From assembly GCF_030463535.1 (NCBI RefSeq), contig NC_132891.1, forward strand, positions 10,005,449 through 10,069,448: 64,000 nucleotides of DNA, given 5' to 3'. The notes under the pieces were generated by a model. The model made no database searches, was not told the DNA's origin, and saw only the letters and a program-made list of their open reading frames with translations. The number at the start of each line of letters is the position of its first letter. The first letter of the stretch is position 1. The stretch comes from Salminus brasiliensis (Eukaryota > Chordata > Actinopteri > Characiformes > Bryconidae). Both the position numbers and the translations under genes were made by a program. This document shows, one piece after another, positions 1-64,000 of the stretch.

Positions 1-2050
1 GACAGAAATTTCAGGGCTTCTTTAACTGGAAAGCGTGTCCAAATCTGAGCCTGTACTTATAATGCGTCTCAGACAAATAGCCGTGTAGGTTTTCAGAATG
101 CTTTGCTCTGTTGTAGACAGGGGTGGGTAGTATTTAGCAGACGGTGATGTCTGGACATTGAATACATCGTCCTAAATGTATTCAATACTGTATAATATCG
201 GCACTGTTTTCACTGTTTTTCTCTTTTTGGCATCTGGCTGTTGTCAGGATCTAATGATGAATGGACCAATAGAAATGCTCCAAAGTTTGACTATTTTTAC
301 ATTGACTTCCATTAAAATCTAAAATCCTTACAGTTTGCATTACAATGACAATATCCAGAACACAGTTGCAATGCATTAATACATCTGCATAAGGCCCACA
401 GGAAACCCTCTGCTGGTGTCACTTGCACCCACTGTAATTCACGCTTACAGTGTGCCAGTTTTCTACATGAAATATGGTAAAATGATTCATTAAAATTCAC
501 TGACCATTTGAATGATGTTCAAACATTCTTCACATTTCTTTTCTTTTGTCTCGCCCCCCTGTTTCAGTTTACTGCTGCCCCCACAATCCCCAAGCAGGGC
601 TGCCTAGACAGCTGTGCGATTTTCGGTAAATGATGATATCCCTAAAAACACCAAAGTCCAGTACAGCCCCAGTGCTAAGCTCACCACAGAGGGAGCATGA
701 CAATTCAGTTCAATCACCTCTTAAAAGAGCTGAGATAAGTAGCTACCTATGCATAGTTACTAAATAGTTACCAAACAAGCACTGATGATGTTTCTTTCAA
801 AGATAGCGGGTAGCGGGCCGGCCAAGAGGGGCCAATTTTGTTGAAATTGTGTTAGCGAGCCGTCATTTTCCACAGCGGCAGTGTTAGCGTTGCTGTTGTG
901 ATGTAAGCCTCACTACCACATTGGCCGTTTGTTTTCATGGCTATCACGGAGTTAGCATTGGTACCGTGCCAGCTGCCGGCCTCGCTCAACATCACCACCG
1001 CGGTGTTATTCACAAGCCATGTTCATGTTCAGAAGGTCCTGGGCCCTTCACATCTAAAAACCAGTCAATATGTGGTCTACGTCCCAAGGCTCTTAGGGCA
1101 AAAATGCTACATGAAACATAATTTTTATGCCAGAGAACCTTTTTAAAATAGGAATCATATTTCGTCATATGGACGAAATACCATTAACAGAACTAGGCTT
1201 GTCTGATTTTTCTTGTTTATTTGGTATAAAGGTTCTGTAAATGGTTCTTTAACTCATTTCCATATGCAGCTACGTTTATGAAAATATGTTGGCTTTTTTT
1301 TTTTTTCATTTAGTCAATAATCTTATAATCATTCCTATTCCTCATTGGCAATACAGTGGAAGCTTCTGGAGCAGCTGCACATGGACCTAAGCTCACCCTG
1401 CCCCCCCAGTCATCGCAAAACCCCGCGGGCATTTGGGCTGTGAACAGTGGACCTGCGTTCTCTGGAGTGATGGGGCTCCATTCAGTACCTTTGCGATATG
1501 AGTTGGATAAGGGGTGCTGGTAACTACCCAACCTCACTAATTTGGTTGTGGCTCAGTGCAGTCAGATATTCACAGCAATGTTCGTACGCCTTCCTAGAAG
1601 AACCAAGGTACATTTTTGTCCCAAACAGTGTCACTGCCCCCTTAAAGGCCTCAATGTAGACACTTTATATAGTATCAAAGGGGGTTCGGCTAAAGGGGCT
1701 TGTACCAATACTGGAACCCTTTTAGGTCTCATTAAAAAAAGGTTCCTTATGTATAAAAGAGGTTCTACATCTTCGGGAATAATCATTTAAGCATGTATAT
1801 GTTTCTGAGTTGTCATGGTTCTATATATAACTATTGCTACTGAAGGAACCTTGACAGAACCCCATCCCCCACCTTTTTTAAGGGTGTATCCAGATCAGAC
1901 CCCTACTGATAAGGTCTCTCTCAGCACTGCATGACTGACTGAAGGTGTGCTTCCAGACTGCACTGCCCTCAGGCTACAGAGTCAGCTACAGAGTGACTAA
2001 CATGAGGAAAGATCACAATGACCAAAAACTGGGAACGGCTCCAAGGTGGT
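1..2050. other. Repeat-rich intergenic DNA upstream of vwa1
   Basis: I see no credible coding exon here. The stretch holds a copy of the dispersed 'accaatagaaatgctcc' repeat near 260-320, a decayed region rich in 'gttagcattggtacc'-like words at 840-1015, and paired 'aggttct/ggaacc' words typical of a teleost MITE at 1130-1270 and 1720-1880. Short open frames lack codon structure or homology I recognise. Confidence 0.6.
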
Positions 2051-2199
2051 GAAGGCTGGCCGCTCGTCTAAACTAAGACATGAGAGGAGAAGGAGAGGGA
2101 GTGAGCCAGAGAAAAAAGGGAGGGTGCCGGGCGGATTCGGTAGCTGAGCAAGGCTCACAGCCTGTTTTTGGTTTTGCTCGAGACGACTGAAGAGGGGAA

Positions 2200-2442
2200 G
2201 GGGGGAAGTCAGCAGAGCTTCAGAGAAAACAGCCGACGGCTAATCGTGTACAGGTGTGCGGTCTGGCCATTTCCACGTACTTCCACGTACAGGAGCCCAC
2301 GTTAATCGCCTGGCTGTGAGAAGGTGCAGAAAATAATGCTTCTGCTCTGAGGAGGAGCAGTCGTTCAGGGGTCGAGGACACCTTCAGCAGGCTACAGCGT
2401 TAGCCCCACACCTGAAAAACACCAAACACCAAGCCCGTGATC
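2200..2442 (+). promoter_or_regulatory. vwa1: Probable vwa1 promoter / 5' UTR
   Basis: GC-richer, purine-rich DNA lies directly upstream of the vwa1 start codon. It contains a perfect direct repeat of an 11-bp word (ttccacgtact, near 2270-2290). No TATA box is obvious. The transcription start was not located; the boundaries are an inference from composition. Confidence 0.35.
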
Positions 2443-2527
2443 ATGGAGTTTCGAGCAGTGCTCACGTGCGTGCTGCTGAGCTGTTACCTGCGGGCAGGAG
2501 GCTCTCAGGACACGGACGTGGTTTCAG
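2443..2527 (+). CDS. vwa1: vwa1 exon 1 (signal peptide)
   Basis: Begins MEFRAVLTCVLLSCYLRAGG, a hydrophobic secretory signal, then SQDTDVV. The exon closes in phase 1 at a gtcagt donor. The start is supported by being the first ATG that opens a signal peptide and joins in frame to the VWA exon. Confidence 0.85.
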
Positions 2528-3148
2528 GTCAGTGTTGGTCATTCAGACTAGTAATTATCTCTGATGAAGAGCATACACTGAACAAACTGCTTTAACATGT
2601 TTAATTTTGTATTATTTGGCAGAAATGTGTTGTTGAGATTAAATATTTCATTCATATAGTGCATATAGTGGACAGTGTCAGTGCCTAAAAACACTGGTCA
2701 TCATGTTTCATTACAAAGAGTGTAAAAACTTTTGTAAATATTTCATAAAAAACAGTGTATTAAGTTTGGGATAGTATTTGGGTGGCAGTTTTTAGAATCA
2801 AAATATTGCAATACATATTGTGTATCATGAATGTATATCAAACATTTTTACATCATAGTTTTCCTATATAACACCACCCTTTGTTCATATCATGTACATA
2901 ATTGTATTGATATTTCCCCCTGAGGTCCATATTGCTGCTGTCCAATGAGAACCATGTATCTCCATTTTTGGCCCTTTTTAGTTTTATCCAGGGTTTGAAC
3001 CCTGTAGCTGCTCAGGATGAATAGACCAATAGAAATGCTCCAAATGACTCCTATTTTACATTGACTTCTATTGAAAGTTAAGAACACGTTTTGCCTTCTC
3101 CTGTAAAGTCACAATCACCATTTCGGACATACATGTTTTTCATCGGCC

Positions 3149-3190
<42 letters not shown>

Positions 3191-4531
3191 CAATAAACTA
3201 TCCCCATTTTCCATTCTTTCTTTATCCCTAAGCTTAAACAGGTTGTTTTGTTTGCTGTGCCTTCAGAACTGATAGGTAAATGACGTCTGTTCTGCATAGT
3301 GCCTTAGTGAAAACACAACCACCTGAGCCAAAACACTTTTTTCCACACTCATTTCAGCAGTAATGGGCTGAGTAGGTGTCTATGCACCCATCAGCCATAA
3401 CATCACTAACAGGTGAAGCAAAAAACATTCATCTACAGCGTCATCTTTCTAGGGGTAGAGACATATTAGGCAGTAGGTGAACAGTCAGTTCTTGAAGGTG
3501 ATGTGTTGTTAAAAGCAGGAAAAATGGGCAAGCATAAGAAGCGGAGCGACTTTGACAAGAACCAAACTGTGATGGCTAGACAACTGGGTCAGAACATCTC
3601 AAAGTTTTCCTGGTACGCAGTGGTCAGTACCTACCAAACAGGCTCCAAGAATGAACAACTGGTGAACCGACAGAGTCATGGGCACCTTAGGCTCATTGAT
3701 GAGATTCGTAGAGGCCCCACCTCATAACTTACGTACAGGACTTAATGGATCTGCTGCTAATGTCTTTGTGGAGTGTGTAATATTGAATGGTCAAATCTAC
3801 TGAATAGTAGGCAGGTGGTACTAATGTTATGGCTGATTTGACACCACAAAACAACAAATTTAGAAAAGTGTTTTCTGCATATTCTAGCAATGACCCTCGC
3901 CCCTTAATGCACATATTTCATCTAAATATGTAACATATGGAACATGATTTTGCCATTTTTAATCAATTAATAAATCATTTTCTAATATAATTTTCTGGTG
4001 GTGGAGAAATGCCACTTTCCCTGAGGTTCATCAGATATTGATGCAGATCTTTTATCTAAGCTTTAAAATGAGATGCTTTTAATTGAGAGCTTGACTTCAG
4101 ACAAGCATAGAAAAATAGACTATCACGATGATGATGAGGATGATGATGATGATATTACCCCGCAGGAAGAACCACACAGCTAACACTGTCACATCTCACT
4201 GTGTGAGTGTGTGCTAATTCCGGCTGCATTTGTTACAGGATCGGATCGGATTCATTCTTTTTTTCCCCTTTCTGAAATCCGATTCAGCATTTTCTGCTGA
4301 TATCACCCCCATACTGAGACCTGTCCATAATGATATGGCACTATAATAGCATTTTGCCACCTTCCATCAGTTTTTAACTTGCCTAGTCTTTCATATCTTT
4401 ATATTTAGCTGGACATGAACAAAACACCAACTTTATGAGCTGGTAATTTTAAAAAGAGCTCATTAGTTGGTGTACGTGTTTACTGAGTGTTTAGGAAATG
4501 AAGAACATAATGTGTGTGTGTGTGTGTGTGT

Positions 4532-4568
<37 letters not shown>

Positions 4569-7500
4569 TCCAGAGAAAAGAAAGAAAAAGACAGAGTGGG
4601 TGTGTGAACATGCAGCCAGCTCTATTTGTCCATAAATGAGCACATCCCTGACTTCTCGTTTCCCCGCAGCATTCCGACTCCAAGGGATGTTCTCTTAAAA
4701 AAAAAGCGTCTTGCATGCCTTGTTACCATCAGGGCCCATTTTAGCTCTGTCAGAAAGTCCCACAGGGGAACTTATTTACGCCACCTGGGCCATGGTCCAG
4801 CCAGCGGCCCATATATTTGATTGCCGGTTCAGTGAACGCTGCACACTAATTCAAGCCCAGATAGGCAAGACAACAGTGGAAGTGCAGGGACATATGTCAA
4901 ACCGTGACGTGGTCTTTGTGCCTTGGAGTGTGAGGGCATGTCTCACAGACCCCATGTCATCTTGATTTGGCCATGTGCTGAGAAGGATTCTTTAGGAGCC
5001 AAGGAATAGAATCAGTGGAGGCCCCATGGCACAATACCAATACTACCAACAGCATCTTACAAAGTCAGGTCTTTACAAAAGGCCTCTGGTTCTAAGAAAT
5101 ACTGCATTTTTTTTTTGGGGGGGGGGGGGGGGGGGTGTATATTATGAATCATTGTCCTGCTGCAGAAGACTATCGTCCTTTTAGCTATAGCATTTCTGTA
5201 GCTGCTCTGTACACAGTGTGAATAATTCTGGACGAATAGACCAAAAGGATCACTCTAAATTACTTGGAATAAACTCTTATTTTCCTTGACTTCCATTTAA
5301 AGCTCAAAACATTTTTTTCCTTAAAAGTCACCTTTTGGGAGATACATGTTTTCTATTGGACAGCGACAATGTGTACACATGATTTGACATTTGCACCCAG
5401 GGTTTGTTGGTATTTTGTGAAATCCATTCTTCCCTCCAAGGTGTTCTTTTCATGAAGTGCAATTCCTTTTTCCCTTGAACCTTTACTGATCGTGTCTAAA
5501 CTAAATAGCAGCATACTCAGCTTACAGTAGTCTAGCTCTCCTTGAAGCTTACTTTGGAAGTGTTACAGAGCTTCAAGGAACACAGATCAGCCAATTGCAG
5601 CAGAGACCATTTACAGATGAGTCATAAAAGCACAGTAAAAATGGCATTTTTGAATATAATGGATTGTGATTGTTTTTTGATACATAAAACAAAATTGGGG
5701 GAAATAAAATACAAGAAAAATAAGGGATAGAGGCCTCAGGCTTTGCAAGCTGATTGTATTGTGAGACAAAAATAATGCTTTGTTCGAAATACAGAAGGCC
5801 AAAACGTGGGCAGCAGAAAGTGCTTAGGAGGCGATTAATTTGACCATGTGCAAGATAGCTCCAAGTGCCCACAGCTGTCCTGATTGCACTTTGGGAGGTC
5901 ATTGCTGGATTGGCACTGGATTGGCTCTCTTGCCCTTCCCCTCTCTCTCCTTTTCTCTGCCTCACACACACACAGAGATTTCATTCTTTCTTGCCAGTAT
6001 GGCCTCTGGACTAGATGGTGCATTCCTTCAGTTTATTCTTACAGGGCTTCCAATTCTCACCTCCCCCTTGTGCACATTTTTCTCCCGTTCTCTGCACCCC
6101 ACACACACTTTTACTCCTCACTCCCTGTAGTAACCAGTAGTCCTGCTGCTTCCTCGCACGCCATCTGTTTATGTTTATTTTTCAACTCTAAATTAAAGGA
6201 GCTTTCTCCGCCAGGAAATTTGCAGCATTGGCAAATCATCACGGCTTCGCTCCTTCTCTCTAAATATTTTGAAAGCATCGTCCACTCTTTTTTTCTTCTC
6301 TTCCCATAAATCTGACACTTTCCTCATCACTCGCTTTCAGGGGCTGCCGTTCCAGCTCGGATGACATATTCCTCCCTCATTTCCCCTCTCTTCCCAGTGT
6401 GACCTTCTCTTCAGGCCTGTGGGTTCTCCCCGTTTTACTGCCCTCATTGTAAATGTTTAATGACTGTGTGACTGCGTTGTTCCAAAGACGTAGAGAAGGG
6501 AAATGAGGAATTGGGATTTTGAGTGTGTGTGTATGTGTGTGTGTGTGTGTGTGTGTGTATGAACAGGGAGGACATCCCTGGAAAATAAAGAGGGAGGGGA
6601 AGGAGACACAAAGCCAGTGGAATTAAAGAGTGTAGGATGTTTCTTATTGTTCTTCATGTGGATGCATTTACTTTGGGCTTACTTTAATTGTGTGTGTGCT
6701 TCCCTTGTAGGGATCACTGTGATTAGGGAACACTGCTTTCCTCTCGATAAACAAATTAATAGTTTATAATACGTTTATAATAACGTCTTGCGCATTTCCT
6801 CTCTCCTACCAAAGGCAGTTCCCCAGTCCAGATGGTAACATTAATTAGCTACTAGGACTGAGAAGTAGGGCTGTACCATATGGACATATAATGTGGTGTA
6901 ACAGTGCATGGAAGACTCAGGATTAAACTGCTGGATCACAGTGCTAGAGCTTGACCATGAGAGAACTTTGGGTTGGAGCTTCAGACAGCTTCAGTTTCAG
7001 CTTCAGGCAAGCTGAAAGGTCAGAACCCTTTTGGAGAAGTGGATCTAAGACTGAGAGATAAAGATAAAGTTAAAAAGAGAAGACGGGGTGGTGGTGGGTT
7101 GTGGAAACTCAGTTGTGGGACATAGAAGGTAGAAATGGGAGTTTATAGGATGTTAGAGCTACAGGCATGTTCCTCCTCCCAATATTTCAGAACTCTACTT
7201 TGCGAGTGAGGACCATGCAATCATCATATGCTAGTTTGGCAGGAGACTCAAAGAGGTCGGAGGAACTCTGAGAGAACTTTTGGTTGGAGTTCAGGCAACG
7301 TCTACGTGTGCTAGGAGGCCAGGCGTGATTCTGAGAAGTGGAGCTTGGACTGAGGAGTTATGGGGAGGAGACGGGATAGTAGTGGGTTGTGGAAAATCCG
7401 TCATGGACACAGAAGACTTGGGAATTTATGAGACGTTAGATTAGGAGGAGGAACTTCAGGCAGGAAATTCAGTTATTTCAGAAATCCACTGTGCAAGTCA

Positions 7501-10500
7501 TCAGCATATAATAGTGTGAAGGGAGACTTTTTTTTTTTTTTTTTTTTAACACCTGTGAAAACTGTTCCAATTTATGACATTTTAAGTGCATATATGAACC
7601 AACACCCCTTTTTCTATAGATCCTGCTGTTAAGTGTGTGATTCCAGCCAGGGCTGTTTGGTTTACTGAATCTCTTCTTCTGGCTCTGGGATTTCTAAAAC
7701 GCTCTAGTCCTGCTGTGTGTTGTTTAAAAACTGTAGAAGTCCTCTCTCTATTTAGCTCGCCGTTAGGAGCCGTGAAGGACCAAGTACTAAAACCTCGACT
7801 TGAGTGAAAATAGAAATACCCCTGCTAAAACATAACTTGAGGAAATTTGCAGTGCAAAATTGTTCATTTGATTTGTTCACCACTGCTCAGCAGTACATTT
7901 CTCCAGCTGTCATTTCTCTGCCCACAGTTCAGAACTGCTGTGAGGGTGACGTCTTGTTCCTGCTGGATTCCTCTGGCAGCGTGCTGTCTTTTGACTTCTC
8001 CCACATGCTGAGCTTCCTGTCGGATCTCACATTGCCCTTTTCTCTGGGGCCTGACCAGGTGAGGATAGGGCTGCTGCAGGTCGGGACAGAGCCTCACCTG
8101 GAGTTCGGATTTGGGGCCCACAGCACCCAGCAAGGCCTTCAGGCCGCACTGCGGAGGACTAAACAGCTTGGAGGGGACACCAACACAGAGGATGCTCTAG
8201 TGATCGCCAGAGAGCGGGTTTTGAGACCAGGCACACCTGGAGGAGCTAGACCAGGACTGCCAAGAGTTCTGGTGTGGATTACCGATGGAATAGGGCCTGG
8301 GGATGTGCAGGGACCAATGGCTGAACTGCGGGAGGATGGCGTGGCCGTGCTGGTGGTGTCCACCGGCCGAGGGAATTACCAGATTCTGAGAGAAGTAGTG
8401 ACCCCACCTGTTGAGGAGCACCTGTACTTTGTAGACATTGAAGATATGAACATCATCACTGAGGACGTGAGGAATGCCATCATTGGTAAGTTTGTTTTAA
8501 ATGGGAAGATTCTGGGAATTGATCTCAGAATTTTATGTTGAGCTCATTCTAAATGCTACAACACTTTCTCGGTTATCAGGGAATCATATAGCGCTCTGTT
8601 TATAATTCTGAACACACTTAACATGTGTTTAAAATTTTACATATTTCCTATGTAAAATTTGTATCAGCCTATAACTAATGTGTTGAAACCTAGAAAGTTA
8701 AAAATATTAGGATGCTAGAACTAAGAATTATAGACCAGTATCTTTAACTAGTTTGTTTAAAATCTTAAAGCAGTACTTCCAAACTTTTGAAGGGTAGTGT
8801 ATCTCTGTGGAGGTCCTAATACTGAATATTTGGACATTTAAGATGTTAGACAGATTAATAACTGCCCTATAACTGTGTCCTTTATGGGCAGCCCAACTGG
8901 GAACTAGGGGTGGCATGATGCCACTTTTTTATGTCCGGTACTGATACTGCAACTTCCACGTCTGCAACTGGAGTTGTAGCTTGTCAAGACTAAAGAAACA
9001 TGATTAGATAGGATGAGTATTGCTTGTTTTCATATGTGCATCTGTAAGTTACACTTAAATACTGGCATTTAGGCTTGAACCATGCATTTATGTGATAGTT
9101 TAGGATCTGATCAGATAGTTTAAAACAGTTTAGATCAGATTGGCGCACTCCTACTGGGAACCAGAACATTTTGGCCATGGGTTTTATATAGGCCCCACAT
9201 ATGGATGCCCACCAGATGGGATCAGAAGGGGTTAAACAGGGGCCCCATCTGGGTTGAACACTGCACATGCAACCTTGATGGCACCCAATTTAGATTAGGT
9301 TGGGCTGTAACGTTGGGGCCTATTAGGGAAGCCTAACTGGTTTCCAATGTTCAGTTTGAATACTAGCTTATTTAATAAGCTGGGTTTGATTGTGTGCATC
9401 AAGACATATAGAAAAGATTATCCTTTTAAACATTTTTGAAATTCAACGGCAGAATTTATGTAGGTAGCTGTTGAATGCGCTGCCACTATGTCCTGGGGGT
9501 TGTGAGTTCAAATGGAGTGTCGGGAGCATTGTTAGTGCTAGGGGGAGCTACGTAAGGATGGGTTAATTTAGGTAGAATTTGTTTGCATGACAGTGTGGTA
9601 TAGAAATATGTGCAAATGTGTAGGTAGGTTTTTTCTTACTGTCACTGCAGATCTGGCAGTGCACTTTATGCATCTGGCCAACAGTGTTTTAAAGGCTCTT
9701 TGGTTTATCATTTTCCTTAATTGTATGTTTTTTTTTATTTTTGGAAGGTCATATGTGGTGTGTCTTGATTAACAATCTAAATATTTTGATAGATTACTTG
9801 ATTACTCACATAATTGATAGTGACAGGCCTGCTCCATAGCAATTGCCTAAACACTGCTGGCAGTGGGAAGGTAAACTTCGTACGAGGTATTATGCTGTCT
9901 AATACCACAAAATTGCACTTAGCCTTGAGCAAACATATTTAAAGAAGAGAGCAGAGAGACTGTATGGGTGTGGACGTTTCTGTGCCTCCACCCTTGTGTG
10001 CTGGAGAAATGTAGGCCTCTATGCCAGACGGCTCTGACACAAATAGCTTGAGACGGCAGTATTGGACTGGAAGGTGACAGTGGGAAAGGGGACAGAGTAA
10101 GAGACACTGTAATGGGAGAGGGGGCTAATAATACAGAAAGTATTACGCTCCCCCCCCGCCCAGTGGAGCCCTCACAGGGCAGTAGACATGGATATTATTA
10201 GAAAGCATTTCTCCTTGTTTACTGGATTTCACGTAAGTGTGTACTTATAGACACTTGCATATGCACACACATGTAAGACGATATACATAGACCACAGCTC
10301 AGAAATATCGAGTCTGTGGTATGTCGTCCATCCAGAGCTCGCCAAAGACTATACCAGGCACACTTATGAGACCACTATTTGTCATAGGAGCATCCTCTGA
10401 CTGACTTTTCTATTTTTAGGAACATTATCTTCTGTGCTTTCAATTATTGTGCAATAGAGTTTGCCTGACTGTTTTATTAATTTACTCTCTCTCATTGCTT

Positions 10501-11263
10501 TTTCTCTTTTTCCCTTCTTTCTCCCTGTCTGATTACTCAGAGATCATTCGTGCCGAGAGGTTGCAGGTCCGAGATGTCACCTCTACTAGCGCAGAGTTGC
10601 ACTGGAGGCCTGTGCTTGCTGGTACTGGTTACTATGACATCCGCTTTGGCCCTGTGCGCACAGGAGCTGAAGGGGCAGGGGGAAGCCCAGGTACCAACCC
10701 TTCAACGCAGCCTGGCCACTATCAGAGAATCATCCGTCCTGCAGACTCCAGCTCAGTCAAACTGGCCAACCTGCGACCAGACACCACCTACATCGTCACC
10801 CTCTCCCCGGAGTCCAACCTGGAATTTTTCAACAAGCTGAACACCACCTTCACCACGCAGGCAGGTGAGAGTCACTGGACAGTCTTGGTGTTCACTGGGT
10901 AAGCGAGTCCTATGTGAAATGTACTGTAATCCAATCCATGAAGCATTTATAGGGGTTTAACTATATGGGTTGGACTAATATATCAGTGGGTAGACAGTAT
11001 AGGCAGATTTTGCAGAGAAATCAGCAAACCATATCAAGTATCGCAGATGCATGGGTTTATTAGCTACTGTTTTGGTTGAAGCACCACTTGGGTTCAAACT
11101 AGTAATCTCCTCATGTTCAGGCAACGGTTGTACCACCAGGAGAACACACTATAAACGTAGTTATATGACATCAATATGAACTGAACTGGTAAATGTGACC
11201 ACAAAACCACAACATTCAATTCAATTGTTATAATGCACACAAAAAAACTATTTACGAAGAAAA

Positions 11264-11294
<31 letters not shown>

Positions 11295-14198
11295 TAATTA
11301 TATGGGGCAACTCCATCCCTATTGAGTTTCTGCTGTTCATTTGTTTTTACAAAGCATGACAATCCGAAAATCGGTCTAGAAAAGACCATTTGCTTACTTT
11401 GCTGAAGACAGACTTTGCGACTGACTTTGTAGAAACGCACATGTGCAAGAACTTCCTCTTGTTCCTCTTGTCTTGTTCATCCTGTCTTCCTCTTGGGAAA
11501 GACATTTTCTCGTACTGACGGTCTGAAGACTACATTTTGCCTCAAAACTAACAAGTATATAAGAGCTGCAGAGGAGATGTAATCTTAGGTAAGGTTGAGG
11601 TTGGGTCTCCTTGCATGAAATCATGTTGTAAAGGTTTCGGGTGCAAAGACACACTGTAGCTTTAATTTATATTAAAGTCCGTAGCGATAGCATGTCTACT
11701 CAACATCGCACACTGGCTGTCTGCCTCATCCAGCATCACTACTGCAGAGGTAGCATCGCTACTGCGCTGGCCACTGGCGTCACCCAGTATTGCTATCGTG
11801 GCATTAGCATCACTACCACTCTGTTTTCTTCACTATGGCGGTGTTAGCATCACTATTCTTATATCTTGTAAAGTACTATTGGAGTCTAAATTAGAAATAT
11901 AAAATCTAAACATTAAACTGTTTAGGCCAATATTGGCGGAGCCTTATCATATGGATATCATACTACTTGCTCCCTAGTAACCCCTTTGAAAAGTAAAATA
12001 CATGATTTTCAATTACATGTAATTACCCTTGTTTACATTCTCTGCATAGCTGTGAGTCTGCACTTCTGTTTAGTTCAATGTCAAGAAATGACCCAAACAT
12101 GGCAAAACAACAGGACAGCAGTAACTTTTGATCAAACTCGGATCATATCAAAATATTATTTATTTTTTCCAGAGCCTGGTGCAGAGGTGCAGAGCCTGAC
12201 TCAGGTAACTGTGTCAGAGTCAACGGTGAACAGTGTGAGGGTGAGCTGGGGGCCACTGCAACCTAAGTTAGTGGAGAGCTACCAGATTGAGTACTCCATC
12301 CTCCCTGCAGGAAAGCTTCATGTGGTTACAGTCGGTAACAGGCAGAACTCGACAATGCTGACTAGCCTGCAGCCCGCCACTCAGTATCTGGTCACTGTGA
12401 GTGCCCGCTACTTTTCCGGCAAAGAGAGGGCGATGTCCGTCAAAATGTGCACCCAAGACGGTAAGCCTGAAGGCCTTTTCACTGTACACAGGTTATGATC
12501 ACGGTATTTTGTTTCTCTGAAGTTTGAGATCAAGCTGGAACAGAGATAATTCAGCAAAGAAACAGCGGTTGTTCACCACGGAGAGCCAGTTTAATTTAGG
12601 GCTATCAAAAATAAATGACTGGTGTTGAAGAATGCATTTATTGAGTATTTGAAGTTGAAAGACTTTGGTCTTTGGATTATTTACCACTCTGTTATTTTGC
12701 CTCCGAATGAAACTACAGCTGTGTCTGAAACTGTGCCCTATTTACTATATAGTGCACTAGTACATTTTGGGGTTCTACATTTTGCAGTGGTGCCCGAAAG
12801 AATGCAGACTTTTCAGTGCACTGGAACAATCCCACAATGCACCATAGCATATAGTGTTTGGTTTGAAGATGCACAGACATCATTTATGCAATGCAGTCTG
12901 CTGAGGTTGTCCAGGTTGTTCTCAAGGTAGCGGATGATGGAGAGAAGAAGGGCTGGTACAAGGCTAATGTTTTTAGCCTTGTAACCTTTTAGCCTCTGAC
13001 AAATCCCTGTTTGCATTCACTGGCTTTAGCTACATCTCGTGCTGAGTTTGAGCTCTCCTCCTGCTTATGCTGGCTCAGGAAAAACCGCATGAGTCACAAG
13101 GCCTGGTTTGTGTAGTAACCCGTATTCCCCGAATTAGCAATAAGCAGGTGAAGAGCTGCTCTCCAGTATCAACAGCACCTAACTCTCTCATAGTCGCTGC
13201 CATGTTTTACTGTTTCACCAGCTTTGACTTGGGCTTTTGTTGGTGAGTTGGGTTTATGTTTAAGTTTGGGGGCTTAAATAAAATGAGTCATGACCTGGCC
13301 CATTCTCCAGCCCTGTTTTGGTGATGCGCCATGGCTTGAGTCCCTCAGTGTTGGGTTGTGGAGTGATGAAGCTCCATCCAATACCTGTGACATGAGTTAA
13401 GATGAATGATCCAGAACTAATCATGCAACATTAGTACCTCACAGCAGTGCTCCAAAACCTGGAGTAAAGCCTTTCCAGAAGAGAAAAGGCTGCTACGGCT
13501 GTTATCTTGTCACATTGCCCACCCCTAAAACCTACTAATAGATTTCGCAATCCTTTAAAAGCCTGAAAAAGAACAATCACTAATTGTATATTATTGGCAT
13601 GAAAGCCATCTTTGTCGTTCTTCCCACACATTCTGCTGTTACTGCCAAGATATCTCCTGCATTCTCTTCTTCGAGGCAGAATCAGAGACGCTTAAGTGTG
13701 TGTGTGTGTATCTCTCTCTCTCTCTTTCTCAGTGTTGCCAGCTCTAGCAGATCTGCAGCTCACTACAGTAGGCAGTGACTCAGTGAAGCTCCAATGGAAA
13801 GGGAGTGCCGACGGCTTACGTGGTTACTGGGTTACGTGGGAGGGCGAGCCCACATACTCCTCGAGCCAGCGTTCCACCCTGTATCTGCCACCCCACCTCC
13901 TCTCCACTACACTTAACCACGTGCCCCCCAATGCGCGGGTCTGCGTCTCTCCTGTTTACAGGTCGGCTCGGGGAGAAGGCCTTTGCTGCACTGCACACTT
14001 CGGCTCAGGTGGGTGGTCCGCTCTGTGCTAGCAGATGAGGTTAAAACACTTTAAATGTCCTTTTATAGAAATAAAAAAAAAATAATTAAATAGTGAAGTT
14101 ATTCATGCATAAAATGTGCAGGTATGCTGGCTATGGAGTGTCCTATTTTTCATTTTCCTTCTCCTACAGCCGCTTTGACCTGGAGCCACAGGTTGTAG
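2443..14198 (+). CDS. vwa1: von Willebrand factor A domain-containing protein 1 (6 exons, 519 aa)
   Basis: Exons: 2443-2527, 7928-8485, 10541-10864, 12173-12460, 13733-14008, 14170-14198. All five introns are phase 1 with GT-AG ends. The product starts with a signal peptide (about residues 1-21). A VWA domain follows (about 30-214) with an intact MIDAS: DSSGS, a Thr in the TNTEDA loop, and the Asp of WITDG. Three FN3-like domains follow, one per exon (about 215-322, 323-418, 419-510), and a 9-residue tail. In mammals VWA1 (WARP) is a secreted matrix protein of basement membranes and cartilage that binds perlecan and collagen VI. The motif VLVWITDG and the passage HLYFVD match the family well. 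As I recall, the human protein is 445 aa with two FN3 domains, so a third FN3 is unusual. It is convergent with otud3. Confidence 0.9.
2990..3150 (+). repeat. Copy of the dispersed 'accaatagaaatgctcc' family
   Basis: Contains gaccaatagaaatgctcc, a diverged acattgacttctattgaaag and a trailing acatgttttt(c)atcgg, in the same order as copies near 240-320, 5220-5365 and 31490-31590 on this strand and 27370-27490 and 35640-35770 on the other. I could not assign it to a named transposon family. Confidence 0.75.
3152..3187. repeat. (TA)n microsatellite
   Basis: About 18 uninterrupted TA dinucleotides in vwa1 intron 1. Confidence 0.95.
3391..3836 (+). mobile_element. Tc1/mariner-like non-autonomous element
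   Basis: Inverted ends tcagccataacatcac and atgttatggctga bound about 446 bp. Inside, 3525-3700 reads MGKHKKRSDFDKNQTVMARQ and on, which resembles the N-terminal DNA-binding part of a Tc1-like transposase. The catalytic domain is missing, so it cannot move itself. The 48.1 kb element has the same termini. Confidence 0.75.
4511..4568. repeat. (GT)n microsatellite
   Basis: Nearly pure GT repeat with one C interruption. It creates a false TH-rich open frame on the minus strand. Confidence 0.95.
5220..5365 (+). repeat. Copy of the dispersed 'accaatagaaatgctcc' family
   Basis: A more diverged copy (gaccaaaaggatcactcta) still keeps ttacttggaataaactctta, ttgacttccatttaaag and gagatacatgttttctattg in order. 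Confidence 0.7.
6523..6558. repeat. (GT)n microsatellite
   Basis: GT dinucleotide run in vwa1 intron 1 with one 'at' interruption. Confidence 0.9.
6955..7525 (+). repeat. Diverged tandem duplication, two units of about 260-310 bp
   Basis: Unit 1 (about 6955-7250) and unit 2 (about 7265-7525) share in order: gagagaacttt.ggttggag, gagaagtgga, gacggg.t.gt.gtgggttg, acatagaag/acacagaag, gg.a.tttat, atttcagaa and tcatcatatg/tcatcagcat. The offset shrinks from 313 to about 280 bp, showing several deletions since duplication. Confidence 0.75.
7928..8485 (+). CDS. vwa1: vwa1 exon 2 (whole VWA domain)
   Basis: A cacag acceptor and a gtaagt donor bound 558 nt that encode the VWA fold from VQNCCEGDVLFLLDSSGS to EDVRNAII. 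All metal-site loops are present. The open frame runs upstream past the acceptor, but that part does not look like protein of this family. Confidence 0.92.
10541..10864 (+). CDS. vwa1: vwa1 exon 3 (FN3 domain 1)
   Basis: Encodes EIIRAERLQVRDVTSTSAEL through TFTTQA. It has the FN3 core Trp of the B strand (LHWRP), the YYDIRFG C strand, and the LRPDTTYIVTL E-F region followed by SPESN, which resembles human VWA1 FN3-1. The glycine-rich insert AEGAGGSPG sits in a loop. Confidence 0.9.
11690..11850 (+). repeat. Decayed 'gttagcatcactacc' repeat cluster
   Basis: Several near-copies of a 20-25 bp word (gcggtgttagcatcactatt and variants) lie in vwa1 intron 3. The same kind of words occur at 840-1015. 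Confidence 0.5.
12173..12460 (+). CDS. vwa1: vwa1 exon 4 (FN3 domain 2)
   Basis: Encodes a canonical FN3 repeat: VRVSWGPL, YQIEYSILPAG, LTSLQPATQYLVTVSARY. The ttccag acceptor and gtaagc donor keep phase 1 on both sides. Confidence 0.9.
12700..12870 (+). repeat. Teleost MITE-like fragment ('tatatagtgcactag')
   Basis: The words tgtctgaaactgtgccctat and tatatagtgcactag are typical of a high-copy fish repeat. A related fragment (gtatatagtgcactatttg) lies near 34480. Family not named. Confidence 0.5.
13733..14008 (+). CDS. vwa1: vwa1 exon 5 (FN3 domain 3)
   Basis: Encodes a third FN3-like unit: ADLQLTTVGSDSVKLQWKGS, GYWVTWEGE, NHVPPNARVCVSPVY. Four cysteines lie in its C-terminal half. The acceptor follows a GT/CT microsatellite that supplies the pyrimidine tract. 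Confidence 0.87.
14170..14198 (+). CDS. vwa1: vwa1 exon 6 (last 9 codons and stop)
   Basis: After a ctacag acceptor the frame reads AALTWSHRL then TAG. This is the only in-frame continuation I found; the short tail is plausible but not conserved enough to prove. Confidence 0.7.
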
Positions 14199-15245
14199 CG
14201 CTGCCAAACAGATGGATGCAGAGATGAAAACCTTACCACAAATGGAAAAAGCACTGTAAACTGCTAGAGCACTTGTCGCCCACGGAGAGGTGCTCTACGG
14301 CAACACACCAGCACAAACTGCACTGAAAACATTTATACTGAAGTTGCTTAAACCTCTAAACTACTTACAACACACTAGGAATGCCCGCCAACAGTTAAAA
14401 AAAAAAAAAGAGAGACTTTTGAGAAGTAGCCTGTGATGATGTAGATCGGAAGAGAATAGTGATCGTATATGTAAATATCGTTTTAATAGTGAAATCCACA
14501 ATCTGCACATTATATCATGTCTTATTGCCCCACAAGATTTACATGTTTGAAAAGGGAACAATGACCTATTTGGAGTAGCTATCGTTTGACGCACACCTAG
14601 CTAAAGCACACCAGTACCTAACCACTGCTTGAGAACAATCGGATAGGCTGAATGTGCTGAAGTGCACATTTAAGGCCGTTTAGCCTCCCGTTCTTCCCTC
14701 TCAGAGATTACAAGGTTGATCGAAGATTATAAGGTTGATCAAACCAAGACTGTGGGTTCCGGACAGTCGCTTACATGAGGAGGTTACTGAGGTTTGGTGA
14801 TTGACAAGGGCCTTAATCAGTTTTCAGAAAATGATTGAGGCACTTTCCACTGCCCACACACATCCACTTATGGATGGGCTTGCTTTGTAACCCTTGCCCT
14901 CGCTTCTCTGATTTTCTTTCCCCTGCACGTTCACTGCAAGGACCTCACCTGAAACATGTTCCATGTCCTCTACTGCCTCCTTGTGGATAATCCCAGAATT
15001 GGTAGGCTCACCAATACTGAACATTTTAAACGAGTTGAAAAACAAGGACATAGTTCACATGATGTTCATGCTCTAAATCTTTAGTGATATACGGTGAAAC
15101 TGTAATTATATCGGTATCAGCAGATTAAAAAGAAATAAATAAAGCCATCATTCAGATTTAACTGATATTTGATGTATTTATTGTACTCCGTATAGTACTG
15201 TGCTTTAAATGTTGTAACCATACAGAAATAAATGTTACATTTCTA
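14199..15245 (+). other. vwa1: vwa1 3' UTR with polyadenylation signals
   Basis: Non-coding DNA after the stop carries AATAAA at 15134-15139 and again at 15227-15232. Either could end the transcript. The exact site cannot be read from sequence alone. Confidence 0.6.
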
Positions 15246-16104
15246 AAGCTAATCCAGGTGGATTTGTCCCAGTTTCTACATTTTATAAATGTTCATAAAT
15301 TGGCCTCAACCAATAGTCACCCAGGTTGTTTCTGTGAATCCATGCCCACCCACAGCTCTCAACCCCCATCCAGCTTTTCACTGAACTTGCACAGACTTGG
15401 TGCATGATTTAAGGCACAGTATGATTTACTGTGAGCTATAAAAATGAACAAAGCCTAGTACTCTAATTAAAGGCTTAGGAGGGGGCATTTTAGACAGGCA
15501 CCCCACTTTTCATTTTAAAGAGTTCACAGCGAGTCAGACTGCGCTCTCAACCACACAAACAGGTCTGCACCAGCTTAAAGAAGAGCTGGATGGAGTTTTA
15601 TTGGGTTAATAGAAGTGATTTGGGTGACTATCGACCTATAAATAGTGTCAGAAACATTAGCCTCACAGCTCCAATTTGAAACCAAAGAAGCAAAATTTGG
15701 ACCCCAGTCAATCAGCATCAGGTCTTGGAAAACCCACTGTTTGAGGAAATTACTCATCACTGTCTCTGTATGCTGCCTTAAAAAAAAACTTTGAGCATGA
15801 GAAGGTCAGTCAGCATGAGGCAACCATGGTGCACTAATTAAGTGTCTATAAAGAGCATATATACTGTCTTGATTCCCCAATCTCACATCACTGAGTTTAA
15901 TTAAATAAATATCCACTTCCAAACAAAATAGCAGAGTGATGTTTAAATGTTTAAAGTGTTTGTCCGATACACGCACTGGATATTTTATATATCACTAATA
16001 GTGACTGATTATCACAGAACAGTTCCTGAACCTATTCGAGCAAGAAATACAGTAGGTCATTCACATGAAATGCCGAAAGCATACCAAGCTTCTCTATAAT
16101 CCCA

Positions 16105-16110
16105 TTTATT
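16105..16110 (-). terminator. otud3: Candidate otud3 polyadenylation signal
   Basis: AATAAA read on the minus strand, 550 bp past the stop codon. Another lies near 15597-15602. With either, the convergent vwa1 and otud3 transcripts end within 0.4-1 kb of each other. Confidence 0.4.
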
Positions 16111-16662
16111 ATTAGATTGCACTTCATTCCAAAATATAGAGACGATGAATCTCTACAAGGGATGCAAAAGGTAAACCCAGTGAAATGAAATACTACTCCT
16201 TTCCATTTGACAGCATTCTTGAAGAACATGCACCGAGTTACAGAACTGAAATCCTTACAATCCAATGGAAAGAACGACTGGTTTGAATCTCAACAGCAAA
16301 AGCAAATCCACACTTATCTCCATTTAGTTTGAATCCCTTTCCAACTGTTCTTTGGCTATAAAGAGTCAGTCTGAGTAAAGGAAGGTAAATGAATGAAGTC
16401 TGAAAGGGCGTTTGTTAGTTAAGCTAAGGCATCCATAAAAGGCTCTCTAAAGAGAGCATAGAGAATGACAGGCCAGTCAGATTCACCAATAAGAGAAAAT
16501 TCTATGTCCAGCACCAGCACTGAAGCCATAAACTGCTCCTTGCACCTTTAACCATTTTCTGAACATTTAAAGAAGCCTCTCCATTTCTTAACAAACTTGG
16601 ATAACTGAAGAAAAAGCAGCAGAGATCAACCTTAGCAAGCATTCGATTTGTCCATGATTGTT

Positions 16663-16827
16663 TTAGATGCTCAGAGTGTTGAGAGCTGGCACAAGAGTAA
16701 CTGGTTCAGGCAGATTCTGATTCTGGTCATGTGAGCCTTTGCTTTGAAGAACCTTCTGTCTGTGTCTCTCCTCCTGCCTCTTCTTCTTCTCTCGACGCTG
16801 TTGCTCTTTCCTCTGTCTGCTGGAGAG
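16663..16827 (-). CDS. otud3: otud3 exon 7 (C-terminus)
   Basis: Encodes [20 protein letters not shown], then SKGSHDQN and [12 protein letters not shown] with TAA. This matches the human C-terminal pattern of a basic helix followed by VTLV...LNI. Confidence 0.9.
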   Translation of the reverse strand, partial: LSSRQRKEQQRREKKKRQEERHRQKVLQSKGSHDQNQNLPEPVTLVPALNTLSI

Positions 16828-19510
16828 CTAGAAATCAAAAAGAAGGGAGGTCGCTCAACACATGTCTTGTAATAATAATGCATGTAACCATAGAAAATGT
16901 CAATCACTCCAACCTTGGGTTTATGTGAAGTACTGCTCTCTGGTGGCGATATATTGTCACTGCATTCTACATGATTGCTTTCACATGGGATGTGCGTGGC
17001 CGTTCCAAATTCACAGTGTGGCGATTGGTTCCTCAGTTCAGACTCCAGCCATTCGGCATGGCACTGCTGTGAGGTGGCACTTGATTGGCACAGATTCTCA
17101 TCTTGACCTGAAAGGAACAACAAGGGACAGTGTTTGAGAGAGGGGGAGGGGGGGAGATGCTGGCCAGGGCAAGAAGAAGCAGAGACTGACAGATTAACTG
17201 ACTGACTTACTGCTGAAGTTGCTGGTCAATAAGGAATTGAGGATAACTTCCTCATCCTCGCAGGGAGAGTGGCAGGGGGAAGGCGCCCTCTGCTTTTCTC
17301 TCGAACCGTCACCAAACCGTCTTGAATTGTTCAGATTCTTGCAAAGGGGAAAGGATATACAGATGTGAGAACGTTGGTAAACCCTTTAGAAAGACCTAGA
17401 TTTCAAGAAAATGTGATAATCATAATAAAAGGTTTTACACACACTACTGTACAGCAGCACTTCTTCAGTGTAGTATTTGAATAAAACACATGCTTTAAAC
17501 AGTCAACAGCAATTGTTGGAAAAAATAATACTTTAAACTTTATAGTTTAGAAGGACCATCTTTACTGGCAATTAACTAAGGATGTTGTATAGCTACAGAT
17601 TCCTTTATTACTAATGTAAACTAAAAAACATGAATGACCTGCTTTTGACAATTCTGCTGTAGTGATTCCTGAACAATTGCAAACCACCCACGCTCTGCAG
17701 CAGTAAGAGTCCAATTTCCCTCAAACATAATGTGTACATTTATAGTTATACACTCTTAAGGGGTATTTGAGGGGGGAAAAAAAGTATAATCAGTATAATC
17801 GGTAGGTATAATCTGCCTCTGGTAGATATGTAATGGACAATGAGAAGAGTACATTTCCCTTTTGTATAAGCAGCAAAAAACGTCATTAAAATAATAATTA
17901 AACATTAAATAACATTGAATGTTCTACATGATTTAATAAATCATTTCTTACACCTTTATTTTTAAAAGTACATATTCTTCAGGTCTTTGCATTTGTCAGC
18001 AGACCATTATTCCATACTGTGGAACATCCAGGTTGTCTTTAGCCTTTATTTTAAGAGGTAACCTCCCACCCCCCTTGTTCAATGTTTATATTTTGATAGG
18101 CTTGTGATCCCAGACCAGCCTCTTGTCAATGGGCTACATTTTACAGGTTCACTTACTTTCTTCCATCAAAAGCTGTGACTGTTTAAACAGTTTCTTCAGT
18201 AAAGACACGTTTGTTGTTAAATGTGACCAATACAAAATGCTTCTAAAAAAGGTTCACAAAACTTGTTTTGGTTAAATGATATATTAAAGATATTTACAAA
18301 CCTCAATACGCAGATGAGCAGGACTTTCAGAGTTGTCTCCAGTGTGCCGGACACTGTCGTAATGGTCACCATAACGATATGCTATATGAAGCTCTCGGCA
18401 TAAGGCTTTATCTGACCCATTGATCTAGATTCAGAAAAACTGAAATTTGCCTCATCTACAACATTTACAAGCAATGCATTTCATCAAAAATCACTTAATT
18501 AAATAATGATGCTGAAAAGTACAACTGCAAATCCTCACCTCCCACAACGGAGCATTCAGCTGATGGATTACGACTTTCAACTGCTGGCTGCGGGCAAATG
18601 CTACTATTGCATCATTTCCAGCAAACGTGCCCTGCTGTGCAAGGTTCGACACTAGAGGATGAGAAAAGGATAACTGCTGTTTAAATATACATTCAAGATT
18701 TTTAAAATGATTACTTTGTGTTGCTCAATATGCCACAGCTGACTAGATGAATATGTAGCGGAGCCATTTGTGTTACATTTCCCGCAGATTAGATACATCT
18801 AGGGGCTAGCTATATTGAGGACAGGCCAGTCCAGTTGATCTTTAATTGGAGAAGGTAAATCATCCCCACTTTATGCTATTATATAGAAATGAAGGTTAAA
18901 GGATATAGGGAACAAAGAAAATGAAGTAATAACTAAGACAAATATATATTTGTAGTAATACAGTCTCTCAGGAGATGGGACAGCAGGACTGAATCCCTGG
19001 CTTTAATGCAGAGGGCCTTCAACCTGGTCCCATCAGTTTGTCTGTGTACCAGCAACAATTCTTTCTTACAGTGCTGAGTGAATGGCACATCATCCTCAAC
19101 AAAAGGTTCAAAGTCCTGCCGATGAGACAACATATACTGGACCGTCTCCTGACGCAGGTTCAAGTGCCCTCGCGAGTGTCCCTCCAGCTGATCCGCAAGA
19201 GCTCTAAACAAACAGTTTCTACAGGAGAGACAACAAAATGGGAAAGTTTGTTTACTTGGTCAAAATTCCTAACCAGCAAATGTGGCAATCACTCTCAAAC
19301 ATACCCATCTCCTGGAACCTCTCTCAGCTTCAGACCAAGAGCTTTCAGTTGGTTGGAGAAGCTGACAAACTCCTCTTCTTCACCCTCTCCTGGGGGTCGA
19401 TTCTTACGGTCTTTGGCCAGAGCCCTGCGGGCAGCTCGCTCATCCCTCTTTCTTTCCAAGTCACATTTCCTATTCCCACGCACAGGCTTGCCTGACTGTT
19501 TCCTTGACAT
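16663..19510 (-). CDS. otud3: OTU domain-containing deubiquitinase 3 (7 exons, 358 aa)
   Basis: Exons on the minus strand: 19510-19305, 19218-19070, 18651-18539, 18424-18302, 17337-17211, 17107-16914, 16827-16663. All have GT-AG ends and phases agree. The OTU catalytic core is intact: Asp68 and Cys71 in PGDGNCLFRAL, and His177 in [11 protein letters not shown]. The start MSRKQSGK sits in a strong caccATG context. The C-terminus is a charged [19 protein letters not shown] helix as in human OTUD3. In mammals OTUD3 removes ubiquitin from PTEN and other targets; it acts on several linkages including K6 and K11. The product is 40 residues shorter than human (398 aa by memory), and the missing part matches the UBA-like region: exon 4 (OTU end) joins directly to a Ser-rich linker. 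Confidence 0.93.
16914..17107 (-). CDS. otud3: otud3 exon 6 (linker)
   Basis: Encodes [20 protein letters not shown] through SSTSHKPK. A tttcag acceptor and a gttgga donor give phases that fit both neighbours. The linker is diverged from the human protein. Confidence 0.72.
17211..17337 (-). CDS. otud3: otud3 exon 5 (linker)
   Basis: Encodes [20 protein letters not shown] and the acidic [17 protein letters not shown]. Conservation is low; the call rests on an open frame, matching phase and good splice sites. Confidence 0.72.
18302..18424 (-). CDS. otud3: otud3 exon 4 (catalytic His)
   Basis: Encodes [19 protein letters not shown] then [20 protein letters not shown]. It completes the OTU domain and ends on a codon boundary. 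Confidence 0.92.
18539..18651 (-). CDS. otud3: otud3 exon 3
   Basis: Encodes [20 protein letters not shown] and [17 protein letters not shown], the most conserved central part of the OTU fold. Bounded by a ctctag acceptor and a gtgagg donor. Confidence 0.93.
19070..19218 (-). CDS. otud3: otud3 exon 2 (catalytic Cys)
   Basis: Encodes [19 protein letters not shown] through [11 protein letters not shown]. The catalytic Cys is the second full codon. The donor is gtaaga. Confidence 0.93.
19305..19510 (-). CDS. otud3: otud3 exon 1
   Basis: Encodes MSRKQSGK, the basic stretch [20 protein letters not shown], and the OTU start [20 protein letters not shown], ending inside DG at a gtatgt donor. Confidence 0.93.
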
Positions 19511-20450
19511 GGTGACTCTTGGTGGATCGCACCAACTTTACTGCAGAGTGACAACTGCTAAACCCACAAAAGGACGCCCACGTATACTTGCAACCTGGAG
19601 AATGAATGATTACAGCAGAAGAGTACATTAGCGGATATTAATAAAACAAATGTACACAGACAGTTCATTAGTAACAGTGCCAACATCAACATAATGACAT
19701 GTGGGCTATAAAGGCTATTTATTAGTCTTGATAAGGGAGTAAATATTTATGTAGTTATGTTCAGTAACTGTAAGCTGTATTTTTAGATACCTTTAATTCC
19801 CTCCCACACACACAAACACACACATTGCCACGGTCCTACAACTTGAGGACTACTTGAAGCCCCCCGGCCTCAGCGTCCTAACCACGGTGGTCGCCTGTGT
19901 GTCCCCTGTTTAAAACCACAATATGGTCAGCCTAACTAAACAGCTTTAAAACTGTAAAGTAACCAGTAGGACAAAGTGCTGGACTTCCTAAACTCCCATC
20001 TCTAAAAGTAGCTATAGCTAATATTAGCCAACGAGGGTTGAAGCTTTAAACGTAGAGAGCAATGCTAGCTAGCTAGCTAGCTACATATTACTCAGTCTGC
20101 TCAAACCACACAGGACTAACCCCGTTTTTATAATAGCATGTAACTGTAAGAGCATTTCATGTACTTTAACTATCTAGCTACGAATTATTTGATCACCTGT
20201 TAGCAGCTTGCTAGCTAACACAGCTAGCGCTAGCAGTCGGTTATGCTAGCTAACAGCTGTGTGAGTTAGCAACCGAAGCTAACCGGATAAATACGGTCAT
20301 ATTACGGTACACTTTCTTCTCCATTCAGCATAAGTTAACCTACAACACGTCGTACTTACATTATCTCCGGCTTAAGAAGAAATAATCACACCATTCTGAC
20401 TCTACTGCCCTCCACTTTAACCCCCTGAACCGCTAAAGCAAACCCGGGCA
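19511..20450 (-). promoter_or_regulatory. otud3: otud3 5' UTR and promoter region
   Basis: On the minus strand a gtaagt donor lies near 20360 and a ctccag acceptor at 19595-19596, which suggests a non-coding first exon joined to the 5' UTR just above the start codon. The promoter side is free of TEs and rich in overlapping gctagc words (20060-20250). Transcript ends are inferred. Confidence 0.45.
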
Positions 20451-20851
20451 GTTTGTTTACTTCAGCGCCACATCCTATTTCCTGCGCTTACGGCGGCTTT
20501 AAGGGTCCAGTTCAAATTCAACGCGTTTTGTGTTCGGATAAATTAAAAGACGCAGTGGATTATTATTAATTATTATATGAAATTAAACGGAACATATCTA
20601 ACATCTTTGAGCATAATACAATAATGCTTCCAGCTTTTGACATTTTATGTTGCCTTGTTGTTGTGTTAGCAAATGAAGCTCGGGTAAAAGTGGACTGTCT
20701 GTATAATGAAGGGTTACAGTAGAAACACATTCATTCAGAGAGGGTTGATATGAAATGCTCTGTTTTTGAGAAACTTATCAAGCCAGAACTGTTCAAAGCA
20801 GTGGTTACAGGAATTTTCCATTTAAATTATTATACATTTCTATTTAAAATG

Positions 20852-20855
<4 letters not shown>

Positions 20856-20934
<79 letters not shown>
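20856..20934. repeat. Compound (TC)n(TA)n microsatellite
   Basis: About 10 TC units run straight into about 30 TA units without interruption. Confidence 0.95.
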
Positions 20935-20938
<4 letters not shown>

Positions 20939-21390
20939 AAGACAGAACTGTTCACAGTGGCGATGATAGGAAAAATATTTTTTATCCAAATTATCTTTCT
21001 GTCAAACATTTGTGGTTACATAATAAAACATTCCTTTCATTTGTATTGATACATATTATATGTAATCACCAAAAATGAAAAACCTTTAATGGAAATCAAT
21101 GTAAAAAGATGTTATTCACATTAAGTCACTTTTCTCCATCCCATTTGGACCATTATTCCATTCATCACGATATTCCGACACAATAATGAACAACTGCCCG
21201 ATTCAAGTCAAGAAGTGAAAAACAGCAAATAGTGCGATACAAGGATTTTGCATAACAGATAGAAAATATTCCTTATTTAGTCACAGAAGGTTTTTTTGTG
21301 TAGTCCTGGCTGAGTGGCGGAGTCACTATTTTAGCTGGGAACAGTTTTACCCCAGAGCAATATCTTATGGTAAAAGTTGTATGTGTTTAA

Positions 21391-21392
21391 GT

Positions 21393-21459
<67 letters not shown>
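21391..21459. repeat. Compound (GT)n(GA)n microsatellite
   Basis: About 13 GT units followed by about 20 GA units. Open frames over it on both strands are artefacts. Confidence 0.95.
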
Positions 21460-21460
<1 letters not shown>

Positions 21461-21539
21461 ACCATATTTACCATTTGTGACATTTGTGACATTTTTTGTG
21501 ACACAGATGGAATTTGGCTTTCACTTTTATCCCACCCAT

Positions 21540-21727
21540 GCAGTGAACACACACAGACACACCAGTGAAACACACACAGTGGACAGTGAGCAGTGGGCTC
21601 CCGGGGAGCAGAGAGGGTAAAGGGCCTTGCTCAAGGGCCCAACAGTGGAAGCTTGCCGAGCCCAGATATCAAACCCACAACCCTGTCAATAGCCCAGAGC
21701 TCTAACCACTGAGCCACCACTGCCCCT
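21540..21727 (-). mobile_element. tRNA-derived SINE
   Basis: Read on the minus strand it opens with ggggcagtggtggctcagtg, continues with ggttagagctctgg (A-box region) and ttgtgggtttgatatc (B-box region), then the body gggcccttgagcaaggccct. This is the layout of a common fish tRNA-SINE. The mismatched B box and lack of a full cloverleaf rule out a working tRNA gene. Confidence 0.8.
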
Positions 21728-21752
21728 AGAGAAAGCGAAAGAGAAAGCTCAT

Positions 21753-21925
21753 GTAGACTGGGTTCGCTAAAAGTGGGTTAAAGTGTCCCACTAAGACAGA
21801 GAGAGAGAGTGGCTAAGTAGACTGGGTTCACTAAAACTGGGTTAAAGTGTCCCACTAAAATGGTGAGCAGTAGCTAAGTGGAGTGGGTTCACTAAAAGTG
21901 GGCTAAAAGGTCCTGCTAAGATAGA
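21753..21925 (+). repeat. Three-copy tandem repeat, period 61-64 bp
   Basis: Units begin near 21753, 21817 and 21878 and share actgggttc.ctaaaa, gtgggttaaagtgtcccact and the aagtggag/aagtagac junction. It directly abuts the head of the SINE on its left. Confidence 0.8.
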
Positions 21926-22373
21926 GAGAGCCACTCGCTGCCTGGGATGGCCATCTTCGCATACGCACATGGTTGTAAAGACGGTTAACAGTCCTGTTTC
22001 AGCTGTTATGATACCTTTCCTAGGTAAATATAAATTCAGCTGTGTAATCCTACAGCTCCCAGTGTTTTAAACCCATCCAGTGTGTTGATGGATCCTTCCA
22101 AATTCAAACTTTTCTCTATGATTGATTTTGCTACTGCATTTAAGCATTCCTGTATGCAAGCGTTTGGACAACCTGTCCCAAATTTCGCCCTGACCTAGGC
22201 TCATTTCTTTCTATGTTGTTTCCATTAGACTGCATCATATACTTATCCAGCATTTTGTAATACACCTCTGTGGTTTCACCTGCATCCGTCAGACGCAGCA
22301 CCACAGAAAACCCAACCCATCCCCTTGTTTCTGTACATTAACAAAAAAATCCAAATCCTTGCTCATACTTTAT

Positions 22374-22520
22374 TGGGGGGCAGCTGTGGCTTAAAAGTTA
22401 TAGAATAGGGCTTGGGACTGGATGGTCACCAGTTGGATCCCCTGGACTGGCAGGAAGTGGGGAATGGGGGGAGCAAAGGGACAGTGCTTTCTCCGCCCTC
22501 AACATTCCCTTAATTGTACA
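22374..22520 (+). repeat. Probable SINE fragment
   Basis: Begins ggggggcagctgtggctta and has ggtcaccagttggatcccct, then the GC-rich body gggagcaaagggacagtgct. It resembles the head of a tRNA-derived SINE but is diverged. Confidence 0.5.
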
Positions 22521-23413
22521 CTGGGTGCTGGATTTCTTCCTATTTCCAGATGTTACTCCCATGGCTTAGGTTTACAGCTCTGGATGTTTTGTTGCAATGC
22601 CATAATTTTGTGGACATGTCTGTTATTATGTGCAAATTAGTACTTCTACTTTACGTCATTGACTGATTTTATAGTTAATCACCTTATGGGACCTTATGGG
22701 CCTCACCATCATTTGTCTCTCAAAATGTAGGTTGAGTTCATTTGTATGTGTGTGTATCTCACTCTAAAGAGAGTGCAGCTCTTCTGTGAGACCCCTTGTC
22801 GTATACTGTATCTCTGTCGGCTATCTAAGTTGATAAAGTCACAGTAAGCCTTTTTCATGGCCTTGGGCCTCTTAAAGTTGTTACTTCTCAGGCACACATG
22901 TGCTTAACCAGGCGGGGAGAGAGAGAGGTCAAATGACCATATATGTATTTTCCAACTCCGACAACAGTGCAATGATTTTTCTTTACTCATGGCGCAATTA
23001 ATTATGATCAGTTTATCTTAATTATTGTTCTATGTCAACCAATGGAAGTGATCCAACATCCTTTTTGTCACTATTTAACCTTCTGTAAATCCTGTCTTCA
23101 GTGAGAATCTCAGGGGCATTCCCAGGAGCCTCTCACTTGTTTTAAAAGGATTGCTGCCACTTTTCACCTCTTACAGGGAGGGACATCCAAAGAAGGCTAC
23201 AGCCTTTCTAAATGGAAAGTTCTCAAAAGGCTTCACACGAGAGCCTGACAGCTCTGTCGGCAATAAATAAATAAATAAATAAATAAAATGAACAGAATGT
23301 CCTGATCAGTAGATTTTGAGCACGTCAGGAAGCCAACAGTACAGATTTTACGCCAGCTAAAAATAAAGCAATGACCAGTTCATCCTATCATTCGATTTAG
23401 AAACAGATTTTGA

Positions 23414-23457
<44 letters not shown>
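23414..23457. repeat. (GA)n microsatellite
   Basis: More than 20 GA units, followed by an impure purine stretch to about 23483. Confidence 0.95.
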
Positions 23458-23459
<2 letters not shown>

Positions 23460-23955
23460 AGGGGAAAGAGAGAAAGAGAGAAAGCTACTGATTGATAGTC
23501 ACTACATTGTGCTGTAAATCTTTGTTGTAGCTGCTCTCCGTGGTGCTGAAATGCAAGTGGTCGAGCCGCTGTAGAAAGAGTTACAGCTGACTCTTGAGTA
23601 GCCCAGACAAAGTTTCAACACCCCTGTTCAAATGACCTGATTTTAAGTGAAAAGTGGACAGATCCTGCTGGAAATGAACACAGATATGGCTATGACTCAG
23701 CAACCATGGGATCCTCTAAGCAACTGTTTAAAACAAAAGATACTGACTCAAACAAGTCAGGCTGTAAGAAGACAGGCAAGTATTTACACCGTGTGCTTTC
23801 TATGGTGTGTAATGTTATGAAGAACAGCAAATCAAAACTCCCTTATGATTGCTAAGAACCTGCATGAAGCTTAGAAAGAGGGTGGTGCACTGTTCAACTG
23901 TGCAGCGTTGCTTGCCCAAACATAATCTTCATGGATGAATCATGATGAATCATGC

Positions 23956-24406
23956 GTGGTTGGTGTGGCGCAACAGATAACACCACTACCTGCCACTGAG
24001 CTACCTCACCATGTTGGAGACATTTATGGCATTTAGCTGACGCTCTTATCCAGAGCGACTTACATGGTTACTCATATTACAGAGGTGGGCCAATGGAGTG
24101 TTAGGAGTCTTGCCCAAGGACTCTTATTGGTGTAGCGCAGCATAGTCACCCAGACTGGGAATCGAACCCCAGTCTCCCACATGGTGTGGTAGCTCAGTGG
24201 CAAGTAGTGGTGTTATCTGTTGCGCCACACCAACCACTAGAGACTAGGGTTCGATTCCCGGTCTGGGTGACTATGCTGCGCTACACCAATAAGAGTCCTT
24301 GGTCAAGACTCCTAACACTACATTGGCCCACCTCTGTAATATGAGTAACCTTGTAAGTCGCTCTGGATAAGAGCGTCAGCTAAATGCCATAAATGTAAAT
24401 GTAAAT
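23956..24406 (+). mobile_element. tRNA-derived SINE split by a second SINE
   Basis: The sense copy has its head (ggttggtgtggcgcaacaga) at 23956-24021 and resumes at 24240 with ctagggttcgattcccgg (B box) to its tail ggataagagcgtcagctaaa and (gtaaat)n at about 24406. The missing middle is explained by the antisense insertion at 24022-24238. Confidence 0.8.
24022..24238 (-). mobile_element. SINE inserted in antisense into the 23956-24406 copy
   Basis: An almost complete copy of the same family in reverse: tail at 24022 (atttatggcatttagctgac), head ending cgccacaccaaccac at about 24237. The host word gagac occurs at both edges (24017-24021 and 24240-24244), a likely target-site duplication; extending to 8 bp, ttggagac and ctagagac agree at 6 of 8. 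Confidence 0.78.
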
Positions 24407-24589
24407 GAGTAGGAAACCTTACCTGCAACATCTAAAGGATACTACAGTACATTTACAGAAACCAGGTGCTGATGGAGGTCCTGATAGAAACAAGACTCCC
24501 TGAAGAGTCACAGGATAGGTAGCCAGAGCGCTCTGAAGAAGCCTGTGCTGACCAGCATCACACCAGGAGTGATGTGGGGAGGAAGTGCC

Positions 24590-24730
24590 ATCAACCGACC
24601 CTCTGAGAAAGCAAAGCCAATTGTGCTCTCTCAGACTCTGCTGCTGATGGCAAGCAATATGACCCAGGAGATCCTCGGATCATTGTGGCAGCACCTTAAG
24701 CAAACCGCACCTGAGACCATGTAGTTGGTT
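24590..24730 (-). repeat. Possible third SINE-like fragment
   Basis: The antisense words gccaagcaatatgaccc-like and gatcattgtggcagcacctt resemble the tRNA-like head of a fish SINE read in reverse. Weak support. Confidence 0.35.
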
Positions 24731-25141
24731 AGAGTCATTTTTACATCCAGTGAAGCCCTGGGAGATGCTGTGACTCCCAGGGCCAAGCCCTGCCTTATGC
24801 GCATCCATAATACCAGCTTTAGATGGTTGCTTGGAGGAGCCCATGGTTGCTGGATGCCATGTCTAAGTTTGTGTCCTGGCTTTCTTCCTCTGTCTTCTTA
24901 GGAAAGAACCTGTTTAGTCTGAGCTGCAGATTTCAAGCTTATTTATTTCTTTGGTTTATATGACTTGAGTGAAGCCCTGATGAGCGCTCTGCAGCGCTGT
25001 TAGTGAACAGCAGAGTGAAGGAGGGGAGGCTCCACACGGGCTCGGACTGAAATGGCGCAATATGAACTGCAGCGCGGCCGAGGGGGCGGTTTGGAGGAGT
25101 CTGAGCTTCACGAGCCTCGCATCCTTGCGGACAGCAGAGCT

Positions 25142-25148
25142 TATATAA
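25142..25148 (+). promoter_or_regulatory. tmem240: TATA-like box for tmem240
   Basis: TATATAA precedes a GC-rich leader and follows a GC-rich stretch (25000-25140). If used, the transcript would start near 25175 and carry a leader of up to 0.9 kb. Not proven; a (CT)n(CA)n microsatellite lies in the leader at 25288-25341. Confidence 0.45.
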
Positions 25149-25286
25149 GCCCCACCACGATCCATTAATTGGAAATAATTGGCAATCTCTTGCGGAGGAA
25201 GGGAATTGGACATATTCGACACCTCCCTATCTCCTAGGCTGCTTGCTTGCACCCACCAACCCCCCTCCCCACCTACCCACCCCATC

Positions 25287-25287
<1 letters not shown>

Positions 25288-25341
<54 letters not shown>
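25288..25341. repeat. Compound (CT)n(CA)n microsatellite
   Basis: About 16 CT units followed by about 10 CA units inside the presumed tmem240 leader. Confidence 0.95.
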
Positions 25342-26060
25342 GGCGCGTTCACGCACTCTGAAGACCAGGTAAAACGCTCCCAGGCGCGATGGCTAGAGCA
25401 AGACGCGGTAATCGCGCGTCAGGATCCTAGCGTTGATGCAGATACTCGACTGCTCGAAGTGAAGGGAGGGACACCCCGGTCCATTCTCGCCTCTTAGCCA
25501 GCTTAGCCTCCTGCTTCATCACGGTAGACGCCGGGAGCGAGAGAAGACATCGAGAGGCTTTCTCACCCACAGGGCTCGACCACCTCTGCGCGAGATAACG
25601 AGGAGGAAAAACAGAAAAGAGAGCCTGGACCATCGCATCAGATGTCATCCCAGCGGCGCAGGGGAGACACACATTCTTAAGCAGCAGCCGTCCAGGATAG
25701 ATCTGGCCCCTCATCTGTCCCTCGGTCTCGCTCGGACATTTTTGCTGGAGCGCAGTGGCGAGGGAGCGCAGCGCCAGCCGACCTAAAGCAGCAGAGCCAC
25801 TTTCCCTTTCTGGCCTGGCCTGCAGAATCGAGCCGACGTGCTACTAGATGGGGAGAGAAAGCCAGTCTTGGGGGCTCTAGGGGGGGTGGGAGGAAGTGGG
25901 GTTGGGGGGGCCGAGAAGATCTGGGGCCAAGCTGCCCTCCTTATGCGCCGTCCACAGCCTTCTCCCAGTCAAGGCGCCTTGATGAGCTCCTTGTCCCGGG
26001 CCACGGCGCTTTAGCTTGGGCAACGCGGGCCATCCTGGGGAGAGGAGCACGGGAGCTTTG

Positions 26061-38914
<12,854 letters not shown>

Positions 38915-39665
38915 CTCTCAACAGCAGTACCCCCTTCCCAACTTTCCCATCACCAAATGCTGCCTCAGAGACCCTCTTCAACAGTCCCACTACTGTCAGA
39001 ACCACCTTCTAGACTTTCTATGGCCACTCGACACAGTCCAGTATTTGCGGAAAAAAAAGAAAACTAAAACTCAAGAGGAAAGAAACGTAACTGTTGTCCA
39101 CGCACCATGTTCGTGGGGGAGGTTGGGGAGGGGGTGGAGGTAAGATGTTTGGGGGTCTTTTTTTCTGTACAGGCATTGTCATTTTTTAATTGTTAAATCT
39201 AGGCATGCACTTTTAAAATGGGGTGGGACCCACGTATACAGTGTTTAAATGGGGCAGTGAGCCTAGGGTGATTTTCATTTTCAGTCTCTTTTGCTTTTTT
39301 CATCGGAATGGATTTTGGGACACATGTGGGCGGGGCTGATGAGCGCAAGGGTGGGAAAGGGTGTCATGGTTTTTGTGATGGCGTAGTTAAAAGATGACTG
39401 CTTCTGTAAATAGTTATACATATTGTTTTATGGGACTTAAGTCAACACACAGGGTTGGGGGGAGGGGCATTAGAAACGAGCTATTATTCGTGTGCCAAGA
39501 AAACGGGCGAACGGAGAGTGAATAAAAAAAAAGTGTGAAAGCAGAAGTGAGACATGGATGAAAACGGATCTCTGTAAAATAATGACTGATCAGCTTTGTT
39601 ACCTAGTGAAATCAATGAATGTATGTAATTTTATCTGTAAATAAAGGAGACGGAGGGAGAGGCCA
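38915..39665 (+). other. tmem240: tmem240 3' UTR with polyadenylation signals
   Basis: AATAAA occurs at 39521-39526 and 39640-39645. The second is followed by the gene-poor region, so the transcript most likely ends near 39.66 kb. Confidence 0.65.
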
Positions 39666-41789
39666 GTTGCTGGGTCAGGGCTCTTTGTGTTGGACTGAAC
39701 GTATCTGAGTTACAGCCAGAGAGAGAGCCTTCAGCACTTGCCTTGTCTTCCCTTCACTGTGTCCAGTAACCCGTCCAGGTCTCCTTTTAAATAACTCCCG
39801 AGTCAAACAAGAGCAAACCAGCTTGCCAGCACAGAGAGCCCTGACCCACTTTCCCCTTCCTCTCCATGTCCAGACATTGCTGTTGTGAAGATGAAATGTC
39901 TGTTTTATTAAAAGTGCCATTGAAGCACAACAGTGACCCCTATTGTGGAGACGCGTTATTTCCAGACACTCTCACCATCCAGCTGTGGGCACAAACTCTC
40001 CGTTTCCAGCGTCCGGTTTTGACATTATCTCACAAACTGACAGGAAAACACAACAAAATTAGCTGAAGCTAACTCCAAACACTTTTTTCCAGCTTTCCAG
40101 CTAATTCCCGATTCAAGCAAAAAGAATGAAGAATCATAGCTTTTTTCCTCCCCTGCAGAATTGATGCTGTGGGAATGGAAGGCTTTCTCATGCATTGCAT
40201 AATACATAGGACTCAACTGTGTCACAGGAATGTGAAACAGGCCTAGATAATAACATCATCCTCTTTAAAATCATGATCGTCATCATCAGCACACACAAAT
40301 ACGTGATTTTGGTGCTTGTGGCCTGTTTTTTCAGAATTGTCTGAAGGTAAAGGTAAATTAACGTTTAGTAAATCTTTTGTGAAAATATAATTAAGTGATC
40401 ACTGTAAAAATTATTTGTCCGTTAAGCCTTAAAAATTAGCTCAAATAAATACTTTGACTGTACCATTATTTCATTTATAGTATTTAGCTGACTTGAATAA
40501 ACCTAGGGCAACTGCTTGTAACTACCTGCAGTAATTTCTTTTTTATTTTATTATGTTAAAGTGATGGTTAGAGTGCATCAGTGTTTCTATTCCCAGTTTT
40601 TACTTTTTTAAATGTATTTTACACTACATCTTTTGTCTAGATCTGCTCTGTCCAACCGAATCTCTATATATCAGTCATCCCTCTCACCTCTCCCACAACA
40701 CGCAGGATTCTTCTACATCCTGATTTCTCTCCCTAACGCCTGCAATTTACATACAATATCCCAGAAATCAGAGTTATGTATATCAGGCTCCCTCATACAC
40801 TTTTTGGTAGCAAGCGAGTGAGACAGAGTGAGTAAGAGATAGACGTAGCGAGAGAGCACAACGAAACAAAGAGAGCATCCTGACTGGTCTCTCTTTTTGC
40901 TCAGCAGACCTTTCACTGTCACCGTTCACTGTGGGCTGGATGTAAAGTCAGCCGCTCTCATTCTTTGTGCATCAGTTCAGTTTAGTGTTCAGAACAGATA
41001 ATGAACTACCCCTGCCTAAAGGGTCCGAATATCGACAATGATACTGCCCTGTTTACAACAGTGATTTTTCTATTGCCCATGGGGGGGTTAAATCACCCTA
41101 AAAAGACAGGCCGAGGTGAGTTAACAGCTGTCATTCTTTCATTATCATAGCTAATGTTATATACTAATGCTGCCTTTCATTTGAACTGGGATGTTGGATT
41201 TTCCAAGTTCCAAGAAGGAAATTTGAACTGGAACGCCTCCATAAGTCTGATTTTCTACTCGTAATGTCAGGAGAGCTTCACCTACACGCCTACACGTACA
41301 GTTTATTAGCACTTCATCATGTCATACACTCAGTACTGCCCGACTTCTATCTGTGGACGTGTTTCCATTATGTTTAGATGCACCAAATACTGTATAATGC
41401 ATCGTTATAAACTGGTCTCGCTAACAATGCTAACCTAACATAAAAACTCCAGTTGTTGCTTGTTGCTACATCAGTGAAATGTGTTTTTGCAGGGTGGGGT
41501 GTCTGATAGCTATTTGAAATGCAATTATATTCCTGAGTCTTACCGGATAGTGTGTCGGTGTCTGCTTAACACAGTAGAGAGAAGAGATAGTGAAAGGCAG
41601 TCAGCTGGGTTTTGCTTCTAGCCTAGCACCATGCTTACTCACTTCAATGTCTTTCACTTTTTATGGTACACGACAAAGGAAAAAACACACTTTGCAAGTA
41701 GACAACTCAAAAACTCTTAGAAGTTTTTGAGTTTGATTTTTTTTAACCAGCTAGCTAGCTAATATTTAACAGCAGTTGATATCAGTTCT

Positions 41790-42060
41790 AGCCACCCAAC
41801 ATTGAGGCCACACAACCAATCCTTATGCCAAACAGCAATGTACCCCCGAGATATCTGGAAGGAATGACTACACACTGACGGTGAGTGAAGGGGGTGGGAA
41901 TATGCAAATAATGATGCCAGGAGCCAATAGAAAAGGAGTTTACCTCAAAATGTAGCTCATTCAAACCCACTGTATTTAATTATTGAAACAGCACAGCTGA
42001 CACCGTTCATGTACTTGTTAAGAAACATCACCTTGTGAGTCTTTTACTGTCATGGTTTAT
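41790..42060 (+). repeat. Local repeat family L, copy
   Basis: Contains gaatgactacacactgacgg, tgagtgaagggggtggga, tatgcaaataatgatgccag, gagccaatagaaaagg and tcaaacccactgta. Confidence 0.7.
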
Positions 42061-43602
42061 TACAGTGCATTTTAATTATTATTTTATTTATTTTTTATTT
42101 TTTATTGCATTTATTTATTATTATTATTATGTATTAATTTATTTAGTATTTATTTATACAAGTGTAGTCTAAAGGTGATGTGCTGCTCTCTAGTATCAAC
42201 AACTCTGTGTGGGCTAGTGGGCTGGGTATATGTATACAATTTTGAGGGTGTAAAAAATAACTCAAGTCTAGACTGTTACATCACAGTTTGGGAGTTTTGA
42301 AATCGGCCAGTTTTGAGAATGCTGTATTTTCTTTTAAATAAAGAGACGTGAACAACTTAATGAACAATCAAACAATGGCCAAGAAAAAAAACGTTTTTCT
42401 ATTCTAGGACACTTTAATTGTTATTTTTTTGGAAAGCAGCAACAACTACAAGTTTGTGATGTGAATTATTTGTTTTATAAAGCGTTTGTAGAAAACTGTT
42501 GAACATCTTTTTAGTGCAAAGGCTGCACCTGTTCCCCTGGGGGGTATGTGAATGCAGAGGAACAAAAAGGGGGGGGGGGGTCTCCAGTGGTCTCCAGTGG
42601 TGTTCTACACAACCAAATGAAGCTGAATCGGTCACCTCTTACTTTACTGTAGGAGCTATTCTGATTACATTACTGATACATCTTCTATAAATGAAAAATT
42701 TGATTTTTCATGGCTAACAATTAAAAGTACCCAGCTTTCTTCATAAGTGGAAAGGCAGCAGTTTCAGCTGATTACTCTGACAACTTCATCTCCATTACAG
42801 CTGGGACTCCGGCTACAGTCTCTGGAACAGCAGGTGTTGTCTCTGCCACGTTTAATGTCTGCATTCCCTCCATCACTCCGCCTCAATGAGAGCTGTCATT
42901 TATGACGATGATGAAGTTGAAGCTGCTGTTAAACCAGTTTTAGTACCCACGTCTGTTTAGTTAACCCTTTGTTTATCTTTCCATTAACAACTTTCTTTTC
43001 TATGCTTATGCCACTATAGTGCTTAAATGCAAACATTGTGTCAGTCAAGATAAATAGATTGAGCATGTGGGGTCACTTTCCTGGTTTGTGTCCAGAGTGC
43101 TGGGTAGTTTTTTAATATGTGAGTGTTTCACAGTAACCTAGCCAACAGTCTGTGCACTCTCCCCTCATCACTGTTAAGCAATGTAAAAAAAGAGGTTGTG
43201 GCTGGTCACTTTTAGTATCAAAAGCATTGCCAGTGCATTTAACCAGAATGAACTTGTTGAGACTAGACCTTAAATCACTACTCGTCTCTTAGTGTTTAGT
43301 ATATTACAGTGGATAAAGTGTAAGTATTGGTAACAACATGCTAGAATATCCATGGTTAACCAAGTATACTACATTTTATTATACTACAGTTGCACTAAAG
43401 TGTACTTGCAGGCAGACTTATGATCAATGCACTTAAAAAGTGCCAGAATTGAAAACTATTTCTGGACTTATTATGCTTTAATTGTTAAAAAAGAGCCCTT
43501 TGTGTACTTAGGTGGTCTTTAAACACACTACTACATCCCTGCAATAAAATGAAAACATTCGAAAAATTTTGGAAAAGTATATGTATGAGCAGTAAGCAAG
43601 TA

Positions 43603-43760
43603 ATGTATAGGCAGTGTGCTGTGTTGCTTTCTAATATGGAGTAATATGTAATATGGAGTCATGCTGTCAGTGTTTGTGGTGATTATTAATAATATCTGTG
43701 ATTTTAGATTAGATTTGAAGGACAAACACAAGTGAAACTAATGTGGGTTGACACACACAC
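43603..43760 (+). repeat. 155-bp direct repeat, copy 1
   Basis: Shares gtataggcagtgtgctgtgt, atatggagtcatgctgtcag, tgtttgtggtga, atctgtgattttagatt and actaatgtgggttga with copy 2 (44676-44832), about 90% alike by eye. Confidence 0.85.
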
Positions 43761-43799
43761 ACACACATTCTTTTAGAAACAATAACATCTGTCTTTGTA

Positions 43800-44150
43800 A
43801 ATGCTGAGAGCATAATACCATAGTAGTGCATTAAATCCACTGCAGAATTCTGCCACATAGCAACCAACTCCCCCAATCTCCAATACATAAGCTGTACTAC
43901 CTCAGTAACCCACAGGTTACAAGTGCACACATAGGGGATGGTAGGTTGGAGGGAAGGACTTCACTCTGATGGTGAGTAAAGGGGTGGAACAACACGCCCA
44001 GTATGCAAATAGGTGGTGTCAGGAGCCAATGGAAAAGTTGTGAGTTTTACTCCAATAGGTTGTATTCCATACAAACCCACTGTACATTACTGACCCAACA
44101 CAACGGACTCAGTTACTGGACTTGTTGAGAAACATCAACATAAGAGAGAT
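43800..44150 (+). repeat. Local repeat family L, copy
   Basis: Contains cacgcccagtatgcaaatag, gtggtgtcaggagccaatgg, aaaagttgtgagttttac and acaaacccactgtac. Confidence 0.72.
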
Positions 44151-44479
44151 GATTAAATCCAACACCAGTGCAGTTTATTTTTTGTCCATTTGCAGGGGCA
44201 ACCCAATAAACTAAACTAGTGTAAGTTGACTAAACTCAAATATCTGTAAAATGATCACAGGAGATACATTTAGCTAGTTTGTATTGGCTAGGATCCAAAA
44301 GATTCCTTACATTATGTTTAGATCAGTGTTTCTTTACCCTTGTCCTTGACCCTAGGTGTGATTCTAAATACCAGGAACCCTACATTAATTGAGTATTTTG
44401 GCAGAATTTTTAGAGAAAATCCCCAAATCCCAGACAGAGCCTCTGGTTTGGGGATTGAGGGTGCATTTCCAGACTCATG

Positions 44480-44620
44480 TTTGGGCAGTGCATTTGCACC
44501 TTTACCATAGGTTCCTGACATTATCTGTTTTCATACTAGGTGTCTTTTTACCCTCACTCACCATCAGTATGTAATCCTGTCCAGTTGTTCCTCACAGGCT
44601 ACAACATAACCACTAGATAT
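44480..44620 (-). repeat. Local repeat family L, antisense fragment
   Basis: Contains tttcatactaggtgtctttt and ccctcactcaccatcagtat, the reverse of the family core. Confidence 0.6.
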
Positions 44621-44675
44621 GTGATTATAAAGTACACTATTATTGTCTGCCTAGTACCTCTTAGTGTTGAAGGCT

Positions 44676-44832
44676 GTATAGGCAGTGTGCTGTGTTGCTT
44701 TCTAATAGTAATATGGAGTCATGCTGTCAGTGTTTGTGGTGATAATAATTATTAATAATATCTGTGATTTTAGATTCAATTTGATGGACAAACACAAATG
44801 AAACTAATGTGGGTTGATACACACATACACAC
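44676..44832 (+). repeat. 155-bp direct repeat, copy 2
   Basis: Second member of the pair that starts at 43603; it differs by small indels around a (taa)n stretch and by a few substitutions. Confidence 0.85.
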
Positions 44833-45049
44833 AAACAGTTTTGTGTAGCTCCAAAAAGATATTTTCATGTTGAACAAAACACAATTCAGTTGTGCAAAGC
44901 TAAATGGTTTTAGCATAGGTCATTGCCTTGATCCCACTCTAATCAAAAATAGATGTTTTTAAATAGGCTAATGGTAGAGTACAGCTTAAAATTAATTTCA
45001 TTATGGACAGTGGCTTCAGACAACTGGATCACCTACACCTTTAGATTAA

Positions 45050-45295
45050 CCTATTATACATAAGTCGTGTATGGGCTTTACAGCATTCAGCCAGCACAAA
45101 GCCACAGCCAGTGAGTAAAATAGCCTTCACCACTGAAAACCATTGCACAGCATAGCAAGCTCTCCCTAAAGGCAAGTACCCTGGGGGATGACTACACATT
45201 GAAGTGAGTGAAGGGGAGACACGCCCAGTATGCAAATACAGTGTGACAGGAGCCAATGGGAAAGGTACAAGCTTTACTTATCAAGCTTGCCCTGC
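45050..45295 (+). repeat. Local repeat family L, copy
   Basis: Contains gggatgactacacattgaag, tgagtgaaggggagacacgc, ccagtatgcaaatacagtgt and gacaggagccaatgggaaag. Confidence 0.72.
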
Positions 45296-45380
45296 CCAAA
45301 CATAAGGTACATGAATTCTCCACCAAGCCCTAAAACTGCTCTCTTGAGCCCCAAATCATCAGTGGCCAATGAGATTAGTT

Positions 45381-45606
45381 ATTTACATTTACATTTAAGG
45401 CATTTAGCGGACGCTCTTATCCAGAGCGACTTACAAGGTGACTCGTATTACAGAGGTGGGCCAATGTAGTGTTAGGAGTCTTGCCCAGGGACTCTTATTG
45501 GTGTAGCACAGGATAGTCATCCAGACTGGGAATCGAACCCTGGTCTCCCACATGGTGTAATAGCTCATTAGCTGCCAGTGGTTTTATCTGTTGTGCCACA
45601 CCAACC
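45381..45606 (-). mobile_element. tRNA-derived SINE, near full length
   Basis: Antisense copy of the family at 24.0 kb: tail atttacatttacatttaagg at 45381, cggacgctcttatccagagc, body attacagaggtgggccaatg, B-box region ggaatcgaaccctggtctcc and head ttgtgccacaccaac at the right. Confidence 0.82.
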
Positions 45607-45764
45607 ACTATCTGTTGTGCCACGCCCATAACCACAGTTATGGGCGTGACCATGCCTGAAGTTTGAAAGGAAACAAGTTGCTTTGGCCCTGTTGCAGTAC
45701 TCGCACTTACACCCTCTCACCCCTCGTTTGCAAATGCCCTCTAGGTGTACAAAGCTGTAGGGCA

Positions 45765-45925
45765 GGGGTTGGCAATTTTAGATTCTGCACATTTTCCTGC
45801 TTTTCCTGCTCGAGCACACTTGATTCAACTCACCTGTTTATTGCAAGAATTAGCAGGCCTGTTAAAGCAGTAAAATCAGGAAACCGCTGGATTCCAGACC
45901 CCGTTGCCAAACCCCTGCCTTAGGG
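45765..45925 (+). mobile_element. hAT-like MITE with clear terminal inverted repeats
   Basis: Ends gcaggggttggcaa and ttgccaaacccctgc are near-perfect inverted repeats. Flanks ctgtaggg and ccttaggg agree at 6 of 8 bases, fitting an 8-bp hAT target duplication. No transposase. Confidence 0.75.
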
Positions 45926-46544
45926 TGTCCCATTTCTTTGCATTTCGCCAACAATGGTGCTCACAAGCTCACTGTATGAGCATGTGATGCACATCTCTTG
46001 TAAATCCACATTAACCCACAGTACCATGAAGGCAATTACCCATGTTCCACTGCGATCCCATTACTTTCCTCAACTAGACCAACCGAAAAAATGGAGAAAA
46101 AATTCTCTCATCCTTTTAATGAATCTCTCCTACTGACCGCTTCTCCAGTTTAGCAGCAGCTCAGTGAAAATAGCAGTGACCGGTAAATCCAACGTTGTAG
46201 CAACTGCAGTAATTAGGGTTTCACTCCAGTGTGGTATATAGGTGAAAGGTCATGATTGGGACGTCCCAATTTTGAACTAAACTCTCAGACACCCCCTTTA
46301 AACACCATTGGACAACTAGCTGGAGCTATATTATAGTAAGTGTTTAGGGAGATTCATGCATTCATGTTCAGATACAAAAACGTAACAGATGAGTGTCCGA
46401 CCAGCATACTAGCTATTTTCTTTAAGTAAAACCAACAGCTACTCAATAATCTAATTCAAGCACATTTTATTAAATCAGTAATTAGTAAAAGACAAAACAA
46501 AAAAAATCAATAACATAAAAAAGACAAAAATCTTAGACACCTAC

Positions 46545-46650
46545 TGAGCAAGCCAGCAGCGACAGTGGCAAGGAAAAACTCCCCCAGAGCTGGAGGAAGA
46601 AACCTTGGGAGGAACCAAGACTCACAAGGGGGACCCATCATCCTGAACTA
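46545..46650 (+). repeat. Common teleost repeat ('ttgggaggaaccaagactca')
   Basis: The words ggcaaggaaaaactccccca, ggaggaagaaaccttgggag and gaaccaagactcacaagggg form a block found at high copy in fish genomes. I do not know its class. Confidence 0.65.
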
Positions 46651-47737
46651 TTAATAAATTATTGAAAAACGTACAAATATAATTTAATATAATAATCATG
46701 GTGTAGTATAACTTACGTTAATAGAGGTAATATTAATAGTGGTGGATAGTTAAGAGTCCATTTAGGTTTGAACATGGTCATTAGGCAGGTAGCCTTTTGT
46801 TTTGAGTGTACGCTGGTTGAATAATGAGGCTCGTCAGGTTTTAGACGAGTTGGGCATGTAAGGCTAACAGCCTAAAAAACAAAGGCCCTCAATGATTTTT
46901 GGTAAGGTAGCTATAGAGCAAAAGGAAAACCTTTAAGGGGTGTTAAACATACACATAAGGTGGCGGCTCTTTCAGCTTCCTTCACATAGCTACATATATA
47001 GCACATATAAGTAGTCATACTTAGTGGTATCAATCAATTAAAAAGTTAATCACAACAATATACTGCAATTAATTTAAAATGCTAGCCAGCTAGCATGTCG
47101 TTGAATTTTTGGGCTGGAGGGCCAGTACAGTTTTATTTATCATTATTATTTTTTAATAATATCTCTTTATCTTTAGCCTCGAACACAATGAAGCTCGGAC
47201 AGAAACTTTGATAGGAAAACTGCTTCAACAATTTTTTAGGAGATAAGTGGTTAATCAGTCATTGGGCTGGATTAAGCTAAGAGCTAGGAGAGCGATAGAG
47301 GTAGGGGGAGGGGAGAGAGAATGAGAGTTAGTTATAAAATTTAATCCATATTTCATCATAAATAAAGTGCAATCTACCCTCTGAGCTCAACGGTAGTGAC
47401 TCTGTGTTTTATGTTTCGCCAAATAACACCGCTAATATATTACTAGGCCCTGTAAAGACAGAGATGTACGGGAGGCAGTTGAGGCCACACTTGGTAAGAA
47501 GATTAATTTGCGTTAAAGAAAAGATTAACTCGTTAAAGTCTGCAGATTAATCATGTTAGCATTAACAGCACTAGTAATACAGAATAACAGCCAACCAAGA
47601 GTTAATGACTTTAAACTGAGACAGATTTAGAGTTAGTGTTGTCTCAATACTGGACTTTCCATCTTGGACACAATATGGCAGTACAAAAGCAATATCCTGT
47701 CCACACTGTTCCCAGGCCAGCTGCGTCGTGACAGTAT

Positions 47738-47780
47738 AAAGAGAGAGAAGGCGGCCCCAGAAGAAGAGGAGCTCTAGGTA
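47738..47780 (+). promoter_or_regulatory. TATA-like box and possible non-coding first exon
   Basis: gtataaagagagag is followed about 35-40 bp on by agctctag and the strong donor gtaaggt. This could be an alternative upstream promoter and first exon of atp13a2, 1.3 kb before its start codon. Speculative. Confidence 0.25.
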
Positions 47781-48099
47781 AGGTAATAAATGATTCTTTT
47801 TGAAGTGTAATGCTCAAGTCAGAAATACTGTATGTGATACCAGTGCTGCAGTGCGTCTCTACTGGAAATATTAATAATAGTACATGTATAATTTAACTTA
47901 CACTAAGCACAACCCTCACCAAAGCACCCCAACAGAATGCAGAAATAGAAATCCAGCTATTTATTTTATTACATGGCTTTAGTTCAAACAGCTATTGTAA
48001 TCATGCGTATCATCAGCCTGGCTTTGGGTGGCATTTATTAAGAATTAAAAATAATATGTAACATTTGTGTGCTGTATTTATTGCCTTGATTGTACACAG

Positions 48100-48751
48100 A
48101 TCAGCCATAACATTAAAACCTCTGCCTAATATTGTGTAGGTCCCTTTTTATGCAGTTAAAACAGGTCTAAACTTTCAAAGCATGCATGGAGACCACAAGA
48201 CGTCTGAGGGTGTCCCGTGGTCTCTGGCACCTAGAGGTTAGCAGCAGATCCTGTAAATACCTGTAAATTGTGAGGTGAGGTTTTTAAAGATCTTATCAGT
48301 AAACAGGGGCGCTGCCAGGGATTTTGGGCCCCATGAAAACTCAAATAATTCAGCCAAAATACTCAGTTAATACATTTTTAGGACCCCTGTCAGTCACAGG
48401 CGTCTAGAATCGTCTTATCTGACACCCCCCATACAGCAGACTTGTAGGTAAACCTTGGGCGTCTGTTAGGCGACTGGCTGTCCTCTTTTGGGCCACTTCT
48501 GGCATGTACTAAACACTGCATACTGAGAATACCCCAGAGGACCTGGTGTTTTGGAGATGTTCTGACCTAGTGGTCCAGCCATCATAATTTGGTCCTTGTC
48601 AAAGTCACTCAGATCTTTATGCTGGCCCTTTTTTTCATCAGGTGCAAGGATGAACTGTTCACTTGCTGCCTAATGTGTTTAACACACCCATTGATAGAGG
48701 ATCAGTGTTATTCACTTTATCTGCCAGTGGTTTTAATGTTCTGGCTGATCA
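48100..48751 (+). mobile_element. Tc1/mariner-like element with nested repeat
   Basis: Ends gatcagccataacattaaaa and cagtggttttaatgttctgg-ctgatc are inverted, matching the element at 3391-3836. A copy of the 'ccagggattttgggcccc' repeat (48306-48430) interrupts it. Confidence 0.8.
48306..48430 (+). repeat. 'ccagggattttgggcccc' repeat, copy 2
   Basis: Matches 26990-27125 in order (caggggcgct, ccagggattttgggccccat, cccctgtcagtcacaggc). It sits inside the Tc1-like element and so arrived later. Confidence 0.7.
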
Positions 48752-48775
48752 GTGTTTATAGCTTTTGCAATATAA

Positions 48776-48787
48776 CCACACACACAG

Positions 48788-48815
<28 letters not shown>
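48776..48815. repeat. (CA)n microsatellite
   Basis: CA run directly right of the Tc1-like element; a matching (GT)n block lies at about 48979-49012, giving a potential hairpin with a 165-bp loop. Confidence 0.92.
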
Positions 48816-48818
<3 letters not shown>

Positions 48819-49044
48819 GGGTATGTCTGGAGAGGGTCTTACCAGTGTCTCAGTACTGATGTGGTTCTCATGATGGACAGCAGGTGGCGCTACTCGTCTG
48901 GACTTTAGACTGGAAGCACGTAGAGGAAGAAGAGCAGAATTCAGCAGCGGTTTCACACTCTCAGCTCGGAGTGTGGGAGTGTGTGTGTGTGTGTGTGTGT
49001 GTGAGTGTGTGAGTCTGTCCAGTCTGGAGCGCAGTGGAGGCACC

Positions 49045-49059
49045 ATGGATCAGGGTTAA
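49045..49059 (+). promoter_or_regulatory. atp13a2: Short upstream open reading frame of atp13a2
   Basis: A four-codon frame (Met-Asp-Gln-Gly, stop TAA) starts in a strong caccATGG context and ends 15 bp before the presumed atp13a2 start, which has a weaker context (G at -3). Confidence 0.5.
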
Positions 49060-49074
49060 TCACTGCTGGTAGGA

Positions 49075-49087
49075 ATGGACCCCCCTG
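49075..49087 (+). CDS. atp13a2: atp13a2 exon 1 coding part
   Basis: Only four codons (Met-Asp-Pro-Pro) and one base before a gtaagt donor. The start is chosen because it joins in phase to exon 2; no other upstream ATG does so. Confidence 0.6.
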
Positions 49088-52000
49088 GTAAGTTCACTTT
49101 CTCCGGTAGGCTCGTGTCTGGACCGCGCCTCGCGCTCGGCTCTGTTGGCTCCATTCATACATACAGTAATAGTTCACTGGTGGACTGAGGGTCATCAGAC
49201 CAGCGATAGTCGTGCAGTCGTTGTTATGTTATGGTGCTGTGAATCATGGAGGATGACTCCAACACTGAACCCAGTGGAGGAGCAGAGCAGATCTTCAGAG
49301 AGCTGTAGGTGTAGAAATGTGAGAGGCAGTCGCGTGAGATCAGGGTTCAGCTGTAGCTCGTCTTTTCAGGGCAGTCTTCTGCTGGGATGTCGGCACATGA
49401 CTTCGAGGAGCTTGACTTCCCTGGGCTTGACTTTCCTGAGCCTGACTTTCCTGGGCTTGACTCTCCTGAGCAAGTCTTTTAGGAGCTTGACTTTCCTGGG
49501 CTTGACTTTCCTGAGCCTGACTTTCCTGGGCTTGACTTTCCTGGGCTTGACTTTCCTGGGCTTGACTTTCCTGAGCCTGACTTTCCTGAGCCTGACTTTC
49601 CTGAGCCTGACTTTCCTGAGCAAGTCTTTTAGGAGCTTGACTTTCCTGAGCTTGACTTTCCTGAGCTTGACTTTCCTGGGCTTGACTTTCCTGAGCCTGA
49701 CTTTCCTGGGCTTGACTTTCCTGAGCCTGACTTTCCTGAGCCTGACTTTCCTGAGCCTGACTTTCCTGAGCAAGTCTTTTAGGAGCCTGACTTTCCTGAG
49801 CCTGACTTTCCTGAGCCTGACTTTCCTGAGCCTGACTTTCCTGAGCAAGTCTTTTAGGAGCTTGACTTTGCTGGGCTTGACTTTGCTGGGCTTGACTTTG
49901 CTGGGCTTGACTTTGCTGGGCTTGACTTTCCTGGGCTTGACTTTCCTGAGCAAGTCTTTTAGGAGCCAGACTTTCCTGGGCTTGACTTTCCTGAGCCAGA
50001 CTTTCCTGAGCTAGACTTTCCTGAGCTAGACTTTCCTGAGCAAGTCTTTTAGGAGCCAGACTTTCCTGAGCTAGACTTTCCTGAGCTAGACTTTCCTGAG
50101 CTAGACTTTCCTGAGCAAGTCTTTTAGGAGCCAGACTTTCCTGAGCCAGACTTTCCTGAGCCAGACTTTCCTGAGCCAGACTTTCCTGAGCCAGACTTTC
50201 CTGAGCTAGACTTTCCTGAGCAAGTCTTTTAGGAGCCAGACTTTCCTGAGCCAGACTTTCCTGAGCCAGACTAGCTTGACTTTACTGAACAAGGCTTTAG
50301 GAAGCTTGACTTTAAGATGCATGACTTCAGGCTTTTGGGAACCTGGCTTGTATAAGTAAGAATTTAGGAAGCTTGACTTTCTAAAGCATGACATTAGATT
50401 TTGGGAACCTGGCTTTAATAAGTAAGACTGCTATATGCTTGACTTTCCTGAGCTTGACCTTAAGGTCTTTAGACGCTGATTTGGCAATAAATGGTCTGTT
50501 TCTTTTCCTTGGCTTTTCCAAGACCACCCTGGCTATTAGAGTCTGTTTCACCTCATGCCTGTACACATTAGTCCTGCCTCTAGCCTTTAAAAACACTGAG
50601 TATGTGGAGAAAGGCGGAGTTGGAGCCTGCTAGTCCCGCCTTCGCAGATAAAGTAAATTCCGGCAGGTGTGCTGTGTCCCTCACACGGATCTCTGGTCTC
50701 ATAAAGCCACAGCAAATACACTGAGTATTGAATATCTGGATGTAATTCACTGTCAGTAATAATGTCATCTGACTTTACTGAAGAAGTTTACTGAAGGCGG
50801 CAAGACAGTTCTAGGGAAGGACAGAAAGGGACCGGTAAGAAAATTAATGCACATTTTATACCTTAATGAATCTTGTGCCTCCTGATCAGCACAGTAACAG
50901 TGCAGGGTAGCGTGTTGTTGATTCGATCTTTTGCCCACAAGTCACATCCTGTTAGGGCTGATTGTACACTGTGCTGGATTGTTGGTCCTTACTCTCTGAC
51001 TTGGGTTTACAGCATTGGAATAAACCTGTTGATTAAAACAGGCTATAAAGGTATATGACGCTTTGTGATGTGCTGGTTTTGCTCAGTTCTTAGCTTTACT
51101 TTGCCCCCAGCTGTCTAAAAACTCCTCTGAGAGGAAGAGAAACCGTATCGGTTGGTGAGTGTTTAAATAAGTAGGCCTAAACTTTCACTTTGTCTTGTGA
51201 TCCCCCCACCTCTCAAGCTGTTCTACACAACGAAAGACTCAGCTGTTTCTGTGCTGGTATGGGAAACGACACCAAACAGGCATGTGATGTGAAAAAGAGG
51301 AAATTAATGTACTGTGCAGATTCCACTCCACCCTTGTTTGTAAAAATAGTGCAAAAAAACAGAAGAATGAATGGCAAAAGAATATAGTTTTCTTTATTAT
51401 TCCTATAAATAACTCATGTCTCATATGGTTGATACAGTAACTATGTAGAGTGGTAGGTTTACTGTTGATTTGATACAGAAGTCCTGTTAGGATTCACTGT
51501 AAATTGTGACTCTGTGTGTCCAGAGTCCTTCATCCAAAGTCACAGCTTTTTCATTTCAGATTTCTTTATAGATACTTAATCAAAGCAGTGGAGAGATGCC
51601 CTGATCCGATTCAGTGGACAACAGTGAGCCAACCACCGTATTTATTAATATATACCGTACATATTTTAAGCCTGATCCAGTTCATATCCTTTGTTTTTAC
51701 TGCTGTGTTCTAGCCAAGTGCCCTCTGATATCTTCTACACATTAGCCCCTTAGACCCTGTAGTTAAGCCCACACTTCACCACTCTCACAACTACATTACT
51801 ATCATAATTAGCATCAATTTTATAGACCCTAACATAGAACCCTTTGAGACTCCACAAGATCTGCTAAACCAAACACCTACCAAGTCATTCACGGTAGTTT
51901 CTGCATTAGGATTAATATCTAAATGATTAACATATAGTGTTTCTGGAGGGGTTAGCAAATGTTATCACAGCCAGCAGAAGTGAGGAGCATTTTCTTAACG

Positions 52001-55000
52001 TAACAGAACAGCTCAGATTGTGCAGTGTGGAACTGCTTTACGGGGGAACGTGACTCCTTTAGCGACAGGCTGCTTCACCCCAAGTGTGTGAAGGAGCGGT
52101 ATCGCAGGTCCTTCCTTCCTGCTGCCGTCAGACTACACAACCAGCACTGCTCCCAGCGGACCACATACACACACACTTAACCACATACACACACACTTAA
52201 CTACACACACATGTTCATGTTCAGGGAATACTATGTGCAATATCCCACCCCCATGTGCAATTAAGAGTCTTTTACTGTAAATAATATTGTTTATTGCTTT
52301 TTTAATTCTTATCTATATTGTGTGTATATAGTGTAAATTATTTATTTATCTAAATTTTTGTAACTGAGTGTCCTGCTATCCCTTTCTGCTGTTACACTGT
52401 GAATTTCCCCACTGCGGGACTAATAAAGGACTATCTTATCTTATCTTATCTTATCTTAACATTATCTGTAGTTTTAGTTTTATTGATTTCACATTTATTG
52501 CATATTTTGCTTTTCCTTTAGATGTTTGTCGATTTTCTGTCCTTTTTTCCCATGGTGCCAAAAAATATGTGGGAGAATACGTTCGCACAATGTCCTAAAG
52601 AGAATTATGACTGGTTAGAAAGGACAAATTGATGTAAACGCTCAGTTTTAACAGCGGGAGTGACTCGAACCTTTGTTGAGTTTAAACCATTACTGAAAAG
52701 CAAATAGTTCATTAAAATAGTTCATTCACATCAGTAGTAGTGAGTCAGTTAAGAGTTTGTACATGCTTCACACACACATTAGACCAAGTGATTTCAATGC
52801 AGTGTTTTAAAGGAACTGGGAGCTGAAGGGTCAGGGAGGTCAGTCAGACTGTATTACAGGATATTAAACACACTATAAAACAGTCATTTAAATAATAGTT
52901 ACCAAACCAAATAAGCAAGTCCAAAATGTCTCAATATGAAAGCTGTTACTAAATAAAATGATATTTCAGTATTTTATTAGCGGCACAGCCTAAATTGTGT
53001 GTGTGGAAACACAAAAATCAGATACTCAGCATTAAGGTATTGGTTCACGTTGGTTCTTTCTCTTTATGTGGTCATAAGTGTGGTGTTCTGGTAGCAGTGG
53101 GAAGTCATATGATCTAGTCCTGTGAATGACCAGCTGCAGTCCTGCACTGCAGATCCTGATTGCTCTGCTTATGTTTACTGAAGGAGTGTGTTTGTCGTGT
53201 TCCAGCACTAAACTGATCTTGCTGTTTTGACTACTGGTATTGAACTGGCTTAAAGGTTACAGATTTCCCTCTTTCCCTACAGGGAGCGACACTCAGGGGA
53301 TGGGTGGGCTGACCCCCGCAGACCCCGAGTCTGCCTTAATGGATTCTGGGCCTGCAGACACCCCCTCTGTCTCCCACATGGTACGAAACATATGAAAGTT
53401 TCTTATGACTTTCAGCATTCACATACTGTACTGATTTTTTCTTTCCTGATGTTTTCGCTTAATAAAGTTGAATTGAAACCGAAAATGTAATCATTAACAT
53501 ATTGATGTGAGACACAATTACACTTTCACTTATTTTTGCTAGGAACCCAATGATACCCAATTGTAGTTCACATGTATTTACCAATTATTTATTTGTTACT
53601 TCTTCCTGACAGATATTTAATTTTGTATAAATTGGTGTAAATGAATAATTATGTGAACCTAGGAGAGAGTATTAAAATAAAGGGTTAATTGAAGCCTTTC
53701 AATCATGAGGATTGCAACCAGGTGTGAGTAGCAGGCCCTCCCATGTTTTCAGAACATAAACTTAAGTCTTCAATATCAAAGTCTGATCTTCGCCACACAG
53801 GTTTATGGAACCTGTGTGCCATGCCTCAAACAAAAGCTGTTCTTTGAGAGCTTCAGGAAGTGTTATCTGATCTATCTGGTTCTGAAAAACATTCCATAAA
53901 GTTTGGCCTCCACTATCCACTATGAGACAGATGATATACAAATGGGGGATATTCAACACCACTGTTACTCATGTAAAGAATGGTTGTCCAGCAAAAAGCA
54001 CTGCAAGGCAACAGCTAGTAGTAAAACAGGAATTCACCTAAGAAGTTCAGGTAACATCTAAGGACCTACAGGCCTCATTTGCACAGAGGAATGTCGATGT
54101 TCATGAGTCCACAATCAGGCAAACACAGAACAACAGTGTGTGTGGGAAGAAACCACTATTTTAGAAAAAGGAAAACCCATCTGGAGACTTGCAAAACCAT
54201 GTAAGTGAACTGAAGCTTTGCTGTGAGCGGGTTATGCAGCAAGACAATGACACAGCACACAAGTAATTCAGCAATTTGATTATAAAACTCAAAATTTAAA
54301 TTCAATTGAAATGTTGTGGAAGAACCTTAAAAGCGCCCTCCAACATCACCAAGCTGAAGCAGTTTTGTAAGGAGGGATGGGCCAAAACTCTTCTAACCCT
54401 TCTGACCACCAGTTACTATAAACGTTAGTTGGTTGAAGTTATGGCTGCTCAGTCACACCAATTACTAAAAGCAAGGGTTTGCATATTTTTTCAGACAAAC
54501 TGCAACTTAATGATGAGAACTTTAGAATATGCATAACCATTATTACTAAGCACTGCCAGTTTTTGAGAAACTCTACCAATTATTTTAACTATTGAGTGAA
54601 GAGCTTTTTTAAATGTTCAACAATTACAAATAAAACTATAAATAAATCATAAAAGGTTTAATTAAAAAATGCAATTAATGAATTGTGATTAATCCCTAAT
54701 CTGTAAGGGCCTGGGAGGTCAAGCTCTTGTATTGTTACAATTTTGAGTTGTAGCATTAGGTCTCGCACCCTCTTTTTATCCACTGTACCTTTTACCCCCT
54801 CAGGTATACAGGAAGCGGTGTGCATTGGTGTAAAATGGTGTTTTATGATTTTTCTGCCAGGATGTCCAGGGGTACAGAAGAGTATGCTGGAGGGTGTGGC
54901 TTTGCCACCTTGGAGCAGTTTGTTCTTTAGGCATGCTGCTGGTATTATTTAACTGGCGCCCTCGACTAGCAGTTCTGGCTCGATGCACCTCTTGCCCCCT

Positions 55001-58000
55001 TCCCATGGCAGATACTTTACTATTAAGGGTACGCTTTGCTCTTGCCTCTCAAAGATTGACTGTTGCAGCATTTTTGATTCCTAAGTCAGTCATCAAATGA
55101 TTCATTATGACTTGGTTTTCTTATGTTATAGGATGTTTATGGGCAGCAGTATGTCATAGATGTATGTACGGAGGAGATTGAGGAGGGAAGGTAAGAGCCT
55201 TGGATGTTTTGTTTGAATAGTACTGTAGAAATACTTATATTTAGATCTGTTATTTGTATTATATACAATTGTGTGTAAAAGTCTCCTGAAAAAAGTGATG
55301 TTTAAGGTTGTTAATCTGGACAGTAAATGTTATTAATAAAAAGAACAGTTCACACTTAACACCTGGTTTATCTAATCAGTACTTTATTAATGTAATAAAG
55401 AAATATAATTTCATTGTCTCTGGAGTGAGGAGCCAAACCTGTATTCTCCCTACATTTATGCATAGTTAGCCATATTCACCCACAGTTATATTAACAGTAG
55501 TGTCTGCATAGATTTGTCCCATGAGAGTCCACGGGTTCTGGGTTTGATAGAGCGCACTGTGAAACTTTCTGACCTCATTTCAAGCTTTTTAAATGAATGG
55601 TAAAATGCAAATCCAAAGCAGTTTAGTGGCTGTGGAACAGATTATCAGTTTATTCTTATCCTTTCTAGTATTACATAACTTTTCACCATTACTTTGGAAT
55701 TAACAGCTTCATGTCTTTCTCTGTTTCTCAAGGTTCAGCCTAGTGTTTGATTTATTGACAGTAATAATTTAACAGGTTCTGAGGCTGTATATATTTAGCT
55801 GCAAATGTGGATTGTCTTTTGAGAGATTTTGAATTCTTATTAGGCTAATAAGAATCATTTTATAATTTTAATAATAATTTTCTTTTTTGATCAATGCAAC
55901 CAAGATATAGCTTGTTGACTGAACATCCAAATGAATAAAACACCAACCAAACACTCATTGAGAACCATGCTGCACAGTTGAATTGTGTCAGCAAGGAAAT
56001 GGAAATCTTGCTTGGAAGAGAATATAAGAAACTACTGCAGGAATGCTTTATTTTTCGTCTACTGGAAAGCTGAAGCCAAAACAGTGGTTCAATAATACAA
56101 TGTCCTTGATTGACTCAGCCAAAGCCCTGACCTTGGCCTGAGTGGGGATCTGTACAGCACAGTTTGGAAAAGCAGTTGAAATACACTGCCAGACATCAGC
56201 CAGAAGAAGTGGGCCCTCAACAAGGCCCTTCATCCTCTTTGCTTCAGGACTATGTTGCCCAGAAGCCTTTTAGCACAAAGATAATTGTTAAATGGTAGAG
56301 CGAGAATCACATTAAACTCTCTCTCTACCAGTTTAGATGATCTCAATACTAAAAAGCTTTTGGGAAACTGAGGCCAGATCAGTATGAACACGAGTTTCCA
56401 TTTGAAAATGATCAAATACATTTTTTTTTTTACTAATTTCTACTCTAAGTTAGACACTGAACAGACACTTGTGCCTGTCAGTAAGTCATGCAAACAATGC
56501 TGCTGAACGACTTTCCTGCCCCTCCCTATCAGTTGCATGCTTGGAGCCCTGGGGCTGCAGCTCCAACAAGCCCAGTTAATGCAGCCCTATGCAGACTGGT
56601 TGATGTGGTTTGGAGTACACATTAAGACAGTGAGCTAGAAAAATAAACCATGAATGAAAAAATAACTAAAACGAACTTTTTATTATTTTTTTAAATAGTT
56701 CAGAATACGTCATAATGTGTCCTAAACCACATCAACATTAAGACGTTTGTTGTGACCATAAAGAAGAGCTGGATGTAGGTTAAGCAGTTTGAGAAAAGAA
56801 TGAGGGCCTGCATTTACAGAAAACCTTTGAGCAGTGCCATAGAAGAACCACTTGTGGTTCCATAAAGAGCCATTTTTGAGAGTGTGAAAAACTTTTAAAC
56901 TGGCAAAACCTTCTTTAAACATATAAAAGGTTCTGCTCTACTATACAGAATGGTTCCTAATGGAACCGGGGGTTCTTCTAAAGGAAATGATTATTCTATG
57001 GCATTGATCAAAGAACATTTTGTAGATCCTTCCTTTTTAAGAGTGAATGAGCTGCTGCACTAATCACAAGCAGCCAGATTTTGACACATCACTTCTTTGC
57101 TGAACATCTACATTTAAAATAATGCTTCTCTGAAAAATGCAACGTGTCCAAATGTGGAAAAATAGGTTGGGAAATGGTCATGATATTTAGTACACAAACC
57201 CAAAATAACATCTCAAGTGGTCCTCAGGGGAAGAAGACCAAGAGGATATGGACTCTAGAGAAAACCCACTACTCAACATATCATGGCAAAACATGTTCGC
57301 ATTTGGGACTTGGCAAACTTATTGCTTCTAATTAGATGTATCCCATCTTTTCCAGGAACAGTGTATGATTTTATTTATTTTGTAAACATTGGCAGTGAAG
57401 TGCGAATCTGGAAACATGGCAAGAATGTAACTCCTATCTTAACTTCTGCAGTTTTGAGCATGCAGGAGGAGAGGTGGATGAGAACGAATGGAGAGACAAT
57501 GTTCAGCTACACAAAGAACAGGTAAAATGTATATAACATGGAAAACACACCCAGCATTGTTTCTAATAACGCACTTTTTGTTCATTCTTAACTGTTTATA
57601 TTCCCTAGAAAACCGTACTGCGATACTATGTGTTTGAAGGCATGCGATATGTGTGGATGCCCAGAAAAGGGGCTTTCTGCAGAGTTAGGTATGATTGGAA
57701 AGAAGCTATATGATTCTTTTTCTTTTTCTGGCCTTGCATGATTGAAAATGTAACACTTTGTGTTTTTTCAGTATCCTCAATGAGGGTTGGACTTGTGCTG
57801 ACTTGCATCGTCTTCAGCAGGGCCTGAGTCCAGCGGACCAAAGCTCAAGGTCTAACGCACAGCACTGCTCATTAGGGCTGCACGATATTGCTATTTGTTC
57901 TGCAATATATAAGGCAGGGATTCTCACCAAATTTTACCAGAGGTCTCCAGAAGTCAGTGGTTCAGCATATCATGATATGAATATTAATGCACTCTGTGTA

Positions 58001-61000
58001 TCCAGAATTTGAGTAAAATAAATGATATTGGGCAGAAATAAAATCTACCTTTGGCAGATACACTATATGGACAAAAGTATTGGCACACCATTTATTTGCG
58101 AAATTAAGAGCAATCAACGGTGGAGCACCATCAATACAGAGAACATAGTTTCACTGCTCCGCAGCTCAATGCTGGGAGGCTTCATATTCCTCTAGCCCAC
58201 ACCTGGCAGTAGGCTCGGTGCTAATAGGTTCATGATTATCTGCTTTGGGGAATCCTATTCTATTGGCTGTACTTCTCTACAGAGACTACACAATCTGTGT
58301 CCGTGTAAATGGATGCAACTCAAAGTACACATAAAATGTATTTGCTTTTTGTATCAAAGCGGCAAAAAAAGTTATTATCAGAGCCATGTTACTTACGTTT
58401 CATACTTCTGTCTCCTTCCCCAGGCGACAGATCTTCGGGGACAATATCATAGACGTGCCGGTGAAATCTTATCCACAGTTACTGTTTGAAGAGGTACCTT
58501 TTTTGCCCACGTACTGAAATAAAACTGTATTCAAATTCATATTAAAGCTCTTAGTGAAGTCATAGTTTCATTAGACCTTGTTTTGGAAAGATCGGGAATA
58601 GGGCTGGGCGATATAGTAAAAATATTCTATTACAATATTTAAAGACATTTTCATGATGCACAATATTTAACTTGATTTTTGACTCAGTTCACCAGTAGTA
58701 GCAGATTTTTAAATGCTGTTATCCAAACAGTATGTCATGCTTAATGCAGTGATTTTTACTTCTGCACATATTGTGTATAACAAAGTTTATCACATTATGA
58801 TGAATTATTATCATATTGCCATCTCAGTCAAAAAGCTCTTTCCATAAGGAAGCCAAGTAGATTAGTTCACAGTTGCAGTCACATCTATTCAACCCCCAAT
58901 TGCAGATTGGGTTTATTAGCAAAATTTGCAAACATTCAGCTGAAACAAGAATAATTTATATAGCTCAACACAACTAATATAACCAGAGCTTCCTCCCAAA
59001 TTCACCACTTCTTTCATTTATTCAGCTCCTTCATGACAAACGTCTGTAGTATTTAGTAGAGCACCCTTTTGCTGTTATGACCTACTGCCAACATGATGCA
59101 TAGCCAAACACCAACGTCTGGCAGCATTCCTGAAAAATCTTAACCCATTCCTCATGGGCAATGACCTCCAGTTCACTAATATTCCTGTGTTTGCTGCTGC
59201 AACCGCCTTCTTCAAATCCCACCAAAGATTTTCGATTGGGGTTTAAATCAGGTGACTGTGATGGCCACGCCAGAATGTTTCAGGACTTCTTCTGAAATCA
59301 AGCCTTGGTGGACTTTGAGGTATTCTTGGGATCATTGTCCTGTTGGAAGGTCCAGTGACGCCCAAACTCACAGAAGACATGATGTTTTCTCCTAGGATTT
59401 CCTAAAACTTGATTAAATCAATCTTGCCCTGCATACGCTGCAGCTTTCCAGTGCCAGACAGCAGCTCTAGAGCATCACAAGCCACAACCATGCTTCACAG
59501 GGTGTTCTTTTTAGCGCATGCTTCATTCTTCCCCCTCTAGATATAACGCTGGGCCATAGGCCTGAAAAGTTCCAGTTGTTTCATACAGAACAGAAAACCT
59601 TGTGAATTTAAGTAATACACTTATTTTGCAGTGTAGGTTGAATAACTTTTGACTGTAACTGTTAGAAGTTGATCTGTGCACAGCTATCTTTCACTGAACT
59701 TTGTACTTTAAGATTTTGTTAATTCTCCCCATTGTTGATTTTCTCCAGGTTCTCAACCCATTCTACGTGTTTCAAGTGTTTAGTATCATCCTGTGGATGT
59801 CGGATAAATACTACTATTATGCTGTTTGCATCTTCATCATATCGTTCATATCCATAGCTGTGTCCCTTTATGAAATCAAGAAGGTATGTGAATGTTTTGT
59901 AGTCATTCTGCACCTTTTATCACAATAAATACTTTGTTTCTAAAGTTTTCTAAAGTATTAATTTAATATAATTTAATACATTTAATCTATATAAATATAT
60001 AATTTATAAGTTTATATATATAAAATATATAAGTTTATATAAATATATTATTTTTATTTATTGCTTTTATTGTTTTATTATACAAGACATTGAATAAACA
60101 AACACATTGGTGCACCACAATGAGACTGAGGGGGAAAAAAAGGAAAAGAATAACAAACAAATAAAATAAATAGTTAAATTTCTTTAAATTAAAGTATCTT
60201 TAATTGAGGCTGCAATTTCTTTAAATCGAAATTGATTTATTAAATTGATGGAATGGGAATGATTTATTATTTTGAGGGAACAATCGAGGGGACATTGTAA
60301 GTCCTAATTTTTTTTTTTTTACCTTGATACTTTAGGGGCTCTGTATAGAAAAATTGGCTTGCCACAGTTATCTTCTGTTACATTTGTCATCAGTTTATCA
60401 TCACTGTAATATGACCCCCACTTCCTTTTCCCCAAAAATTGTGACATTGTGTATGCACTGTATAATAAATTGACCAGCAGAAATGGCACAGAATTAATAG
60501 GAACAAAATCTTGTTACCTGATTGTTGTTGTTTTTAAAGTGTAAGTATTTTCTTACAACAATAACAGTATTCATGAAGAAACCTTTGCCTTGTGTGAATC
60601 TGCAGCAAAGTACCACTCTCCGCCAGATGGCCCAGCTGATTGTGAATGTGACTGTACGCAGAGCCTCTGGAGGTAAGGTTTGTTATGTAATGCTAAAGCT
60701 GTGAGCAGGCCAAACGAGGCTACTATTGAAGTGTGACGTCACACAAGCTTTTAAAAAAACACCACGTTATTTAGTTGATTTTAAATGAAAAGGTAGCAAG
60801 ATTTCAGAATAGCAAACGACACATTCTTCAGTAGTTGGAGGTCAATTTGTCAGAGGTCTATGTTTAGTGGGGCTGGGTTCTGCCAAGAGCTGGGCAATAT
60901 GACGATATTTTATTGTATCATGATACATTTTGTTAGGATGATAACAATATATGCTTTTTTAAGCATATCGAGGATACTGTTAGTGCTTAATAAACACTGA

Positions 61001-63871
61001 TCAGCTGCAGGTTTCATTACTAACAGTGTAATTAGACTGGTTTAATTAGATGAAGTGCAGCAGATGTTGAATATAAGTTACTGTAGTCAGTACAGGAGAG
61101 TAGTTTTTAAGGATCTGTCGCTACTGATGTTTTTAGTCTGTGATTACGTGTATCGTGATAAATATTATGTATAGCAAAAAAAAATCAGGATCTAGTATTT
61201 TTACCAAATGGGCTGCCATAGCATGGCTTAACCTGTGCTCTGACCCAGGCTTATGCAAAGGGAAGGATTCCATTGTTCCAAGTAGTAGTATTTGTTTTTT
61301 TGATTTTATATATATTTTTTGATTGTGTACTTGACTGAGGAACATAATTCTCTGGTTTATTACAACTATTTCATTTAAAAGCCATATCTGATTTAGCTAG
61401 AGCATGACGTTACTTCTCTTATTTTGTTTATACATAACATTTGAATAGTAGTACATACCAAATAATTCATGAATTGAGCATTTTAGGTTGTACTTTAATG
61501 TATAAATAGTGAGGATATGACTTTGATTATTTGTGTAATGTTGAAAAGAAAATGTAATTTGTCAAGCCTGTTTACAATCCAGTTATTTTGCCTCAGAATG
61601 ATTCACATATTATATAATATAACATGAATCAAATATTAGAGTTTTAACACTGTAACAAAAACACAAATTATTCCAAGTCTTACTGGAAAGCGTCACTATC
61701 CTCTAGTTGTGTCCTCTCAGTGTGATGTGAGCTTATAGCTTTTCCCTGACTTACTTCCCCGGGTTTGGCTTTCTTGACTGTTAATGGTTTGGTTTAATAC
61801 ATGTCAAGTTTGAGCTCTCCTCCGGGTACTGGCATTTGAAAAGCCATGATTAGGAGGCCTATTAGCAACCAGTATTCCTGTATAACTGGTCTGGAGGTGG
61901 TGAGCTGCTCTCCAGTATTAATTAGTGGTATGTAAATGTTGTGTTGAGCCAGCATTTGAATTTTCTCATTGCGTGTATGATTCTATCTAGAGGAAGAGTG
62001 CGTGAGTTCAGTGGAGTTGGTGCCGGGAGACTGCATAGTGATCCCAACTGAGGGTCTGCTGCTGCCATGTGACGCTGCCCTGCTGGCCGGGGAATGCATG
62101 GTCAATGAAAGCATGCTGACTGGTGAGAAAATACAAGTACTCTTATTGTACGCAGGTTGTTACTGTTATTGTTTCCGCTGGGTTTAATTTTTTTTCAGTA
62201 AAAATCATATTTGGCAGCACAGGGCAATAAAGAAGCATCACACATAAGACAAGTGGCCTGTGTAAGTTTAGCAAAATGAACTCTTTGTAGTGAACGCACT
62301 TTCTCTTTCCACTTCACCACTCACTGTCAGGTGAGAGTGTACCTGTGATGAAGACCCCATTGTCCGTCTCTGAGGAAGCATACAGCCCTGAACCTCAGCG
62401 CAGACACACACTGTTCTGTGGTACACAGATCATCCAGGCCAGGGGGGGTTGTCCTGGAGGGAAGGGGGCAGTAGCTGTTGTCACCCGCACAGGTAATTCA
62501 TAAAGTAAATACTGATGTCTCCAGGAAACATGCAACTGAAAGTGAGCCTGTTTCTCAGATATCCATGCTGATGAGTAGGTTCTACTTGCAAACGCATGGT
62601 GATTTACAACCATTTCTCTTTCTCAGGGTTTTTCACTGCTAAAGGTGACCTGGTCAGCTCCATCCTTTACCCACAACCACTTAATTTCCGTTTCTATCAG
62701 GATGCCATAAAGTTCCTGCTATTCTTAGGAGGCCTGGGTAAAATGATATATTCACTGTTTTATATATTATATATATTCACACCCCATGAAAACATTGAAC
62801 AATATTGGGAGTTTAAGGTAATATAACTAAACCAATAAAACTGAAGAAATATCTTTTTAAATAAAAATTGTGAAATTAGATTAGTGAGTGTTATTACTAT
62901 GTTGAGATCCAAAAACAATAAACTCTGAGGCCTCCAGAAAGAAGGTTGTAGATGCATATGCTCTCAGAACCGTCAGCTGTTCCACTGTCCACTAAATCAT
63001 TTACAAGCAAAATAACTGCCAGCATGGCCAGGTCAGGCTGTCCTAGCACGGTCAGCCCAAGAGCAGACTGCAAGATGTGTAAAGACGTCTCACAGGATGT
63101 CAAAGTACTTGCGTCCACCATTAGAAAGAGACTTCTACAGAGAGCTCATATATGATTTTAAATTTAGCCATTTTAAACAGTAATTAATGTGGGGGTGTCA
63201 ACTTTTCTCCACACAATAGAATTGCATTTCATTTAATTATATTTTACAAATATTATAAAGCCATTTCTTTGGCTGGGTTGTATATGCTTAGTTATATTAC
63301 CTCCATCTCTCAATATTGTTGAAATGAAGATCAAATGTCCATAGGTTTTTATGAAGAGGGGTGGTTTTGTGATGACATATGGTCTTAAGAGACTAACCAC
63401 ATGAATGTCCTTGTATTGCAGCTTTGATTGGCACAATATACAGCGCAGTAATGCTTTATAGGAGCAATGTAAGTAAGACTACCACTAATCGATAAATACT
63501 ACTGTTTGATATAAATGGTGAAATCCAGATGCTGAACTGTAGCCGTGACCATTATTCTCTTTTCACTGCTTAGTTCTTGTTAATATGTCGATGCTGTATC
63601 TGATATTACAAATAATTTGTTCCCAGTACAACCAATGATAACCAGCTTTTTTTTTCTTTTTTTTTTTTTTTTTAACCATCAGACCACTTGGGCAGAGCTT
63701 GTTATCCGATCCCTGGATATCGTGACCATTGTGGTGCCACCTGCTCTCCCTGCTGCCATAACCACAGGCACTATCTATGCTCAGCACCGCCTCAAAAAAC
63801 AAGGAGTGTTCTGCATAAGCCCCCCTCGGATCAACATCTGCGGAAAGATCTCTCTCTTCTGCTTTGACAAG
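49075..63871 (+). CDS. atp13a2: P5B-type ATPase ATP13A2, 5' part (15 exons, 493 codons; continues past the edge)
   Basis: Exons: 49075-49087, 53283-53380, 54861-55028, 55132-55190, 57452-57521, 57609-57688, 57772-57849, 58424-58493, 59749-59883, 60606-60672, 61991-62122, 62331-62492, 62627-62737, 63422-63468, 63683-63871. Phases agree at every join. The product has a membrane-inserted Ma segment (about 50-68), M1-M2 (about 216-253), the actuator-domain TGES motif (323-326), M3 and M4 with the P5B signature PPALP (449-453), and ends CFDK with the phosphorylated Asp at 492. Human ATP13A2 (PARK9) exports polyamines from lysosomes; loss causes Kufor-Rakeb parkinsonism. [10 protein letters not shown] and [12 protein letters not shown] favour ATP13A2 over ATP13A3. 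The 3' half, with the ATP-binding and C-terminal membrane parts, lies outside the window. Confidence 0.93.
49405..50275 (+). repeat. 15-bp minisatellite with higher-order spacing, about 58 units
   Basis: Unit gagcttgactttcct and variants repeat without any change of phase. A variant unit (gagcaagtcttttag) recurs at 49471, 49621, 49771, 49846, 49951, 50041, 50116 and 50221, always a multiple of 15 bp apart (10, 10, 5, 7, 6, 5, 7 units). Because 15 is a multiple of 3, long open frames appear on both strands (289 and 195 aa); these are by-products. It lies in atp13a2 intron 1. Confidence 0.95.
50276..50480 (+). repeat. Decayed edge of the 15-bp minisatellite
   Basis: Words gcttgactttactga, gaagcttgactttaaga and gcttgactttcctgagc continue the array out of strict phase. 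A longer word, ttttgggaacctggctt, occurs near 50333 and 50399. Confidence 0.75.
52030..52460 (+). mobile_element. 3' end of a non-LTR retrotransposon (LINE)
   Basis: From about 52060 one frame reads [20 protein letters not shown] and [13 protein letters not shown], typical of the C-terminal end of a LINE reverse-transcriptase protein. A 3' UTR follows and ends gcgggactaataaaggacta with a (tctta)n pentamer tail, as 5'-truncated LINE copies do. Clade not determined. Confidence 0.8.
53283..53380 (+). CDS. atp13a2: atp13a2 exon 2
   Basis: Encodes [20 protein letters not shown] then [12 protein letters not shown], a variable cytosolic N-terminus. Bounded by ctacag and gtacga. Confidence 0.72.
53990..54520 (+). 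mobile_element. Degenerate Tc1-like transposon
   Basis: A broken frame includes QQDNDTAHK and later [12 protein letters not shown], resembling the Tc1 catalytic motif and C-terminus. Stops and frameshifts are frequent. Terminal repeats were not resolved. Confidence 0.6.
54861..55028 (+). CDS. atp13a2: atp13a2 exon 3 (Ma segment)
   Basis: Encodes [40 protein letters not shown] and [15 protein letters not shown]. The pattern of a hydrophobic hairpin followed by W.P and a Cys-rich turn is shared with human ATP13A2. Confidence 0.9.
55132..55190 (+). CDS. atp13a2: atp13a2 exon 4
   Basis: Encodes [19 protein letters not shown]. Bounded by tatag and gtaaga. Confidence 0.85.
56820..57045 (+). mobile_element. 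MITE of the 'ggttct / agaacc' family
   Basis: Contains gaagaaccacttgtggttcc, aaaaggttctgctctacta, aatggttcctaatggaacc and a tttttaagagtgaatg end. Confidence 0.6.
57452..57521 (+). CDS. atp13a2: atp13a2 exon 5
   Basis: Encodes [20 protein letters not shown] and KEQ, aligning with the human region ending AQLHKSEE. It ends on a codon boundary. Confidence 0.87.
57609..57688 (+). CDS. atp13a2: atp13a2 exon 6
   Basis: Encodes [20 protein letters not shown] and GAFCRV; compare the human pattern RYYLFQGQRYIW. Confidence 0.92.
57772..57849 (+). CDS. atp13a2: atp13a2 exon 7
   Basis: Encodes [20 protein letters not shown] then ADQSS. The donor gtctaa is weak, but the phase fits exon 8 exactly. Confidence 0.87.
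58061..58335 (+). mobile_element. Truncated Tc1/mariner-like MITE
   Basis: Left end tacactatatggacaaaagt and attggcacacc, with gagcaccatcaatacagaga and ttctctacagagactacaca matching the 27.67 kb copy. The right terminus is missing. It lies about 90 bp before atp13a2 exon 8. Confidence 0.75.
58424..58493 (+). CDS. atp13a2: atp13a2 exon 8
   Basis: Encodes [20 protein letters not shown] and FEE, the entry into M1. A truncated MITE ends about 90 bp upstream. Confidence 0.93.
58598..58820 (+). repeat. 'gggctgggcgatat' repeat
   Basis: Starts gggctgggcgatatagtaaa and carries cacaatatt and tatcacattatgatgaatta, a word pattern shared with 60890-61190. Confidence 0.6.
58868..59662 (-). mobile_element. 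Tc1-like transposon with decayed transposase
   Basis: Inverted ends: cagttgcagtcacatctatt-caaccc on the left and the reverse of cagttacagtcaaaagttat-tcaacc on the right. On the minus strand the broken frame gives [15 protein letters not shown] and [20 protein letters not shown] split over frames, the Tc1 DDE signature region. Several stops make it inactive. It ends about 90 bp before atp13a2 exon 9. Confidence 0.85.
59749..59883 (+). CDS. atp13a2: atp13a2 exon 9 (M1-M2)
   Basis: Encodes [20 protein letters not shown], then [20 protein letters not shown] and YEIKK. Highly conserved in P5B pumps. Confidence 0.95.
60606..60672 (+). CDS. atp13a2: atp13a2 exon 10
   Basis: Encodes [20 protein letters not shown] and SG, the start of the actuator domain. 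Confidence 0.92.
60885..61190 (+). repeat. 'gctgggcaatatgacgatat' repeat
   Basis: Begins gagctgggcaatatgacgat and ends near gtatcgtgataaatattatg; inside is taataaacactgatcagctg. Same family as 58598-58820 by terminal words. Confidence 0.6.
61991..62122 (+). CDS. atp13a2: atp13a2 exon 11 (actuator domain)
   Basis: Encodes [39 protein letters not shown] and the first base of the TGES glycine. Confidence 0.95.
62331..62492 (+). CDS. atp13a2: atp13a2 exon 12 (actuator domain)
   Basis: Completes TGES with [20 protein letters not shown], then [17 protein letters not shown] and VAVVTRT. Confidence 0.95.
62627..62737 (+). CDS. atp13a2: atp13a2 exon 13 (start of M3)
   Basis: Encodes [20 protein letters not shown], then [17 protein letters not shown]. 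Confidence 0.95.
63422..63468 (+). CDS. atp13a2: atp13a2 exon 14 (end of M3)
   Basis: A small 47-nt exon encoding [15 protein letters not shown], bounded by ttgcag and gtaagt. Confidence 0.9.
63645..63674. repeat. Poly-T tract before atp13a2 exon 15
   Basis: Nearly 28 T with one C, ending 8 bp before the exon 15 acceptor, so it serves as an extended polypyrimidine tract. Confidence 0.9.
63683..63871 (+). CDS. atp13a2: atp13a2 exon 15 (M4 and catalytic Asp)
   Basis: Encodes [40 protein letters not shown], and [21 protein letters not shown]. The intron falls between the DK and TGT of the P-type signature. Confidence 0.95.
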
Positions 63872-64000
63872 GTGAGGGAAGAGCGTGGTAGGATGGGGAC
63901 CTCCCCTGATGCCTGTTCTGCTACTGGATGCACGTTAGGCCCTTTTGTTTGTTAATATATCTCTAAATGCTGGGTCTACGTCTTCTGTGTCTAAAGAACC

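Follow-up and report, generated by a model that had tools for sequence, protein, structure and literature searches.

The array of 15-bp units described here is very probably an ordinary minisatellite, born locally at one place within intron 1 of atp13a2 in a fish, grown mostly by single units and nearly neutral. Its units keep a single phase, form zones of like types and are interrupted, at intervals more even than random, by a distinct variant unit, V. No other array in the window, the whole 64-kb stretch of DNA that was analysed, reaches 300 bp.

Units, zones and position in the host gene

TRF described the array as 57.3 copies over 859 bp, with 85% matches, 0% indels and a score of 969, and a unit-by-unit listing gave 57 whole units in a single phase (49408-50262) followed by one broken unit, in agreement with the sequence-only reading, which had counted about 58 units of 15 bp kept in phase. 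These are the characters of a minisatellite, in which units of about 6-100 bp lie head to tail across hundreds of bases (here 15 bp x 57.3, 859 bp), and in which internal variant units occur together with local homogenisation. Ten distinct sequences were found among the 57 whole units: GAGCCT (13 units), GGGCTT (10), GAGCCA (10), V (GAGCAAGTCTTTTAG, 8), GAGCTA (6), GAGCTT (4), GGGCTT..GCT (3) and three singletons. When V is set aside, neighbouring units are alike in 23 cases vs 7.8 expected, a number that 0 of 5000 shuffles reached, and the zones of unit types are therefore real.

V departs from the consensus in 6 of its 15 bases, and all 8 occurrences are unchanged (starts in Table 1). Successive V units are separated by 10, 10, 5, 7, 6, 5 and 7 units, which confirms the earlier observation that V returns every 5-10 units at multiples of 15 bp. 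This spacing is more even than random: in 20,000 random placements the probability of a smallest gap of at least 5 was 0.002, and that of a gap variance this low was 0.014. V never neighbours V (0 of 8, whereas units of other types have like neighbours in 22 of 48 cases; Fisher P = 0.017, a rough value because adjacent units of an array are not independent). Written as letters and cut at V, with e, g and k for the singletons, the order of units is eGCg / VEGCGGGCCC / VEEEGCGCCC / VCCCC / VkKKKGG in the first half and VPGPAA / VPAAA / VPPPPPA / VPP in the rest. The claim that ctaga and ccaga types prevail to the right of about 49960 also stood, since the first such unit starts at 49963; the right zone includes a single GGGCTT unit (49978) among GAGCCA and GAGCTA units, and a separate ..TTTGCT zone precedes it (Table 1).

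The left edge of the array is sharp: when the left flank (49088-49407) was aligned in two pieces, between 88 and 661 of 1000 shuffles scored as high. The right edge is not, and the related sequence, which had been thought to end at 50275, extends as decayed copies to about 50470, partly with a 66-bp period. Two pieces, 50287-50312 and 50363-50381, align locally to V and the unit after it with scores that 0 of 1000 shuffles reached; the piece at 50287 is V-like across most of V, and the piece at 50363 matches just the tail of V and the unit that follows. Plain units fit far better than V at 50437-50461 (scores of 46 and 30). The V-like piece gives a faint hint that V might be an old component of a proto-repeat.

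The host gene was recognised by its matches. The best matches of the exon at 63680-63829 are to ATPase 13A2, which accounts for 13 of the 16 distinct sequences among the matches listed (best E 3.4e-16), the remaining 3 being named P5B-ATPase or cation-transporting ATPase. The predicted exon 3 has a weak match to ATPase 13A2 chains (13 of the 14 matches listed; for example 7n70, residues 38-90, E 0.04). The Pfam search, which covered 10 stretches of the window, gave only an E1-E2 ATPase match below the cut-off at 63680 (E 0.00075) and no match at E up to 0.01 for the stretches at 53254, 59698 and 62575 of the atp13a2 region or for that at 59180, so the identity of the gene rests on the ATPase 13A2 matches (63680-63829 and 54861-55028). 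Exons 1, 2 and 3, as predicted from splice sites (scored with an approximate matrix) and reading frame, join in one frame. On this prediction the array very likely lies in intron 1 of atp13a2, 320 bp past the donor of exon 1, as the sequence-only reading had placed it (about 0.3 kb after the first coding exon).

A short upstream open reading frame of four codons (MDQG, stop; 49045-49059) begins 30 bp before the predicted start codon of atp13a2. Within intron 1, a fair donor-like site (ACCG/GTAAGA, score 8.8 with the approximate matrix) at 50834 could close an alternative first exon. Elsewhere in the window, Pfam and Rfam identified domains and elements of other kinds (Table 1); Rfam gave 3 matches in the window and 0 in the array, and two of the UnaL2 matches (24340-24393 and 24023-24076) are separated by about 260 bp and have opposite orientations.

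Table 1. Coordinates of features in the window (position 1 is its first letter)
Feature	Position	Strand	Details
VWA and fn3 domains, probably of a VWA1-like gene	7804-8538, 10420-10899	+	VWA E 7.1e-30, fn3 E 7.3e-07; Pfam
OTU-type cysteine protease stretch, presumably otud3	18936-19259	-	E 6.8e-08; Pfam
UnaL2 (RF00436, LINE 3' end element)	24023-24076	-	Rfam
UnaL2 (RF00436, LINE 3' end element)	24340-24393	+	Rfam
TMEM240 stretch	30038-30526	+	E 4.4e-43; Pfam
UnaL2 (RF00436, LINE 3' end element)	45394-45447	-	Rfam
Predicted atp13a2 first coding part	49075..49087	+	ATG at 49075, ATGGACCCCCCTG then GTAAGT; donor 10.6
Possible cryptic exon start	49370..49482	+	acceptor 49370, in frame with exon 1; stop in first V; prediction
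Main array	49408..50266	+	15-bp period; TRF
V units	49468..50232	+	starts 49468, 49618, 49768, 49843, 49948, 50038, 50113, 50218; unit listing
..TTTGCT zone	49858..49917	+	4 units; unit listing
Right zone, GAGCCA/GAGCTA units	49963..50277	+	contains 3 V; last unit broken; unit listing
Decayed copies, partly 66-bp period	50278..50470	+	V-like piece at 50287; TRF and local alignments, 1000 shuffles
Predicted atp13a2 exon 2	53283..53380	+	acceptor 12.3 (strong), donor 5.5 (weak); in-frame joint
Predicted atp13a2 exon 3	54861..55028	+	acceptor 8.1, donor 5.5; weak ATPase 13A2 match

Growth of the array and its place in the genome

With V held fixed, the signal of like units is strongest at lag 1 (z 6.8), which points to the copying of single units as the main signal, and z is 1.0 at lag 10. 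When whole units were shuffled and identity was scored, lags 1, 5, 7 and 10 gave z values of 2.4, 2.8, 2.1 and 1.9. The spacing of V is non-random, but the length of the blocks varies from 5 to 10 units, which speaks against a strict higher-order repeat. The even spacing together with the absence of V-V neighbours favours the copying of V within longer blocks. This absence exceeds what single-unit slippage alone predicts and is counted against the preferred explanation. The data fit growth mainly by single-unit duplication and more rarely by the duplication of blocks carrying V. The proposal that the array grew by blocks of 5-10 units is thus upheld in part: the spacing of V and the lack of V-V neighbours agree with it, whereas the predominance of lag 1, the low value at lag 10 and the longest repeated string of units, which is only 5 (a length that 81 of 1000 shuffles also reach), do not.

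The direction and mechanism of duplication that we infer from these patterns would be as follows. An irregular repeat, the decayed units and 66-bp period of which are still visible at the right, was probably the source of the 15-bp unit, which may then have been multiplied by repeated duplication of single units, through slippage or unequal exchange. Less often, blocks of about 5-10 units, each with one V, would have been duplicated, and point changes preceding some of the duplications would have given rise to the zones. The array would be removed with intron 1 by splicing, and most likely has no function.

The repeat was found at one place only. A two-unit pattern, searched with up to 3 mismatches in the whole 1.07-Gb genome (103 contigs), had 41 matches, all 41 in the array or its right flank and all on one strand; the opposite strand and a reversed control each gave 0. 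Such counts are possible lower bounds, as very common words are skipped, and any copy diverged by more than 3 mismatches would escape. A DNA search of the genome with the whole array returned 2 matches, both local (the array itself and its own right part), and when the array, the 320 bp preceding it and its right flank were compared with the window, all 104 hits (E up to 0.05) fell within 49000-50600. The array therefore looks like a minisatellite that is private to this locus and was generated there, and an origin as a transposon-borne repeat or a dispersed satellite is unsupported, the matches with up to 3 mismatches being confined to the locus.

Arrays of this class are common in the genome, and the atp13a2 array is long yet within range. 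The control sample consisted of 20 stretches of 10 kb at round coordinates (contigs 1-16, at 1-12 Mb; 190,158 called bases; the window itself lies at 10.0 Mb of its own contig), in which arrays were defined as merged TRF rows with a period of at least 7 and at least 2.5 copies. With a minimum length of 300 bp it contained 14 arrays, spread over 11 of the 20 stretches; with 450 bp there were 11 arrays in 9 stretches, with 500 bp 9 in 7, and with 800 bp a single one. The rarity implied by the sequence-only reading is not supported by these counts, although only one of the 11 arrays of 450 bp or more exceeds the atp13a2 array in length. Among five control arrays, four had lag-1 z values of 4.2 to 7.3 and one (L006) 0.5, such values being inflated by phase slips, which were seen in the units of L018, with indels reported by TRF in L010, L014 and L020. 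Stretch L018 carries a long minisatellite of 47.7 copies of an 11-bp unit (3604-4127), and stretch L006 carries two long minisatellites (5309-6039 and 6497-7778) about 460 bp apart.

Regulatory, exonic and other readings

By analogy with human intronic VNTRs, the length of the array might regulate atp13a2, whether through intronic enhancer or silencer activity or through a change in splicing; this is the most plausible of the alternatives, though an improbable one. The array lies 320 bp past the predicted first coding exon, and there are precedents in the VNTR in intron 18 of ABCA7, the length of which correlates with exon 19 skipping and lower expression (PMC5954066), and in the first-intron VNTR with which DPYSL4 expression is associated (PMC8096271). 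Closeness to the predicted first exon and the lack of CpG, both counted against the neutral reading, leave some room for a regulatory effect: CpG occurs 0 times in the 859 bases, and among overlapping segments of that length 6 of 1263 are without CpG, 4 of which overlap the array. Branch-point-like CTRAY words are also enriched, at 15.1 per kb in the array vs 4.0 per kb in the window. However, this excess amounts to 13 words, which we take to be the 13 GAGCCT units, and would thus be one word multiplied. Acceptor scores within the array are modest and do not exceed 5.8 (approximate matrix), a level that the window as a whole surpasses roughly 5 times per kb. V is attractive by eye as a splice acceptor (TCTTTTAG/GAG), but with the approximate matrix none of the 8 V units turns up among the acceptor sites that score more than 4.

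A second reading, that the array is or was exonic, is very unlikely. Exon 1 would be joined to the acceptor at 49370 and would continue through E(L/P)DFP repeats to the stop in the first V, yielding a poison transcript or a short peptide. Splicing by way of this acceptor is the one route through which the array could gain importance. The joint keeps the frame, and the acceptor (score 9.7, exceeded 0.67 times per kb in the window) is above that of the predicted exon 3 (8.1); donor-like sites that could close such an exon follow downstream with scores of 6.0 (50355 and 50421), 8.2 (50666) and 8.8 (50834). Against this, the stop comes after 41 residues and recurs in each V unit, and the acceptor of exon 2 at 53283 is stronger (12.3) and leads in frame to the ATPase 13A2-like exon 3. 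Moreover, an in-frame joint is expected about once in three by chance, and the scores come from an approximate matrix. A combination of the two readings is rated lower still: the array could be a length-variable splicing switch, in which the 49370 acceptor and the branch-point-like units would divert some transcripts into a poison exon with one stop per V. If this were true, the length of the array would set the amount of ATP13A2.

Tandem repeats such as these are easily misassembled, and the length or order of the array might be an assembly artefact. This is judged a slight chance, as the assembly is of chromosome scale (103 contigs, 1.07 Gb; the contig of the array has 37.3 Mb), a single phase is kept throughout and the unit types lie in ordered zones.

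The array shows no sign of being a protein-coding repeat: stops are present in all three plus frames (8, 6 and 68), and the minus frames contain 0, 6 and 8, the one open frame being unremarkable because 2964 of 3000 column-permuted arrays also have at least one. A gene on the minus strand using the open peptide-repeat frame at 49343-50281 is hardly credible for the same reason, despite its 313 stop-free codons, since a stop lies immediately upstream of the array and the sole Pfam match (E up to 0.01) has 19.5 bits vs a cut-off of 27 over 12 residues; as open frames are usual for such arrays and no family match is above the cut-off, this open reading frame was ruled out. The 313-codon plus-strand frame at 49073-50011 was likewise dismissed, as 6 stops interrupt it within the array and exon 1 is read in a different frame.

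Non-B or stable RNA structure was rejected, as the 300 of 859 bases tested were less stable than the shuffle means, both as RNA (z +1.76; 190 of 200 shuffles at least as stable) and as the DNA minus strand (z +1.12; 176 of 200). A scan for terminator-type elements found 1 vs 2.1 expected; its model is bacterial and carries no weight in fish DNA.

Relation to known repeats

Among titles of the literature on ATP13A2 and minisatellites, no such array was found. One of the closest parallels is in Sparus aurata, where repeats in introns 1 and 3 of GH and in intron 1 of MSTN-2 form polymorphic loci (PMC3045353). As in our case, these include first-intron repeats of a fish gene, and minisatellite-type duplication is discussed there as a source of alleles. 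The S. aurata MSTN-2 repeat, however, has a block of about 150 bp that is present once or twice, in contrast to 15 bp x 57, and polymorphism was demonstrated for the S. aurata loci (PMC3045353), whereas the atp13a2 array comes from one assembly. The ABCA7 VNTR is similar in being an intronic minisatellite of a brain-relevant gene, but it is human, has a 25-bp unit and has a length associated with splicing and expression (PMC5954066). The genome of Nothobranchius furzeri resembles that studied here in its abundant arrays of 6-99-bp units (PMC2688266); unlike the most abundant minisatellites of N. furzeri, the atp13a2 array was found at one place.

For this fish, the array might serve chiefly as a length marker. 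It is also one example of what may be the mixed growth of minisatellites, by single units and by blocks.
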